From Trichocoleus desertorum ATA4-8-CV12 (GTDB lineage: Bacteria > Cyanobacteriota > Cyanobacteriia > FACHB-46): DNA of 64,000 nt. Where the stretch lies: contig JAHHIL010000003.1 in NCBI GenBank assembly GCA_019358975.1, forward strand, positions 62,001-126,000, read 5' to 3'. How positions within the stretch are numbered: the first letter of the stretch is position 1; the number at the start of each line of letters is the position of its first letter. The position numbers and the translations under genes are program-made. The notes beneath the pieces are model-generated. The model was not told the origin of the DNA. It saw nothing but the letters and a program-made list of their open reading frames with translations, and made no database searches. Positions 1-64,000 of the stretch are shown in pieces.

Positions 1-198
1 AACCTTGCTTGCCCAGGGAAACTCCGTATTGTCTGCCAACACCTTGCAGTGTTTGTACAGATCGTTGCGGCTGACTTTGGCGTTATCCATCCAGTAGCGC
101 AAGCAAGAATTCTGGATAAAGCGAAAGGTCCGAATGGCTTCATCCAAAGCCTCGAACTGTTGCACTTTACCTTTTATCTTTGCTTCAAGTACCAGCAT
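1..198 (-). CDS. tnpB: TnpB (IS200/IS605-type RNA-guided nuclease/transposon protein), 5' end only
   Basis: This minus-strand frame opens with ATG at 198 and runs off the left edge. The visible 66 residues begin MLVLEAKIKG and include a typical TnpB N-terminal stretch (AIRTFRFIQNSCLRYW). Family knowledge: TnpB is the RNA-guided endonuclease carried by IS200/IS605 and IS607 elements. The catalytic RuvC part lies outside the window, so activity cannot be judged. The next in-frame stop upstream of the ATG is at about 226, which supports this start. The gene points away from trpE, so the element's upstream end abuts the trpE promoter region. Confidence 0.8.
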   Translation of the reverse strand, partial: MLVLEAKIKGKVQQFEALDEAIRTFRFIQNSCLRYWMDNAKVSRNDLYKHCKVLADNTEFPWASKV

Positions 199-234
199 GA
201 CCCGCCAGTAAGTTGACTCCAACTGTTATAGCGT

Positions 235-266
235 AAAAAGCCGTCCTAGAAGGACGGGGCTTTAGA
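235..266. repeat. Hairpin near the end of the TnpB element
   Basis: Arms CCGTCCT and AGGACGG are separated by three bases, with an outer AAAGC/GCTTT pairing. IS200/IS605 elements have subterminal hairpins, and this one sits between the tnpB start and trpE. The exact IS boundary cannot be set from one copy. On the plus strand the hairpin could also act as a weak terminator, but no T-run follows. Confidence 0.5.
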
Positions 267-339
267 CCCAGATTTTCGGTAAGTTCATTTCGCCAGTAAA
301 GTGTTTACTTGAGGCCCACCCAGACTGAACCATACAGCC

Positions 340-1890
340 ATGATTTTCCCGGATTTTTCGCAATTTTCAGCCCTCGCTCAGCAAGGTAATTTCATTCCGG
401 TTTACCAGGAATGGGTGGCAGATTTGGAAACGCCTGTTTCAGCTTGGTATAAAGTTTGTGCGGGACAACCCTACAGTTTTTTGCTGGAATCTGTAGAAGG
501 GGGTGAGCAACTGGCTCGCTATAGCTTGTTGGGTTGCGATCCGCTGTGGATTTTGGAATCAAGGGGCGATCGCACTACCCAAACTCATCGCGATGGTTCC
601 GTTCAGGAATTTTCCGGTAATCCGTTAGATATTTTGGCGAGTTGCTTGCAACCTTACCAACCTGTCAAACTGCCAGAGCTACCGCCTGGTATTGGGGGAC
701 TATTTGGGTTCTGGGGCTATGAATTAATTCGCTGGATGGAACCCCGCGTGCCTGTTTACCCCGCTACAGAGACAGACCTTCCCGATGGTCTGTGGATGCA
801 GGTAGACAACTTGTTGATTTTTGACCAAGTGAAGCGCAAAATTTGGGCGATCGCTTATGCCGATGTGCAAGCGCCCAATGTAGATCTGGCTCAGGCTTAC
901 CAGCAAGCTTGCGATCGCGTCCAACAGTTAGTTAACAAATTACAGTTACCGCTCTCTGGCACCGATACCGTTCTGGCTTGGACACCACCTAGCAGTAATA
1001 GTGGACAAGCGCCTCCCCTGGACTACACCAGCAACACTTCACAAGCTGAGTTCTGCGCCAATGTGGAGAGAGCGAAAGAGCACATCAAAGCGGGTGACAT
1101 TTTCCAAGTAGTGATTTCGCAGCAATTGAGTACAGAATACAGTGGTGACCCGTTTGCGCTCTACCGTTCCCTACGCCTCATCAATCCCTCGCCCTACATG
1201 GCTTATTTCCACTTCCAAGACTGGCAAATTATTGGCTCTAGTCCAGAAGTCATGGTTAAAGCCGAACGGACTACTGACCCGCAAAGCCCTCTAACTGCAA
1301 CTTTACGCCCGATCGCGGGTACTCGTCCCCGTGGCAAGACTCCTACAGAGGATGAGGCTTTGGCCAAAGATTTGCTCCAAGACCCAAAAGAGATTGCAGA
1401 ACATGTGATGCTGGTCGATTTGGGTCGTAACGACTTGGGGCGTGTCTGTCGGAGTGGCACAGTCAAAGTTGATCAGGTGATGGTGATTGAGCGCTACTCT
1501 CACGTCATGCACATCGTCAGTAATGTCATCGGCGAATTGGCTGCTGACAAAACAGCCTGGGATTTGTTGAAAGCTTGCTTCCCGGCGGGCACCGTCAGTG
1601 GTGCTCCTAAAATTCGAGCAATGGAAATTATCCATGACTTAGAGCCTTGTCGGCGAGGGCCTTATTCTGGGGCTTATGGCTACTACGATTTTGAGGGGCA
1701 GCTCAATACCGCGATCGCCATTCGTACAATGGTGGTACGCAGCCAAGGCAATGGCAAGTATCGGGTGAGTGTGCAAGCGGGAGCAGGCTTAGTAGCAGAT
1801 TCAGAGCCAGAACGCGAGTATCAAGAAACCCTCAATAAAGCCAGAGGTTTGCTAGAAGCTATTCGCTGCCTTCATTCTGGCTCCGCTTAA
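340..1890 (+). CDS. trpE: Anthranilate synthase component I
   Basis: Catalyses chorismate plus glutamine/ammonia to anthranilate, the first committed step of tryptophan synthesis, in the cytoplasm with the TrpG amidotransferase (not in this window). The 516-residue length is normal. The feedback-binding LLES motif is at residues 48-51 and NPSPYM at 282-287. The chorismate-binding core carries PIAGTRPRG (about 324-332), LVDLGRND (358-365) and AGTVSGAPKIRAMEII (about 416-431). The intact LLES and NPSPYM motifs suggest tryptophan inhibition is kept. The ATG at 340 fits the family N-terminus. A TnpB element lies directly upstream and may have altered the promoter. Confidence 0.95.
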   Translation: MIFPDFSQFSALAQQGNFIPVYQEWVADLETPVSAWYKVCAGQPYSFLLESVEGGEQLARYSLLGCDPLWILESRGDRTTQTHRDGSVQEFSGNPLDILASCLQPYQPVKLPELPPGIGGLFGFWGYELIRWMEPRVPVYPATETDLPDGLWMQVDNLLIFDQVKRKIWAIAYADVQAPNVDLAQAYQQACDRVQQLVNKLQLPLSGTDTVLAWTPPSSNSGQAPPLDYTSNTSQAEFCANVERAKEHIKAGDIFQVVISQQLSTEYSGDPFALYRSLRLINPSPYMAYFHFQDWQIIGSSPEVMVKAERTTDPQSPLTATLRPIAGTRPRGKTPTEDEALAKDLLQDPKEIAEHVMLVDLGRNDLGRVCRSGTVKVDQVMVIERYSHVMHIVSNVIGELAADKTAWDLLKACFPAGTVSGAPKIRAMEIIHDLEPCRRGPYSGAYGYYDFEGQLNTAIAIRTMVVRSQGNGKYRVSVQAGAGLVADSEPEREYQETLNKARGLLEAIRCLHSGSA

Positions 1891-2089
1891 GCAAGTGTAA
1901 GCCAGCATACTTGACCTTGCCCTAAGCAGCAGTTACCCTAGTTGAGCCATACTGCTACTTTGTCAGCGGACTTTGTGAGCAAAATCACAGGTAGCATAAC
2001 CAAAGCTTAACCAAGCCTGAACCCAGCAATTAACTTTCCTTGAGCTCAAACATCTAGATTAAGGAAGAGATTTAGCCTGGGTTCTTGGT

Positions 2090-2743
2090 ATGCTCCATTC
2101 TTTTGCCTCTGAAGCAAGCTCTCAGCCCGACTTACGCCAGTTGCTAGAGGAGCTTTACGCAGGTCGAAGCCTATACCCCTATAGCAGTGGTCAAGCTATC
2201 CGCATGGCTCCCCACGAAATTTGGATTGTCTGTCGGGGTGTGGTGCAACTAAGCACTTTGTATCCCAATGGAGACGAAGCTTTACTTGGCTTAGCAGGAC
2301 CTTCCATGCCTTTTGGCTTACCATTCACCCTCACCAATCCCTACCAAGCTACGGCTCTATCCGCTGTAGATTTAATGCGGCTAACAATCTCTGAGGTAGA
2401 ACAATCTTCTACCTTGACCAAAGGCATTCTGCGCCATATTAACCGCCGCTTACGACAAACCGAGGCGATTCTAGCTTTAGTGGGTCACCGCCGGGTTAAA
2501 GATCGGCTATGCCATCTGTTGTTGTTGCTCCAGCAAGAAATTGGTGTTCCAACGACCGAAGGCACTCGCTTGGGAGTTCGGTTAACTCATCAGCACTTAG
2601 CCAATGCGATCGGTACGACACGGGTCACAGTAACTCGACTGCTGGGCCAATTGCGCGAAGAAGGGTGGCTGAACATCGATCGCGATCACCACATTGTGAT
2701 GCCAGTGCTGCCGTCTCACTCCAACCTACAGGCCAGCCGTTAG
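2090..2743 (+). CDS. Crp/Fnr-family transcriptional regulator
   Basis: A 217-residue cytoplasmic regulator with an N-terminal cyclic-nucleotide-binding-like beta barrel (about 20-105), a dimerisation helix (about 106-150) and a C-terminal Crp-type winged helix (about 165-194, with the recognition region [14 protein letters not shown]). It lacks the Fnr iron-sulfur cysteine cluster. I do not see the full cAMP-binding RGE..RS signature, so the effector is unknown. It is not clearly NtcA. Its 3' end overlaps the 3' end of the convergent RlpA-like gene by 18 bases. Targets cannot be told from sequence. Confidence 0.85.
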
Positions 2744-4069
2744 TTGGGAACCCGTAGCGATGCGCTGAGGTCCATTGGGCTGCATAATCACCGCTTGGAA
2801 GGGAATCACACCTGCATCCTCGCTGTTGATTTGGCGGGCCGCTTCCCGCGATAGATCTAGGACTCGGTTGTCTACATAGGGGCCACGGTCATTAATTCGG
2901 ACAATGACTGAGTGACCACTGTTGAGGTTTGTGACTTTGAGATAGGTATCGAAGGGGAGCGAAGGGTGGGCGGCGGTTAGCTCATTTTGGTTAAAGGTTT
3001 CCCCGGTGGCGGTTAATCGGCCATGAAAATAGGGGCCGTACCAAGAAGCCAGCCCCTCAATCTTGCGATCCGTTTCTACCAAGCCGTACATTTTAGCCTG
3101 GGCTTCCGCTAAGGTCAGGGGTGGGGTTGACAAAGCAATGCGTAAGTTGTTAACCCACTCCACTGCTAGCAACTCGCGGGTGCGGTTCATGTGAGCAGCG
3201 ATCGCCGGATCAACCGCAAACAAAACGCGATCGCCCAATTTACCAGCCGGATTTCCCTGAGTCAGACCCACTTGCAGTTGGGCCGCATTAAAGTGAGGGT
3301 TTTGTAAGATCTGCTTAAATCTTGAGGCTACTAATTCAGCTTGATCACGAGCTGGCAGCTCAGCAATTAAATACCCTCTCACCCACACTTGAAACACGGT
3401 GCGATGAGCAGACTGGGATGAAAAATTCTGGATAAAGGCAGTGTGTAGAAAGGCAGGGCGTTTCTGCTGCCCACTGGCTATAGTCTTGGCTTCTGGGGTA
3501 ATGGCTCGGCTGGCTCGGACAACCACGACTGATTTAGCAGCGTTAAGACTATTTTCATGCCCCTGCCAAGAAAACAAATCCTTAAACAGTCGCAGAACTT
3601 GGCCCGGATAGTGATCCATGAAGTTCTTGCCAGCATTAGAGGTGATGGCTAGAGAACGGGCAGCCCAGAGCTGGGGTTCTACTTTGATACCCGTAATACC
3701 AGCATTAACAACGGCAGGCGTGACTCTGAACTTGGCAGAAAAAAGTGGATTTTCAACCGGATTGAACCAGCTGGTGGTTGAAGAAGAGACTAAAGCACTT
3801 TGACGCTGTGGGCGCGGGGATGAGGTCAGAAGTGCAAGCCTAGGCGAATAGGTGCTGTAAAGGCTGGAGGAAACGGAGGGTTGGAGCCAAGCTGAAGTGG
3901 ACTTATGAGGGGGTCGGTTTACTACCGAAAGCATCTTGGCAGGAAAGTTGCTGAGTAGACGTTCGGGAGCCTTAAACAAACTCTGACCCGATGACAAAAA
4001 GTACTCTGCTTGGGATGCAACCCAGACAAGACAAAATAGCAACATGGATAAATGCTTGAGAGGATGCAC
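2726..4069 (-). CDS. RlpA-like septal ring lytic transglycosylase family protein
   Basis: The last ~110 residues form a double-psi beta-barrel of the RlpA type, with [16 protein letters not shown], the [12 protein letters not shown] segment and RINDRGPY. RlpA proteins are exported and cleave denuded peptidoglycan glycan strands. The middle is a long cyanobacterial-type low-similarity region with a phosphate-rich, possibly SPOR-unlike domain. The start is uncertain: GTG at 4069 gives a good signal peptide (MHPLKHLS followed by a hydrophobic run ending ASQA). ATG at 4045 gives the same peptide without positive charge, and a GTG at 4153 extends it by 28 residues. Catalytic activity is inferred from the barrel only. 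Confidence 0.85.
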
Positions 4070-4078
4070 GAAACGTTG

Positions 4079-4096
4079 AATACAGTAGTGCTGTAT
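4079..4096. promoter_or_regulatory. Inverted repeat just upstream of the RlpA-like gene
   Basis: ATACAG and CTGTAT flank a five-base spacer (TAGTG), a few bases upstream of the GTG start at 4069. The spacing suits an operator or a small leader hairpin. If translation starts at the GTG at 4153, the repeat lies inside the coding region. No regulator can be assigned. Confidence 0.3.
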
Positions 4097-4256
4097 ACAA
4101 CTTCTGGTAGCTAGGTAGTAGAGTATACTAACTCTTACCACGAAATAATCCACCCATGGGGTGAAACCCCCTACTAACCCTAAGTAGAGAGTTTTTTCAT
4201 GAAAAGTCTTAGCTAGGCGCAGCCATTTTTTCCTGGTAAGTTGCCACTATCGTCTA

Positions 4257-5123
4257 GTGGAATGGAAGTTTTGGGTGGAGTTAAAAGCTCGACTACAGCA
4301 TCATTTAACACAGGTTGCTCGCGATCGCGATCCTTATTTAGCCACCGCTGGCCACTTCTTTGTTCAACAATATATCCGTCAGCAGTTAGAACAATGGGGC
4401 CAAGTAGCGATCCAAAACTTTCAGGTTCAGGGGATGAGCCTGCAAAACTTGATTTTGGATTTGCCAGCGGCCACGACGAACGCGAACAGAGACAGACTGC
4501 CAATTTTGATTGGGGCTCATTATGACGCCGTTATAGGCTCTCCCGGCGCAGATGACAATGCCACTGGGGTAGCAGTGTTGCTGGAGCTAGCGCAAGCTTT
4601 TTGCCAAGAACCTGCCCGTCATCCGATTCGATTGGTTGCTTTTGATTTTGAAGAAACGAGCTATAACCTTGCAGGCAGCACCTATTATGCAAACTCGCTA
4701 CAGGAGGAGCCACTGCGGTTAATGCTGGCGTTAGAAATGCTGGGCTATTGCGATCGCAGCCCCAACTCCCAACAGTATCCTCCTGGCCTCAAGTACTTTT
4801 TTCCCAACCAAGGCAACTTTATTGGCTTGATTGGCAATCTAAAAACCATTCCTGACTTAATTCACCTCAGCCATCATTTGCGTCGGGCAGGAGTGCCTTG
4901 CCGTTGGTTGCCTGCGGGAAAAAGAGGCCTAATTTTGCCAGACACCCGTCGCAGCGATCATGCAGCCTTTTGGGATCGGGGCGATCGCGCTTTGATGGTG
5001 ACAGATACGGCCAACCTGCGAAATCCGCACTATCATAAGCCCAGCGATCGCCTCGAAACTTTAGATTTAGATTTTTTAACGGGTGTCTATCGAGGCTTGG
5101 AAATGGGCATTCGTTCTTTATAG
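4257..5123 (+). CDS. M28-family zinc peptidase
   Basis: A 288-residue M28 peptidase/aminopeptidase-like protein. The expected di-zinc ligands are visible: GAHYD (H88, D90), GADDN (D99/D100), DFEE (E132, E133), E160, and SDHAAF (D234, H235). Family members remove N-terminal residues or act as glutaminyl cyclase-like enzymes. No signal peptide is visible, so it is probably cytoplasmic. The start is GTG at 4257, or possibly GTG at 4275, since conserved similarity begins around ELKARLQHHL. It ends 35 bases before the next gene and may be cotranscribed with it. The substrate is unknown. Confidence 0.85.
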   Translation: MEWKFWVELKARLQHHLTQVARDRDPYLATAGHFFVQQYIRQQLEQWGQVAIQNFQVQGMSLQNLILDLPAATTNANRDRLPILIGAHYDAVIGSPGADDNATGVAVLLELAQAFCQEPARHPIRLVAFDFEETSYNLAGSTYYANSLQEEPLRLMLALEMLGYCDRSPNSQQYPPGLKYFFPNQGNFIGLIGNLKTIPDLIHLSHHLRRAGVPCRWLPAGKRGLILPDTRRSDHAAFWDRGDRALMVTDTANLRNPHYHKPSDRLETLDLDFLTGVYRGLEMGIRSL

Positions 5124-5158
5124 CCAAATTGCCCACCCGTTTTTCTAGGAATTTAACC

Positions 5159-6607
5159 ATGACCCATAGCCAGCAGCCTACACAACCTGTTGCCCCCACA
5201 GGTACTCGTGAGGTAATGCCAAATTATGCGGCAGAAATTCAATCAGAACCCGTAGAAGTGACTGACCATACCTCCTTGATTCTGGCATTGCTCCTGGCAG
5301 AGCGAGCCCCGGAAGCACAAAATGTTTGGTTGTCAGCACTGGCGCAACAAAATGCTAGTCAGCAGCAAAACCGCATCGTCGAGTTACTTCAATTTTTGGC
5401 GACAACGGCTGAGCAATACGAACAGAATGCCAATTGGAAAAACGCTTGGCTGGTTCGTTCCTATATTGCCAAGCTACTTCCCAATGATATTAATAATTCG
5501 CTAATCCTGATTCGACTTTCTATAGAGTTGAAAATATTTGAGCCAGAAGGGAGACAGTTCTTAGCATCAGCAACTCACTCGCTAGCATTTACCCAAGGCT
5601 TTGAGCAAGTAAATCTCAATCTCTTAGAGGGAGTGCTACAAAAACTAGCCGTAATCCATCCTTTTCATGAGTTATTTGATGTCTGCTTTGTAAACGATAA
5701 GATTCGCCAAAATCCTAAGTTTGCTCTATTGAGAAACCAGATTGCGATCGCCCATAATAACCTGGGTTTAGTGTTTCATCAGCAAGGATCTTTAGACCAA
5801 GCATTTGGGGCATTCCATAGATGTTTAGAGATCCAGGCAAGCATTAATCCGATTCATCTTTCCAAAATATTTCTCAACTTAGGAGTCACTTCCGCCCAAA
5901 AGCAGCAATTTCAACAAGCAGAAACCTACCTGAAACAGGCTGTAGAGCTAGATGCAAATAATGCTGACGCTGCAAGAAGATTAGTTGATGCCAGGTACAA
6001 ACTCCACACTGCGGCTAAAAGCTATACCTTTACGTCGGATTGGTTTAGCTTTAATATTCCAACCTGGAAAGTGCATTTACAGCAGTTTGTAGGACAACCC
6101 AATTTAACTTGTCTAGAAATTGGTAGCTGGGAAGGACGCTCAACCTGCTGGCTGTTAGAAAATGCGTTAACTCATCCCTCTGCAACCATTACCTGCGTAG
6201 ATACCTTTGAGGGCAGCTTCGAGCATCAATCTTACGACCCCGACTACATCAAGTCGTTAGAGGACAGATTTGATTTCAATATTCAACAATCTGGTGCTTC
6301 AGAGAAGGTCAAAAAAGCAGTAGGCTCGTCTCATCAGGTTCTAAAAAGACTGCCATCTAATACCTATGACTTCATCTATATTGATGGTTCTCATCTCGCT
6401 TGCGATGTACTGATTGATGCGGTACTGAGCTGGGCATTGGTTAAAGTTCAAGGGCTATTAGTATTCGATGATTACGACTTTAAGTTTCCAGACAACCCCA
6501 ACCAAAATACTAAAATAGGCATTGACGCATTTATCAATAGCTTCCTACCAAAGCTCGAAATTACTCATAAAGGACACCAGTTGATTTTGAAAAAAATAGC
6601 TGAGTAG
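5159..6607 (+). CDS. TPR-containing class I SAM-dependent methyltransferase (Methyltransf_24 type)
   Basis: The N-terminal ~290 residues contain helical tetratricopeptide-like repeats (for example LGLVFHQQGSLDQAFGAF and LGVTSAQKQQFQQAETYLKQA). The C-terminal ~170 residues form a methyltransferase domain with the SAM motif CLEIGSWEGRST, the acidic CVDTFEG strand, and IYIDGSH followed by VFDDYDF. Such domains methylate sugars or small molecules, and here the acceptor is unknown. ATG at 5159 has AGGA about eight bases upstream and is preferred over an upstream TTG at 5129. The gene follows the M28 peptidase on the same strand. Confidence 0.8.
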   Translation: MTHSQQPTQPVAPTGTREVMPNYAAEIQSEPVEVTDHTSLILALLLAERAPEAQNVWLSALAQQNASQQQNRIVELLQFLATTAEQYEQNANWKNAWLVRSYIAKLLPNDINNSLILIRLSIELKIFEPEGRQFLASATHSLAFTQGFEQVNLNLLEGVLQKLAVIHPFHELFDVCFVNDKIRQNPKFALLRNQIAIAHNNLGLVFHQQGSLDQAFGAFHRCLEIQASINPIHLSKIFLNLGVTSAQKQQFQQAETYLKQAVELDANNADAARRLVDARYKLHTAAKSYTFTSDWFSFNIPTWKVHLQQFVGQPNLTCLEIGSWEGRSTCWLLENALTHPSATITCVDTFEGSFEHQSYDPDYIKSLEDRFDFNIQQSGASEKVKKAVGSSHQVLKRLPSNTYDFIYIDGSHLACDVLIDAVLSWALVKVQGLLVFDDYDFKFPDNPNQNTKIGIDAFINSFLPKLEITHKGHQLILKKIAE

Positions 6608-6796
6608 CTGTTTTTACGAACAGGCTTGGCAGATTTGTTTCATGCTGTTGAGATGAAGCTTAGTGAATGCAACGCACTGAGCAATGCTGATTCCTAAAAA
6701 CCCATAAAACTTATCGCTCAAGAGCATTCATAGGGTCGGAAACTTAAGCAAAACTACAGCAGTACGAATGAATGCGGTAATGGTTGAGGAACCGAA

Positions 6797-9700
6797 ATGT
6801 CTGGTGTATTTGATTCGCGTTGGCAATTTTGGATTGATCGAGGTGGCACCTTCACCGATGTTGTGGCACGACGGCCTGATGGTGAGCTAGTTATCCACAA
6901 GCTGCTATCAGAGAACCCTGAACGCTATGCCGACGCACCCTTACAAGGCATTCGAGAACTATTAGAAGTGGAGGCTGAGGGACCCATCCCAGCAGAGCAA
7001 ATTGCAGCGGTAAAAATGGGAACGACCGTAGCGACCAACGCTTTGCTAGAGCGGAAGGGCGATCGCACGCTACTCCTCATTACCAAAGGCTTCTGGGATG
7101 CGTTGAGAATTGGTTATCAAAATCGCCCTAATATCTTTGCCCGCCAAATCATCTTGCCCGAAATGCTTTATGAGCAAGTGATCGAGGTAGAAGAACGCTA
7201 CACGGCTCAGGGTGAAGAACTAGCCCCGGTGAATCTGGAAGCCTTTCGTCCTGAGTTGCAAGCGGCTTATGCAAGTGGAATTCGAGCTTGCGCGATCGCC
7301 TTTCTCCACGGCTACCGTTACCACAAACATGAACAACAAGTTGCTGAGCTAGCTAGAGAGATTGGGTTCACGCAAGTTTCGGTATCTCACGAAGTCAGCC
7401 CGTTGATGAAATTGGTAAGCCGAGGAGATACAACGGTGGTGGATGCCTATCTCTCGCCAATTTTGCGGCGCTATGTCGATCGCGTGGCGGCTCAATTGGG
7501 TGATACGCAACTGATGTTTATGCAATCCAACGGGGGATTAACCGACGCGAAGTTTTTTCAAGGCAAAGACAGTATCCTTTCAGGGCCAGCGGGCGGCATT
7601 GTCGGGGCAGTTCAGACGAGCAAGTTAGCAGGTTTCGAGCAGATCATCACGTTTGATATGGGCGGCACCTCGACGGATGTCGCGCACTACAACGGCGAAT
7701 ATGAGCGCACTTTTGAAACCGAAGTGGCTGGTGTGCGGATGCGATCGCCGATGATGTCCATCCACACCGTCGCAGCAGGGGGTGGCTCGATTTTGCAATT
7801 TGACGGCTCCCGCTATCGAGTCGGCCCAGAATCAGCAGGGGCAAATCCTGGCCCCGCTAGTTATCACAAAGGTGGGCCTTTGACTGTCACCGATGCCAAT
7901 GTCATGGCAGGCAAGCTACATCCTGAGTTCTTCCCGAAAGTGTTCGGCTCGAATGGAGATTTGCCGCTGGATGCTGAAGTGGTGCGAGAGAAATTTGCCG
8001 AACTCGCCGCTCAGATTTGCAAGGCCACTGGAGACAGCCGCACTCCGGAACAAGTAGCTCAGGGATTCTTGGCGATCGCGGTAGAGAAAATGGCCAATGC
8101 GATCAAGAAAATCTCTGTCCAGCGGGGTTATGACGTTTCTGAGTACACACTCTGCTGCTTTGGCGGTGCGGGGGGACAACATGCTTGCGCGATCGCCGAT
8201 GCGCTAGGGATGACGCAGGTGTTTATCCATCCGTTCGCGGGTGTGCTGTCGGCTTATGGCATGGGCTTGGCGGATCTGCGGGTGTTGCGAGAGCGATCGG
8301 TTGAGGCGAGATTGACGGATGGGTTGGTGCCTGACTTGGAGAAACTTTTAGCTGAGATAGCGAATGATGCTAAGGCGGAACTGACTCAGTTGGACAATTC
8401 AGCCCCCCTAGCCCCCCAGTCTGAGGAGTTAGACCGTGCAGCCCCCCCAGCCCCCCAATTCTGGGGGGAGTCAGACTTAGGACTTTCTACAATTCAAGTT
8501 CTCTCTAAAGTACATCTGCGCTATGAGGGAACCGATTCCGCGCTGATTGTGGAGTTTGGTAGCATCCCAGAAATGGTGGCTCGGTTTGAAGCGGATCACC
8601 GACAGCGTTATGGGTTTGTTGCGCCCCACAAAGCCTTAATCGTAGAAGCTGTTTCGGTGGAAGTGGTGGGAGTTACTGAGATTCCTGAAGAGGCGATCGC
8701 GGAGCAGCGGAGAACTGGGGCACTAGAGGCGATCGCAACTGTCCCAATGTTCACCGCAGACACTTGGCACGATACCCCCGTTTTTGATCGCGCCCATCTG
8801 CAACTTGGCGATCGCATTACTGGCCCCGCAATCATCATTGAAGCCACTGGAACCAATGTGATTGAACCAGGATGGCGGGTGCAGGTAAACGAGCGAAACC
8901 ATCTAGTTTTGGTGAGGCGAGAGGCAAGAGGCCAGGTGCAAGAAGCTAATCGCAATCCAAAATCCAAAATCCAAAATCCAAAATCTTCCCCTGATCCAGT
9001 GATGTTGGAGATCTTCAATAACTTGTTCATGGCGATCGCGGAGCAGATGGGGTTCACGCTGCAAAACACCAGCTACTCGGTCAACATTAAAGAACGCCTC
9101 GATTTCTCTTGCGCGATTTTTGACGGACAGGGGCAACTGGTGGCAAATGCACCTCACATCCCCGTGCACCTAGGGTCGATGAGCGAGAGTGTGCAAAGCT
9201 TGTTGACTGCAAAAGGAGATCAGCTCAAACGAGGTGATGTCTATGCGATTAACAATCCCTACAATGGCGGGACGCATTTGCCAGATGTCACGGTGATTAC
9301 GCCAGTTTTTGAGGTGAATACTCCTCACTCCTCTCCCCACCCTTCGGGAACGCTTTCAGCGAACACTCCTCTCTTTTTCGTCGCATCACGCGGGCATCAT
9401 GCGGATATTGGAGGGATTACACCTGGATCGATGCCGCCGAATAGTACTTCGGTGGAGCAGGAAGGGATTCTGATCGATAACTTTCAGGTAGTGGAGCAGG
9501 GGCAGTTTCGAGAGCAGGAGTTCGCTGAACTGTTAACTTCCGGGCCTTACCCTGTGCGGAATCTAACGCAGAACTTGGCGGATTTGCAGGCGCAGATTGC
9601 GGCGAATGAGAAGGGCGTGCAAGAGCTGCATCGGATGGTCGAGCATTTTGGCTTGGAGACGGTGCAAGCCTATATGGGGCATGTGCAGCATAATGCGGAA

Positions 9701-10558
9701 GAGTCGGTGCGGCGGGTGATTGCGGTGCTGAAGGATGGCAACTTCACCTATGAGATGGATGATGGCAGTCAGATTCAAGTGGCGATCGCCATCAATCCCA
9801 CAGCCCGCACTGCCCGAATTGATTTCACAGGCACCTCACTTCAACAGCCCAATAACTTCAATGCCCCGTTAGCAGTGGGTAAAGCGGCAGTTCTCTATGT
9901 GTTCCGCACGTTAGTAGACGATGACATTCCTTTGAACGCCGGATGTCTCAAGCCTTTGGACATTCATATCCCTGAAGGCTGTATGTTGAATCCGCAGTAT
10001 CCAGCGGCAGTGGTAGCGGGAAATGTAGAAGTTTCTCAGGCAGTCGTAGATACACTGTATGGCGCGTTGGGCGTATTGGCTGCGTCTCAGGGCACGATGA
10101 ACAATTTCACCTTTGGCAGCGATCGCTATCAATATTACGAAACCATCTGTGGGGGTTCTGGCGCTGGCCCTGGTTTTGCGGGTACGGATGCGGTGCAGAC
10201 TCATATGACTAACTCGCGCTTGACAGATCCAGAGGTTTTGGAATGGCGCTTTCCTGTACTGCTCGAAACCTTTGCGATTCGGCCTAATAGCGGGGGTACG
10301 GGCAAATATCGCGGTGGTAATGGTGTGATTCGGCGGCTGCGTTTCCGGGAAGCCATGACTGCGGCGATTCTCTCTAACCGTCGGCGCGTTCCACCCTTTG
10401 GTTTGCAGGGAGGGCAACCGGGCGCGATCGCTCGGAACTGGGTAGAACGACAAAACGGTGCGATCGAGCCATTAGACAGCAAAGCCGAGGTCGCAATGAA
10501 CCCCGGTGATGTGTTTGTAATTGAGACCCCCGGTGGTGGAGGTTACGGTTCGCTCTAA
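6797..10558 (+). CDS. Fused 5-oxoprolinase (ATP-hydrolysing; hydantoinase A/B-type)
   Basis: Hydrolyses 5-oxoproline to glutamate with ATP in glutathione/pyroglutamate turnover; a related hydantoinase is possible. It opens with the HyuA motif FWIDRGGTFTDVVARRPDG, followed by MGTTVATNALLERKG and FDMGGTSTDVAHYNGEYE. The HyuB half starts near residue 730 (PVMLEIFNNLFMAIAEQMG) and ends in PGGGGYGSL. The 1253-residue length matches fused oxoprolinases. Three segments look like intergenic repeats read in frame: residues ~534-560 (A/P-rich), ~718-733 (NPKSKIQNPKS) and ~841-860. The second sits exactly at the HyuA/HyuB junction. The ATG at 6797 directly precedes the conserved motif. Confidence 0.93.
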   Translation: MSGVFDSRWQFWIDRGGTFTDVVARRPDGELVIHKLLSENPERYADAPLQGIRELLEVEAEGPIPAEQIAAVKMGTTVATNALLERKGDRTLLLITKGFWDALRIGYQNRPNIFARQIILPEMLYEQVIEVEERYTAQGEELAPVNLEAFRPELQAAYASGIRACAIAFLHGYRYHKHEQQVAELAREIGFTQVSVSHEVSPLMKLVSRGDTTVVDAYLSPILRRYVDRVAAQLGDTQLMFMQSNGGLTDAKFFQGKDSILSGPAGGIVGAVQTSKLAGFEQIITFDMGGTSTDVAHYNGEYERTFETEVAGVRMRSPMMSIHTVAAGGGSILQFDGSRYRVGPESAGANPGPASYHKGGPLTVTDANVMAGKLHPEFFPKVFGSNGDLPLDAEVVREKFAELAAQICKATGDSRTPEQVAQGFLAIAVEKMANAIKKISVQRGYDVSEYTLCCFGGAGGQHACAIADALGMTQVFIHPFAGVLSAYGMGLADLRVLRERSVEARLTDGLVPDLEKLLAEIANDAKAELTQLDNSAPLAPQSEELDRAAPPAPQFWGESDLGLSTIQVLSKVHLRYEGTDSALIVEFGSIPEMVARFEADHRQRYGFVAPHKALIVEAVSVEVVGVTEIPEEAIAEQRRTGALEAIATVPMFTADTWHDTPVFDRAHLQLGDRITGPAIIIEATGTNVIEPGWRVQVNERNHLVLVRREARGQVQEANRNPKSKIQNPKSSPDPVMLEIFNNLFMAIAEQMGFTLQNTSYSVNIKERLDFSCAIFDGQGQLVANAPHIPVHLGSMSESVQSLLTAKGDQLKRGDVYAINNPYNGGTHLPDVTVITPVFEVNTPHSSPHPSGTLSANTPLFFVASRGHHADIGGITPGSMPPNSTSVEQEGILIDNFQVVEQGQFREQEFAELLTSGPYPVRNLTQNLADLQAQIAANEKGVQELHRMVEHFGLETVQAYMGHVQHNAEESVRRVIAVLKDGNFTYEMDDGSQIQVAIAINPTARTARIDFTGTSLQQPNNFNAPLAVGKAAVLYVFRTLVDDDIPLNAGCLKPLDIHIPEGCMLNPQYPAAVVAGNVEVSQAVVDTLYGALGVLAASQGTMNNFTFGSDRYQYYETICGGSGAGPGFAGTDAVQTHMTNSRLTDPEVLEWRFPVLLETFAIRPNSGGTGKYRGGNGVIRRLRFREAMTAAILSNRRRVPPFGLQGGQPGAIARNWVERQNGAIEPLDSKAEVAMNPGDVFVIETPGGGGYGSL
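8397..8480 (+). repeat. C-rich repeat inserted in frame in the oxoprolinase gene
   Basis: The stretch contains two copies of a C6-7 block separated by about 40 bases, and a hairpin at 8451-8468 (six Cs and six Gs around a short loop). Similar C-rich/G-rich hairpins are common dispersed intergenic repeats in cyanobacteria (general knowledge). Here it is translated as an Ala/Pro-rich linker without breaking the frame. Confidence 0.65.
8951..8986 (+). repeat. Tandem heptamer repeat (AATCCAA-type) at the HyuA/HyuB junction
   Basis: The unit CCAAAAT recurs about five times in tandem. Short tandem heptamers of this kind are typical of cyanobacterial intergenic DNA. It is read as the linker NPKSKIQNPKS between the two enzyme halves, suggesting a former intergenic region between separate hyuA and hyuB genes, or later insertion. 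Confidence 0.75.
9316..9373 (+). repeat. Third low-complexity insert in the oxoprolinase gene
   Basis: A CT-rich block holding CCCTTCGGGAACGC and a flanking near-direct repeat (ACTCCTC on both sides) is translated as a Ser/Pro/Thr-rich segment. It interrupts the conserved region between VTVITPVFE and FFVASRGHHADIGG, where HyuB relatives run more directly. This is my reading from family memory and was not aligned. Confidence 0.5.
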
Positions 10559-10620
10559 CGGCGATCGCTACTCTCTTCACGTTCATCTATTTCCACCAAC
10601 TCACTAAGAGAGCCAACAGA

Positions 10621-10716
10621 ATATAGCGGTTCCTAATCTGGTGAGGTACAAGTCACAAGCTGAAATCCTTACCCAGCCTGGATATGTGCACCTCATTTCG
10701 AGGAGAAACGCTATAT
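10621..10716. mobile_element. MITE-like element, 96 bp, with ATATAGCG ends
   Basis: The left end ATATAGCG and right end CGCTATAT are perfect inverted repeats. The repeat continues imperfectly inward for about 30 bases, including TGAGGT on the left and its complement ACCTCA on the right. Ends with TA at the border fit elements mobilised by IS630/Tc1-type transposases. No ORF is inside, so it would be non-autonomous. Confidence 0.6.
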
Positions 10717-11411
10717 AGCTCTGCGAATTTATCAAAAGCGTGAGCTAGCTCTGAATCACTCAGACCTAACTGAGAGGCATTTGAGCTTCTGCAATTTCAG
10801 CTCTTTCTAATCTTCCTAATAGTTTGGAGCGTAAAAAGAGCGCTATTAGCTCGAACGAATTGAATGCCTAACTAAATGCAGAACTATCTCTGCACCTCAA
10901 AGCATTAAATTATTGACTTTTGTTAAAACAAATTTAGAAGTGTTTAAGTTGAAACTAGCTTTTAGCCAAAACTGCTAGAAGACGTTGCTATTAAACTGAC
11001 AGATTTATATTCAATCTGACCCTTTACTGACTTTATCCTCCACTTTTATAAAAACATTCCGCATCTATCCTACGGAGTAAGCAAATTTACTTACTAAACT
11101 TTAAAAGCATCTATAGCTAACAGAATTCGCGGTTTTGTTTTCAGCAGTGATGGATTGCTGCGATCGCTTGTAACTTAATTGAGGTTTCAAGTTAGTGACC
11201 TTTCAGGCCCGTAATGAAGACAATATCAAAATGTAGTCTACTGATACTTTTATTATTGCGGCTTCCCCAGTAGTAGGCAGAGCTCTTTAAAGTAATGATA
11301 AATTGAGTGGTTATTTCGTTTAATTCTTTAAGTTTTTCAAGGATGAAATTGTCAATTCTGAAACTAAAAAGCTATCTTTGGGGATATTTAGTTGAGTTTT
11401 AGGAGAAATCT
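10717..11411. other. Intergenic stretch upstream of the TcmP gene
   Basis: About 700 AT-rich bases. No convincing gene was found. A short minus-strand open stretch near 10723-10800 reads like protein (QLGLSDSELAHAFDKFAEL) but has neither a start nor a continuation, so it may be a gene remnant cut by the adjacent MITE-like element. The 3' end presumably holds the TcmP promoter; no clear -35/-10 pair could be fixed. Confidence 0.4.
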
Positions 11412-12560
11412 GTGAGCGGTAATTCGTTCTTTGATGAACAAAAGGAACAATCTTTAGTTAAAGCTAGAATAGTTGAAAAATATTTTTGGGCTTGGGCAAA
11501 GGTGATTATTTCAGTATCAAAAAGAAATAGTCGCAACAATAGCGACGCTGAAATCAAAATTGCTTATATTGACTTATTTGCTGGCCCAGGACGCTATAAG
11601 GATGGTTCGAAATCAACTCCTCTTCTAGTTTTAGAAAAAGCAATTCATGATCCAGACTTAAGAAATTCGTTAGTAGCTCTTTTCAATGATGCAGATTCAG
11701 ATAATACAAGTTCTCTTGAACAATCCATTAACTCTCTGCCTGGCATCGAAGTATTAAGACATAAGCCAGTAGTAAGAAATCATGAAGTTGGTCAAGAGAT
11801 AGTTAAAGAATTTGAGAGCAGAAGACTTATTCCTACTTTATTTTTTGTTGATCCTTGGGGCTACAAGGGTCTTTCCCTCCAGCTAATTAACTCAGTAGTA
11901 AAAAGTTGGGGTTGTGATTGTATATTTTTCTTCAACTATAACCGCATCAATATGGGTTTAGGCAACTCCTCCGTGCAAGAACACATGAATGCTCTCTTCG
12001 GTAAAGAGCGCGCTGATCAGGTACGCCAGCGACTAAGATCAATGCCACCTTTGGAGCGGGAATTATCTATTGTAGAAGCCATTTGTGAAGCACTAAAGGA
12101 GATGGGTGGCAAGCATGTTCTCCCTTTTCGTTTTAAGTATGAGGATGGAAAACGTACTAGTCACCACCTTATTTTCGTAAGCAAGCATGTAAAAGGCTAC
12201 GAAATTATGAAGGAAATTATGGCACCGGAAAGCTCAGACCATGAGCAGGGTGTCCCTTCTTTTGAATATAGCCCCGCTACTTCCAACCAACCTTTATTAT
12301 TTGAGCTATCACGTCCTCTGGATGATTTAGAGGATATGCTGCTGTGTGAGTTTTCAGCTCAAAAAATCACAATGTTAGAGATTTATAACCAGCATCATGT
12401 AGGTAAACGTTACATTAAAAAAAATTACAAGGCTGTTTTACGAAAGCTTGAGCAACAAGGGAAGATTCAAGCTGAACCACCTGCCAATAAACGACGTAAG
12501 CAGCATGGAGAAGTAACATTTGGGGATAATGTTGTTATCGAATTTCCTGCTAAGCAGTAA
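11412..12560 (+). CDS. tcmP: Three-Cys-motif partner protein TcmP
   Basis: A 382-residue protein matching the TcmP family, known as the neighbour of Gp37/Gp68 (three-Cys) proteins. The N-terminal half has features of a Rossmann methyltransferase-like fold: DLFAGPG at residues 54-60, FNDAD at 91-95 and FFVDPWG at 144-150. The C-terminal ~80 residues look like a winged helix (ITMLEIYNQH, then YKAVLRKLEQQGKI). Methyltransferase activity is my inference, and no function is firmly known to me. The GTG start at 11412 has AGGAGA six bases upstream. The gene is convergent with the DUF5131 gene, and the 3' ends overlap by 11 bases. It is AT-richer than its neighbours, suggesting transfer. Confidence 0.85.
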   Translation: MSGNSFFDEQKEQSLVKARIVEKYFWAWAKVIISVSKRNSRNNSDAEIKIAYIDLFAGPGRYKDGSKSTPLLVLEKAIHDPDLRNSLVALFNDADSDNTSSLEQSINSLPGIEVLRHKPVVRNHEVGQEIVKEFESRRLIPTLFFVDPWGYKGLSLQLINSVVKSWGCDCIFFFNYNRINMGLGNSSVQEHMNALFGKERADQVRQRLRSMPPLERELSIVEAICEALKEMGGKHVLPFRFKYEDGKRTSHHLIFVSKHVKGYEIMKEIMAPESSDHEQGVPSFEYSPATSNQPLLFELSRPLDDLEDMLLCEFSAQKITMLEIYNQHHVGKRYIKKNYKAVLRKLEQQGKIQAEPPANKRRKQHGEVTFGDNVVIEFPAKQ

Positions 12561-13323
12561 GCTTCGATCGTTCCGATTTATTAGATTTTATTGAGTAACT
12601 TCCCCACTTCTCAAGATGTTGTCTCCAAGCATCTGGCATCTCGTCCCAAATTCGACCGTCTAGCAATCTCCCCCCTGCCTTAGGAGTTCTTCCTCCAACC
12701 TGTTTAAAGAAAAATGCCACCTCAGCATTTTGGCATTGATCACGAATGCTTTGCGCCCACTCAGTTTTCATTGGTCGATGCCTTTGACCAGATTCTCCGC
12801 CAGCAATAACCCAGTGAATGTCTGTTAGATCAAGCTGTAGCGCGCCTAAGAGAGGTTCACACGAGAGAAAACGCACTTTTGCTGGAATTTGGCGTAAGTA
12901 ATCAATGCGATGGGTATAGCTTTGATTTTCAACAGATACGCCTATCCATACGTTCTCAGGAAAGTCTAGTTGAGAGGACACTTTCAGCAAATGTTCATGG
13001 CGCTTTGTAAGAATCTGATAGATGTGCCAAGGTGTTTCATTAATGACTGAAAAAACTTCCTTTAAAAAGGAAACAGGAACATCCTCATGAAAAAGGTCAC
13101 TCATCGAATTGACAAAAATTCGGCTTGGAGTTCGCCACCGTCTTGGCTCTTGTAACCTCTCTGGATGTATAGTCAGCTCAAACCCATTAGGAAAATTTCG
13201 AGAAAAGCGCTTTGTTAGTGCTTCTGCATAGCAATGGGTACATCCTGGGCTAACCTTATCGCAACCAGTCGTAGGGTTCCAAGTTTTGTCAGTCCACTCT
13301 ATACCTGTGTGTGTGCTTGTCAT
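12550..13323 (-). CDS. Phage Gp37/Gp68-family (DUF5131) three-Cys protein
   Basis: A 257-residue protein with WNPTTGCDKVSPGCTHCYAE near the N-terminus, giving cysteines 21, 28 and 31 (C-x6-C-x2-C). The pattern recalls an iron-sulfur/radical-SAM-like site. Other family blocks are FVNSMSDLFHEDVP, WIGVSVENQ, RFLSCEPLLG and VIAGGESG. The family occurs in phages and mobile regions, often beside TcmP. The reaction is unknown; a radical-SAM-like role is inferred from the cysteines. ATG at 13323 directly precedes the conserved IEWTDKTWNP. It is convergent with tcmP and has its own promoter region in 13324-13540. Confidence 0.85.
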   Translation of the reverse strand: MTSTHTGIEWTDKTWNPTTGCDKVSPGCTHCYAEALTKRFSRNFPNGFELTIHPERLQEPRRWRTPSRIFVNSMSDLFHEDVPVSFLKEVFSVINETPWHIYQILTKRHEHLLKVSSQLDFPENVWIGVSVENQSYTHRIDYLRQIPAKVRFLSCEPLLGALQLDLTDIHWVIAGGESGQRHRPMKTEWAQSIRDQCQNAEVAFFFKQVGGRTPKAGGRLLDGRIWDEMPDAWRQHLEKWGSYSIKSNKSERSKLTA

Positions 13324-13374
13324 AGGCTGACTGTACCATCAGAAGTCAAGCTTCTGTTGTTCGAGGCATGATCA

Positions 13375-13402
13375 TGGTTCTTTTGTACCATAATCTATTA
13401 TG
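13375..13402. promoter_or_regulatory. Palindromes upstream of the DUF5131 gene
   Basis: Two palindromes lie close together: CATGATCATG near 13367-13376 and CATAATCTATTATG at 13389-13402. They sit in the promoter region of the DUF5131 gene (start 13323) and downstream of the DUF104 antitoxin gene, so they may be operators. No protein can be assigned. Confidence 0.3.
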
Positions 13403-13540
13403 ACCTTAATCATGTTAAACGCTAAAAATATAGATTAAGTTCTCATTTAACTTCATAATAGAGAGCTTAATACTAAAGCTATATAGTTTTTATTGCTTCG
13501 CACAGTAGAACTTTTTAGCTGACACTTTTGGTATTGTCAG

Positions 13541-13750
13541 CTATGTTTCATCAACAGTTGTCGTAGCTTGACTGTTAACCGTTTGCTCAGGTAGAGCGGC
13601 GATCGCGGCTAGTATACTTGCAGCATTTCCTTTAGGACCATTAGTATCATTAGTCCTGATAATAACTTGTACCTCAGTTCCCTCCGGTAGATCGATCGGC
13701 TGAGTCAGTCTTAAAACCCCTTTTTCATAAATGGCCGTAATTGTTTTCAT
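13541..13750 (-). CDS. DUF104 (AF2212-like) antitoxin family protein
   Basis: A 69-residue protein starting MKTITAIYEKGVLRL, with PIDLPEGTEVQVII, the signature of the DUF104 antitoxin family. Members normally precede a PIN-domain (VapC-type) toxin. None is present downstream: 13324-13540 has no gene. The ATG at 13750 has GGAGAAGG five to ten bases upstream, better than the longer frame starting at 13777. It lies 44 bases downstream of the MazF gene and may be the third gene of that operon. Confidence 0.75.
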   Translation of the reverse strand: MKTITAIYEKGVLRLTQPIDLPEGTEVQVIIRTNDTNGPKGNAASILAAIAALPEQTVNSQATTTVDET

Positions 13751-13794
13751 ACACCTTCTCCAATATTGCTTAATCAACTACAAGCTAATAATAG

Positions 13795-14124
13795 CTACTC
13801 AGCAAATATCTCTGCTAAAACCGCCAAAGCTGATTTTTGTGCGGTAGCACTGATGCGACCTAGACGCTTTACAAGCCGTACCTTATCAACTGTACGAAGT
13901 TGATCCAAAACAATCTGACCATCTTTGCCTTGAAAGCGACAGGCTACTCGTGTTGGATATTCTCGTCCTTTTGTGGTTATCGGCGCAATGATCACAGTAT
14001 TGATATTTCGATTCATCTCGTCTGGGGACACGACTAAACAAGGACGAGTCTTTTGAATTTCACTGCCGATAGTGGGATCGAGATTTACCAGATATACATC
14101 AAAGCGCTTGACTACCATTCCCAC
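13795..14124 (-). CDS. mazF: MazF/PemK-type endoribonuclease toxin
   Basis: A 109-residue toxin of the MazF/PemK family, expected to cleave mRNA at short motifs and to be blocked by the upstream antitoxin. Typical blocks are RFDVYLVNLDPTIGSEIQKT, RPCLVVSPDEMN, VIIAPITTKGREYPTR and QIVLDQLRTVDKVRL. The ATG at 14124 overlaps the end of the antitoxin gene by 13 bases, so translation is coupled, with a second ATG two codons on. Nothing suggests inactivation. Confidence 0.9.
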   Translation of the reverse strand: MGMVVKRFDVYLVNLDPTIGSEIQKTRPCLVVSPDEMNRNINTVIIAPITTKGREYPTRVACRFQGKDGQIVLDQLRTVDKVRLVKRLGRISATAQKSALAVLAEIFAE

Positions 14125-14378
14125 TCATTCGAATCCCAACTCGTGAGGCTTGTTGCTTCCGGGTCTAAAAGTTGATCGTCTCCGTGCTCAGCCATTTTCT
14201 GAAATGCCTCATCCCAGCCTTGGCGTACAGATCGTGCAGGACGAATCACGAGCTGGTTCTGCTGCACCACTAGTTCCACTTCATCGCTGAGATGCAACTG
14301 CTCTAGCAGTAACTTGGGAATCCGAATTCCTTGAGAATTGCCGATTTTGACGATACGGGTTTTTACAATTGGGTCCAC
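14112..14378 (-). CDS. mazE: MazE/AbrB-type antitoxin
   Basis: An 88-residue antitoxin. The first ~50 residues form a SpoVT/AbrB swapped-hairpin DNA-binding domain (RIVKIGNSQGIRIPKLLLEQL, then ELVVQQNQLVIRP). The acidic, Trp-rich tail (from GWDEAFQKM) is the usual toxin-wrapping segment. It is the first gene of the operon and overlaps mazF. An eight-base palindrome TGTATACA about 24 bases upstream could be its own operator. The ATG start is at 14378. Confidence 0.88.
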   Translation of the reverse strand: MDPIVKTRIVKIGNSQGIRIPKLLLEQLHLSDEVELVVQQNQLVIRPARSVRQGWDEAFQKMAEHGDDQLLDPEATSLTSWDSNEWEW

Positions 14379-14399
14379 TGAAACACTCTGTTTACTATC

Positions 14400-14410
14400 A
14401 GTGTATACAG
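14400..14410. promoter_or_regulatory. Possible mazEF autoregulatory operator
   Basis: The palindrome TGTATACA (14402-14409), embedded in CAGTGTATACAGTG, lies about 24 bases upstream of the mazE start on the minus strand, near where the promoter should be. MazE-type antitoxins repress their own operon by binding such sites. The assignment is inferred from position only. Confidence 0.35.
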
Positions 14411-14528
14411 TGTAATTACAAGGCTAAAGCGATCGCAACGCAAGAATTTATCTCAAAAATGAGCGATCGCCCTCTCTATCTTAGGAAAGCGATCGCACAA
14501 CATCACTACTTAATTGAGTAGTGAAATT

Positions 14529-14918
14529 TTAAGCAGGAATTACAATATCGGGTTTGGTACTTTGGACGATCGCAAATAGCTCAGCTTGCTCAGTGGCGGG
14601 GACAGCAAATTTGTCTAGAGTTTGTTGAAAATCGTCTAGAAAAGACTCCCATTCTTCTGCTGTAATTTTGAGGTGAGCATGGGAATCCTGCATTGAGCGA
14701 CCACTATATTTCTGTGGGCCACCTGTTGCCCAGCAGACCATTTCTGTGACTAAATATTTGAATCCAGATCTAGAAACACGATGGTGCGCTTCATCGACTA
14801 GTGGGTTGGAATTGAGGCGCGGATCATCCATGATGCGATCGATGAAGTCATCGACTACAGTAGCAATACTGTACACACCGCCGAGTCGCTCGTAGAGAGA
14901 AGTTGCCTGAGATTGCAT
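14529..14918 (-). CDS. Truncated haemoglobin (group 1-like)
   Basis: A 129-residue haem protein of the 2-over-2 globin family, with LYERLGGVYSIATVVDDF at the N-terminus and GRSMQDSHAHLKIT around the proximal histidine (H80). Such globins bind oxygen or NO and protect against reactive nitrogen species. The position usually holding the distal tyrosine B10 (in FY of the group 1 motif) is isoleucine 26 here, so ligand chemistry may differ from the classic cyanobacterial GlbN. That alignment is by eye. ATG at 14918. It appears to be a single-gene unit. Confidence 0.87.
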   Translation of the reverse strand: MQSQATSLYERLGGVYSIATVVDDFIDRIMDDPRLNSNPLVDEAHHRVSRSGFKYLVTEMVCWATGGPQKYSGRSMQDSHAHLKITAEEWESFLDDFQQTLDKFAVPATEQAELFAIVQSTKPDIVIPA

Positions 14919-15000
14919 AGTGGGGTCTCTTGGGGGTTGGTGTTTATTGTTCCCAAAGGCGGCTATTCCAACACTTCAAACAATGTCACAAGCGATCGCC

Positions 15001-15891
15001 TTAGGACTGCGGCTGGTATTCTCGCTGGATTTCCTCTAGAGCTTGCCGCAGATCATCGGCGTGGAGCCAACCGACAAAACCACCGTAGAGACATTGCCCC
15101 CTCGGACTGGCGACAAAGACATGATCCACCCCAAACGGATTTTTCCAGGTACGAATCGTGGTGCCATCCTCAAAAGTCAGGGTGATTTGCGATCGCTCAA
15201 AGTCACGACGGTGAGCATCGGTCATGCCAGCCACCAAGCGTAAGCGCTGAATCAAATGTCCACTCAACTCTGATTCTTCGGTTGCTTCACCCCAGAAATT
15301 ACGAATCGCAGCGGCCACAGCGGGGTGATTTTTTAGCGTGGCATGGGGCAAGCCATAGACGCAGACAAATTTGGCATGGCGAAACTTGCTCGACTCAACA
15401 GGAATCGTGCCATCGCTGCCGCCATCATAATCTCCCGCGATCGTTAGGGTGGGAATTACAGCCGCGATCGTCTCAGCCATCGGGCGACGATTTTTGCCTA
15501 AGTCCCGTGCAATGCCTAGCCCAAACTGTAATGGATCAAAGATTCGGCCCAAGTCTGAACCCCCGACAGGAGAAGCAACCAGCACCAAGGAATCGACCTG
15601 CGACCACCATTCCGGATGGCGGTTCAGCACCTCTAGCCAAATCAAGCCACCCATTGAGTGCCCAATAATTCTGATGGAAGTTTCGGGATAGGTCGCCAGC
15701 ATATCGATCGCGACTTGCTCAACATGATCGATCAACGGCTCGATCCGCAGCCAAGTTTTAACGAAACCCAAATTCGGCGTGACTACGTGGGTCTGAGGCG
15801 AAGCAAGGCTTTGAGCCAAAGCTGTAATCTCGCGGCTGCTATCGGCCCAACCATGCTGAGCATAGAGAATAAAATCTGGCGTCCCGCTCAC
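15001..15891 (-). CDS. Alpha/beta hydrolase (lipase/esterase-like)
   Basis: A 296-residue alpha/beta hydrolase with the nucleophile elbow GHSMGG (S79) in the N-terminal half, an acid candidate in TIAGDYDGGSDG, and a histidine candidate in YGLPHATLKNHP. The C-terminal ~90 residues form an extra domain not needed for the fold. The substrate is unknown. It starts with GTG at 15891, with GGAG six bases before it, and lies 14 bases after the ThiO-like gene, so the two are probably one transcript. No signal peptide is seen. Confidence 0.82.
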   Translation of the reverse strand: MSGTPDFILYAQHGWADSSREITALAQSLASPQTHVVTPNLGFVKTWLRIEPLIDHVEQVAIDMLATYPETSIRIIGHSMGGLIWLEVLNRHPEWWSQVDSLVLVASPVGGSDLGRIFDPLQFGLGIARDLGKNRRPMAETIAAVIPTLTIAGDYDGGSDGTIPVESSKFRHAKFVCVYGLPHATLKNHPAVAAAIRNFWGEATEESELSGHLIQRLRLVAGMTDAHRRDFERSQITLTFEDGTTIRTWKNPFGVDHVFVASPRGQCLYGGFVGWLHADDLRQALEEIQREYQPQS

Positions 15892-15905
15892 CCTATACTC
15901 CTTAG

Positions 15906-17003
15906 TTACTCAGTGGTAATCAGTTGGCGAATCATCTGAGCCGTTCCAGGAGCGAGCAAAACACCATTGCGGTAATGCCCTGTCGCGAGCAAAACATTAC
16001 TGTAACCTGGTAGCGGCCCAATGATTGGCGCAGGGCGACCTTCCGGGCGGGGACGCAAACCAGACCAAGTTCTAAGCACCGTGGCTTTCGCTAAAGCAGG
16101 ACAAAAGGCGATCGCTTGCTCTAGGACTGTTTGCAACTGCCCTTCATCCGCTACAACTTCCTCATCCGCAGCAAATTCGACCGTTGCCCCTACCCAACAC
16201 TGATTCGACCCTAAAGGGACGATATGCACATCGTTGCCCGTAATCACGGGCTGTTTCCCAAGGATATCTAGGGGTTGGTCAAGTTGCAGATGCAGCGCTT
16301 GGCCTAAAACTGGACGAATTTCTATGGATTGTTGGAGGGACGCAGTTAGAGGAGTGGAGCCTAAACCCGCCGCCACCACCAGCCAATCGACGTCAAAGTT
16401 TCCTACTGTTGTGTGTAACTGAGAGCAGCTTTGCGAATTCTGTGCCTCGGCGCTAGAAGTGACAGCCTCTACAGCGGCATCAAAATGAAAAGTCACACCG
16501 TTACATTCGGCGGCAGTGACTAAGGCGTGGGTGAGAGCCACCGGATCAACTTGGCGATCGCGAGGGGAGTAAATAGCCGCGTTGATCGAATCTGGGTTGA
16601 GGTAAGGATAATGAGCTTGGAGTTGAGCTGCATCCAGAATCTCTAGCGGCCAGCCTTGGTTTTGCCGAGCTTCAGCCAAGGTTTGCCATTTGGTGAGGTC
16701 TTCGTCGGCAAAACACAGCTTCAAAATGCCATTGCGATTCCAGGGAATGGTGCAGCCTGCGATCGCTTCTAGTTCTGGAATCAGAGTTTCATACCGCTGC
16801 ATACTAGCAAGCCGCAATTGCCAAGCTTTACCCTTCACTTTGTGGCTAATGATGCCCATTAGCACACCCAAGGCTGCTCCCGTTGCGGCTTGAGCAGGAA
16901 GTTGGCGATCGAACACAGCGATCGTCAATCCTGGTATTTGGCTGAGTTCGTAGGCGATCGCGGCTCCAACTACCCCACAGCCCACCACAGCAACACGACT
17001 CAT
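15906..17003 (-). CDS. FAD-dependent glycine/D-amino-acid oxidase, ThiO-like
   Basis: A 365-residue flavoenzyme with an N-terminal dinucleotide-binding motif (VAVVGCGVVGAAIAYEL) and a second flavin-binding block near the C-terminus (NVLLATGHYRNGVLLAPGTA), close to glycine oxidases. ThiO makes dehydroglycine for the thiazole ring of thiamine. In cyanobacteria ThiO is often fused to ThiG, which is not the case here, so a broader amino-acid oxidase role is possible. ATG at 17003. It is followed closely by the hydrolase gene. Confidence 0.8.
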   Translation of the reverse strand: MSRVAVVGCGVVGAAIAYELSQIPGLTIAVFDRQLPAQAATGAALGVLMGIISHKVKGKAWQLRLASMQRYETLIPELEAIAGCTIPWNRNGILKLCFADEDLTKWQTLAEARQNQGWPLEILDAAQLQAHYPYLNPDSINAAIYSPRDRQVDPVALTHALVTAAECNGVTFHFDAAVEAVTSSAEAQNSQSCSQLHTTVGNFDVDWLVVAAGLGSTPLTASLQQSIEIRPVLGQALHLQLDQPLDILGKQPVITGNDVHIVPLGSNQCWVGATVEFAADEEVVADEGQLQTVLEQAIAFCPALAKATVLRTWSGLRPRPEGRPAPIIGPLPGYSNVLLATGHYRNGVLLAPGTAQMIRQLITTE

Positions 17004-17047
17004 AGATTCAACTTCCAGACCAAGAGCCTATGATGCCATATTCAAAG

Positions 17048-17069
17048 CCCCTCTCCTGTAGGAGAGGGG
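17048..17069. terminator. Strong hairpin after psbQ
   Basis: Nine-base perfect arms, CCCCTCTCC and GGAGAGGGG, flank a TGTA loop. It lies 13 bases beyond the psbQ stop on the minus strand and upstream of the ThiO-like gene. There is no T-run, so it is either an mRNA-stabilising hairpin or a dispersed CCCTCTCC-type repeat rather than a classic terminator. Confidence 0.5.
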
Positions 17070-17081
17070 TTGGGGGAGAGG

Positions 17082-17525
17082 TCAGCTATTCGGCACGAGT
17101 TGGAAGAAGGCATCGAAGTCTTTTATGGCTTCTGCGTAGTTGCGAATTGCTTGGCGGTAGTCGCTCTTTTGCGCCGCTTCGTCAATTTCTTCTAGGTGAG
17201 TAAAAACGTCTTGAGCAGCTTGTCGTGCTGGGCCTTGAGCATCGGGAAGTAAGTTGCGAGCCAAATTGCCCATTCTGAGCCGTAGCTCTCCAAGTGGACC
17301 GTGAATAAAGCCGCGTACATCGATCCACTCACGATTTTCAATCAAAGTTGCTAGTTCAGGCATACGGCTGCGAAGGGCAGTGATGCTAGAGCTATAACTC
17401 TGAATCCGCTCAATTTGAGTGGGGCTGTAAGTCAGGGTTTTGGTGCTGGCAGGGCTACTGCAACTGACGAGAAATGCTGTGACGAAGGCTAGCGCTAGAG
17501 CCAAAATTGACCGATAGTGTCTCAT
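17082..17525 (-). CDS. psbQ: Photosystem II extrinsic protein PsbQ (CyanoQ)
   Basis: A 147-residue lumenal subunit of photosystem II that stabilises the oxygen-evolving side. It has a short charged N-terminus, a hydrophobic stretch and a lipobox LVSC with lipidated cysteine C22, as in cyanobacterial PsbQ lipoproteins. The mature part is a four-helix bundle, with WIDVRGFIHGPLGELR and a C-terminal YAEAIKDFDAFFQLVP typical of the family. ATG at 17525. It appears monocistronic, with a hairpin just downstream. Confidence 0.92.
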   Translation of the reverse strand: MRHYRSILALALAFVTAFLVSCSSPASTKTLTYSPTQIERIQSYSSSITALRSRMPELATLIENREWIDVRGFIHGPLGELRLRMGNLARNLLPDAQGPARQAAQDVFTHLEEIDEAAQKSDYRQAIRNYAEAIKDFDAFFQLVPNS

Positions 17526-17751
17526 AACTCTACTTGTTTACCACTTGCAAAATTAATTGTTTTATTGATTAGAACCTATTCCCAAAACTAAAATCAGTTT
17601 TCAGAAAAGGGTTTAGGGGCGACCATTTATATTTTTCGTAAAGAAATATATCTCAAGACTGGCTCCAAAGTCTTCTGCCTAAATAAAGACTACCGGACTA
17701 ACCCGTGAGCGATCGCCCAAATCAAAGTAGCAACCTCAATCCTAACTAGCG

Positions 17752-18600
17752 CTAAAGGCTTTGACGACGTAGAAATGGCAAGAGAACTTCATTCACCTTT
17801 TCATACCAATCTTCTTGTGGGTAGTGCCCTACTTCCTGTAGTTGTACTAGCTCTGCATCCGGAATCGCTTTAGTAAAGTTTTCGGCCATGCTAAACGGCA
17901 ACCAAGGATCGGACATGCCCCAAGCCACTAAGATTGGTCGCTCCCAGTTATCGAAGCCTGACTCAATTTCCGCCGTGGTTGCCTGTAGCTGCAAGTTGCG
18001 TAGCGTATATAGCAGCGATCGCCCCGCATCCGAACTCTTTAAGAATGGCCGTCGATACACATCCAAATCTTTGTCATCTACCTGGTAAGGCCCACCCCCT
18101 TCCAATAAGCGATCGACCAATAGCGGATCTTGCGTCATCATGTCACCCACCAAAGGCAACCCCATTTGCTGAATCTTCCACGGCAGCTTAGCCACAGTAG
18201 AGAGGGGAGTGTTGAAGATGGCTAAGCGCTCGATCTGGTCAGGATGTTGTAAAGCATAGCGGAGTCCTACAGCACCCAAAAAACCTTGCACCACCAGGGA
18301 AAATCGTTCCAATTCCAGCACTTGCACTAGGTCTGCCAAAGCGCTTACAAAAGCTTCAGACGTGTAAGTAAAATCTCGCTTATCTGGCTTAGTAGAAAAG
18401 CCAAAACCAGGCCAATCAGGGGCGATCGCTCTAAAACCTTGCTCAGCCAAAGCAGGCAATACCTGACGCCAACTGTAGCTTTGCGAAGGAAAACTGTGTA
18501 GCAGCAGCACTGGTGGCTTATCCGTTGGATTCATCGGGTTCGCTTCTCGGCAAAACCACTTCAACGGCCCAACTTCAACCAAACGCTCCTCAACTGCCAC
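17752..18600 (-). CDS. Alpha/beta hydrolase-fold protein without a usual nucleophile
   Basis: A 282-residue alpha/beta hydrolase fold similar to haloalkane dehalogenases and to a group of plant chloroplast hydrolase-like proteins (from memory). The oxyanion region LLLHSFPSQSYSWR and the late WGMSDPW and VGHYPQED (acid and histidine positions) are present. However, the elbow reads VVQGFLG (residues 103-109), with no Ser, Asp or Cys where the nucleophile belongs. It may be a non-catalytic member or use different chemistry. GTG start at 18600. Isolated gene. Confidence 0.8.
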   Translation of the reverse strand: MAVEERLVEVGPLKWFCREANPMNPTDKPPVLLLHSFPSQSYSWRQVLPALAEQGFRAIAPDWPGFGFSTKPDKRDFTYTSEAFVSALADLVQVLELERFSLVVQGFLGAVGLRYALQHPDQIERLAIFNTPLSTVAKLPWKIQQMGLPLVGDMMTQDPLLVDRLLEGGGPYQVDDKDLDVYRRPFLKSSDAGRSLLYTLRNLQLQATTAEIESGFDNWERPILVAWGMSDPWLPFSMAENFTKAIPDAELVQLQEVGHYPQEDWYEKVNEVLLPFLRRQSL

Positions 18601-18857
18601 AGATTTTCTCCCACAAGCTCAAGTGGTCTGAGCTTACCGCTGAACGGTAGCCTAAACAAGCTAACGCCCAGTGGATCAAAAGAAATCGCGATCGCCTCCT
18701 AGCTTACAAGCACGCTTGGTTGCCACTCCATTTGTAAAAAAATATGAAAAACATGGTCTGTAAAGCATTTTGTAACTTTAGATACAGAAAAATTTGTTAT
18801 ATTGATTGAAAGAACCCATAAATACTCAAATCGATTCACCCAATAGGAGAACTATTT

Positions 18858-19058
18858 ATGTCTGCTCAAGAGCAAGCTCGTGCTTTGATGATGCGCCACC
18901 ACCACATGATCAAAAATCGGCAACAATCGATGCTGGGCCGTGCTGCCGCTGAAGTGGGTATGCCTCCTGAAGCAGCAGAATACTGGAACCATATTCAAGG
19001 CAAAGCTCATCCTTCTTTCCGCGCGTCCTACGATCGCAGCCACGCTTCCCTCAGCTAA
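18858..19058 (+). CDS. Small conserved-looking cyanobacterial protein, unknown function
   Basis: A 66-residue soluble protein with ATG at 18858 and AGGAGA ten bases upstream. It is rich in His and Met near the N-terminus (LMMRHHHMIKNRQQSM), with a central helix-forming stretch and a C-terminal SFRASYDRSHAS. There is no membrane segment or signal peptide. The good ribosome binding site and AT-rich promoter region favour a real gene. I do not recognise a function; the His cluster might bind metal. It is followed by weak hairpins near 19196-19232. Confidence 0.7.
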   Translation: MSAQEQARALMMRHHHMIKNRQQSMLGRAAAEVGMPPEAAEYWNHIQGKAHPSFRASYDRSHASLS

Positions 19059-19309
19059 GCAAGGTCAGGCGGCTTGGTTTCCTGTTTGTTTAGGCTCGAC
19101 GTTGATTAACACTTGTATATGTTGAAAAACCTAGTTGAAGCGTGATGCATACAGCCTTCAACGGGTCATTCCTCTTAAATGACTGCATCAGACTTAAAAA
19201 GGGCGTTTTCCTCAGTGGGAGAGCGTCCTTAAAGTTGCAAAGTTTTAGCAGTGGGGTAGGGGCGAGTTAGAGAGTGGGTTGGGAGTGCGATCGCTTAACT
19301 TTTAGCGGA

Positions 19310-20281
19310 CTAAGGCTCATCCTGGAGAGCTTTCAAGTCATGCTCCACCATCAATTCCACCATCTCCTGGAAAGAGTGCTGAGGTTTCCAGCCAAGTTTA
19401 TTCTGAATCTTGTCAATACAACCCATGAGCTGCACAGGCTCATCCGGTCGATAAAAGGCTGGATCAACCGAAACATAATCCTGCCAATTGAGATTCACAC
19501 AGCTAAACGCAAACTCAACCAGTTCGCGCACCGAATGCGTTTCACCGCTAGCAATAATGTAGTCATCTGCTTCTTGCTGTTGCAGCATCAACCACATCGC
19601 ATAAACTGCATCTTTGGCATAGCACCAATCCCGCTGAGCATCCAAATTGCCCAGTTTTAGTTCATTCAGCAAGCCCAGTTTAATCATGGCTGCGGCTCGC
19701 GTGATCTTGCGAAAGACAAACTCTGCACCGCGCCGTGGCGATTCGTGGGTATAAGTGATGCCACAGCAGGCGTAGAGCTTGTACTGTTGGCGGTAATTCA
19801 CACTCATCCAGTGAGCGTAAGCCTTAGCCACCCCATAAGGGTTACGAGGTCGAAAAGCAGTACGCTCTGTCTGCGGCGATTCATCCGGTTGCCCAAACAC
19901 CTCACTACTGGAAGCTTGATAGAACCTCGCATCTGGCTTACAACGCCGAATAGATTCTAAAAGCCTAGAAACCCCCAAAGCCGTATATTCAGCCGTTAAA
20001 GAAGGCTGCGTCCAAGACGTAGGAATATAACTCTGAGACGCAAGATTATAGATTTCATCTGGTTGAGCCTCAATAATCGCATCCATCAACGAACACTGAT
20101 CCAGCAAGTCTCCAGACAAAATTTTGATGTCATTAGAGAAATGGCTGATACGACTAGAATTACCCGAACTAGAGCGGCGAACCAAGCCAAAAACTTGATA
20201 TCCCCTAGCTAAAAGTAGCTCCGCAAGATAGGAACCATCTTGTCCGGTGACGCCAGTAATGAGGGCAGATTTAGAAGGCAT
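19310..20281 (-). CDS. gmd: GDP-mannose 4,6-dehydratase
   Basis: Converts GDP-D-mannose to GDP-4-keto-6-deoxymannose, the precursor of GDP-fucose, GDP-rhamnose and related sugars. A 323-residue short-chain dehydrogenase with the NAD(P) motif GVTGQDGSYLAELLL, the conserved QASSSEVFGQP region and the catalytic YGVAKAY (YxxxK). RDWCYAKDAVYAMWLMLQQ also matches the family. ATG at 20281. It is the last gene on the minus-strand side of the polysaccharide locus, 297 bases from the upstream glycosyltransferase. No GDP-fucose synthase or reductase is in the window, so the final sugar is unknown. Confidence 0.95.
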   Translation of the reverse strand: MPSKSALITGVTGQDGSYLAELLLARGYQVFGLVRRSSSGNSSRISHFSNDIKILSGDLLDQCSLMDAIIEAQPDEIYNLASQSYIPTSWTQPSLTAEYTALGVSRLLESIRRCKPDARFYQASSSEVFGQPDESPQTERTAFRPRNPYGVAKAYAHWMSVNYRQQYKLYACCGITYTHESPRRGAEFVFRKITRAAAMIKLGLLNELKLGNLDAQRDWCYAKDAVYAMWLMLQQQEADDYIIASGETHSVRELVEFAFSCVNLNWQDYVSVDPAFYRPDEPVQLMGCIDKIQNKLGWKPQHSFQEMVELMVEHDLKALQDEP

Positions 20282-20466
20282 AAATAAGGCAACTTCTGCT
20301 GTTTTGTGCTTGAAAATACAAATAATGGAGCCTTGTTGTTAATGATTAATCTATTACACAATTTAAAGAGTATCTAAACCTCAAAGTGCAATCTTTATAC
20401 TCCCTAGTTAAATGAGAGATACAACAAGGATAAAATTTTATAAAGTTACATACATCTGGTTTCACC

Positions 20467-20568
20467 TATAGCAATCCTTTTTGATTACTGAACAGGTGCA
20501 CAGGGAAACTTTTGCATGAGGGCATCGTCTCCCACCCATTGTTCACAAACCATTTGTGATCACTATTA
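20467..20568. mobile_element. Possible MITE-like element between gmd and a glycosyltransferase gene
   Basis: The left end TATAGCAATC...TGAACA and the right end TGTTCA...GATCACTATTA form imperfect inverted repeats of about 36 bases around roughly 30 central bases. It holds no ORF. The TATAG-type end resembles those at 10621-10716 and 43949-44054. The pairing is imperfect, so this is a weaker call. Confidence 0.4.
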
Positions 20569-20578
20569 CAAGCGTCCC

Positions 20579-22375
20579 TCAAACCAGTTCAAAGTTACAA
20601 TTCTGTGAAGATAAATTGGGATTGTAGTAAGGATCTTGCTTTAAACCGTTGAATAACTGGCTCCACTTATGATTCAGTTGCTCCCATTCTCCTGGTCTTA
20701 AACCACCTTCCCGGCTCGCAGACTCGTAGTGAACGAGTTGAACAAAAGGAGTAACTACGTTGCGATACCCTGCTTGAACAAGCTTTAAGCAAAAATCTAC
20801 ATCGTTGTAATTGAAAGGAAACCCTTCATCCAGACCATGTACCTGATGAAAGAGTTCCGTTCTGATCATTAAGCAAGCGCCTGTGACAGCTAGGTAATTG
20901 CGGTTAATGATGGTAGAGCAAAAATAGCCAGGATAGTCTGCCTCATAACCGTGGAAGGGGTGACCAGGGTTTCCCTCCAGTATCATGACCCCTGCATGTT
21001 GTATTTTGCCATCGGGAAAAAAGAGCTTAGCACCCACTGCACCAATCTCATCCTGCTGGGCAAGCTCCAGCATTGACTCTAACCAATCTGGTGTGAGGAT
21101 CTCTGTATCATCGTTGAGCAGTAACAAAAACTGCCCTTTTGCTTTAGCTGCTCCTTGATTGATTCTCATGGAGAAGTTAAAGGGTTCAGAACAATGCACA
21201 AAATGAACGTTGGGAGCCGCGATCGCCTTCAAAGTTGATTTAGGAATGTCATACCCATCCACCACAATGACTTCAAAGTTAGTGTAAGTACTCAACTGTT
21301 GAATGCTACGAAGGCAGTTTTCCAGCAAGCACAGGGAACCATTGGCAGTCTCAATCGTTTGCCCAGCACTGGGAATGATAATGCTAATGAGCGGCTGACC
21401 CATAATATTGCGTCGAACCCTAAAAAAACCTGCCCGTGGCCCTGCTTCTACATATCCTGGATATGGACTACGCTCCAACATGGCTTCAAGCGCTTTTTTC
21501 GCCGCGATAAAAGCCCAAGGCTTTGCCTGCTCCCCTGATGTAACAGAGGTAGGGATAATGCGCCAGTGATAAAGAACTTTGGGGATATGATAAATGTTTT
21601 GAGTTTTTTCGACCACTCGCAAGACTAAATCATAATCTTGCGCCCCATCATACTCGCTGCGAAACCCGCCAATATCTCGAATTAAGCCCGTTCGGTAAAC
21701 ACCTAGATGACAAGTATACATACAGCCATGAAAATAGTCTGGTGACCAATCTGGCTTAAAGAAGGGGTCGAGGCGGTTGCCTTTTGTATCTAACTTGTCT
21801 TCATCACTGTAAATAAAATCCGCCTCTGGATGAGCATTAATAAGCTTTGCATTTTCAAACAAAGCATCAATTGCTAATTCATCATCATGATCTAGCAGTG
21901 CAATATAGTCTCCTGTGGCTACTTCTAAAGCTGAGCTGCTGGCAGCGGAGATATTAGCATTTTGGGCTCTGAATACAATTTTTATTCGAGGATCAACCTT
22001 ACTGTAATGAGTGAGAAGAGGCCGCACATGGGATGCCGTAGAAGCATCATCAGCAATACAAAGTTCCCAGTGGTCATAAATCTGGTTACGCACCGATTCA
22101 ATGGCTTTCTGCAACCATCTAGCATCTGTGTTGTAAACTGGCATGATTACAGAAATTTTTGGGCGTAACTGCCAGCAAGTCATTAACTGTTTTGCAGATG
22201 TAATTTCCTGCTGGGTTAGCTTCGTCTTGGCTAACCATTTCTGGTATGAATTTCTACGTTCGAGTCTGGCAACAACACGCTGATATATAAAAATTAAGAG
22301 CTCTTGCGTTCCTTGTTCGCGCCATACACGCTTGAGCTTACGGAGTTTCTCGAAGATAGTCGAAAGATTAGCCAA
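20579..22375 (-). CDS. Large glycosyltransferase with two GT2 domains
   Basis: A 598-residue cytoplasmic glycosyltransferase with two GT-A family 2 domains. The first begins KISVIMPVYNTDARWLQ (about residue 74) and has LLDHDDELA as its DxD-type metal site. The second begins ISIIIPSAGQ (about 330) and has LLNDDTE. Two domains in one chain usually add successive sugars. It strongly resembles the C-terminal half of the upstream 1091-residue protein, so the two are probably paralogues. The start appears to be TTG at 22375; no better ATG exists before the first domain. Part of the ABC-exporter polysaccharide locus. Confidence 0.85.
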   Translation of the reverse strand: MANLSTIFEKLRKLKRVWREQGTQELLIFIYQRVVARLERRNSYQKWLAKTKLTQQEITSAKQLMTCWQLRPKISVIMPVYNTDARWLQKAIESVRNQIYDHWELCIADDASTASHVRPLLTHYSKVDPRIKIVFRAQNANISAASSSALEVATGDYIALLDHDDELAIDALFENAKLINAHPEADFIYSDEDKLDTKGNRLDPFFKPDWSPDYFHGCMYTCHLGVYRTGLIRDIGGFRSEYDGAQDYDLVLRVVEKTQNIYHIPKVLYHWRIIPTSVTSGEQAKPWAFIAAKKALEAMLERSPYPGYVEAGPRAGFFRVRRNIMGQPLISIIIPSAGQTIETANGSLCLLENCLRSIQQLSTYTNFEVIVVDGYDIPKSTLKAIAAPNVHFVHCSEPFNFSMRINQGAAKAKGQFLLLLNDDTEILTPDWLESMLELAQQDEIGAVGAKLFFPDGKIQHAGVMILEGNPGHPFHGYEADYPGYFCSTIINRNYLAVTGACLMIRTELFHQVHGLDEGFPFNYNDVDFCLKLVQAGYRNVVTPFVQLVHYESASREGGLRPGEWEQLNHKWSQLFNGLKQDPYYNPNLSSQNCNFELV

Positions 22376-22450
22376 GAGGATGTCAAGTTCGCTTACTAAA
22401 GTTTCTAGGGAGTCGTCTCTTGAGACATTACAGTTTTAGACTTACTTACC

Positions 22451-25400
22451 TTATGCTCTGATGCTGTAGTCCTGACTATTTCTCTCCAGATGAGGGCTGT
22501 AGCAAGGATCATGTTCTATGATGTCCGTCCATTTCTTTTGCATGTATTTTACTTCCTTGGCAAATCGAGCTTGCTTTTCAGGTGTATCTTCGTAGCCTCG
22601 GCTCTTTGATTCGTAATGGTAGAGCACCACATGAGGTAAGTAGATATTGCGGTAACCTTGAGCTTCAATTTTGAGGCATAGATCAATGTCATTGAATGCC
22701 ACTGAGAGCTCTTCTTCAAAGCCGCCAACCGCCTCAAACACCTCGCGTCTACACATTAGGCAGGCGGCAGTGACAGCCGAATAGTTATTAACTGTCTGAA
22801 TCTGATTGAAGTAGCCAGGAGCATCATAGGCAAAACGGATATGGCTATGACCCGCGACTCCACCAATGCCGATCACAACTCCAGCATGTTGAATCGTGTC
22901 ATCGGGATATAGCAATAGAGCTCCTACCGCACCAATAGCAGGTCTCTGAACTTGCTCAACCATTGCCGTCAACCAATCGGGGGAGATAACCTCAGTATCA
23001 TTGTTTAAAAAGAGTAGGTAATCTCCTTTTGCTTGAGTGACACCGTAGTTGTTAATGGTGGAGAAGTTAAAGGGAATATCAATTGGACAGCATCGAAACC
23101 TACTAGGTTCTTTTTCGGCCCATTTAGCAAGTACCTGGAGAGTCTCTTCTTCGGTGCTGCCATTGTCTATAACGATGACTTCATAGTTCTTGTAGGAGGT
23201 ATGGGTAAAAATAGAAGCCAGACATTGATCCAAGGTTTCGCCTAAGTTGCGGGTTGGAATCAAGATACTCACTAGCTTAGGATCTTCTATTTCGTACCGA
23301 ACCCTGAAGTGATCTGAGGAGCCAGGTATATCAGTAATACAACCTTTTTCTCCTCTTCTTTCCAACGCTTCTGCTAGAGCTTTTTGGGCTACATGATATG
23401 CATAAGGTTTGGCACTAGAGGCGCTAGCGGTAGAGTCTGAATGGATGCGCCAATGGTACAAAATCTTAGGAATGTGGAAAATTTTGTCGGTTTTTTCAGT
23501 TAGCCTGAGCACCAAATCATAGTCTTGGCTACCTTCATACCCTACTCTAAACCCACCGAGTTCAGTAATTAGCGATCGCCGATAGGTGCCTAAGTGGCAG
23601 GTGTACATTCGAGACAGGAAAGAATCAGGACACCAGTCTGGCTTAAAGTAGGGCTCTTTGAGGGTGTGATCTACCTGAATTTTGTCCTCATCTGAGTAAA
23701 TCATGTCAGCATCAGGCTGCTTGTTGAGTAAAACTGCTACTTCATACAAAGCATCTGGTGTCAGTAGATCATCATGATCTAAAAGTGCGATAAACTCTCC
23801 AGTTGCTACCTCTAGGGCAGAGTTAGAAGCATGAGAGATATGACCGTTTTCTTCTCTAAAAACAATCTTAATCCGCGAATCTGCTTCTGCGTAGGACTGT
23901 AGAACTGGTTTAATGTGAGGTTGAGTCGAGGCATCATCGGCAACGCACAATTCCCAGTAAGGATAAACCTGGTTAATCACCGACTCTATTGCCTCGCGCA
24001 AGAAGGCTTCAGGTGTATTAAAAACTGGCATTACAATACTAAAGACTGGTTTGTAGCCCAGAACTGGAACTATATCAGCCATTTTTCGAAGGTCAGCTTC
24101 TCTGGGATAGTTTTGGTTTAGCCATTTTTGATATTTGACATCCTCCGTCCGAGGAACTCCCATTAGATTTTGGTAGCTACTTGCTGCTGAGGGAGTTGTC
24201 TCTTGTAATACCTCAACTGGCGGTACTTCAATCTGAATCGAGCCAGTGGTCTGCTCGAATGACTCAGCCAGCAGACGTGTGGGTTGTTCAGCTTTGGAAC
24301 TCGTCAATAAGCCTTTGACTTTGGATGAAAAATAGCTAGGATGCAAGCTAATACCTTGTGCTAACCCAAGAGCCTCTCTAACTCTGAACCATCGCGATCG
24401 CACTTTCCAAAACTTACTACTTTCCATAGCAGCAATCGTGTTTTGAAAGTCTTGGCTCATTTGAGCTTGTTGAAGGTGCGATCGCTCTAGTTCTGCTTGG
24501 GTAAGGTGCAACTGAAACTGTAATTGAGCGAGTTGTGCCTGAGCCCCTTGTAGCTCTTGTTGTAGTTCTTGGAATTGCGATTGCGATCGCCTCCGAGTTA
24601 GGTGTAACTGAGACTGCGATCGCTCTAGTTCTGTTTGAGTCTCATGCAGTTGAGACTGCGATCGCTCTAGTTCTGTTTGAGTCTCATGCAATTGAGACTG
24701 CGATCGCTCTAGTTCTGTTTGAGTCTCATGCAATTGAGACTGCGATCGCTCTAGTTCTGTTTGAGTCTCATGCAGTTGAGACTGCGATCGCTCTAGTTCT
24801 GCTTGAGTCTCATGCAGTTGAGACTGCGATCGCTCTAGTTCTGTTTGAGTCTCATGCAGTTGAGACTGCGATCGCTCTAGTTCTGTTTGAGTCTCATGCA
24901 GTTGAGACTGCGATCGCTCTAGTTCTGCTTGAGTCTCATGCAGTTGAGACTGCGATCGCTTCGATTCCTGCTGAAGCCTAAAGAAACGCTCATTCAGTGC
25001 AGCATATTTCTCTTCTAAGCTAACAGGAAAGGCTTTGACTATAAATTGCAAAACTTCAGCATTTTCATCTAGTTCAATTTCTTTAACTAGATCGTCATTA
25101 AATTCATTTTTATCAATATTTGGAATTAAAGGATTATTTGAGAAAATATTTAGCGTGGTGCAATCAATAGCTTCAAGACAATACCCTGATCTATCAAATA
25201 GCTTTTCAATGGTATTTCTTGTAAAGAATCTTAAGTGCGTGTTGTCTAAAATCCCTAATTTTGTGTACTCAAATCGCCCTTGCAACAAAGCTAGCCGAAT
25301 TGCTCCATGAGCAATATTTGGAATCGAGGCTACTACATATCCTTCTTGCTTCAAGAGCTGGTTAGTCTCTTTTAATACCTTCCAAGGATTACGAAGATGT

Positions 25401-25726
25401 TCCAAAACATCTCCAAATATGGCAACATCAAATTCCTGGTTTTTTAGAATTTCAGTAACAGATACAAAATCCAGGTCGGCAACAATTACCTCCTTGCAAT
25501 GTTGTTCAGCAATCTTGGCAGCATCTGCGTTAATTTCTACCCCTGTAACAGTACAACCTCTCCTATTGAGCAGTTGAGCAAGATAACCAGTTGCACAACC
25601 AAAATCTACTACTTGCTTGTTTTCCCCAACTAAGCGGAGCATTTTCTTTAAGCTATGATTTTCATCAAGCGCCTCTTCCGTAATCTCTTCTGCTAATGGG
25701 TAATCTTTTTGCCAATTTTTATCCAT
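22451..25726 (-). CDS. Methyltransferase - repeat coiled coil - double GT2 fusion protein
   Basis: A 1091-residue multi-domain protein. Residues ~1-230 form a SAM methyltransferase (VVDFGCATGYLAQLL, then VAIFGDVLEHLRNP). Residues ~235-430 form a long coiled coil, including eight near-identical 14-residue units (RSQSQLHETQTELE). Residues ~555-800 and ~805-1085 form two GT2 domains (FSIVMPVFNTPEAF, LLDHDDLL; SILIPTRNLG, FLNNDTEV). This layout resembles chain-modifying enzymes of ABC-exported glycans, where a methyltransferase with a coiled coil caps chains and measures their length; that parallel is inference. ATG at 25726, 14 bases after the ABC ATPase gene. Confidence 0.85.
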   Translation of the reverse strand: MDKNWQKDYPLAEEITEEALDENHSLKKMLRLVGENKQVVDFGCATGYLAQLLNRRGCTVTGVEINADAAKIAEQHCKEVIVADLDFVSVTEILKNQEFDVAIFGDVLEHLRNPWKVLKETNQLLKQEGYVVASIPNIAHGAIRLALLQGRFEYTKLGILDNTHLRFFTRNTIEKLFDRSGYCLEAIDCTTLNIFSNNPLIPNIDKNEFNDDLVKEIELDENAEVLQFIVKAFPVSLEEKYAALNERFFRLQQESKRSQSQLHETQAELERSQSQLHETQTELERSQSQLHETQTELERSQSQLHETQAELERSQSQLHETQTELERSQSQLHETQTELERSQSQLHETQTELERSQSQLHETQTELERSQSQLHLTRRRSQSQFQELQQELQGAQAQLAQLQFQLHLTQAELERSHLQQAQMSQDFQNTIAAMESSKFWKVRSRWFRVREALGLAQGISLHPSYFSSKVKGLLTSSKAEQPTRLLAESFEQTTGSIQIEVPPVEVLQETTPSAASSYQNLMGVPRTEDVKYQKWLNQNYPREADLRKMADIVPVLGYKPVFSIVMPVFNTPEAFLREAIESVINQVYPYWELCVADDASTQPHIKPVLQSYAEADSRIKIVFREENGHISHASNSALEVATGEFIALLDHDDLLTPDALYEVAVLLNKQPDADMIYSDEDKIQVDHTLKEPYFKPDWCPDSFLSRMYTCHLGTYRRSLITELGGFRVGYEGSQDYDLVLRLTEKTDKIFHIPKILYHWRIHSDSTASASSAKPYAYHVAQKALAEALERRGEKGCITDIPGSSDHFRVRYEIEDPKLVSILIPTRNLGETLDQCLASIFTHTSYKNYEVIVIDNGSTEEETLQVLAKWAEKEPSRFRCCPIDIPFNFSTINNYGVTQAKGDYLLFLNNDTEVISPDWLTAMVEQVQRPAIGAVGALLLYPDDTIQHAGVVIGIGGVAGHSHIRFAYDAPGYFNQIQTVNNYSAVTAACLMCRREVFEAVGGFEEELSVAFNDIDLCLKIEAQGYRNIYLPHVVLYHYESKSRGYEDTPEKQARFAKEVKYMQKKWTDIIEHDPCYSPHLERNSQDYSIRA
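24617..24954 (-). repeat. 42-bp tandem coding repeat, eight units, each with GCGATCGC
   Basis: About eight 42-base units run in tandem inside the fusion protein gene, each holding one HIP1 octamer. They encode two heptads per unit (RSQSQLHETQ[TA]ELE). Units differ at only a few bases, indicating recent expansion. The copy number is likely to vary and may be mis-assembled in short-read data. Confidence 0.9.
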
Positions 25727-25740
25727 GATATTGCTACTAT

Positions 25741-27087
25741 TTATGCTGGCGTTCTTACTATTGATGAAGCTGGTTTGTTCACTTTCACAACCATTGGTTG
25801 ATCAACTAAAGCATGGATACGCCTTCCTGTATCTGGAGGCAAGACTTGAAAGACTAATGCATTATCAATCCAATCAAAAGTCAAAGATTCATAACTTTCT
25901 GATCCAGCCACTGTTAAGCTGTACGAACCTGTTCTTAAGGGTAGATTGAATTTAAATTGAATTTCTAACAATTCCCCTGGCTCTAATCTGCTGATTGGAG
26001 TATTTTCCTCAAATGTATTGCTGCCAATCACCTCATTGCCATTCTTATCACACACATAAAAACCAACAATACAACTCCTAAGCGGAGCATAAACCCTTAA
26101 CCTTGTAAACAAGGTTACTTCCTCGTTGAACCCAAAAATGGGGCTTTCACCTGCATTTTCACCTAAATGATTTAGCAGCTTGATCTCTTCAATTAAAGCC
26201 TTGCAGTTTCCTCGCCGTGAAAGTTTGCCAGAGGATTGCTGCCCAGATAGAGCCTCATCATTAGTCTGTATTGGAGGCTCTTCCTGAACAGCTATGACCT
26301 TACTTGCTTCATGGTTGGTTTGAGACTCTCCACCTACCTGGGTTAGACCTAGCTCCAACTCGGTAACTAGTTTCAGGTATTCGATGATGATTGTGTTTGG
26401 CAGTCCTAAAGCCTGTATTCGCCCGTCGTGAATCATGACAGCTTGATTGCACAGGGTTTTGATGGCTCCTGAATCGTGTGAAACAAATAGCGTTGTTACG
26501 CCTGAGTCCATCAAGGTTCGCATCCGGCGCATACAACGATGCTGAAATACTACATCTCCTACAGCCAAAGCTTCATCAACGATCAAAATCTCTGGATTAA
26601 CATTGACTGCCACGGCAAATGCTAAACGGACAAACATACCGCTTGAATAGGTCCTAACAGGTTGGTCGATGAACTCACCAATATCTGCAAACCCAGCAAT
26701 CTCGTCAAACTTATCTTCGATTTCCCTTTGGCTTAACCCTAGTAGCCGCCCATTGAAAAATACATTCTGTCGTCCCGTAAACTCTGGGTTAAACCCACTA
26801 CCTAGTTCCAGCAGTGCCGAAATTCTTCCATTTACCCTGATTTCTCCAGTAGTGGGAGTTAAGGTTCCTGCAACTATTTGTAGTAGCGTACTCTTCCCAG
26901 AGCCATTCCTTCCAACGAAACCAACTGTTTGCCCTTTGGGAATTTCTAGGTTTATATCACGTAACGCCCAGAACTCATCTGCCCTACTTTTTCCGGGCAA
27001 CAATATTTCCTTAAGCCTCTCTACCGGGTGAGCATAGCGCCTAAAGCATTTCGAAACATTGTTTAACGCAATTGCAATCTCACTCAT
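25741..27087 (-). CDS. Polysaccharide ABC exporter ATPase (Wzt-like)
   Basis: The nucleotide-binding subunit of an exporter for lipid-linked glycan or O-antigen chains. Walker A is GRNGSGKST, the signature is TYSSGMFVRLAFA and Walker B is ILIVDEALAVGD, followed by the H-loop in LFVSHDSG. The C-terminal ~150 residues (after about 290) form a beta-sandwich like the carbohydrate-binding Wzt domain, which reads the chain end before export. ATG at 27087 is preferred over an upstream TTG at 27105. It lies between its permease and the fusion glycosyltransferase gene. Confidence 0.9.
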   Translation of the reverse strand: MSEIAIALNNVSKCFRRYAHPVERLKEILLPGKSRADEFWALRDINLEIPKGQTVGFVGRNGSGKSTLLQIVAGTLTPTTGEIRVNGRISALLELGSGFNPEFTGRQNVFFNGRLLGLSQREIEDKFDEIAGFADIGEFIDQPVRTYSSGMFVRLAFAVAVNVNPEILIVDEALAVGDVVFQHRCMRRMRTLMDSGVTTLFVSHDSGAIKTLCNQAVMIHDGRIQALGLPNTIIIEYLKLVTELELGLTQVGGESQTNHEASKVIAVQEEPPIQTNDEALSGQQSSGKLSRRGNCKALIEEIKLLNHLGENAGESPIFGFNEEVTLFTRLRVYAPLRSCIVGFYVCDKNGNEVIGSNTFEENTPISRLEPGELLEIQFKFNLPLRTGSYSLTVAGSESYESLTFDWIDNALVFQVLPPDTGRRIHALVDQPMVVKVNKPASSIVRTPA

Positions 27088-27108
27088 CTCACCACTACTA
27101 AGCAATAT

Positions 27109-27996
27109 CTAAAGGACATCAGCGAAAGCGGGACGTATACGCTTGTAAACCCACAAACCACCCAGAAATATTAATAGGGAAACCACTGAAGCGACTCCCA
27201 ACTCACCCCAGTGGGTTACTTCTCCAACTAAGATAAGATCCCGGTAAACTTCTGAGATCGCGGTTAAGGGGTTCAACCAGAAAACCCAAGCTCGCCATTG
27301 TTCTGGGATGATAGAGGCTGGATAAATAATGGGAGTTACATAGAACCAAAGGTTGAGAATAACTCCTAGGGTTTGAGGAATGTCTCGTAAAAAAACTGTC
27401 AATCCTGCAAATATGTACCCTAACCCCGCAGTTAGCAGCAATTGCGGCAGCCAAACCAGCGGCAAGAGCCATAACGTGGTGTGTATTGTTTGAGAGGTTA
27501 GGGCCACAAGCAGGATCAAGGCCATCAGACCAAAGGTACTCTCCAAAAAGAGCGATAGAACTGGAACAAGTGGCAGTAAAGTGAGGGGAAACACAACCTT
27601 CTTAACCAGATTGGGCTGTGCAATGACGGATGACGCGGCTTGGATAACTCCACTAGAAAAGGCTATCCAGGGCAACAATCCTGCAAACAACCACAAGCCA
27701 TACGTTAGATTGTTGTCGGGTAGCCCTTGAAGGCTAAGCTTGACCTTAAGAACAATCGAGAAAACGTAAGTGTAAATGAGTAACTGGGAAATTTGATTCA
27801 GTAAAGGCCATAAGTTGCCTAGGACAGAACCTTTGTACCGCGCTTCCATATCTCGCTGCACAAGTGCTTTGAGCAGATCTAGCTTGGCCCACCACCTAGG
27901 ATTGATTGGTAGCCAACGAGCCAGGTTATTAACTCGGCGGACTACTCCTCTCATTGGTCTCAGCAACTTGCACGTCCTCACCCACTGCTTACACAC
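27109..27996 (-). CDS. Polysaccharide ABC exporter permease (Wzm-like)
   Basis: A 295-residue inner-membrane subunit of the ABC-2 type with about six membrane helices. It has the family N-terminal signature (LLKALVQRDMEARYKGSVLGNLWPLLNQ, read in segments) and a late helix with FYVTPIIYPAS. It pairs with the downstream ATPase to move glycan across the plasma membrane. The start is GTG at 27996; an ATG 14 codons inside (27954) is an alternative. It is the first gene of the minus-strand cluster. Confidence 0.9.
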   Translation of the reverse strand: MCKQWVRTCKLLRPMRGVVRRVNNLARWLPINPRWWAKLDLLKALVQRDMEARYKGSVLGNLWPLLNQISQLLIYTYVFSIVLKVKLSLQGLPDNNLTYGLWLFAGLLPWIAFSSGVIQAASSVIAQPNLVKKVVFPLTLLPLVPVLSLFLESTFGLMALILLVALTSQTIHTTLWLLPLVWLPQLLLTAGLGYIFAGLTVFLRDIPQTLGVILNLWFYVTPIIYPASIIPEQWRAWVFWLNPLTAISEVYRDLILVGEVTHWGELGVASVVSLLIFLGGLWVYKRIRPAFADVL

Positions 27997-28364
27997 CGAA
28001 TCATGCTCACCGATCGCAGACTGTTATGCTGCTAATTACAGAGTCACCTATATGACATCTAGATTGATCCGTAATTTACTTTTTACTTATGAAGGTTGAT
28101 CAAACTTCAGAGTTCCTGTTGTTTCGTCTAAGACAAGCCAAGGCGGTTCGCTTTTGCTCCTCATAGCCTTACTGCATGGTGTCGCTAACATACCTCAAGT
28201 TAAGATTTTATTCAAATTGTGGCTGAAGTGTATCTAAATGTTGCGTCACAGAAGTAACTGAAGGATCACTAGAGCGGCGAAAAATGACTGCATCGCTTAG
28301 TAAAAATGGCGACTTGATAAAGTAAGAGTATCTCTAAGTCTGAGAAAAAGCTGAGAAATTGTTT
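27997..28364. other. Intergenic region upstream of the exporter cluster
   Basis: About 370 bases without a convincing gene. It should hold the promoter of the permease-first cluster on the minus strand. I see no clear hairpin, repeat or RNA gene. Confidence 0.4.
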
Positions 28365-28898
28365 TTATCCTAGGGCTCGTTGTAAAGATTGCTGAATGAC
28401 TTGGCGTTGTTCTTTATCGTAGCCCCAGCGATCCAGGAAGCTTTGATAGGAACCTTGACCAGAAGTGATACTATCTATCAAACTCTGACCTTTGGCTTGG
28501 ACTGCGGTTAGCTGCAGCAGTTGGATTAAGTGATGAGTTCGCGATCGCACTCTATCTGACTCTTGGGCCGTAGCTTCATCCTGCTGGCGGCGGTGGAATA
28601 CGGCCATTGCCGAGGCCATGGCTAGATTTTTGACTAGCAACTCAGCCACAAGGTCTGGAGCAGAGCGCAGAGCAGCCACAACTGCTGTATCCGGATGGTC
28701 TGCTAGTGTACCAGAATCCGTAAGATAGGTTACAAAAAAACCACGCGCTCCCGCTTCACTGCTAACTAAAGCAGCGATCGCCCGTTCTACTTCTGGCGCG
28801 GGCAGGGTACCCTGTTTCATATGAGCGAGCAGCGATTGAGTCAGGGCGATCGCTTGCTCAAAGGTCGTTCCTTCGGGGACTGTAAAGACAGATGTCAT
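28365..28898 (-). CDS. Hypothetical protein divergent from ruvB
   Basis: A 177-residue soluble, mostly helical protein beginning MTSVFTVPEGTTFEQAIALTQ. It contains EVERAIAALVSSEAGARGFFVTYLT and a region DLVAELLVKNLAMASAMAVFHRRQ. ATG at 28898 is chosen over an upstream start at 28934 because the longer frame would nearly touch the ruvB start. I do not recognise a domain or function. The divergent arrangement with ruvB across about 38 bases implies overlapping promoters. Confidence 0.7.
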   Translation of the reverse strand: MTSVFTVPEGTTFEQAIALTQSLLAHMKQGTLPAPEVERAIAALVSSEAGARGFFVTYLTDSGTLADHPDTAVVAALRSAPDLVAELLVKNLAMASAMAVFHRRQQDEATAQESDRVRSRTHHLIQLLQLTAVQAKGQSLIDSITSGQGSYQSFLDRWGYDKEQRQVIQQSLQRALG

Positions 28899-28936
28899 TG
28901 TTTTGAGCGAATCTCTGAGTATGATGATACTCAACT

Positions 28937-30070
28937 ATGGCAATTATCTCTTCTAAGCAACAGCCATCGGAACCGGATCGGCAAACGGGAGTTAAGCCCC
29001 GTTCCCGACAGGTTGCTGTTAGCGGTAGTCCTTTGCTTTCCACTGCCGCACAGGAGTCATTGGTCCAACCGGAAGCTTGCCCCGAAGAAGCGGGTAAGCA
29101 GGAAGAACGGTTACGGCCTCAATGCTTGTCTGAGTATGTGGGTCAAAAAGACCTCAAAGAAGTCTTGGCGATCGCGATTCAAGCCGCTAAAGCACGCGCC
29201 GAGACACTAGACCATCTCCTGCTCTATGGGCCACCTGGTTTGGGCAAAACCACGATGTCACTGATTTTGGCATCGGAAATGGGTGTGAGCTGCAAAATTA
29301 CCAGTGCTCCCGCTTTAGAGCGGCCTCGCGATATTGTCGGGCTGCTGATTAACTTGCAGCCTGGAGATATTCTATTTATAGATGAAATTCATCGGTTGCC
29401 GAGAGTGACAGAAGAAATTCTTTATCCAGCAATGGAAGATTTTCGGCTAGATGTCACAGTTGGCAAAGGTCAGAGTGCTCGCACTCGAAGTATTCCACTA
29501 CCATCTTTTACTTTAGTTGGAGCTACCACACGAGTCGGTGCTTTAACTTCCCCCTTGCGCGATCGCTTTGGCCTGATTCAACGACTGCGCTTCTATGAAC
29601 TTGATGAGTTGACCGAGATTGTGCGGCGGACTGGCTTAATTCTCCACACAGAGATTACTGAGGAGGGTGCGGCGGAAATTGCTCGTCGTTCTCGCGGTAC
29701 GCCCCGGATTGCCAATCGCCTGCTGAAGCGGGTGCGAGACTATGTTGAAGTCAAAGGTGTAGGAACAATTACTCCAGCGATCGCGGCGGAAGCACTAGAA
29801 CTCTATAACGTTGATCCCTGTGGTCTCGATTGGACCGATCGCCGCTTACTCAGTGTCATGATTGAACACTTCAATGGTGGCCCTGTGGGGTTAGATACCA
29901 TGGCCGCTGCGACTGGGGAAGACTCGCAAACTATTGAAGAAGTCTACGAGCCTTATTTGTTGCAGATCGGCTACCTCAATCGCACCTCTCGCGGGCGCAT
30001 TGCTACGACTGCTGCCTGGAAGCATCTAGGCTATACTCCTCCAGAGAGCCAACTTCCCCTACTATCCTAA
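28937..30070 (+). CDS. ruvB: Holliday junction branch migration ATPase RuvB
   Basis: The motor of the RuvAB complex that drives branch migration of Holliday junctions in recombination repair. Walker A is [10 protein letters not shown], Walker B FIDEIHRL, sensor 1 LVGATTRVG and the arginine-finger region SPLRDRFG. The C-terminal winged helix has [23 protein letters not shown]. The 377-residue length includes an N-terminal extension of ~40 residues common in cyanobacteria. ATG at 28937. ruvA and ruvC are not in the window. Confidence 0.96.
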
Positions 30071-30096
30071 GTTTTTATATTTTCCAAGGAGAAAGC

Positions 30097-30879
30097 ATGT
30101 TGAACTTTGTCAAGAGAGCTAAGAACTTAGTTCCTAGTTCATCTCCAGTACCTCCTAGCCAAAATTTAGTCAGTAATTTATTGCCTGAAGCAGAAGTCAA
30201 GAGTTTTTCAAAAATCAATCGAGAACTGATCGCCAATAATTATTTGGCTGGAACAGGCATTGAAATTGGGGCCCTACATCAGCCACTACCTGTGTCGAGT
30301 GCGGCTCAAGTCAAATATGTAGACAGAATGTCTGTTGCAGATTTGCGAACTCATTACCCAGAGCTGAATTCACTACCACTAGTTGAGGTAGACATTATCG
30401 ACAATGGGGAGGCTCTCACTACCATTGCAGAATCCACTCAAGATTTTGTCATTGCCAATCACTTTATTGAACATTGTCAGAATCCGATCGCATCCTTGAG
30501 TAGCATGTTGCGGGTGCTGAAAGTTGGTGGAGTTCTATACCTTGCTATTCCAGACAAGCGTTATACGTTCGATCGCGATCGCTCAGTGACTCCAGTTGAA
30601 CACATTTTGAGAGATTACGAAGAAGGGCCAGAATGGTCTAGGAGACAGCACTTTGAGGAGTGGATTCGTATTGTTAACAAGATAGAAGACGATGTAGAAG
30701 CCCACGTCAATCACTTGATGACAATCGACTATAGCATTCATTACCATGTCTGGACTCAAACAGAATTTTTAGAACTACTCTTAGCTGTCAAAAAGACGTT
30801 GAGTGTTGAGTTTGAAATAGAACTGTTTTGCAAGAATGTTGATGAAATGATTGTAATTATGCGCAAGGGTGCAGCATAA
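30097..30879 (+). CDS. Class I SAM-dependent methyltransferase
   Basis: A 260-residue protein with GIEIGALHQPLPV as the SAM motif region, VDIIDNG as the acidic strand, FVIANHFIEHCQNP after motif II, and LRVLKVGGVLYLAIPDKRYTFDRDRS. This matches methyltransferases found in glycan gene clusters. The acceptor is unknown. ATG at 30097 has AAGGAGA seven bases upstream. It follows ruvB by 26 bases, but functional linkage is unlikely. Confidence 0.82.
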   Translation: MLNFVKRAKNLVPSSSPVPPSQNLVSNLLPEAEVKSFSKINRELIANNYLAGTGIEIGALHQPLPVSSAAQVKYVDRMSVADLRTHYPELNSLPLVEVDIIDNGEALTTIAESTQDFVIANHFIEHCQNPIASLSSMLRVLKVGGVLYLAIPDKRYTFDRDRSVTPVEHILRDYEEGPEWSRRQHFEEWIRIVNKIEDDVEAHVNHLMTIDYSIHYHVWTQTEFLELLLAVKKTLSVEFEIELFCKNVDEMIVIMRKGAA

Positions 30880-30977
30880 ACAAAAAATTTGATGAACTGG
30901 GTGGGTTGTCAGAGTGCCCCTCTGGCGACCCTCTTAAAGTTGATAGAGTGACTAAAAAATCTACCCCAACTACCGCA

Positions 30978-31820
30978 ATGCGATTACTATTGGCTTTGTT
31001 GTGCGGGCTGTGGATTAGCATCGCAACTTGGTTGGGTGGCTTAAATTTGCCTGTGGCTCAAGCGACCCTATTACCTGCATCTAGCACATCTCTAGACATG
31101 GCAACAGAGGATGTGCAAGCAGAAGTGAATGATTTGTTTCAGCAGGCGTTCGCTGCCACCAATACGGGTGACTTTGCTACGGCTGAAGCTTATTGGACGC
31201 AAATTCTTAATCGCTTTCCGGACAACGCGGCGGTGTGGAGCAATCGCGGTAATGCCAGAGTGAGCCAGAACAAGCTAGAAGAGGCGATCGCGGACTACAA
31301 CAAATCAATGGAGTTAGCTCCAGATGCTCCAGACCCTTATTTGAATCGGGGCACGGCGTTAGAAGGGCTAGGACGGTGGGAAGCAGCGATCGCGGACTAC
31401 AACCATGTTTTAGAACTAGACCCAAATGATCCAGCGGCTTTTAATAACCGAGGCAATGCCGAAGCGGGTCTAGGACAGTGGGATCAGGCGATCGCAGACT
31501 ACCGCCATGCCGCCGACTTAGCCCCTGATTACGCCTTTGCACGGGCCAACTATGCCTTAGCGCTTTATCAAGCAGGCCAAACTGAGGAAGCAATCCGCAC
31601 GATGCGAAACCTGGTACGGAAGTATCCTAAGTTTGCAGACATGCGAGCGGCCCTGACTGCGGCCTTATGGGTACAGGGCAAGCGTGGTGAAGCTGAGAGT
31701 CAGTGGGTTTCAGCAGTGGGCTTAGATTCTCGTTATAAAGATGCTCAATGGGCTTTAAAGGTGCGGCGTTGGCCTCCAGCAATGGTGACGGCATTAGAGA
31801 AATTCTTATCTCTGAACTAA
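30978..31820 (+). CDS. Exported TPR repeat protein
   Basis: A 280-residue protein with an N-terminal signal peptide (MRLLLALLCGLW..., ending PVAQA) and about five tetratricopeptide repeats from residue ~50 (for example NRGNARVSQNKLEEAIADYN and NRGTALEGLGRWEAAIADYN). TPRs are scaffolds for protein binding. Related cyanobacterial and chloroplast TPR proteins aid photosystem assembly, but nothing here fixes that role. ATG at 30978 is preferred over upstream TTG/GTG codons because it opens a standard signal peptide. Confidence 0.8.
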   Translation: MRLLLALLCGLWISIATWLGGLNLPVAQATLLPASSTSLDMATEDVQAEVNDLFQQAFAATNTGDFATAEAYWTQILNRFPDNAAVWSNRGNARVSQNKLEEAIADYNKSMELAPDAPDPYLNRGTALEGLGRWEAAIADYNHVLELDPNDPAAFNNRGNAEAGLGQWDQAIADYRHAADLAPDYAFARANYALALYQAGQTEEAIRTMRNLVRKYPKFADMRAALTAALWVQGKRGEAESQWVSAVGLDSRYKDAQWALKVRRWPPAMVTALEKFLSLN

Positions 31821-31845
31821 AAGCTTTTTTCGTCAAGGCATCCTG

Positions 31846-32658
31846 TTACTGTAAGCCAATCAAGCGGTGGATGGTCTCAGGCGTGAGTTGCTCGACTTGC
31901 TCAAAAACTGCGATCGCCCCTGCTTGCTTAAGAGTCGTAGCGTAAGCCTCTCGACGCTCCGGGGTGGTCTGGACATGAGGGGGTAAAATGCCAACTGCCA
32001 GCCAAGAACGATCAGGTTGGATGGCATGGGCTTTAGCGATCGTCTGCATATCTGCAACAGTGTCTCCTACATAGAGAACTGGTGCTGCTTCATCAGTGCG
32101 ACCCAAGCCTCGGTTTTCCAATTGCTGTACGGCTTGCAATAAACCTGTCGGGTCAGGTTTGCCAGGAGCGTCTTCCATCGCAACCAGTAGCGGCGACTGC
32201 AACCCAATTCGCTGCTGCAACACATAAGTCGCTGAAATTCTGGTGGCCCCACTGAAAAAGCCCCAGCCGATATTGGCCTGAGTTAACTGCTCGATGTAAG
32301 CCGCGCTCATCAACAAAGGCTCTTGACAGATGTATCCAGTTAAATGGTTGGGGTCTCGCCCACGATAACGACTTTGAAAAAACACCACAATCTCTTCGTA
32401 GGTGCAATCCAGCTGGTGTTGTCCTTGAGTTTGAAAGTAGCGACGAATTAGCTCTTGAGAAGCCTCCCAATCGTTGTTCCAGATGCCTTCTGACTTGAGC
32501 TTGTCCATTTCTTCTGAAGTTGGACGATAAGCGCCATTGGTAAAATGCTCGACGGTATCGGCTAAGGCTCGGCGGTAAGAGCCACTTACGTCCCGCACAA
32601 CCCCATCAATGTCGAATACTGCGATCGCTGTAAATGCTGGTTTTGCTGCTTGAGTCAA
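31846..32658 (-). CDS. HAD-superfamily hydrolase (subfamily IA-like)
   Basis: A 270-residue haloacid dehalogenase-type phosphatase with motif I FDIDGVVRD (D16, D18), a later GKPDP motif III region and VLYVGDTVADMQT as motif IV. The cap domain follows motif I. The substrate is unknown. It matches a small HAD group found mainly in cyanobacteria (from memory). The start appears to be TTG at 32658, with GAGGTG seven bases before it; the first downstream ATG lies beyond the catalytic aspartates. Confidence 0.82.
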   Translation of the reverse strand: MTQAAKPAFTAIAVFDIDGVVRDVSGSYRRALADTVEHFTNGAYRPTSEEMDKLKSEGIWNNDWEASQELIRRYFQTQGQHQLDCTYEEIVVFFQSRYRGRDPNHLTGYICQEPLLMSAAYIEQLTQANIGWGFFSGATRISATYVLQQRIGLQSPLLVAMEDAPGKPDPTGLLQAVQQLENRGLGRTDEAAPVLYVGDTVADMQTIAKAHAIQPDRSWLAVGILPPHVQTTPERREAYATTLKQAGAIAVFEQVEQLTPETIHRLIGLQ

Positions 32659-32779
32659 TGATTTGCACCTCTTGTGGTCAAGTCCTGCTAGATATCTTGT
32701 CAGATACCTGGGACAGTGCGGTAAGATAATCGTTTGTGGAGTTACGCAAACAGCTTAAGGCTGCTCGCTGGAGGTTTGA

Positions 32780-33079
32780 TTGTCGAAGTTTATTCTAAAG
32801 ATTCTCTGGTTAGAAGAGAACGTTGCTCTCGCTGTAGATCAGGTTGTTGGTAAAGGTACCAGCCCGCTGACTTCTTACTTTTTCTGGCCTCGTAACGATG
32901 CTTGGGAACAACTCAAGAACGAACTGGAAGCCAAGCACTGGATTGCTGAAACCGATCGCGTCGAGCTACTCAACAAAGCGACAGAGGTGATCAACTACTG
33001 GCAAGAGGAAGGCAGACGTCGCCCTATGTCAGAAGCTCAATCTAAGTTTCCTGAAGTCACCTTTACAGGTAGCGCCTGA
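32780..33079 (+). CDS. Plastid-type 30S ribosomal protein PSRP-3 (Ycf65)
   Basis: A 99-residue ribosomal protein shared by cyanobacteria and chloroplasts. Diagnostic blocks are [37 protein letters not shown] and [11 protein letters not shown]. It binds the small ribosomal subunit. The start is TTG at 32780: GGAGG lies eight bases upstream and no in-frame ATG precedes the conserved region. A strong terminator follows at 33102-33155. Confidence 0.9.
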
Positions 33080-33101
33080 TTTTTATCCGCTCCTGACTCT
33101 T

Positions 33102-33155
33102 TGGCGCAGATCAAATCCGTCCATTACCAACATGGATGGAAAGCGCCTTTTTTTT
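33102..33155 (+). terminator. Rho-independent terminator after PSRP-3
   Basis: GGCGC and GCGCC close a stem that contains a second inner pairing (TCCAT/ATGGA), followed directly by eight Ts. It lies 23 bases after the PSRP-3 stop and faces the convergent TPR gene. Confidence 0.85.
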
Positions 33156-33184
33156 ATGGAAATTTTTGGGGCCAGTTGGGGAGG

Positions 33185-35014
33185 TTAGTTGGGTGAAATA
33201 GAGCGGGCAATCTCCACGGCTTGATTGAGTAACCCAATTGATTCTTTTGGTTGCCCTGATTTGGCGTACTGCCGAGCGATCGCGCTAAGGGCCTCGGCTT
33301 TGTGCACCTTACCAGATTCATCCATACTAATTTGAGTAGTGGTGCTGAGTGCCTGAGTAAATTGTTTTGACTCAGCATATTCACGAGCAATCATCAGCAA
33401 TAGGCGATCGCGATAAACAAGGCTAGAAGCACTCGCCTGTTCAAGTTCCTGCGTAATTGACTCTGTTGCTTGGGCTTTCCAGTTGAGACGCTGAGTCGCT
33501 TGTCTTGCCCATTCTAAATTGCCTGCCTCGATCGCTTTTGCCAGAATGTCGTAAATGACTCTAGCTTTGTTTTGAAACTCAAGCCCTTTGATCGCTTGAG
33601 CCGTCTGAAGTGCTTTATCATGTTGCCCGATCGACGCATATTGCTGAACAATTCTGAGCAGTGCGTCGTCTCGATGCCCCCTACCAAGGCTGTATGCAAG
33701 CTGAAGTGCTGATTCAAATTTTCCTGTTTTCGCGTAGAAGGCTACGACAGGTGGCATCAAACTGTCGTAAGCAAACTTAGGTCCAACAGCAATGTCAGCA
33801 AAATCAGGAGCTGCCAATTTAATTTCACCATCTCGCACCATCTGAGCCACTTCGAGCGCTCGATCGACTCGTTGTATGTTTAGATAGCCGTCGATAATTG
33901 CAACAAGTGCAGGACTTGCTTCAGAGCGATCGTCAAGTTTGGAGTTGAGACCGAACTTCAGGCTTAATAGAGCTTCGTCAAGAAGTTTAGTCGCCTCTAT
34001 ATCTTTCTTGAGCGATCCATAAATGTTTGCGACCATAGCTAGTTCATCAGCACGCTGAATTGGCGCTGAAATTTTTCGTACAGGCCCAGATATCCTCTCG
34101 AAAGCCTGAAAGATCTGTTCGATAATTTCTGTGTCTTGTTCAGTAAGTTTTTCTTCTTTACAGAGTTTGAGAAGTGGTCTCAACTCGCTTGGACTTAGAG
34201 TGCTTGTAAGTGCCCACCTTGCATCCGGACGAAGTAACTCTGATTCGAGAAAACAGTGAAAGAGAGTACTTTTAGCTTTCTCTTCTGGAGATTGGTTGCT
34301 CAAAGAGTCATCTTTGATTGGATCAATCTTTGAAGCCAAGTTTTGAAACTTAGTTGTCTGTTCAGTTTCTCCCTGCTCCTTATAGTAGTCAGCTAAACCA
34401 AGCCATATTGTTCTAGCTTTGTTAAATTCTTTGGTTCTGAAATAGAAATCAGCTAATTTAAGCTGGAGTGCAATATTTAATTTGATCAATTTGGGATCAT
34501 CAATGGCCTTGCTATATTCCAGATCACTCTGAATAGGTTCAATATATTGATCACCAAAACCAGTTGCAATTTGAAAGGCTGTATCATATTGGCCTACCCT
34601 AGCATGATTGAGAAATGCTACTGCAATCCAAGTTGTAGGGTAACTCCTACTAGAACCAGAGGGCTCTGGCCCGCAATATTTAGTTGCCTTCAGAATGCTT
34701 CGAGCCTGGGAAAATATCTCTGAGCTTTTAATCTTTTGTCCGACAAATGCATACTGACCTGCAACACCAGCCAAAAGTCTAAGTTTGGGGCAAGGCTCTA
34801 TTAGTGATTGATTAAGAGATAAAGAATCTTCTAGTAGAGCGATCGCCTGATTCTTTTGCCCGATAGTGGCATAATCCCCAGCCAGAGAAGTCAACAGCTC
34901 AGCTTCGGCAAGAGCCAACTCAGCCTTTTCTTGGGAAAGTACGATTGAAATTGGATGAACTAAATTCAGTAATGGAGCCAATATCAGCGAGGATAAAATC
35001 AGCCGAAGTTTCAT
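33185..35014 (-). CDS. Exported TPR-like repeat protein, unknown function
   Basis: A 609-residue protein with a signal peptide (MKLRLILSSLILAPLL...) and many helical repeats of TPR type (ALLEDSLSLNQSL, YASIGQHDKALQTAQAI, YAKSGQPKESIGLLNQAVEIA). It is probably periplasmic or lumenal. There is no catalytic motif. ATG at 35014. It is convergent with PSRP-3 and stands downstream of the ATP synthase pair, with about 260 non-coding bases between. Confidence 0.75.
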   Translation of the reverse strand: MKLRLILSSLILAPLLNLVHPISIVLSQEKAELALAEAELLTSLAGDYATIGQKNQAIALLEDSLSLNQSLIEPCPKLRLLAGVAGQYAFVGQKIKSSEIFSQARSILKATKYCGPEPSGSSRSYPTTWIAVAFLNHARVGQYDTAFQIATGFGDQYIEPIQSDLEYSKAIDDPKLIKLNIALQLKLADFYFRTKEFNKARTIWLGLADYYKEQGETEQTTKFQNLASKIDPIKDDSLSNQSPEEKAKSTLFHCFLESELLRPDARWALTSTLSPSELRPLLKLCKEEKLTEQDTEIIEQIFQAFERISGPVRKISAPIQRADELAMVANIYGSLKKDIEATKLLDEALLSLKFGLNSKLDDRSEASPALVAIIDGYLNIQRVDRALEVAQMVRDGEIKLAAPDFADIAVGPKFAYDSLMPPVVAFYAKTGKFESALQLAYSLGRGHRDDALLRIVQQYASIGQHDKALQTAQAIKGLEFQNKARVIYDILAKAIEAGNLEWARQATQRLNWKAQATESITQELEQASASSLVYRDRLLLMIAREYAESKQFTQALSTTTQISMDESGKVHKAEALSAIARQYAKSGQPKESIGLLNQAVEIARSISPN

Positions 35015-35213
35015 CTCTAATGCCCCTACTGAATCTCAATTAATTTATTAAACCTTTCTAGCTTCAAGCTGTTAGGTATGAAGTGCCTCAACAAAAACTT
35101 GAAAACAAGTACAAAAAGTCTGGTTCGGCAACAGTCTAGCAGCACAAGATAGAAGGAATTTTGTGATTTTACGTGCCTTTAGTGAAGCCCTGATAAAGAT
35201 TAGTAAGTTGTCT

Positions 35214-35250
35214 ATAAAAAACTCCCTCTAGCCAGTGACCAAAGGGAGTT
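35214..35250 (-). terminator. Rho-independent terminator of the ATP synthase beta-epsilon operon
   Basis: On the minus strand AACTCCCT and AGGGAGTT pair around a 15-base loop and are followed by TTTTTA. It lies 26 bases beyond the epsilon-subunit stop, the expected end of the atpD-atpC transcript. Confidence 0.85.
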
Positions 35251-35275
35251 AAGACTGAAAGTAATTAAGGCTCGA

Positions 35276-35689
35276 TTAAAGCTGCACAACACCACCTGCG
35301 GCTTGCAGACGGGCACGTGCCCGCTTGAGAGCTTGGGTGGCTTGAATTTGTTCTTGACGGGTACCGTTTTGTACTTGGTTGATGCGAGCTTGTGCTTCAG
35401 AGTAAGCAGTACGAGCTTTTTCCAAGTCGATCGCTTCACCGCGTTCGGCACCATTCACCAAAATGGTGACTTCGTCAGCTTCAACTTCTGCAAAACCGCC
35501 CATCAGTGCGATCGCGACCCAATCCTTACCAGGACGGACGCGCATAACGCCAGTTTCCAAGGCGGTGAGTAGGGGAGCATGGCCGCTCAGGATGCCCAAT
35601 TGCCCAGTCGTGCTAGGCAAGACAACTTCCTCAGCCGTAGAATCCCAAACAGTTTTGTCTGGGGCAATTACACGTACAGTTAATGTCAT
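35276..35689 (-). CDS. atpC: ATP synthase epsilon subunit
   Basis: The 137-residue central-stalk subunit of F1, which regulates and couples ATP synthesis on the thylakoid membrane (called atpE in many cyanobacteria). It has the N-terminal beta barrel ([35 protein letters not shown]) and a C-terminal helical hairpin. ATG at 35689, seven bases after the beta-subunit gene, so the two are cotranscribed. A terminator follows. Confidence 0.96.
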
Positions 35690-35696
35690 ATCGTTG

Positions 35697-37190
<1,494 letters not shown>

Positions 37191-37299
37191 TTAAGGACAG
37201 TCTTAAAAGTCGCCATCCTCCAGCTTATCACTGAAGGGGAATCGTAAATCTTTTTGAAGTTGGCCTCAATTTCACACTTCACCCATCTCTAAATGGTTC

Positions 37300-37334
37300 A
37301 TGAGAGGCACACCTCCTTAAGGTATGCCTCTCAT
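37300..37334. terminator. Long perfect hairpin between a PEP-CTERM gene and atpD
   Basis: Ten-base arms, ATGAGAGGCA and TGCCTCTCAT, enclose a second pairing ACCT/AGGT. On the minus strand it lies 134 bases after the PEP-CTERM stop and 146 bases before atpD. There is no T-run, so it may be a structured terminator, an atpD leader element or a dispersed repeat. Confidence 0.5.
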
Positions 37335-37467
37335 AATGCAGAAACGATGATCAATAACCGCCGTTTCCTTGGATGATCTATTTCCTTAGTGACTAGAGAC
37401 ACAAACAGTTCGGCAGCTGTCCATTAACAGTTAATTCATGGCAGATGATGGCAGGCGATGTAGTCAG

Positions 37468-38271
37468 TTAGGTTCTTTGGTATCGCTGCAATGCAGAACG
37501 CCCCCCTAAAAGAGCTGCGCCTAGCAAGCCCAGTAGGGAGGTTGGCTCAGGCACAGAGGTTTTGGGATCTGTTTCAGCTAGGGAAGCAGAACCCCAAATC
37601 TCTCCGGTTATGCCTGTGACAGTCTTATCAAAAGTTCCAGTGCCTGTCGTTGGGTCAATTATGATCTGTTGGCGATCGCGAGTATAGCCCCATAGTTTGC
37701 CTTGTTCAAAGAACAAGCCGTAAACATCTCTAAAGCCAATCTCTCCAATCTGAGTCGCAGCACCATCCAAGCCAATAGAGAACAAGCGATCGCTAGCTCC
37801 ATGAAGCGACGTTGCTAAAAATCGCTGATTGGCTGAGTCAAAGACAATATCGCCACTACTCACAAAATTAGGAATGCTCGCCACTAGCGAGGCTGCACCA
37901 GTTACTTGATTGATCTGATATAAACCCGAGCCACCAGTCCCATAAAGCACATCAGCATCAGAGAACCCCAAAGAATTTAAGGTTGCGCCTAAATTGCCAA
38001 TGAGAGATAAACTCCCGGTACTGACATTGATGTTGAATAACTGCCCGAAGGTAACGCCAAAAAGATCACTGCTTTTTGATAAGGCAATATCTGTGAAAAC
38101 TGGACCCGTAACCTGGGGGGTAAATATGCCAGTTGAGGGATCAACGGTTCCTACGTTGCCTTCCGTGGTTGAAAGCAGAGTGGCAGCTTGAGCTGAACTA
38201 CTAGCGCTAGCCAGAGTGATCAATGCTGCCCCTGTGGTGAGCAACAACTTGGTGATGAGTGAGCGGGCCAT
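37468..38271 (-). CDS. PEP-CTERM sorting-domain protein
   Basis: A 267-residue exported protein with a signal peptide (MARSLITKLLLTTG..., ending SAQA). The body resembles a beta-propeller-like repeat (LFGVTFGQLFNINVSTG, LFSIGLDGAATQIG). The C-terminus carries the sorting signal VPEPTSLLGLLGAALLGG with a basic tail. PEP-CTERM proteins are cut and anchored or released by an exosortase, which must be encoded elsewhere. ATG at 38271 has AAGGAGA seven bases upstream. Function unknown. Confidence 0.82.
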   Translation of the reverse strand: MARSLITKLLLTTGAALITLASASSSAQAATLLSTTEGNVGTVDPSTGIFTPQVTGPVFTDIALSKSSDLFGVTFGQLFNINVSTGSLSLIGNLGATLNSLGFSDADVLYGTGGSGLYQINQVTGAASLVASIPNFVSSGDIVFDSANQRFLATSLHGASDRLFSIGLDGAATQIGEIGFRDVYGLFFEQGKLWGYTRDRQQIIIDPTTGTGTFDKTVTGITGEIWGSASLAETDPKTSVPEPTSLLGLLGAALLGGRSALQRYQRT

Positions 38272-38615
38272 AAAAATATCTCCTTGAGACCTACTGTTGC
38301 TAGTATCGATTCGCAGCTCTAATGGCGATCGCAACAGGATAGGGGTTAATAGATGCTTTGAAGGGGTGTAGAGGATTGGTTCTGAAGTAATAGTGGCGAT
38401 CGCAGTTGAGCTGATCCTTCACTGCAAATTTGTCACGTTATCCTAAGACAATACTAGTATTTACCCCTAAGCTTCACGATTGAATTATACTTTAGCTCTA
38501 ACAATAAAGATTTCATATAGAAAGATTGGCAAGCCTAGCTACGAGACTCAGAAGACCTTCGGATGCAAGATTTAAGCGCAATTCTTCTCAGTAAAGTTAT
38601 GTAATCTTTGAAGCT

Positions 38616-39578
38616 TTATAGCCTGCGATCGCTCCGCTTCCTTTTTAGCCAGACACCGATCCCAAATACACCGATCCCCAGCAGACCGCCAACGGAAGTG
38701 GGTTCAGGAATTGTCGCTGGGTTACTTCTAGGAAACAGGTTGCCATAAATTTGCACATTAACATCCGATGACTTATTCCAGCCGCCAACTCCGGGTGAAC
38801 CACTAGCACGGTACGTTCCAGGCAAGCCATCGTTATTGGAGTTCCAGGTGCCCACATAATCTGGCGTTCCTTGGTAAATCCGCAATAGCCGATAGAAATC
38901 ATCTGCCCCTGCTTGCGAGGAATCACTCAAATCTGCATTAGAAGCATGCAAGGTAGGAAAAACGTTCCAAATTCCCGCACTGGTGAAGCCGCTCCCATCC
39001 ACAAAGAATTGGTAGAGATTGCCTCCTTTTACCGTCCAGTTAAGGCCGCTGAAGTCTATTTGCCAAATTTTGCGATAAAGCTGCACTGGCTCAGCCCAAT
39101 AGTTTTCGCCATTGCTATAAGTCACTTGAGAAATATTGACTTGGAGATCAGAACCATTCGTCGGCCCTGTGTGGAGTGTACTCAGGCCAGCTATCCCTGC
39201 CTCAACCTGACCGCCCCATAGGGTAAAGCTTTGCCAGAAATGGTCAGAAATGGTTGCTGTTGTATTGACGACACCAATCACAACCCACACTCGCAACGTG
39301 TCAACTAAATAAGTTTGGCCTGTAGTTCCCAGGACAAAATCATCTCCGATCGGGTAGGAATAACCAGAGCTGATCAGATCAGCAAAGCCCCAACTAACGT
39401 TGCTGCGGTCTTGATCAGTGGCAGGATTGTTGGGAGCGGTGTTGTTGATGTTTTCGGTAGGCAGTCCCCGCTCAAACAGCAAGGCTGCTTGTACTCCACT
39501 ACCACTACTAGTTGAAAGTGCCAGGGCAATGAGGAAAGATCTGATGGCTGTATTGATAGAGATCCCCATAAAGTCCAT
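38616..39578 (-). CDS. PEP-CTERM sorting-domain protein
   Basis: A 320-residue exported protein with a signal peptide (hydrophobic run, cleavage near GVQA), a Trp-rich beta-type body (for example HFWQSFTLWGGQVEAG and ENYWAEPVQLYRKIW) and the C-terminal signal IPEPTSVGGLLGIGVFGIGV followed by KRKRSDRR. The body is unrelated to the neighbouring PEP-CTERM protein. Function unknown; extracellular matrix or surface proteins are typical. ATG at 39578, with an alternative ATG three codons in. About 340 bases separate it from the next PEP-CTERM gene. Confidence 0.82.
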   Translation of the reverse strand: MDFMGISINTAIRSFLIALALSTSSGSGVQAALLFERGLPTENINNTAPNNPATDQDRSNVSWGFADLISSGYSYPIGDDFVLGTTGQTYLVDTLRVWVVIGVVNTTATISDHFWQSFTLWGGQVEAGIAGLSTLHTGPTNGSDLQVNISQVTYSNGENYWAEPVQLYRKIWQIDFSGLNWTVKGGNLYQFFVDGSGFTSAGIWNVFPTLHASNADLSDSSQAGADDFYRLLRIYQGTPDYVGTWNSNNDGLPGTYRASGSPGVGGWNKSSDVNVQIYGNLFPRSNPATIPEPTSVGGLLGIGVFGIGVWLKRKRSDRRL

Positions 39579-40165
39579 GGCTCTCTAGAATGCAGGATGG
39601 GGTTGAAGCTTCCAAGCTCAAGCTCTTTGCGTGACTGAGAAAATCTTGGCGTGGAGAGCGACGACTCAGTAGGAATGGACTCACTTGATCCCGGATCGCG
39701 AACCCTAAAGTCCCAAAACTTCTAACGTTAAGTTGGCATGGGGTTTTTAAGATTTCTAGTAGTTCCACCTAGAATTATCTAAAAAAATACACCGCAAGAC
39801 TAATTGTGAAGAGTGAGCGAATTAAGGCCAGCTTAGCAAATAAGATTCTGACAGCAAGTAATCTGCAAGACGGGAACCTGATTCTGGGTCATTAGACCTA
39901 TACAGATATTTAGAACTCGATTCCTGAATCAGCTAGTAAAAACACGGGTTTTTGGGTTAGAAACAAAATTAATTTTGTTCCTGTTAGATCCAGGCCAGAT
40001 GGAAGCCTAAAAGCAGCGCGATCGCCTTGACTACCTCAGCCCGAACCCCCCAGAAGGCAACAACAATGGCGATCGCTCATGACTACGGGTTCAACAAACC
40101 AGCAAGATTGAGTTCGGGAACCCGTACAGCCGAATCAGTTGCAATCGTCTCTAACCTTGGGTAGA
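39579..40165. other. Intergenic region between a PEP-CTERM gene and the groESL promoter
   Basis: About 590 bases with no convincing gene. It includes an 18-base perfect palindrome (separate entry) and HIP1 sites. The right end leads into the CIRCE element. Promoters for both divergent units should lie here, but I cannot place them with confidence. Confidence 0.45.
39962..39979. promoter_or_regulatory. 18-bp perfect palindrome
   Basis: AACAAAATTAATTTTGTT is a perfect inverted repeat with no spacer, extended by one more pair after a single mismatch. It lies 384 bases upstream of the PEP-CTERM gene at 39578 and 187 bases before the CIRCE element. It could be an operator; no regulator is assigned. 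Confidence 0.35.
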
Positions 40166-40192
40166 TTAGCACTCAGGGATGGAGAGTGCTAA
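40166..40192 (+). promoter_or_regulatory. CIRCE operator (HrcA binding site)
   Basis: TTAGCACTC and GAGTGCTAA are separated by exactly nine bases, a perfect match to the CIRCE consensus. HrcA binds here and represses groESL in the absence of heat stress. The element is 233 bases upstream of the groES ATG. Confidence 0.95.
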
Positions 40193-40424
40193 CGCCTCAA
40201 TCCCTCAGATCAGATTGACCTATGACTGTGGACAAAAGCTCAGCTCAAAATCTTAGTTAAAGTCTTGGGCTGAATCGCTGCTGGTGGCTTAGGCAAGCAA
40301 ACTAATTTAGCTTTGCATCAACCTTAGCGCTACAGCATGGGTTACGACATTTCAGATTGGGCTTGACTAGAGTGAGCCTGCTGAAATTGAACTGAATCTA
40401 ACCTGTAGTGTGGAGAATTTTTTT

Positions 40425-40736
40425 ATGGCAGCTGTATCTCTCAGCGTTTCTACCGTTAAGCCTTTGGGCGATCGCGTATTTGTTAAAGTAAGCGCGGCTG
40501 AAGAAAAAACTGCAGGTGGCATCCTCCTGCCCGACAACGCGAAGGAAAAGCCTCAAGTTGGAGAAGTTGTCCAAGTGGGTCCTGGCAAGCATAACGACAA
40601 TGGTGGTCGTCAGGAACTGGAAGTAAAGATTGGAGACAAAGTGCTGTACTCCAAATACGCTGGTACCGACATCAAACTGGGTACCGAAGAGTACGTACTA
40701 CTCTCTGAGAAAGATATTCTTGCGGTTGTTTCATAG
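40425..40736 (+). CDS. groES: Co-chaperonin GroES
   Basis: The 103-residue lid subunit of the GroEL chaperonin. Blocks [29 protein letters not shown] (mobile loop), [17 protein letters not shown] and [13 protein letters not shown] are typical. ATG at 40425 has GGAG ten bases upstream; a GTG five codons earlier is unlikely. First gene of the CIRCE-controlled operon, followed by groEL after 155 bases. Confidence 0.96.
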
Positions 40737-40879
40737 TTAGAAGTCCTTTAGTCATTAGCCATTAGCTGCCGGGGGTAGGAAAATGCTGCACCCTGAGGCT
40801 GACCGTTACAAGCTAACTACTAATCACTAAACGCCAAAAGCTTTCAAGACTCAATCCGATTCGTTGTCCTTATTACTGA

Positions 40880-42532
<1,653 letters not shown>

Positions 42533-42568
42533 GTCTTTCGCTAATCATCTAAGTTAATTAGTCCCAAG

Positions 42569-42606
42569 GGTAGGAGTTGGTCATGTACCGCTCCTACCTT
42601 TTCTTT
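42569..42606 (+). terminator. Rho-independent terminator of groESL
   Basis: GGTAGGAG and CTCCTACC pair around a 14-base loop and are followed by TTTTCTTTT. It lies 37 bases after the groEL stop. Confidence 0.88.
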
Positions 42607-42659
42607 TGCAGTTTTTAGAAACCGAAGCAACCGCGATCGGCTGCATCAAAGTCGGATGC

Positions 42660-43220
42660 TTAGTTACCCATATAAGGCTCGCCGGACAACAGGAAGACTA
42701 AGAACATACTCATCCAGGTTAGAGCCACCAAATAGATTAGAAGCGCTAAAGAATTTAGTAACAACTTCAATACGCTCTGCCACACCTCTCGCTTTTGTCC
42801 CACTGCTGTGATGACCTTCAGCACTCCTGTAATGACTAGTGGAAGAGTCGCGATCGCCGCTAGAAGCAAGCCACAGAAAAGAGCGAGGGCTGGGAAAAAG
42901 GGTATTTTATGGAACGCAACAGACGCCAACATCATTAAACTAGCCACAACCAGAAAACTAGCACAGACAATTTCTCCGATTAGGCATTTTTTATCCAATT
43001 TTGTTTGCCTCTGGCCCTTAAGCGTGCTCCTAGCAATTAGTACCCCATGAAGCCCTGGCAACCCTATTAGTATCCCTACCAAGAAAACATTGTGTTGAGC
43101 TGCGATCGCTGCCAAAAGCAAACCACAGAAAAAACCGAGGACTGGGAGAAACGGTCTTAGCTTGGACACAAGAGACCTCAGCATCATTAAACTAGCCACA
43201 CACAACCAACAACCTGGCAC
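42660..43220 (-). CDS. Hypothetical membrane protein with internal duplication
   Basis: An up to 186-residue, very hydrophobic protein with about five membrane helices. Two segments of ~40 residues are near copies (VASLMMLRSL...FFCGLLLAAIAAQ at ~8-41 and VASLMMLASV...LFCGLLLAAIATL at ~92-125), and the DNA is repeated as well, so the gene grew by a recent internal duplication. I recognise no family. The start is uncertain: GTG at 43220, or ATG at 43187 after which the first repeat begins. It is convergent with groEL. Confidence 0.6.
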   Translation of the reverse strand: MPGCWLCVASLMMLRSLVSKLRPFLPVLGFFCGLLLAAIAAQHNVFLVGILIGLPGLHGVLIARSTLKGQRQTKLDKKCLIGEIVCASFLVVASLMMLASVAFHKIPFFPALALFCGLLLAAIATLPLVITGVLKVITAVGQKREVWQSVLKLLLNSLALLIYLVALTWMSMFLVFLLSGEPYMGN

Positions 43221-43439
43221 ATCTAATGGTTGGTATAAAGAGCGATCGCTATGGTGATTTATACTCTAATTTGCAATAAGCTAACTTGAGAAAAGTAACC
43301 ATTAGTATACCTGTATCTAGTTTTTCAGCCTTGACTGGATTGACATGAAAAACTGGTATATATTTTTTTAATTTTTATTCTCTAAGCTTTTTAGTAATTT
43401 ATGTTTAGATCCAATCATTTAAATCAGGAATGAAATACT

Positions 43440-43940
43440 TTGAAAAAGATGATTTTGATACTTTCAATTATTTTAATTTTGTTAGTTACATCTCCTAATC
43501 AGGCTTACGCAGATGATTTATGTAATAAACAGCTGCTCACACAGCAAGAATGGTCATCCTTGTTAACTAAGCCATCTAGTGAAATAGGAGGGCAGATTTT
43601 AAATAAGTTAAATGGGTATCGTGACCTTATTGGTAACTGTGCTCTTAACATTGTTCATACCAATGACAATGTTAAATACCAGCAAACTGAACCTATTTCT
43701 GTTGCTCCTCGAAATGGTGGTGGCTTCATTTATGCGATTGTCATTCATTGGTACAGAGATCTTTTGGCTGGAGTTATTGGAAAGAATTTAACTACTAAAA
43801 TTACTTGGGAGATCTTTGAGAATAAGCACTACCAAGCAAAAGTTGTTGAAGACTCTTCCATTTTTGCACCAGGTCAGCCAGAAGAATTGGATAACTTCTT
43901 CAATAAGTTACTTCCAGAGAAAATCAAAACATCCTTCTAA
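43440..43940 (+). CDS. Hypothetical exported protein, AT-rich gene
   Basis: A 166-residue protein with a signal peptide (KKMILILSIILILLVTSPNQAYA, read across two segments) and a mature part with two cysteines (DDLCNKQ, GNCALNI) that could pair. No domain is recognised. The gene has lower GC and no HIP1 site, unlike its neighbours, hinting at transfer. The start is probably TTG at 43440 (AGGA about eleven bases upstream) or ATG at 43449. It is followed by a MITE-like element. Confidence 0.6.
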   Translation: MKKMILILSIILILLVTSPNQAYADDLCNKQLLTQQEWSSLLTKPSSEIGGQILNKLNGYRDLIGNCALNIVHTNDNVKYQQTEPISVAPRNGGGFIYAIVIHWYRDLLAGVIGKNLTTKITWEIFENKHYQAKVVEDSSIFAPGQPEELDNFFNKLLPEKIKTSF

Positions 43941-43948
43941 ATAGACGA

Positions 43949-44054
43949 TATAGCAGTACTGATAAAGGTTAAGACGGGGTGCAGGGGTGAAACCCCTGGC
44001 TGGGGGCGAAGCCCCCACACCCCCTTTGCCCTAAACTTGATGCGTAGCACTATA
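43949..44054. mobile_element. MITE-like element, 106 bp, with TATAG ends and inner hairpins
   Basis: The ends TATAG...CTATA continue as an imperfect ~25-base inverted repeat with about 17 matching positions. The centre holds two GC-rich hairpins: AGGGGT-GAA-ACCCCT and GGGGGC-GAA-GCCCCC. Such G-rich, GAA-looped hairpins are widespread in cyanobacterial intergenic DNA. No ORF is inside. It shares the TATAG-type end with the elements at 10621-10716 and 20467-20568. Confidence 0.6.
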
Positions 44055-44127
44055 GCTTCTAGATTTAAGCCCTCTACTTAAACAAATTAAATATCGATCG
44101 CCCTACACAAAGCAGGGCAATTGATCT

Positions 44128-44301
44128 TTAATTGGAACCAAATTTTTGTTTGGCTTGCTCGTAGACTTCGACCGTGATTTGGTTGATGCCTGCTTCTTGA
44201 GCAAACTTTTCGATTTTTTTGCGGGCGGCAGGGCGAACGAAGAAAGGAATCTCTTTGAGGCGGGCTTCTGCGTCTGCGGTCCACTGAATTGCATTACTCA
44301 T
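44128..44301 (-). CDS. Small stand-alone PCP_red domain protein
   Basis: A 57-residue protein, MSNAIQWTADAEARLKEIPF at its start and ending QAKQKFGSN. It consists almost entirely of the PCP_red domain normally found at the C-terminus of ChlB/BchB, the B subunit of light-independent protochlorophyllide reductase. There the domain helps bind protochlorophyllide. A single-domain version may be involved in chlorophyll precursor handling; that is inference. ATG at 44301 has GGGAG about ten bases upstream. The two other reading frames across the same bases are longer but lack any family similarity. Confidence 0.8.
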   Translation of the reverse strand: MSNAIQWTADAEARLKEIPFFVRPAARKKIEKFAQEAGINQITVEVYEQAKQKFGSN

Positions 44302-45115
44302 CGTCTGTAGCTCCCACGCACTAATTGATTTGGGCCTTGCGCCATTTTTAGAGCGTAGACTTACCTGCTCTAGATAGCAAGAAAAAATCTAGACTTAAAT
44401 TATTTTTATACCGTAAACCTACCGAGCTGAGCAGACAGAGTGAAAGAAGCGCTAGCTATGGGCTCAAGAAACCGTTGTATCAAAAACTACAGCTTATTAT
44501 GTTAAGTTGTTGTACTTATGTTCAATCGGCTAAGTAATTCTAAGGATGACAGAGCTTCACCAAAAATTTAGATTTGTTTCGTTAGTGTAAAGTTGACTCC
44601 AAAAAGTGTGAAATCAGTCAGAATAGTGCTGAATTACCAGGGTGCTGAAGTAATATCCGTTATCTTGAAAGCCGTTGGGCTAGAACAGCGGCCTTCCTTC
44701 TTTCAGTTGTGTGTTCTCTGAATAATGATCACCCTTGATCACGCGAATTCTGTTAGCAATAACGTCTACCCGTTCGCGCCGAACGATTGCTGATAATCCG
44801 AGTCCAGTCGTAAGGTTAAGTCGCTAATGATGATGTTCGATTGTTGATGGAATTTTTGGTTTAAGTTTTTTCTACTCAAATTTAGGCGATCGCCCTAACT
44901 CAGGTTTGCTTTAACAGCTACATTAGTCTCCGTTTTTACAGTTTATGGAGGCTCTGTTCCTGCTGACTTTAATTTTGGAACTGTGCTCTATCCAGCTCAT
45001 TAAGCATCCCTGTAAGCTTGGCTCAGACAATATTTTGGGCTGACAAAATTCATTCACACTGCTTTGGAACTCAGCTTTGCCTAACTCCACGCGACATCGT
45101 AGAGGAGGCAATTCG
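44302..45115. other. Intergenic region upstream of the glucanase gene
   Basis: About 810 bases with no convincing gene. It contains a hairpin with T-rich tail near 44671-44702, the repeat TGATCACCCTTGATCA near 44727-44741, and a compound inverted repeat at 44755-44791 (separate entry). Promoters for the PCP_red gene (minus) and the glucanase (plus) should be here. Confidence 0.45.
44755..44791. promoter_or_regulatory. Compound inverted repeat, possible structured leader
   Basis: AGCAAT and ATTGCT enclose a second, GC-rich palindrome CGTTCGCGCCGAACG, about 325 bases upstream of the glucanase start. It may fold as part of a long 5' leader or small RNA, or serve as an operator. No known RNA family is recognised. 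Confidence 0.3.
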
Positions 45116-46936
45116 GTGGCACGTCAAACGACACTGCAACAGCAATCTGCTCAAAGCCAGCATGTGGCTCAGAATTCCCGCACCGCTCGCTTTTGGCGAC
45201 CTTTTTATCGAGGAGCTTTTGTACTTTCGCTCTTTGGTCTCACTTTGCAGACAGGTGCAATGCCCAATGCCGCAGCAGCGACGAATGTTCAACTGCCGCT
45301 ATCTACGAAAGGAGCCAGAATCATTGATGCGAGCGGTCAGCCAGTCCTGTTACGGGGCATCAATTGGTTTGGCATCGAAACTGAGACCCATGCTCCGCAT
45401 GGTTTGTGGGCACGAGACTATAAGGAGATGCTGGCCCAAATCAAAGACCAAGGCTATAACTTAATTCGGCTACCTTATTCAGTGGAATCGTTGCGATCGA
45501 GTACTGTGCAAGGCGTTGATTTCAGCATTGGAAGTAATAGCGATCTGCAAGGCAAAACTCCCCTGCAAGTGATGGATTTGGTGATTCAAGAAGCCAATCG
45601 TCAAGGACTGTTGGTGCTGCTTGACAGTCATCGGCTCAACGATCAAAAAATTCCTGAACTTTGGTATGGGGATGGCTTTACAGAAGCGGACTGGATCGAT
45701 ACTTGGAAAATGCTGGCGACCCGCTATAAGAACCAGTCCAATGTCATTGGGGCAGACCTGAAAAACGAACCCCACGGTCGGGCCAGTTGGGGCACGGATG
45801 ATCCCGCAACTGATTGGCGTCTGGCGGCAGAACGAGCAGGTAAAGCGATTCAGGCGATCGCCCCTCACTGGTTAATTGTGGTGGAGGGCGTCGAGAAAAA
45901 TGTACCGGGGCAAAAGCTTCCCTACCATTGGTGGGGCGCTAACTTGGAAGGGGTCAAGAAAGACCCAGTGCGCTTACCTGTAGCCAACAAGCTGGTTTAT
46001 TCTCCCCACGAGTATGGTCCTGGCGTCCTTGACCAAAGCTGGTTCTCTGATCCAGCCTTTCCCAATAACCTGAAAGCTCGTTGGGAAACTGGATTTCATT
46101 ACATTGCGACCCAAGGGATCGCGCCCATTTTGGTGGGAGAGTTTGGCGGTCGTCAAGTTGATAGCACCTCAAAAGAGGGGATTTGGCAACGCAAGTTCGT
46201 GGAATTTATTAACCAGAAAAACCTCAGCTTTACCTATTGGAGTTGGAATCCTAACAGTGCTGATACAGGCGGCATCTTGCAAGATGATTGGCGTACCGTC
46301 AGTCCAGCTAAGCAACAACTTTTAGGCCCATTGCTCTCCTTAGCGAGTGGTGTGGTGGGTTCTACTATAAATCAGATTGACAGCACGATTTCTAGCCCTA
46401 TCCCCATTCCTGCTCCTATTCCCATTCCTGCTCCAACTCCTAGCCCAACTCCTGATCCCACGCCTGCACCCAGTCCAACTCCAACACCTAGTCCTGATCC
46501 CACGCCTGCACCCAGTCCGACTCCAACACCTAGTCCTGATCCCACGCCTACACCCAGTCCAACTCCAACTCCTGATCCCGCACCCAATCCAGCTCCTGAT
46601 CCCACGCCTGCTCCTGCTCCTACGCCAACTACTTCGACGCAACTAAAAGCAGAAGCCATTATGCAATCCGAGTGGGCTTCTGGATTCTGTACTAATCTGC
46701 GGGTCACTAACCCAGGTACGACGAATAGTAGCTCTAACTGGCAAGTGACTTTTCAAATGAATCAAGCCGCGATCGCAAATAGCTGGAATGGCAACTTTAG
46801 GAAGCAAACCACGGGCTATGTAGCGACTGCTCCAGGTTGGGCTAAGGTCATCGCCCCCAATAAAACCGTGGAGATGGGTTTCTGCGCTGACAAACTTGGC
46901 ACCGACTATAAGCCAACCCAAGTAGTAATCGAATAA
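45116..46936 (+). CDS. Secreted GH5 endoglucanase with CBM2
   Basis: A 606-residue secreted cellulase-type enzyme. A long N-terminal charged region and hydrophobic segment form the export signal. The GH5 domain (~60-420) has the acid/base glutamate in KNEPHG (E218) and the nucleophile in VGEFGG (E342). A Pro/Thr/Ser/Asp linker with degenerate P-x repeats (~422-506) leads to a C-terminal CBM2-like cellulose-binding module with two cysteines ([17 protein letters not shown]). The GTG at 45116 has AGGAGG seven bases upstream and is far better than the TTG at 45077. It may act on cellulose from outside or on the cell's own exopolysaccharide. Confidence 0.9.
46383..46635 (+). repeat. Proline-rich linker-coding repeats of the glucanase
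   Basis: Short direct repeats such as CCCAGTCCAACTCCAACA and variants encode alternating Pro with Thr, Ser, Asp or Ala. Near-identical units of about 48 bases occur at least twice. Such regions commonly change length by slippage or unequal crossing-over. Confidence 0.8.
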
Positions 46937-46968
46937 GATTGCCCTTCTGGTGATCAAGGAGCGAACTT

Positions 46969-47670
46969 TTAGCAGTAGGGGGTTACGTCTTCACCACATT
47001 TGTCCGCCAGATAGGACAACGCTCGAAACCGTAGCCCTACTAACTGCTCGTAAAGTGGGTTCAGCTTGCACAGCGGCGGAATATGAACAACTTTGCGGCC
47101 AAAGAGTTGAATATCACGCTCAAAAGGACACTGAGCGGGAATCAACTTACAGAGGAATCGAGCTACCTGAGGATCTTGAACATCTAGCTCATCCAACCAT
47201 TCCCGCACTGGATGCAGCAAATTGTGTTTCTCTGCCTCGGTGAGGTTGAGGACAGCAGGTGTGGCTGTAGCTACTTGATTGCCGGAAGGGATAGTTTGCG
47301 GATTGTAGAGAGTGTGACGCAATGCTTCTAAGACTTCTAAGCTCTGACCCAGGGCTTGGCAAAACTGCTCTAACAAACCATCTTCTTGTGCCGAGTAGGT
47401 GCCATCGGCGATCGCGACCATCACGGCAGTTCGCAAAAAGTGTTGAGCAATTTCATCACTTTGGCCCAAACTAGCCGCTAATTCACTCGGCGTAATTGCG
47501 GCTTGAGCTTCTAAGCTGGTAACGGGAGCTAAATCCTGCTGAGTCAGGCTAGTAATTAAATCTTGCTCCTCAGGGTCAAAGTTACCATCGGCCCAGGCGA
47601 TCGCGAGGAGTCCGCGTAACCAAGCAGAAATTTGGTCGTTAGTCGGAGGAGATTGCACAAGATCGGACAT
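46969..47670 (-). CDS. TerB-like domain fused to Mo-dependent nitrogenase C-terminal-type domain
   Basis: A 233-residue soluble protein. The N-terminal ~130 residues are helical and TerB-like (LLAIAWADGNFDPEEQDLI, VMVAIADGTYSAQED), with acidic helix starts typical of that family. The C-terminal ~80 residues match the Mo-dependent nitrogenase C-terminus family (HPVREWLDELDVQDPQVARFL, LIPAQCPFERD, KLNPLYEQLVGLRFRALSYL, cysteines at the end). No nitrogenase gene is nearby, and this family also occurs in non-fixing cyanobacteria, so a role in nitrogen fixation is not implied. ATG at 47670. Confidence 0.8.
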   Translation of the reverse strand: MSDLVQSPPTNDQISAWLRGLLAIAWADGNFDPEEQDLITSLTQQDLAPVTSLEAQAAITPSELAASLGQSDEIAQHFLRTAVMVAIADGTYSAQEDGLLEQFCQALGQSLEVLEALRHTLYNPQTIPSGNQVATATPAVLNLTEAEKHNLLHPVREWLDELDVQDPQVARFLCKLIPAQCPFERDIQLFGRKVVHIPPLCKLNPLYEQLVGLRFRALSYLADKCGEDVTPYC

Positions 47671-47772
47671 AAAATTCTACTGAATCTCAAGTGGCAACTT
47701 GAACCGATTTTAGCTCTAGTCTTACCTGAGCTACCTGTAAACTAGACTGGCAATTCTCAGTGAGGAAGTTTC

Positions 47773-48141
47773 GTGACCCTGCAAGAATTTGGTTTGTTGT
47801 GGATGTCAATTCTCGCCAGTGTTGCGGGGCAATTCTTCCTCAAAGCAGGTGCACTCAAACTGGGTAAGGTCAGTGCTGAGAATTTTTTGAGCCATGTGTT
47901 CGGTATTCTGCTCACTCCTGAGCTAATTGCTGGTCTGACTTGTTATGCCTTTGGTGCGATCGCTTATATTTTGCTCTTAACTCGCGTCAAGCTCAGTGTT
48001 GCTGGTCCCTCGGTAGCCTTGAGTTATGTTTTTGCTGTGATGCTGGGCTACTTTTTATTCCATGAAACCATCCCCCTCAGTCGAGTTGTAGGGCTGGGTT
48101 TAATCGTGAGTGGTGTGCTTTTAGTTATTTGGCAAAAGTGA
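47773..48141 (+). CDS. Small EamA/SMR-like membrane protein
   Basis: A 122-residue protein with four membrane helices, resembling small multidrug-resistance/EamA half-transporters (GQFFLKAGALKLGK, SVAGPSVALSYVFAVMLGYFLFHE, GLGLIVSGVLLV). Such proteins work as dimers. Since a rhamnan/glycan operon follows, a role in lipid-linked sugar flipping is possible but unproven. GTG at 47773 has GAGGAAG in front of it. Confidence 0.78.
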   Translation: MTLQEFGLLWMSILASVAGQFFLKAGALKLGKVSAENFLSHVFGILLTPELIAGLTCYAFGAIAYILLLTRVKLSVAGPSVALSYVFAVMLGYFLFHETIPLSRVVGLGLIVSGVLLVIWQK

Positions 48142-48190
48142 TAATCTCCCACGCTGTCAGATCTGCGTTGCTCCTCGACTAAAATTTCGA

Positions 48191-49264
48191 CTAAAGATAT
48201 TGCTGCAAAATTTCTGCGGTCGCCTGTCCCGTTTTTGTCCAGCTAAACTGTGTAGCTCTGGCTAACCCACGTTGGCGTAGTTGCGATCGCAAGTTTGCAT
48301 CTGTCGCGATCGCCTGCATTGCCTCTGTAAGTTCTTCTACCTGGTAAGGGTTCACCAAAAGAGCAGCATCACCCGCTACTTCTGGTAAAGAAGCCAGATT
48401 GGAGGTAATCACGGGAGTTCCACAGGCCATTGCCTCCAATACAGGCAGACCAAATCCTTCCCAGAGGCTCGGGAAAACTAGGGCGATCGCTTGATTGAGC
48501 AACTTGGGTAACTCTGTATAAGGCACATAATTGAGAAACTTCACCTGCTGTTGTAATCTTAGTGCTGCAATTTGTGCTTGCAGCGCCGGGGTGTAGCGTG
48601 GATCAGAGGGGCCAGCAAACCACAATTCATAGGCCGAGCAATTAGGTAAGGCGGCAAAAGCTGACACTAAACGCTGAGGGTTTTTGTGCGGATTATGACG
48701 ACCCAAATAAAGGAAATAATTTTTTTGGGGTAACTGCAAATCGCGAAAATTATTAGCATCATAAGCGAGTGGAATGGCAGTCACTTTTTTGCTAGAAATG
48801 CCACAAACAGTGACTACATCTTGGACAGTTGCTTGCGAATTGCAAATAATATACTCTGCCTGCCTTAATACAGCGGGAATGTAGTAGTGACAATAAAGCT
48901 TCTGCGCTTGAGAAAACCATTGAGGAAAGTGCAAAGGAATCAAATCATGAATCGTAACGATCGCTCGACAGCTTTTCGAGAGAGGTGCTTCTGGTATAGG
49001 AGAAAATAGTAATTTAGAATGTAAATCCTGATAAATTTTGGGTAAATAAAACTGAGTCCAGAGTAATCGCTTGAGATGTCCTTTAGCTCCAGCCTCTGTT
49101 GTTAAGTCAACCGGAGATGGATAAGTTTTTATATTATCTTTTAGCAGTATTGGGCTTACTGCCTGCATTTCTGCAAGGGGTAACGATTTGAGCAAATTAA
49201 GGCTATAAGTTGCCCAGCCTGTCGGTCTTTCAGGTAAAAAGGCTAGATTAATCAGAACTGACAT
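48191..49264 (-). CDS. Glycosyltransferase family 4
   Basis: A 357-residue GT-B glycosyltransferase. The C-terminal half has [20 protein letters not shown] and the E-x7-E donor-binding motif in [22 protein letters not shown]. It transfers a sugar from a nucleotide donor in the cytoplasm; specificity is unknown. It is the last gene of the minus-strand rml-GT operon and overlaps the upstream GT2 gene by 17 bases. ATG at 49264. Confidence 0.9.
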
Positions 49265-50180
49265 TGAGACTTGATTTGGGTTTCAATCCTAAAGGATATT
49301 GCTTAAAGTCGAATAACAATAGAATGATTTTTTTAAATGTAGGGTTTAAAGTTTTTAGAAAGAGTCCTGAAAACTTAATTAAGAGATAGATTCTGAGTAA
49401 TAACTGTTCAACTGAAGGTCGGTGCTTTTGATAGTAATAAAGTTGGCTTCTCCGGTACTCAATCGCCATCGCATCAGCTCGTTGGCTCACGGAATGCCCA
49501 TGCAGGTGAATGAGAGCAGTCTTAGGAGTGTAGAGAATTTTCCAGCCTAGGTGGCGCGATCGCTGGCATAGATCCGACTCTTCGAAGTACATAAAGAATT
49601 TTTCATCAAATCCGCCCAAGCTATCAAATAATTCTTTTCTAACAAAAATTGCTGCTCCAATTACAATTTCAACTTCCTGAATAGTTTGAAACTGCTGGCA
49701 GATTGATACCTGATGTTGAGGGTTTTGATACTTTTTCAGTTGTTGCTGAGCGTGATATTCTCCTCGCAATCCGATCGCAGGAACTACAGAAATCTGTAAA
49801 GTTCTATTGGGGTTGAGGAGCTGGGGTCCAATTATGCCAACGTCGGGGCGAGTTCGGATCAACTCTACCAAGTGCGGCAACGGATCACAAATTAGGACAG
49901 TATCGGTATTTAGCAAAAACAAAAAACTTCCCTTAGCTGCTTTTGCTCCTACATTATTACCTGTACCAAAGCCTAAGTTTGTAGCTTGTTGAATTAGGCG
50001 AACTTGAGAAAATTTCTGTGCGACTAATTCTGAACTGCCATCAGTAGAAGCATTATCCACCACAATCACTTCGTAAGAAGTTGAATGAATAAATTTTTCA
50101 ATTGAATTTAAGCAGTCTAAGATAACTCCTGCACCATTGTAGTTAACTAAAATAATTGAGACTAAAATATCTTTTTGCAT
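49248..50180 (-). CDS. Glycosyltransferase family 2
   Basis: A 310-residue GT-A enzyme beginning VSIILVNYNGAGVILDCLNS, with VVDNASTDGS and LLNTDTV as donor and metal-binding segments, similar to rhamnosyltransferases of the WbbL type. GGFDEKFFMYFEESDLC fits that group. Given the rmlACD genes in the same operon, it may use dTDP-rhamnose (inference). ATG at 50180. It sits 22 bases after the previous gene and overlaps the next. Confidence 0.9.
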   Translation of the reverse strand: MQKDILVSIILVNYNGAGVILDCLNSIEKFIHSTSYEVIVVDNASTDGSSELVAQKFSQVRLIQQATNLGFGTGNNVGAKAAKGSFLFLLNTDTVLICDPLPHLVELIRTRPDVGIIGPQLLNPNRTLQISVVPAIGLRGEYHAQQQLKKYQNPQHQVSICQQFQTIQEVEIVIGAAIFVRKELFDSLGGFDEKFFMYFEESDLCQRSRHLGWKILYTPKTALIHLHGHSVSQRADAMAIEYRRSQLYYYQKHRPSVEQLLLRIYLLIKFSGLFLKTLNPTFKKIILLLFDFKQYPLGLKPKSSLNVSSD

Positions 50181-50202
50181 CAGTCAAAAAGCATTCTTCA
50201 CT

Positions 50203-51237
50203 CTAACTAGCCTTCAATGATTTAAAGGTCAACTTCTGACGTAATTTCTTCAAGTCAAACAATACTTTCAAGGCCCAGATCCTGAAAGCAATTCCCTCGG
50301 AGCCGTAACCTGTTTGCCAACTTTGCCAACCCAAGCGGAGAATGCCTAGACCAAAGTCCAAGTGGCGATCGCTAAACGGATCTCGCCATTGCGGATTGAC
50401 TTGCTGGTGAAAGCGCAGATAAAAAGCCTGGCTCAAATTCCGATGAATGAGGTAACTTTTGCCTGTGATTCGGCATTTCTTAGTGAACCAAACGATTAAT
50501 TCTCGGTAGAACTTACCCGCGTCTCTAACTACCCCAATGGTGTTAGAGCCATGAATTCTGTACCGGACTAAAGGTTGCCGTATATGGGCCACTTGGCCTA
50601 ACTGTGCTGCCACGATCGCTACCCAAACGTCGTGGTACCACTGCACCTCAGCTTGGGGCGGAAACGGTAGCACCGAGGGCAATAGGGTTGCACAGAAGAC
50701 TAGCGAGCAGCCTGTAACTGTGTTCCGTAAGAGCAATAACTCAGCGGTAAGTTTTTCAGGATGGCGGCTCTCAAACTCCCAAGCGGAAGCGTGCAAGGTG
50801 CGATCGCTACCATCAATCAGTTCTAAGTCGGAATGTACCAACAGCGCTTTCTCGCTTCGCAGCGTTTCTATCGATACCTCCAGCTTATGGGGTTGCCAAA
50901 TATCGTCTTGGTCGGCAAAGGCGATCGCACTAACAGTGGGGTCAGCAGCGACATACTGCAAGCCCCGCTCGAAGTTGTGATAGGCATTGAGATTTTGCGT
51001 ATGAAAATGGCAGATAAAGCGATCGTCTTGGCTCACCAAGTCTCGAATCATTTGTTGTGATTCAGGTTGAGAGCAATCATCCACAATATGACAAACCCAA
51101 TTTTGCCAAGTTTGGCTTTGGATAGATGCAATTTGCTGACGAAAATAGTGCGGATTAGGGTTGTAAGTGGCCAAAACAATCCCAATTCGCTCTTGACTCA
51201 GCATGTGATCATTAGGCCAATTCAATTTGGCAGTCAT
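50203..51237 (-). CDS. Glycosyltransferase family 2
   Basis: A 344-residue GT-A enzyme with IGIVLATYNPNPHYFRQQI at the start, HIVDDCSQ and the DQDDIW motif typical of rhamnosyltransferase-like GT2 proteins. The C-terminal half is a family extension. The ATG at 51237 overlaps rmlA by 26 bases; an ATG 11 codons inside (51204) would leave an eight-base gap. Which is used is unclear. Confidence 0.88.
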   Translation of the reverse strand: MTAKLNWPNDHMLSQERIGIVLATYNPNPHYFRQQIASIQSQTWQNWVCHIVDDCSQPESQQMIRDLVSQDDRFICHFHTQNLNAYHNFERGLQYVAADPTVSAIAFADQDDIWQPHKLEVSIETLRSEKALLVHSDLELIDGSDRTLHASAWEFESRHPEKLTAELLLLRNTVTGCSLVFCATLLPSVLPFPPQAEVQWYHDVWVAIVAAQLGQVAHIRQPLVRYRIHGSNTIGVVRDAGKFYRELIVWFTKKCRITGKSYLIHRNLSQAFYLRFHQQVNPQWRDPFSDRHLDFGLGILRLGWQSWQTGYGSEGIAFRIWALKVLFDLKKLRQKLTFKSLKAS

Positions 51238-52285
51238 CCCCCACCATAAATCTCAAGGCTTTGGGCCGACGGGGATGCACGGTTAAGCAAGCATTGCGAC
51301 CAATCACACTATCCACAATGCGCTGATGAATATTGACGACTTTAGCGCCACGCAAAATCACACTATGGTCAATGTCCGTGTCAATCAGCGTCACTTGATC
51401 GCCAATGCTGCTGTAAGGCCCAATAAAGCAATTTTCTAAATGACAGTTTTGCCCAATGATCACAGGGCCACGCACCGTACAGTTAATCAGTTGCGAACCT
51501 CCGCCAATTGCTACCCTGCCACTCACCTGTGACTGAGCATCAACTTCGCCCACAATTTGAGGATTCACGTAGCTGTCGAGAATAATTTGATTGGCGGCAA
51601 GCAAATCATCTTTTTTTCCAGTGTCTAGCCACCAACCCAACAGTTGAGTCGCTTGCACATTGCGTTGCTGATCGATCAAGTACTGAATGGCATCTGTGAT
51701 CTCCAGTTCTCCCCGCGCGGACGGTTGGATATTGTCGATCGCATGATGAATCACAGGTGAGAAGAAGTAGACTCCCACCAAAGCCAAATCAGAGGGGGGG
51801 TGCTGGGGCTTCTCAATCAAGCGCATGATCCGTCCATCCTCCGCCACCTCTGCCACCCCAAAGGCGCTAGGGTTCTTCACCGATCGCAGGAGAATCAAGG
51901 CATCTAGGTCTTGCTGGGTGAACTTCTCTAAAAATTGCTCTAGGCTATCTTGGATCAGGTTGTCGCCCAGGTACATGATGAAGGGCGAATCTCCCAAGAA
52001 GGGTTGAGCTATTTTGACGGCATGAGCTAGCCCTGCGGGTTGGTCTTGCTGAATATAGGTAATCTTGGCTCCAAAGCGATCGCCATCCCCCGTCCTAACC
52101 TTCACTTCTTCCCCAGTTTCCGGGCTAATGATGATGCCAATGTCGGTGATGCCAGCAGCAACAATGCCCTCGATCCCATACCAAAGAATGGGTTTGTTCG
52201 CGACGGGCACTAATTGTTTGGCTCCCGTATAGGTGAGTGGTCGTAGCCTTGTCCCTTTACCCCCGGAGAGAATCAGTGCTTTCAT
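51212..52285 (-). CDS. rmlA: Glucose-1-phosphate thymidylyltransferase, long form
   Basis: Makes dTDP-glucose from glucose-1-phosphate and dTTP, the first step to dTDP-rhamnose. A 357-residue long-form enzyme: nucleotidyl domain with LSGGKGTRLRPLTYTGAKQL and YLGDN, followed by a left-handed beta-helix of hexapeptide repeats. It overlaps rmlD by 29 bases. The long form is common in cyanobacteria and actinobacteria-type clusters. ATG at 52285. Confidence 0.93.
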   Translation of the reverse strand: MKALILSGGKGTRLRPLTYTGAKQLVPVANKPILWYGIEGIVAAGITDIGIIISPETGEEVKVRTGDGDRFGAKITYIQQDQPAGLAHAVKIAQPFLGDSPFIMYLGDNLIQDSLEQFLEKFTQQDLDALILLRSVKNPSAFGVAEVAEDGRIMRLIEKPQHPPSDLALVGVYFFSPVIHHAIDNIQPSARGELEITDAIQYLIDQQRNVQATQLLGWWLDTGKKDDLLAANQIILDSYVNPQIVGEVDAQSQVSGRVAIGGGSQLINCTVRGPVIIGQNCHLENCFIGPYSSIGDQVTLIDTDIDHSVILRGAKVVNIHQRIVDSVIGRNACLTVHPRRPKALRFMVGDDCQIELA

Positions 52286-53165
52286 GGGTTTGAGTATAAA
52301 GTTCCGCTAGCATATGTTTGAGTCCTTGTCGCCAGTGAGGAGGATAAGTTCCCAGAACTCCCGCTATTTTGGCACAAGAGAGAACTGAGTAAGCTGGACG
52401 CTGGGCAGGTGTGGGGTAGTCGGCAGTCGTGATCGGCACCACTCGTTGAATTTTGAGGGGAAAGCCTAGTTGTTTGGCTTCTTCGAAAATGGCAATAGCA
52501 AAGTCATACCAGCTGGCAACACCGCTATTGGTGTAATGGTAAATGCCTGTAGTTTTTGAGCTGGCGTGGGGGATAAACTGAGCGATCGCTTGAGCTAAAT
52601 CCTTGGCCCAAGTGGGACTTCCAATTTGATCGGCCACTACTCGAATTTCTTCGCGTTCTGCTCCCAAGCGCAGCATGGTTTTCACAAAATTGCTTTTGCC
52701 ATAGCTACCGTAAACCCAAGCAGTTCTGATCACGGCATAGTTGGCGGTACTCAGCGCGATCGCCGTTTCCCCCATCAGTTTAGATTTGCCATAGGCTCCC
52801 AGCGGATTGGTCGCATCCGTTTCTCCGTAAGGATGGCTTTGGGTGCCGTCAAACACATAATCGGTCGAGATGTGAATGAAAAAAGCGCCTAAGCGTTGTG
52901 CGGTTTCCGCTAAAACCTGGGTAGCAGTTGCATTCACTGCGATCGCTTGCTCTAATTCAGTTTCGGCTTTATCGACCGCTGTGTAAGCAGCCGCATTCAC
53001 GATTATGTCTGGCTGTAGCTTTTCTACTACCTGAAGAATTTGTTCAGGATGGGCTAAGTCTAAAGCGTCCCGTCCGAAGCTTGTGACCTCTCCACCAGGG
53101 GTGAGGCAGGTCTGTAGCTCTTGTCCAACTTGACCGTTAGCCCCAGTGACTAAAATCCGTTTCAT
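52257..53165 (-). CDS. rmlD: dTDP-4-dehydrorhamnose reductase
   Basis: The final step to dTDP-L-rhamnose, using NADPH. A 302-residue SDR with the glycine-rich motif VTGANGQVGQEL, FIHISTDYVFDG and the YGKSKLMGE catalytic region (YxxxK). ATG at 53165 overlaps the stop of rmlC by four bases, so translation is coupled. rmlB, the dehydratase step, is not in this window. Confidence 0.94.
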   Translation of the reverse strand: MKRILVTGANGQVGQELQTCLTPGGEVTSFGRDALDLAHPEQILQVVEKLQPDIIVNAAAYTAVDKAETELEQAIAVNATATQVLAETAQRLGAFFIHISTDYVFDGTQSHPYGETDATNPLGAYGKSKLMGETAIALSTANYAVIRTAWVYGSYGKSNFVKTMLRLGAEREEIRVVADQIGSPTWAKDLAQAIAQFIPHASSKTTGIYHYTNSGVASWYDFAIAIFEEAKQLGFPLKIQRVVPITTADYPTPAQRPAYSVLSCAKIAGVLGTYPPHWRQGLKHMLAELYTQTHESTDSLRG

Positions 53166-53710
53166 GCGAAATTTTCTGCAACTTGAAAGGGTTGACCTGT
53201 TTGATCTTTCGCGGACAAGATTGGCGTTTCTCCAGCCAAAGGCCAGGCGATCGCCACATCTGGATCATTCCATAAAATACAGCGCTCTCCGCCCGGAGCA
53301 TAGTAATCCGTCGTTTTATACAGCACTTCTGCCACATCCGAAATTACGAAAAACCCATGAGCAAAGCCCGCAGGTATCCAGAGCTGCTGCTGATTTTCGG
53401 CACTGAGCAAGCGACCCACCCACTGCCCAAACGTAGGAGAACTCCGACGAATATCGACTGCCACGTCAAACACAGCCCCGACAACGACCCGCACTAGCTT
53501 TCCTTGCGGTTGCTGAATTTGGTAATGCAATCCCCGTAGCACATTTTTTTGGGAGCGAGAATGGTTGTCCTGCACAAAGGTAGCTGTGGTTCCAGTTTTT
53601 TCGCTGAAGGTTTGGTGGTTGAAGCTTTCAAAAAAGAAGCCGCGATCGTCTCGAAAGATCCGAGGCTCAATTAGCAAGACATCTGGAATCTCAGTTGGCA
53701 CAATATTCAT
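53162..53710 (-). CDS. rmlC: dTDP-4-dehydrorhamnose 3,5-epimerase
   Basis: The epimerase before RmlD. A 182-residue cupin with NIVPTEIPDVLLIEP, VRGLHYQIQQPQGKLVRV (catalytic His region) and WIPAGFAHGFFV. ATG at 53710 is favoured over GTG at 53722 because family proteins begin at MN[IV]. It is the first gene of the six-gene minus-strand operon. Its 3' end overlaps rmlD by four bases. Confidence 0.94.
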   Translation of the reverse strand: MNIVPTEIPDVLLIEPRIFRDDRGFFFESFNHQTFSEKTGTTATFVQDNHSRSQKNVLRGLHYQIQQPQGKLVRVVVGAVFDVAVDIRRSSPTFGQWVGRLLSAENQQQLWIPAGFAHGFFVISDVAEVLYKTTDYYAPGGERCILWNDPDVAIAWPLAGETPILSAKDQTGQPFQVAENFA

Positions 53711-54354
53711 GTCACTTCTCACACGGATTGCTCAGCTTTTATTAGCTGCTTGGGCAATATTTGCCTGGTTGCGTTCCCAGAATATCACTGTTGTGACAAG
53801 CTAGAAGTAGCAGAGGCTCCGTGCCAACTCCAGACCAAATCTATACCAATCAAGTTATTCAGTAGTTTTCCAAATCTAGCTTCAGCAATTCCAATCGCTT
53901 TAGCAAAGTTTGTGTAAACCTCTATGAATAATCTTGTGAGTGGTTCAATGGTTTGAGTGAACTTGGCTAAATTTATCTAGAATTTATAAAACAACAATTT
54001 TTGTTTTCAGTGCGTTCACGCATGTAACGCTAGAATTAAGCTGAAACTTACAGTATTAGTTTAAAACTTTTATCAAATTAGGGGTTCACTTTTAGCTAGA
54101 GCAGCCTCCTAACCTCAGTATCTAATGAGTCTAGATTGTGTTCTGTTAGTTTTTGCCTCCAGTCATTGCCTAGATTGAATTAGGTCAAGCTTCTTTGGTC
54201 TTTGGGTTTTGAATAGATGGTTGGGTGTAGGCAGTTGAAACGGGATCACCTAAGGCTTTTAGCTCCATCAGGGTAGTTGTTAGTAGCACGTGTTACCTGT
54301 TATCTACGGTTGGTCAAATATCCGGGCTATTGAAGTAAAGAGACCGAAATTTTA
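53711..54354. other. Intergenic region between rmlC and the hybrid kinase
   Basis: About 640 bases without a convincing gene, AT-rich in the right half. It holds the promoters of the rml operon (minus) and of the kinase (plus). A short hydrophobic frame starting at 53709 was rejected (see rejected list). Confidence 0.45.
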
Positions 54355-56625
54355 GTGGACAGGCTAAATACACATCAACATTTGAGTTGGCAGGTGGAGG
54401 GGTTACCGGGTGCAGCATCCTCACCAGAGTTGAAATCGCACGGGTCTCCAGACAATGCCGCTACGTCCCGCATTCAGCAACTAGAAACTGAGCTGTGGGT
54501 AGAACGCTTTTGCCGCCAACTCAGCGATCGCCTTGCAGATCACTTAGTCCACCACGCTCATGCCCAAGACCTGACCACGGCTTTACAGCCAGAAGCAGAA
54601 ATTTTTCAAATTATTGTTAATGAACTCAGATCTGCCTTAGCTAACGGCATTGTCGCGATCGCTCTGCCTTACGAGACACCTGTGGCTGCATTAGCAACTC
54701 CAGCCTCTGCCCCAGAAGTAGCGTTGGCTTTCCGCATTGGTCATGTTGCGTCTCAGCAATTGCAACGATCCAACCCGTTAGTTTCTGCAATGGCGATCGC
54801 TACCAGCAAGCCTCTCAAATTCACTTTGGGGGAACTGCTCACCCTAAGCGATTTACAAAGCCTGCATCATCATACTCACCCCGCTGCTTGGCCAATTGCT
54901 GATGTGGCTGGAGCCGTTCTGGGTTGGTTGGTTGTGTTTGACGCGTTTGGTGAGGAGAGGCTAGCAAGTCTGCCAGATTGGGAGAGACAGTTAAGAGTTG
55001 ACTTAATTGAGCGAGTCGGACGGCAATGCGCGATCGCAGTGCAGCAAGCTCGACAACTCAACGCCGCTTGCCCTCACTGTCAGAAGCTGGAAACCCGCAA
55101 TCGCGAGTTAGAGCGTACCAACCAACTTAAAAGTGAGTTTTTAGCCAATACCAGCCACGAAATTCGAACGCCTCTGAGCTCAATCTTAGGTTTTACTCAC
55201 TTGCTACGAGAGCAAGGTTATAACCCCAGCAGCTTACGCCATCGAGAATATCTCAACATTATTCTGACTAGTGGCCAGCATTTATTGGCCTTAATTAATG
55301 ACATCTTAGATTTATCCAAAATCGAGGCCAATCAACTCGATTTGCAATGGGAAACGACTAAAGTTGAAGAGATTTGTCGCGGCGTCTTTAAATTAGTCAA
55401 AGAAAAAGCGAGTGACAAAGGCTTGGAGTTGCGCCTTGACCTCGATCCACATGCGACCACATTTGTGGCTGACCCGTTGCGGCTAAAGCAGATGTTATTT
55501 AACCTGCTCTCCAACGCCTTAAAATTCACAACTAAGGGCACGGTGGGTTTGCAGGTGCGGTTGGCTGGCATTTTTCTGCACTTTACCGTTTGGGATACTG
55601 GGACAGGAATTTCTCAGGAGCAGCAGCAACAACTGTTTCGGCCTTATTCACAGATTGCCAACGGTGTGGTGAGTCGAGATGAAGGAACGGGTTTGGGCTT
55701 AGCTCTAACCCAAAAGCTGGCTGAGCTGCATGGTGGTTGGGTGGAAGTGGAGTCGGAGCTACATCAGGGTGCTCGCTTCACCATTAAGCTGCCACTCACT
55801 CCACAACTCAATACTCAGCCCCAATTGGAGTCTCAATTGGAGTCTCAGTTGGAGTCTCAGTTGGCATGCCAGGAAGCTTTGTCATCGCCAGCTTCGGCAG
55901 CCAGCCCCACTGCTATTGCGGCTGAGAGTGATGCTACTTACAACCTGATCGAAGGTTCCACCCCTCCCCACTCAGGTGCGCGGTCTGGGGGTTACCCTAG
56001 TCAGCCTAGAGCGAATCGGGCCACCAGCAAGACCAGTCCGGTTGGCTCAGCCAGTCGCAGTGCTCAGCGATCGCGGCTACAGCGAACCGCCATGCAGGTT
56101 GCTAGCCCATCGGCTCAAGCTGCGATACGCCACGCCGAAGCCACCGCAACCGGGACTAAAATTGTCAATGCCAAAGCTGTCCGGACTCCGGCGCGTCCTA
56201 GAGCACTGAGTCCCTACCCTCGGCCTTATCACGTTCTCTTGGTAGAAGACCATCCTCCCAATGCCAAACTGCTGATTGCTTACTTAAGCAAGCTGGGCTA
56301 TGAGGTCACCTGGGTCCAGAGTGCCGCCGAGATGTGGCAAGCCTTAACGATTTCGCTACCCGCCTTGATGCTGATGGATATCCATTTGCCTGAGGTGGAT
56401 GGCCTCACCTTGACCCGCCAACTACGCTCTCGGCAGGAATACCAGCAGTTGCCAATTATTGCTCAAACCGCAATGGCGATGACAGGCGATCGCGAAGTCT
56501 GTATGGAGGCAGGCTTCACAGACTACATGACGAAACCCATCGACTTGAGCGTATTGGCGCAAATGGTGGCTAAGTACAGCGGTAGTGGTGCGGCTTCCGA
56601 TCGCGTTTGGCCCCAAGAAGCTTAA
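54355..56625 (+). CDS. Hybrid sensor histidine kinase with C-terminal receiver
   Basis: A 756-residue cytoplasmic-looking hybrid kinase: a GAF-like N-terminal sensor (~45-235), a linker, the H-box SHEIRTPL (H268), an ATPase domain with [12 protein letters not shown] and a GTGLGLAL glycine box, a long low-complexity linker (~480-610, including a QLES repeat), and a receiver domain with phosphoacceptor D675 ([13 protein letters not shown]). There is no membrane helix. The GTG start at 54355 is a weak start, so translation may begin elsewhere. Signal and partner are unknown. Confidence 0.88.
55826..55869 (+). repeat. Short tandem repeat in the kinase linker
   Basis: The unit CAATTGGAGTCT (QLES) is repeated about four times with small changes inside the kinase gene, expanding a flexible linker between the ATPase and receiver domains. 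Confidence 0.7.
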
Positions 56626-56718
56626 GCCAGGTTAAAAACTCAGCCGAAATTCGCTACCCTAGGTGAGGTGATGATGCCAGAAATTCAGTGATTGTTATTG
56701 CTTAGGAATTGCCAGACC

Positions 56719-57537
56719 ATGCCGCTACAAAAACTTGAGCAATTGAAGACTTTATTCGCCGAAATGGAGCGAGCCTTGATTGCTTATTCAGGCGGCATTG
56801 ATAGCACTCTCGTGGCCAAAGTGGCGTGCGATGTCCTAGGCGATCGCGCCCTCGCAGTCACGGCAGAGTCTCCCTCTTTAATGCCAGAAGACTTAGAGGA
56901 TGCGCGGATTCAAGCCGCTGAGATTGGCATCGCCCATGAGGTGGTTAACACCCATGAAATGGATAACCCCAACTATGCCTCTAATCCTGTCAATCGTTGC
57001 TACTTCTGCAAGAGTGAACTCCACGACACCTTAAAACCACTGGCTCTAGAGCGGGGCTACCCTTACGTCGTCGATGGCGTGAATGCCGACGATTTACAAG
57101 ACTACCGTCCGGGCATCCAAGCAGCCAAAGAACGGGGAGCGCGATCGCCCCTAGCCGAAGTAGGGATTTCGAAGCTGGAAGTGCGGGAGTTGGCCAAACT
57201 CTTGGGTTTACCGTGGTGGAACAAACCCGCTCAACCCTGTCTCAGTTCTCGTTTTCCCTACGGCGAAGAAATTACGATCGCCAAACTACAGCGAGTGGGG
57301 CGATCGGAGCGTTACCTGCGCGACTTAGGACTCCAAAATCTCCGGGTACGATCTGAAGGCGATACGGCCCGCATTGAGCTACCACCAGAACAAATCAAAG
57401 AATTTGTCTTAACTAACGATCTTTCTACTCTCGTAGCCGCCTTTCAAAGTTACGGCTTCCTCTACGTCACCCTCGACTTAGAAGGGTTTCGCAGCGGTAA
57501 GCTCAATCAAGTCTTACAGCTTGCTAGCAGCAACTAG
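56719..57537 (+). CDS. larE: LarE-like ATP-dependent sulfur transferase
   Basis: LarE sulfurates the nickel-pincer nucleotide cofactor of lactate racemase. A 272-residue PP-loop protein with SGGIDST (residues ~25-31), NRCYFCKSEL, and PCLSSR at the position of the sulfur-donating cysteine. The CxxC plus CLSSR gives three cysteines, as in variants reported to bind an iron-sulfur cluster; that point is inference. larA, larB and larC are not in this window. ATG at 56719 fits the conserved N-terminus better than a TTG at 56692. Confidence 0.88.
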   Translation: MPLQKLEQLKTLFAEMERALIAYSGGIDSTLVAKVACDVLGDRALAVTAESPSLMPEDLEDARIQAAEIGIAHEVVNTHEMDNPNYASNPVNRCYFCKSELHDTLKPLALERGYPYVVDGVNADDLQDYRPGIQAAKERGARSPLAEVGISKLEVRELAKLLGLPWWNKPAQPCLSSRFPYGEEITIAKLQRVGRSERYLRDLGLQNLRVRSEGDTARIELPPEQIKEFVLTNDLSTLVAAFQSYGFLYVTLDLEGFRSGKLNQVLQLASSN

Positions 57538-57584
57538 GCGATCGCCAGAAGTTTGGCCTACAGGGCATCTGAGAACTATTAAGG

Positions 57585-58625
57585 TTACCGTGCAGCTTCA
57601 AGTTGCAGATCTGCGAAGACTTGCTTCATGTCCAGCGCTAAAAAGCGATCGATTGATTGATACATCCAGTAGGCCGATAAGGAAGCCTCTTGTCCAATTT
57701 TTTGAAAGCCCAAAGCAGTAGCCAAGGATGAAAGATAAATCGGATGTACCACCACAACGTAGAGATCACATAAGTTAGGAAAATCCTGTCTCATCTTTGT
57801 CAGAGTGGTTTGCACATCTTTTAAAAACTGGCAGAGATAATCTCGACGCAGATATTCAGTATCAACAATCCAAAATCGCTCGAACACAGTCGTACAATTC
57901 ACATCTCCCGGAGATGCCATCTGGAATGGGTCGCTCTTGGCCTTGGAAGTCAAGTAAAAGCTCTTGGCGGGTGGGATAAAGAAATTGACTTCAGACTCAC
58001 TCATTACCGGGAATAAAATTGACATGCCTACAGGCTGGAGGTTATCGCAGCGTCGCAAAACTCGCATGCCCGTCGGATATTGTTGTGCCCAAGCCCGCAG
58101 GGTTTTAATGATTTTGGGTTGAGCGATCGCGGCATCCCTGACTAGCCAGCCATAGGTATGCGCCAGCAAGCTAGCCATCGCAATGGCATCCGTCCGGGGA
58201 TTAAAGGCATCCGGCTGTACATCTGCAAGATTGAAGGAGCCAGATGGTTCAGTTAGCTCTGGAATGGCTCGAATGCTGACTAGGAGACCGTTGCCATCAA
58301 ACTGCTTGTCAACCAGCCCTAAGGCAACGAGTTGGTTTAGCATCATGCCTGCTGCGCGATCGCTTCCTTGCGCTTTACCTGTGTAAAACAGTTGCGCCGC
58401 TTCCCGATGACTACAAGCAACTGGCTCCGCTAACGGCTGCAATTGGGTGATCGGAATCGGTGGCAGTTGAGTCATGGCTTGTTGCCGCTTGAGAACCAAG
58501 TAGGCCCATAACCGCACGAAACATTCCGCTCGCCGCCGAGTCAGGCCAATCCGCCCAGACAACAACACAATGTAGTGCTGCTGGCAGGCTGGGGCAAACC
58601 AGTGGTCTAGCTCATGGAGCTGCAT
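57585..58625 (-). CDS. Hypothetical protein with GNAT-like C-terminus
   Basis: A 346-residue protein. The N-terminal third looks helical, with a possible winged-helix stretch (RRRAECFVRLWAYLVLKRQ, SHREAAQLFYT). The last ~150 residues (PVGMSILFPV...LYVVVVHPIYLSSLATALGFQKIG) resemble the strand-helix order of acetyltransferases, including a typical late GFQKIG turn. I cannot name a family. ATG at 58625 has GGGAG six bases upstream. It is convergent with larE and 33 bases downstream of pdxH, so possibly cotranscribed with pdxH. Confidence 0.7.
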   Translation of the reverse strand: MQLHELDHWFAPACQQHYIVLLSGRIGLTRRRAECFVRLWAYLVLKRQQAMTQLPPIPITQLQPLAEPVACSHREAAQLFYTGKAQGSDRAAGMMLNQLVALGLVDKQFDGNGLLVSIRAIPELTEPSGSFNLADVQPDAFNPRTDAIAMASLLAHTYGWLVRDAAIAQPKIIKTLRAWAQQYPTGMRVLRRCDNLQPVGMSILFPVMSESEVNFFIPPAKSFYLTSKAKSDPFQMASPGDVNCTTVFERFWIVDTEYLRRDYLCQFLKDVQTTLTKMRQDFPNLCDLYVVVVHPIYLSSLATALGFQKIGQEASLSAYWMYQSIDRFLALDMKQVFADLQLEAAR

Positions 58626-58658
58626 GGAACACTCCCGTCGCTGCAATGCTGTAGCAAC

Positions 58659-59312
58659 TCAAGGCGCTAAACGCTCAATCAACCATTGACCATTTCCTGC
58701 TTGGCGATAACGTAAGCGATCGTGGAGGCGACTGGGACGACCTTGCCAAAATTCGATCGCTGTCGGTATCACCCGGTAGCCCCCCCAATGAGGCGGTCGA
58801 GGAATTTCTTGGTCTTGGTATTGCTCGGTTAAGGCTTGCAAACGTTGGACTAACACTTCGCGATCGCGGATCACCTGGCTTTGATTGGAAGCCCAGGCTC
58901 CTAAACGACTGCCACGGGGACGACTCTGAAAGTAGGCATCGGCTTCTGACTCTGCCACTTTCTCCACGCGACCTTCAATGCGGACTTGGCGCTCTAGCTC
59001 GGCCCACCAAAACACCAAGACTGCCTGGGGATTTTCGCCTAGCTCTTGGCCTTTGCGGCTGTTGTAGTTGGTATAGAGCACAAAGCCTCGCGAATCAAAG
59101 CCTTTCAGCAGCACGATACGGGCCGAAGGCATTCCTGTTTTGGTTGCGGTCGCCAAGGTCATCGCGTTTGGTTCATGGAGCTGGGCCGCGATCGCTTGAT
59201 CAAACCAAATTTGAAACTGCTGAAACGGATCAGGATGGGCTTCTGCTTCGGTGAGGGCTTGTAGGGCGTAGTCTTTACGCAGATCAGCGATCGAACTGTT
59301 CATGGACGGCAT
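58659..59312 (-). CDS. pdxH: Pyridoxamine 5'-phosphate oxidase
   Basis: The FMN-dependent enzyme that makes pyridoxal 5'-phosphate from pyridoxine or pyridoxamine phosphate. It is 217 residues. Blocks [68 protein letters not shown] and the C-terminal LHDRLRYR match the family. ATG at 59312, with an ATG three codons in as an alternative. It has its own promoter region facing glk. Confidence 0.95.
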
Positions 59313-59455
59313 ATCAGGTCAGAGGTCTAGGTGAGCGGAATTTATCACTATTCAGGGAGTTGTAAACAGGAGCCACGCCTTACACTTACGATTGGAGTTG
59401 CCTTCTAGGGCAGCCCCTTGTTTTAGTTAGCGTTGAGAGGGAGGACATAAGAGCT

Positions 59456-60535
59456 ATGACGTTGCTATTAGCGGGAGATATTGGCGGCACTAAAACGATC
59501 CTGCGCTTAGTCGAAGCCCAAACTACATCACCTCAAGCCAGAGTCAATCTTAAAACACTCTACGAAGCCCGCTACTCTAGTCAGCACTTTCCTGACTTAG
59601 TGCCGATGGTGCAGCAGTTCTACAAGGAAGCCGCAGAAAAAGTAGGCTATGCTCTCACGCCCCAAGAAGCTTGCTTTGCGATCGCTGGGCCTGTGGTCAA
59701 CAACACCTCCATTTTGACAAATTTAGGTTGGTCTCTCGATGGCAAGCGGCTAGAAGAAGAGCTAGCCCTCAAGCATGTACGGCTAATCAATGATTTTGTG
59801 GCGGTAGGGTATGGAGTCGTGGGCTTGGAGTCAGAAGACTTACTCACCTTGCAAGCAGGTAAACCAGATCCTAGTGCTCCCATCGGGGTAATTGGGGCAG
59901 GAACTGGCTTAGGTGAAGGATTTCTGATTCCTTGCAACAACGGCTATGAAGTGTTTGGCTCCGAAGGGGGGCACGCTGACTTTTCGCCTCGCTCCGAGCT
60001 AGAGTTTCAACTGCTAAAGTATTTACTGGATCGCAACAACATTCAACGGATTTCTGTAGAGCGCGTAGTTTCTGGTCAAGGCATTACTGCAATTTATCAG
60101 TTCTTGCGCGATCGCCAATTTACAAGCAGTGCTCAACCCATTGCAGCCGAGTCTCCGGTGGGGCAGATTGTACGGATTTGGGAGCAAGAAGCAGGCCGTA
60201 GCGAAAAAACAGTAGACCCCGCTGCTGCGATCGCCACTGCTGCCTTAGAAGAGACAGATCGGCTCTGTGAGCAAGCGATGCAAATCTTTGTGGAAGCTTA
60301 TGGGGTTGAAGCAGGCAACTTAGCACTGAAACTCCTACCCTACGGGGGCCTTTATGTGGCGGGTGGCATTGCTAGCAAAATTTTGCCGTTAATGCAGACT
60401 GGTTTGTTTATCCAAGCGTTCGGCCAAAAGGGCAGAATTAGCCCATTGCTAGAGCGAGTCCCAGTGCATATTATCTTAAATCCTCAGGTTGGCTTAATTG
60501 GAGCTGCCCTCTGTGCTGCCCGACTAGAGGGTTAA
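59456..60535 (+). CDS. glk: Glucokinase
   Basis: Phosphorylates glucose with ATP, feeding glycolysis and glycogen turnover. A 359-residue ROK-unlike, Glk-type enzyme with LLAGDIGGTKTILRLVE (phosphate 1), FAIAGPVV, LINDFVAVGYG, GAGTGLGEGFL and SEGGHADFSP. YVAGGIASKIL matches the C-terminal adenosine motif. ATG at 59456, with GGAGG eleven bases before it. Single-gene unit divergent from pdxH. Confidence 0.94.
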   Translation: MTLLLAGDIGGTKTILRLVEAQTTSPQARVNLKTLYEARYSSQHFPDLVPMVQQFYKEAAEKVGYALTPQEACFAIAGPVVNNTSILTNLGWSLDGKRLEEELALKHVRLINDFVAVGYGVVGLESEDLLTLQAGKPDPSAPIGVIGAGTGLGEGFLIPCNNGYEVFGSEGGHADFSPRSELEFQLLKYLLDRNNIQRISVERVVSGQGITAIYQFLRDRQFTSSAQPIAAESPVGQIVRIWEQEAGRSEKTVDPAAAIATAALEETDRLCEQAMQIFVEAYGVEAGNLALKLLPYGGLYVAGGIASKILPLMQTGLFIQAFGQKGRISPLLERVPVHIILNPQVGLIGAALCAARLEG

Positions 60536-60555
60536 CTCTCTGATTGCCGATACTA

Positions 60556-60623
60556 GTTGCGGATCTTGGGTTGCGGATCTTGGGTTGCGGATTACTTGGT
60601 TGCGGATTTTGGGTGCCGATTTT
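60556..60623. repeat. Tandem repeat after glk
   Basis: The unit GTTGCGGATCTTGG, about 14 bases, recurs roughly four to five times with changes, 20 bases after the glk stop. It is non-coding and resembles the short tandem arrays frequent in cyanobacterial intergenic DNA. It separates glk from the convergent small membrane protein gene. Confidence 0.75.
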
Positions 60624-60675
60624 GCTGGCCTATGGTGTGTTTACCTGCAACACAGATCCACAAGCAGTAGCACTA

Positions 60676-60789
60676 TTAGTCAGGAAAGCGATTAGGAGGA
60701 AATAGATAGCTAATTGCAACCACACCTAAAGTCAGGGCGAGACTCACCAGAAGAATCGCTAATGAGAGGGGAGACATAGGGATTACCAT
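60676..60789 (-). CDS. Candidate small single-span membrane protein
   Basis: A 37-residue frame (MVIPMSPLSLAILLVSLALT..., ending FPPNRFPD) with one clear membrane helix. Size and shape recall the small photosystem or NDH subunits of cyanobacteria, but I cannot match it to a named one. ATG at 60789 or 60777 (MSPLSL). No strong ribosome binding site is visible, which lowers the confidence. Confidence 0.45.
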   Translation of the reverse strand: MVIPMSPLSLAILLVSLALTLGVVAISYLFPPNRFPD

Positions 60790-60891
60790 TGTGCCAACAG
60801 CCTGACTTTAGCGATTTTGCTTGGCATCTTCGTGACCACAACATCACAAAGTTTTGTCATTGGATGTGGCTCACCTCAAGGAGTGGGTTAT

Positions 60892-61983
60892 TCAAGCTAA
60901 GGGTAAGGAAAATCTAAAGGTACTACCCTTTCCCATTTGGCTCTCCACTTCAATTTCGCCACCTTGCAGCTCTACCAAGCGGCGGGAAATGGATAACCCA
61001 ATTCCGGTACCACCAGAACTGCGATCGCGCGATGGGTCCGATCGCCAGAAGCGCTCAAAGACATGGGGTAGATCGGCTGGAGCAATGCCTACACCCGTAT
61101 CTACTACTGCAATCCAGACTTTTCCTGCCTCACTCCAAGTTCGCACTGTAATCGATCCCTGCTCGGTATATTGCAGCGCATTCCCTAATAAATTGATCAA
61201 AATTTGTTCAACTCGTTCTGGATCGGCCAATGCCAGAGGGAGAGCAGCAGGACAGTCTAGATGTAACTTTGGCCCTTCTTCCAGCAGTTGGTCAGAAAAC
61301 TTCTGAATTAATGCCGTCAACAAAGCAGGTAATTCCAACTTTTGGGCATGAATGGGCAGATATCCTGCTTCGGCTTGGGAGAGTTCTTGCAGGTCATTCA
61401 CCAAGCGCCGTAACCGTCTGGTTTCCTTCGCCAAGCGTTGATAGATATCAACAGAAGGTTCAATTGTGCCATCTGCCAAGCCTTCTAAATACCCTTCAAC
61501 TACAGTTAGAGGAGTGCGCAACTCATGGGTTAGATCGCTCACTAACTCCCGCCGCCGTTGTTCTACTCCTTGCAGATCGGCTGCCATGCGATTAAAACTT
61601 GCTGCCAGCCGATGCAACTCACGAATGTCGTTGGCAGGCATGCGCTCACTGAGGTTGCCAGAAGCAAATTTCTGGGTGATAGCTTCCATTTGAGTCAGGG
61701 GCTTGACAATGCGCCGCGCCACTAAATAGCTCAGCCCTCCCGCAGTAGAACCGCCGACCACGACTGACCAAAGCGCTCCGCGTCCCCAGGCATACTCAAA
61801 TCCTTTAATCAGTTGGTAGCGCACATAACCTAACTTAAATCCACTTCCTTCTAACTTGGCTAAATGCAACACAAATAAGCGAGGTGAATAAAACTTGCCC
61901 ACTGTGATGAGGGTACTCAGCCCTACCACCATGACGATGACGTGGGACAAAAACAATCGCCCTTGCAGCCCAATCTTACTCAC
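60892..61983 (-). CDS. Membrane sensor histidine kinase
   Basis: A 363-residue kinase with two N-terminal membrane helices (~10-30 and ~70-90), a HAMP domain (VARRIVKPLTQMEAITQ), the H-box SDLTHELRTPLT (H153), and an ATPase domain with LINLLGNALQYT, DTGVGIAP and GTGIGLSI. ATG at 61983. Together with the response regulator at 63032-63754 it probably forms a two-component pair, separated by the opposite-strand pirin gene. The signal is unknown. Confidence 0.92.
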   Translation of the reverse strand: MSKIGLQGRLFLSHVIVMVVGLSTLITVGKFYSPRLFVLHLAKLEGSGFKLGYVRYQLIKGFEYAWGRGALWSVVVGGSTAGGLSYLVARRIVKPLTQMEAITQKFASGNLSERMPANDIRELHRLAASFNRMAADLQGVEQRRRELVSDLTHELRTPLTVVEGYLEGLADGTIEPSVDIYQRLAKETRRLRRLVNDLQELSQAEAGYLPIHAQKLELPALLTALIQKFSDQLLEEGPKLHLDCPAALPLALADPERVEQILINLLGNALQYTEQGSITVRTWSEAGKVWIAVVDTGVGIAPADLPHVFERFWRSDPSRDRSSGGTGIGLSISRRLVELQGGEIEVESQMGKGSTFRFSLPLA

Positions 61984-62312
61984 AAATGCTCAATGTCCTG
62001 AATCTAATCGTTCGCGATCGCTAGTGCTATTTCACCAGTGCTATCTCTTAACCTATGACCCCAACCCTAGCTCGCTTACGTTAGCTCTAGGCTAACTTCA
62101 AACCCAGTTGTTTTGCTTAGTATCTTTTTGGATAGTATTGCACTTTTAAGTATGTACTTCCCATATCAATGCTAACTAGTTTAAAGTAGGAAGACATCCA
62201 AGAAATAGCCAATTTCATTTGGATTCCAGCAAGATTTCAGCTGAAAAATACTTCCCTGACGCAACACACTAGGAGTGTTTTCAGCGATCGCCTTTATTAC
62301 GAGGTTTAAGCC
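61984..62312. other. Intergenic region between the kinase and pirin genes
   Basis: About 330 bases, divergent promoters expected (kinase on minus, pirin on plus). Near 62080-62095 TTAGCTCTAGGCTAA forms a short imperfect palindrome. I see no other feature. Confidence 0.4.
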
Positions 62313-63029
62313 ATGACCCAAGGGACAGTGAGTAACCTAATTCATGATCGCAATGCCCGTGGTCGCACTAAAATCGGCTGGCTCGACAGCTATCACACCT
62401 TCTCCTTCGGCAACTTCTATGACCCCAGTCGGATGGGCTTCCGGACTTTACGGGTGATCAATGACGATCGCATCACTCCCGGCGCTGGATTTCCCGCCCA
62501 TAGCCACCGGGATATGGAAATTCTTACCTACGTGCTAGAAGGAGCTTTAGAGCACAAAGATAGCTTGGGCAACGGTGCCATCATTAAACCAGGGGAAGCC
62601 CAGGTGATGAGTGCGGGCACAGGCATCACCCACAGCGAGTTCAACGCTTCCGGCACTGACCCTGCTCACTTCTTACAAATCTGGATTCTGCCAGATGAGA
62701 CAGGGTTGAAACCTCGGTACGAGCAGCGTGACTTTCCTCTAGAGGAAAAGCAAGGTCAATGGCGCTTGATTGGTGCTAAAGATGGCCGTAACGGAGCCGT
62801 CACGATTCACCAAAACGTTGACCTGTACGTGTCTATCTTGGCCGCAGGCGATCGCCTCACCTATGCCCTTCAGCCAGAACGCTATGGCTGGTTACAAGTA
62901 GCGAAAGGTATGGTGACTTGGGGCGATCAACTCCTCCGAGAAGGAGATGGTGTCGCGATCGCCGCTGGAGAGCAGCTAGACCTCAGCAGCGATACAGGTG
63001 CAGAACTTTTGCTGTTTGACCTAGCCTAA
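62313..63029 (+). CDS. Pirin-family protein
   Basis: A 238-residue double-cupin protein. The metal-binding residues H63, H65, H107 and E109 are in place (PAHSHRDMEILTYVLEG, AGTGITHSEFN). Bacterial pirins act as quercetinases or bind other proteins; the role here is unknown. ATG at 62313. It stands between the kinase and the response regulator of a likely two-component pair, on the opposite strand, so it could be one of their targets (inference). Confidence 0.93.
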   Translation: MTQGTVSNLIHDRNARGRTKIGWLDSYHTFSFGNFYDPSRMGFRTLRVINDDRITPGAGFPAHSHRDMEILTYVLEGALEHKDSLGNGAIIKPGEAQVMSAGTGITHSEFNASGTDPAHFLQIWILPDETGLKPRYEQRDFPLEEKQGQWRLIGAKDGRNGAVTIHQNVDLYVSILAAGDRLTYALQPERYGWLQVAKGMVTWGDQLLREGDGVAIAAGEQLDLSSDTGAELLLFDLA

Positions 63030-63031
63030 CT

Positions 63032-63754
63032 TCAAGCTTGTACTTGATCCTCAAATTTGTAGCCCACCCCGATCACCGTTTTTATGAACGTGGGATTTGC
63101 GGGGTCGGGCTCAATTTTTTTGCGGAGTCGCGCGACATGGGTATCTACCACCCGTTCATCACCAAAAAAGTTACTACCCCAAAGTTTGTCGATGAGTTGG
63201 GTGCGGTTCCAAGCTCGTCCTGGGTAACTCATAAACGTGGCTAACAGCTCAAACTCTAGGGTGGTTAGATCCAATGCTTCTGCGCGATCGCCCTCTGTCA
63301 CACCCTCGCTAAACCGGGAAGCGGTGCGCTGCTCCAGATCAATCAGAAAATGCTGGGTGCGGTAAGTTTGACTTTGGCCCCCTTGTCGTAGCGTCCGCCG
63401 CAACAGCGCTCGTACCCGTGCTACCAATTCTCGTGGGCTAAAGGGCTTCACCAGGTAGTCATCGGCTCCAGTAGACAACCCGATAATGCGATCAATCTCT
63501 TCACCTTTAGCCGTCAGCATCAAGATGTAGGGATCTTTCGCCCCAGGACGTTGCCGAATCCGGGCGCAAACTTCTAAGCCATCTAGACCCGGAATCATCA
63601 GATCTAGGATGACCAAATCTGGCTTTTGCTCTGAAAACACTTGCAGCGCCGTGATGCCATCCCGACAAACTCGGCAGGAAAATCCTTCTTTTTCTAAATA
63701 CAGTTGAATCAGCTGGGCAATTTCAGCCTCATCCTCAACAATTAAGATTTCCAT
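63032..63754 (-). CDS. OmpR/PhoB-type response regulator
   Basis: A 240-residue regulator. Receiver domain: acidic pocket E7, D8 and phosphoacceptor D51, with conserved K in LVKPFSP. C-terminal winged helix of OmpR type (LTTLEFELLATFMSYPGRAWNRTQL, VVDTHVARLRKKIE). The stop is two bases from that of the convergent pirin gene. ATG at 63754. Its partner is probably the kinase at 60892-61983. Confidence 0.93.
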   Translation of the reverse strand: MEILIVEDEAEIAQLIQLYLEKEGFSCRVCRDGITALQVFSEQKPDLVILDLMIPGLDGLEVCARIRQRPGAKDPYILMLTAKGEEIDRIIGLSTGADDYLVKPFSPRELVARVRALLRRTLRQGGQSQTYRTQHFLIDLEQRTASRFSEGVTEGDRAEALDLTTLEFELLATFMSYPGRAWNRTQLIDKLWGSNFFGDERVVDTHVARLRKKIEPDPANPTFIKTVIGVGYKFEDQVQA

Positions 63755-63940
63755 TCGTTTTGCCGTTTTTCTACATTTTCTAAACTTTCTGCAACTGACG
63801 GTTAAGTTAGGCCGAAATCACCCACAAGCAGGATGTAGATTGTATGGATACGGTCGCGATCGCAACTTCTCCATTGGGCAACCTGGAACTGGAAGTTGCA
63901 TTTACATTTTTCAATTAACAGGTGGAAGGGGTATCGCCCT

Positions 63941-64000
63941 ATGGAAACCGCAGTGCATCAGGGTAACTTACAAGCGCTAGGACGGCAATTGCAGCAATAT
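63941..64000 (+). CDS. Start of a protein-coding gene, cut by the window edge
   Basis: Twenty codons (METAVHQGNLQALGRQLQQY) after GGTGGAAGGGG, a good ribosome binding site seven bases upstream. The frame stays open to the edge. Too short to identify. Confidence 0.55.
   Translation, partial: METAVHQGNLQALGRQLQQY

What the first reader, a model, noticed from the sequence alone, without database searches (positions are those of the whole stretch)
24617..24954. HIP1-bearing 42-bp repeat expanded inside a glycan enzyme
Eight near-identical 42-base units each contain one GCGATCGC and encode two coiled-coil heptads. The expansion lengthens the coiled coil between a methyltransferase and two GT2 domains. 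In ABC-exported O-antigen systems a coiled coil acts as a chain-length ruler, so repeat number could tune glycan length and change by recombination. The ruler role is inference.
Basis: partly seen in the sequence, partly recalled or inferred. Interest (0 to 1): 0.6.

Follow-up and report, generated by a model that had tools for sequence, protein, structure and literature searches.

The report
Repeat-built spacer in sugar-chain enzyme
A cyanobacterial enzyme that builds and probably caps a surface sugar chain holds its two working ends apart with a long coil made largely of eight almost identical 42-base repeats; in related cyanobacteria this coil has grown and shrunk by whole repeats many times, which probably, though not yet proven, changes how long the sugar chains become.

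Summary
The array is real: 8.4 copies of a 42-bp unit at 24609-24960 (98% match), nine GCGATCGC sites at exact 42-bp spacing, inside one 1091-aa minus-strand gene (22451-25726): class I methyltransferase, ~200-residue helix, short SKFWxxR motif, two GT2 domains. The eight full units differ at only two positions, so the expansion is recent or recently homogenised. Wzm and Wzt (with Wzt_C domain) lie directly upstream; a dual-GT2 gene and a GDP-mannose dehydratase gene lie downstream. This is the architecture of known polymerase-terminators of ABC-exported glycans (WsaE, K. pneumoniae O7 ORF6), where the coil is a chain-length ruler in the tested cases (WbdD, WbbB). Copy number is not constant in relatives: 53 distinct cyanobacterial homologues have coils of 67-227 residues, 21 carry their own 21/42/63/84/105-bp arrays, and close pairs differ by single clean gaps of 21, 42 or 126 bp. 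Heptad phase is kept, but a control coil shows this too; the arrays are absent from that control (0/30 versus 21/53). HIP1 is a passenger: most arrays lack it. That coil length sets glycan length here remains inference (about 0.6). Within-species polymorphism could not be tested; the genome is a draft.

The parts
24609..24960 (-). tandem array, 8.4 copies of a 42-bp unit; eight full units at 24623-24958 encode RSQSQLHETQ(T/A)ELE; nine HIP1 sites
22451..25726 (-). 1091-aa MT-coil-GT2-GT2 protein (probable glycan polymerase-terminator)
   Evidence: ORF; Pfam; AlphaFold
25022..25726 (-). class I SAM methyltransferase domain (aa 1-235)
   Evidence: Pfam Methyltransf_23 8.7e-23; Foldseek 3cc8 E 1.3e-18
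24425..25030 (-). long helix / coiled coil (aa 233-434, about 201 residues), including older degenerate units at 24425-24608
   Evidence: heptad column analysis; predicted helix 237-435
24583..24623 (-). array edge: HIP1 spacing drops from 42 to 33 bp (11 aa, a hendecad-type discontinuity); predicted helix break at aa 371-373 nearby
24371..24418 (-). conserved S[KT]FWxxRxxW motif (aa 437-452), end of the coil module; C-terminus in stand-alone homologues
   Evidence: S437 F439 W440 R443 W446 invariant in 18 aligned proteins
23567..24040 (-). first GT2 domain (aa 563-720)
   Evidence: PF00535; dual GT-A polymerases are top fold hits
22601..23281 (-). second GT2 domain (aa 816-1042)
   Evidence: PF13641/PF10111
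25741..27105 (-). Wzt, ABC-transporter ATPase with C-terminal Wzt_C domain
   Evidence: PF00005 3.7e-23, PF14524 8.1e-30
27109..27996 (-). Wzm, ABC-2 membrane component
   Evidence: PF01061 2.5e-22
20579..22375 (-). second dual-GT2 protein, 49% identical to the GT part of the first
19310..20281 (-). GDP-mannose 4,6-dehydratase-type enzyme
   Evidence: PF16363 4.2e-119; TIGR01472 388 bits against a cut-off of 415

Best explanation
The gene encodes a one-chain polymerase-terminator of an ABC-exported surface glycan. The two C-terminal GT2 domains polymerise (inferred); the N-terminal methyltransferase caps the non-reducing end (inferred); Wzt's C-terminal domain recognises the cap for export through Wzm (inferred from O9a and WsaE). 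The coil holds the capping domain a fixed distance from the polymerising domains, so only chains long enough to reach it are capped. Each 42-bp unit adds 14 residues, about 2.1 nm of helix; the eight units supply about 17 nm of a coil of about 30 nm. Tandem duplication or deletion of units (slippage or unequal recombination) changes the ruler in whole heptads without breaking frame or coil register. Shown: array, architecture, synteny, whole-unit length changes between species. Inferred: oligomeric coil, capping, ruler effect.
For: Domains and predicted continuous helix. wzm-wzt-(MT-coil) synteny: Wzt detected in 47 of 55 cyanobacterial loci, with Wzt_C-type domain in 41 (counted from its table). 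Same architecture as characterised terminators: WsaE (PMC2943079), K. pneumoniae O7 ORF6 (PMC11231755); coil insertions/truncations shift modal O-antigen length in WbdD (PMC5082667). Coil length in 53 distinct homologues runs from 67 to 227 aa; in the first 44 its sd was 41 aa against 0.8 aa for the methyltransferase core; 21 carry their own arrays, with strong periods of 21, 42, 63, 84 or 105 bp. Close pairs differ by single gaps of 126, 42 and 21 bp; all 15 length differences among pairs at 80% or more MT identity are multiples of 7 aa. At least 10 changes of array state on the MT tree. An unrelated conserved coil (DUF3084-type) has 0/30 arrays versus 21/53, Fisher P 1.4e-5.
Against: No glycan-length data. 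Heptad phase-locking also appears in the control coil, so it shows a real continuous coil, not a ruler. Many clades keep one coil length (seven Calothrix-type sequences at 95 aa), so variation is not fast everywhere. WsaE methylation in vitro was independent of chain length (PMC2943079). The coil core is Leu at one position but Ser/Thr at the other, which may be a weak oligomer. The C-terminal motif is not more amphipathic than shuffles. Draft genome of 90 contigs: the copy number may be wrong.
Confidence: 0.6

Rival explanations
1. Neutral slippage in a tolerant spacer: Gln-rich coil DNA expands by slippage, any whole-heptad change is tolerated, and glycan length is set elsewhere or is insensitive to coil length.
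For: Heptad conservation is generic to coils. Arrays are Gln-rich and low-complexity, inherently slippage-prone. Several clades keep constant length without arrays.
Against: Arrays are absent from a control coil of similar length, though that coil has another composition. In tested homologous systems coil length does change chain length (PMC5082667, PMC11231755).
Confidence: 0.27
2. The coil mainly oligomerises or tethers the polymerase complex (scaffold), with length only loosely important.
For: MT-coil occurs as a stand-alone protein ending after the SKFW motif as well as fused to different GT types, as expected of a recruitment module.
Against: Large and repeated length changes are not expected of a pure oligomerisation domain; the wzm-wzt-terminator context matches known rulers.
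Confidence: 0.08
3. HIP1-driven array: HIP1 is a recombination site that creates and shuffles the repeat.
For: Nine HIP1 at 42-bp spacing here; HIP1-bearing arrays also in L068, L152, L175; HIP1 has been linked to site-specific recombination in some cyanobacteria (PMC4390886).
Against: Arrays of similar size without HIP1: L059 (8.7 copies), L105 (13.9), L054 (7.5), L160 (8.9); L106 has one HIP1 in 8.8 copies. HIP1 is common in the window anyway (124 sites); in this frame it simply reads Arg-Ser.
Confidence: 0.04
4. Assembly artefact: copy number inflated or collapsed by short-read assembly.
For: Draft of 90 contigs; array of about 350 bp.
Against: The reading frame is open through the array and unit variants are ordered; similar arrays occur in finished single-contig genomes such as L061/L107 (3.3 copies) and L175 (11.4 copies).
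Confidence: 0.03

Closest known systems
WsaE of Geobacillus stearothermophilus (S-layer glycan, PMC2943079)
   Same: One protein with an N-terminal methyltransferase and two C-terminal glycosyltransferase domains; gene directly after wzm-wzt; methyl cap proposed as stop signal
   Different: The review describes no coil ruler or repeat array for WsaE; its methylation was chain-length independent in vitro. No direct sequence comparison with WsaE was made here.
K. pneumoniae O7 ORF6 (PMC11231755)
   Same: MT, coiled coil, two GT2 modules, with wzm/wzt; terminator with coil as ruler; the paper mentions cyanobacterial orthologues, fused or not to GT modules
   Different: O7 ORF6 has an added kinase-type domain and a carbohydrate-binding domain before the coil; here the coil follows the methyltransferase directly. 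No tandem arrays are mentioned in the passages read.
WbdD of E. coli O9a / K. pneumoniae O3 and O5 (PMC3482155, PMC5082667, PMC11231755)
   Same: MT at the far end of a long coil; ruler function demonstrated by coil insertions and truncations; ABC export
   Different: O9a/O3 WbdD has a kinase; the polymerase WbdA is a separate protein; MT similarity here is only that of class I methyltransferases in general
WbbB of K. pneumoniae O12 (described in PMC11231755)
   Same: Polymerase and terminator on one chain with a coil ruler
   Different: Terminator is a Kdo transferase, not a methyltransferase

Membership tests
Coiled-coil polymerase-terminator of ABC-exported glycans (WsaE / O7 ORF6 type) | terminating enzyme domain, long coil and polymerising GT modules on one chain | tested here: met
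   Pfam; predicted helix 237-435; dual GT-A polymerases as top fold hits
Coiled-coil polymerase-terminator of ABC-exported glycans (WsaE / O7 ORF6 type) | gene adjacent to wzm-wzt, Wzt with C-terminal glycan-binding domain | tested here: met
   PF01061, PF00005, PF14524; conserved in most relatives
Coiled-coil polymerase-terminator of ABC-exported glycans (WsaE / O7 ORF6 type) | terminal capping activity and control of chain length by the coil | not testable with these tools
   needs enzyme assay and glycan sizing
WbdD (O9a type) | kinase domain between methyltransferase and coil | tested here: not met
   no such Pfam match; helix begins at aa 237 right after the methyltransferase
WbdD (O9a type) | specific sequence relationship of the methyltransferase to WbdD | tested here: inconclusive
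   WbdD is one of many class I methyltransferases hit, E about 6e-6, far behind 3cc8 at 1.6e-46
WbdD (O9a type) | C-terminal membrane-associated amphipathic helix recruiting the polymerase | tested here: inconclusive
   conserved SKFWxxRxxW helix present but hydrophobic moment not above shuffles
Variable-number tandem repeat locus | near-identical in-frame tandem units with copy number differing between close relatives | tested here: met
   gaps of exactly 126, 42 and 21 bp between close species; own closest relatives are only about 75% identical in the MT, so this is shown for the family, not for this strain
Variable-number tandem repeat locus | polymorphism within one species or culture | not testable with these tools
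   only one genome per species held

The most novel reading that the evidence does not exclude
The coil is an evolvable, possibly population-variable ruler: tandem-unit slippage acts as a quantitative contingency locus that steps surface-glycan length by about 2 nm of coil per unit, giving graded rather than on/off variation of the cell surface, used repeatedly and independently across cyanobacteria.
Probability: 0.2. Interest if true: 0.78.

Novelty: new variant of a known kind. Interest (0 to 1): 0.52.

Why it matters
Coil rulers are known from engineered insertions and truncations in enteric bacteria. Here is a natural series of homologous coils from 67 to 227 residues, changed in whole heptads by visible DNA repeat events, some between close species. 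That makes the ruler idea testable as natural variation: plot glycan length against coil length. If it holds, it would show a quantitative, slippage-tuned way of changing the cell surface, which in cyanobacteria bears on grazing (O-antigen impairment gives grazing resistance in S. elongatus, reference 32 as cited in PMC4390846).

Tried and rejected
HIP1 as cause: rejected as necessary, since most arrays lack it. Heptad phase-lock as ruler-specific evidence: withdrawn after the control coil showed the same behaviour. SKFW tail as demonstrated amphipathic membrane helix: hydrophobic moment no better than shuffles. Fused proteins having longer coils: medians 158 vs 116, Mann-Whitney P 0.0006, but only four independent supported pairs and no significance after phylogeny. 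Single-sequence scan of genome contigs found nothing; the alignment-based one worked. Microcystis genus for copy-number polymorphism: only one of 12 genomes has the gene. Paralogous arrays in the own genome: only unrelated coils. Non-cyanobacterial relatives: no strong arrays except a Methanotrichaceae contig (L124, 168-bp unit) and a short one in L137. Literature search for natural repeat-number variation in such coils found nothing; the library is incomplete.

Full report
OBSERVATION. Tandem Repeats Finder reports 24609-24960, period 42, 8.4 copies, 98% matches, score 676. The sequence shows it directly. GCGATCGC occurs at 24616 and then every 42 bp to 24952, nine times; the window as a whole has 124 such sites against 0.72 expected, so HIP1 is a genome feature, and its regular spacing here follows from copying of the unit. 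In coding direction (minus strand) eight full units at 24958-24623 read RSQSQLHETQ(T/A)ELE; only two of 42 columns vary, in the pattern A B B A B C C B, so the units are young or homogenised; the partial ninth unit already differs at 17-19 positions.

THE GENE. The array lies in a 1091-aa ORF, 22451-25726 minus. Pfam finds a methyltransferase (aa 33-182), then two GT2 domains (563-720, 816-1042). AlphaFold of the first 519 aa gives a confident methyltransferase fold and then one long helix, 237-435 with a three-residue break at 371-373, close to the point where the HIP1 spacing drops to 33 bp (11 aa); confidence falls below 50 in part of the repeat, and a monomer model says nothing on oligomers. 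Foldseek: methyltransferase closest to 3cc8; the GT pair resembles dual GT-A polymerases such as chondroitin polymerase and heparosan synthase. One heptad position is Leu throughout and the one three residues on is Ser/Thr.

THE LOCUS. Same strand, in order: Wzm (27109-27996), Wzt with Wzt_C domain (25741-27105), this gene, a second dual-GT2 protein (20579-22375), and a GDP-mannose dehydratase-type gene (19310-20281). rmlA and rmlD for dTDP-rhamnose are also in the window.

RELATIVES. Searches found the methyltransferase-coil module in 14 of 390 genomes of the class, in 45 of 218 of one family and in about 55 named cyanobacterial loci. It is either stand-alone, ending about 25 aa after a conserved SKFWxxRxxW motif, or fused to GT domains. 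Wzt is found in 47 of 55 loci with flanks, usually directly upstream, and 41 of these have the Wzt_C-type domain (counted from the table).

LENGTH EVOLUTION. Measured between two conserved anchors in 53 distinct proteins, the coil is 67-227 aa (own 201); over the first 44 the sd was 41 aa against 0.8 aa for the methyltransferase core. Length modulo 7 equals 4 in 43 of 53, and in 26 of 35 clusters at 85% identity (binomial P 2e-15). Own length gives 5 and others 1, which fits one or two hendecad-type shifts (inference). Closest pairs differ by single gaps: 126 bp (L168/L174, MT 91% identical), 42 bp (L061/L103, 90%), 21 bp (L076/L084, 95%); all 15 differing pairs at 80% or more MT identity differ by multiples of 7 aa. 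Strong arrays have periods of 21, 42, 63, 84 or 105 bp. Array presence changes at least 10 times on the methyltransferase tree. Units from different species are 62% identical at the median, against 98% inside this array. Arithmetic: taking seven units away from this coil leaves 103 aa, near the commonest stand-alone lengths of 95 and 102.

CONTROL. A DUF3084-type protein with a coil of similar length was taken from 30 genomes: its lengths also keep heptad classes (4, 1, 5), so the phase-lock is a general property of coils; but none had an array, against 21 of 53 (Fisher P 1.4e-5), and its length sd was 16 aa. The two samples differ in taxonomic spread, and related sequences are counted, so the P value is a guide only. 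What is special here is the array-driven swing in length, not the heptad rule.

HIP1. HIP1-bearing arrays occur here and in L068, L152 and L175, but arrays as large lack it. In this reading frame HIP1 gives Arg-Ser inside the coil motif. I take it as a passenger.

FUNCTION. In known ABC-exported glycans a coil separates a terminator from the polymerase and its length sets chain length; insertions and truncations in WbdD shift the modal length (PMC5082667; PMC11231755). WsaE has the same MT-GT-GT layout beside wzm-wzt (PMC2943079), and O7 ORF6 the MT-coil-GT2-GT2 layout with additional domains. By analogy this protein polymerises, caps and measures. It is not WbdD: the kinase is absent and the methyltransferase is no closer to WbdD than to many others. 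The ruler effect is not shown here, and WsaE methylation in vitro did not depend on chain length.

LIMITS. One genome per species, so no within-species test; draft assembly of 90 contigs; no glycan data; literature library incomplete.

Noticed in passing
51212-53165 (minus): rmlA and rmlD (dTDP-rhamnose synthesis), with GT2 and GT4-like genes at 48191-51237: a second glycan locus near the first.
   Followed up: partly
46397-46626: 42/24-bp tandem repeats coding a Pro-rich linker ([14 protein letters not shown]) in a probable secreted glycoside hydrolase, ORF 45077-46936.
   Followed up: no
55822-55864: 12-bp repeat coding LESQ in a hybrid histidine kinase (54355-56625).
   Followed up: no
60556-60621: 14-bp intergenic repeats GTTGCGGATCTTGG just after a glucokinase-like gene.
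   Followed up: no
L052 / L073: In a Thermosynechococcaceae genome the coil is cut short by two copies of a 63-bp unit (KSVRGRSFESTVDPAACREL) of another kind, so the module looks broken or altered there.
   Followed up: no
L065, L066, L093, L099, L100, L117: Wzt without the C-terminal domain although the methyltransferase-coil module is kept: a cap without the usual cap reader.
   Followed up: no
L124: A Methanotrichaceae archaeal contig has a related methyltransferase followed by a coil with a 168-bp near-duplicate, a possible parallel case in archaea.
   Followed up: no
20579-22375 (minus): Second dual-GT2 protein 49% identical to the GT half of the main protein, likely an old duplication.
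   Followed up: no
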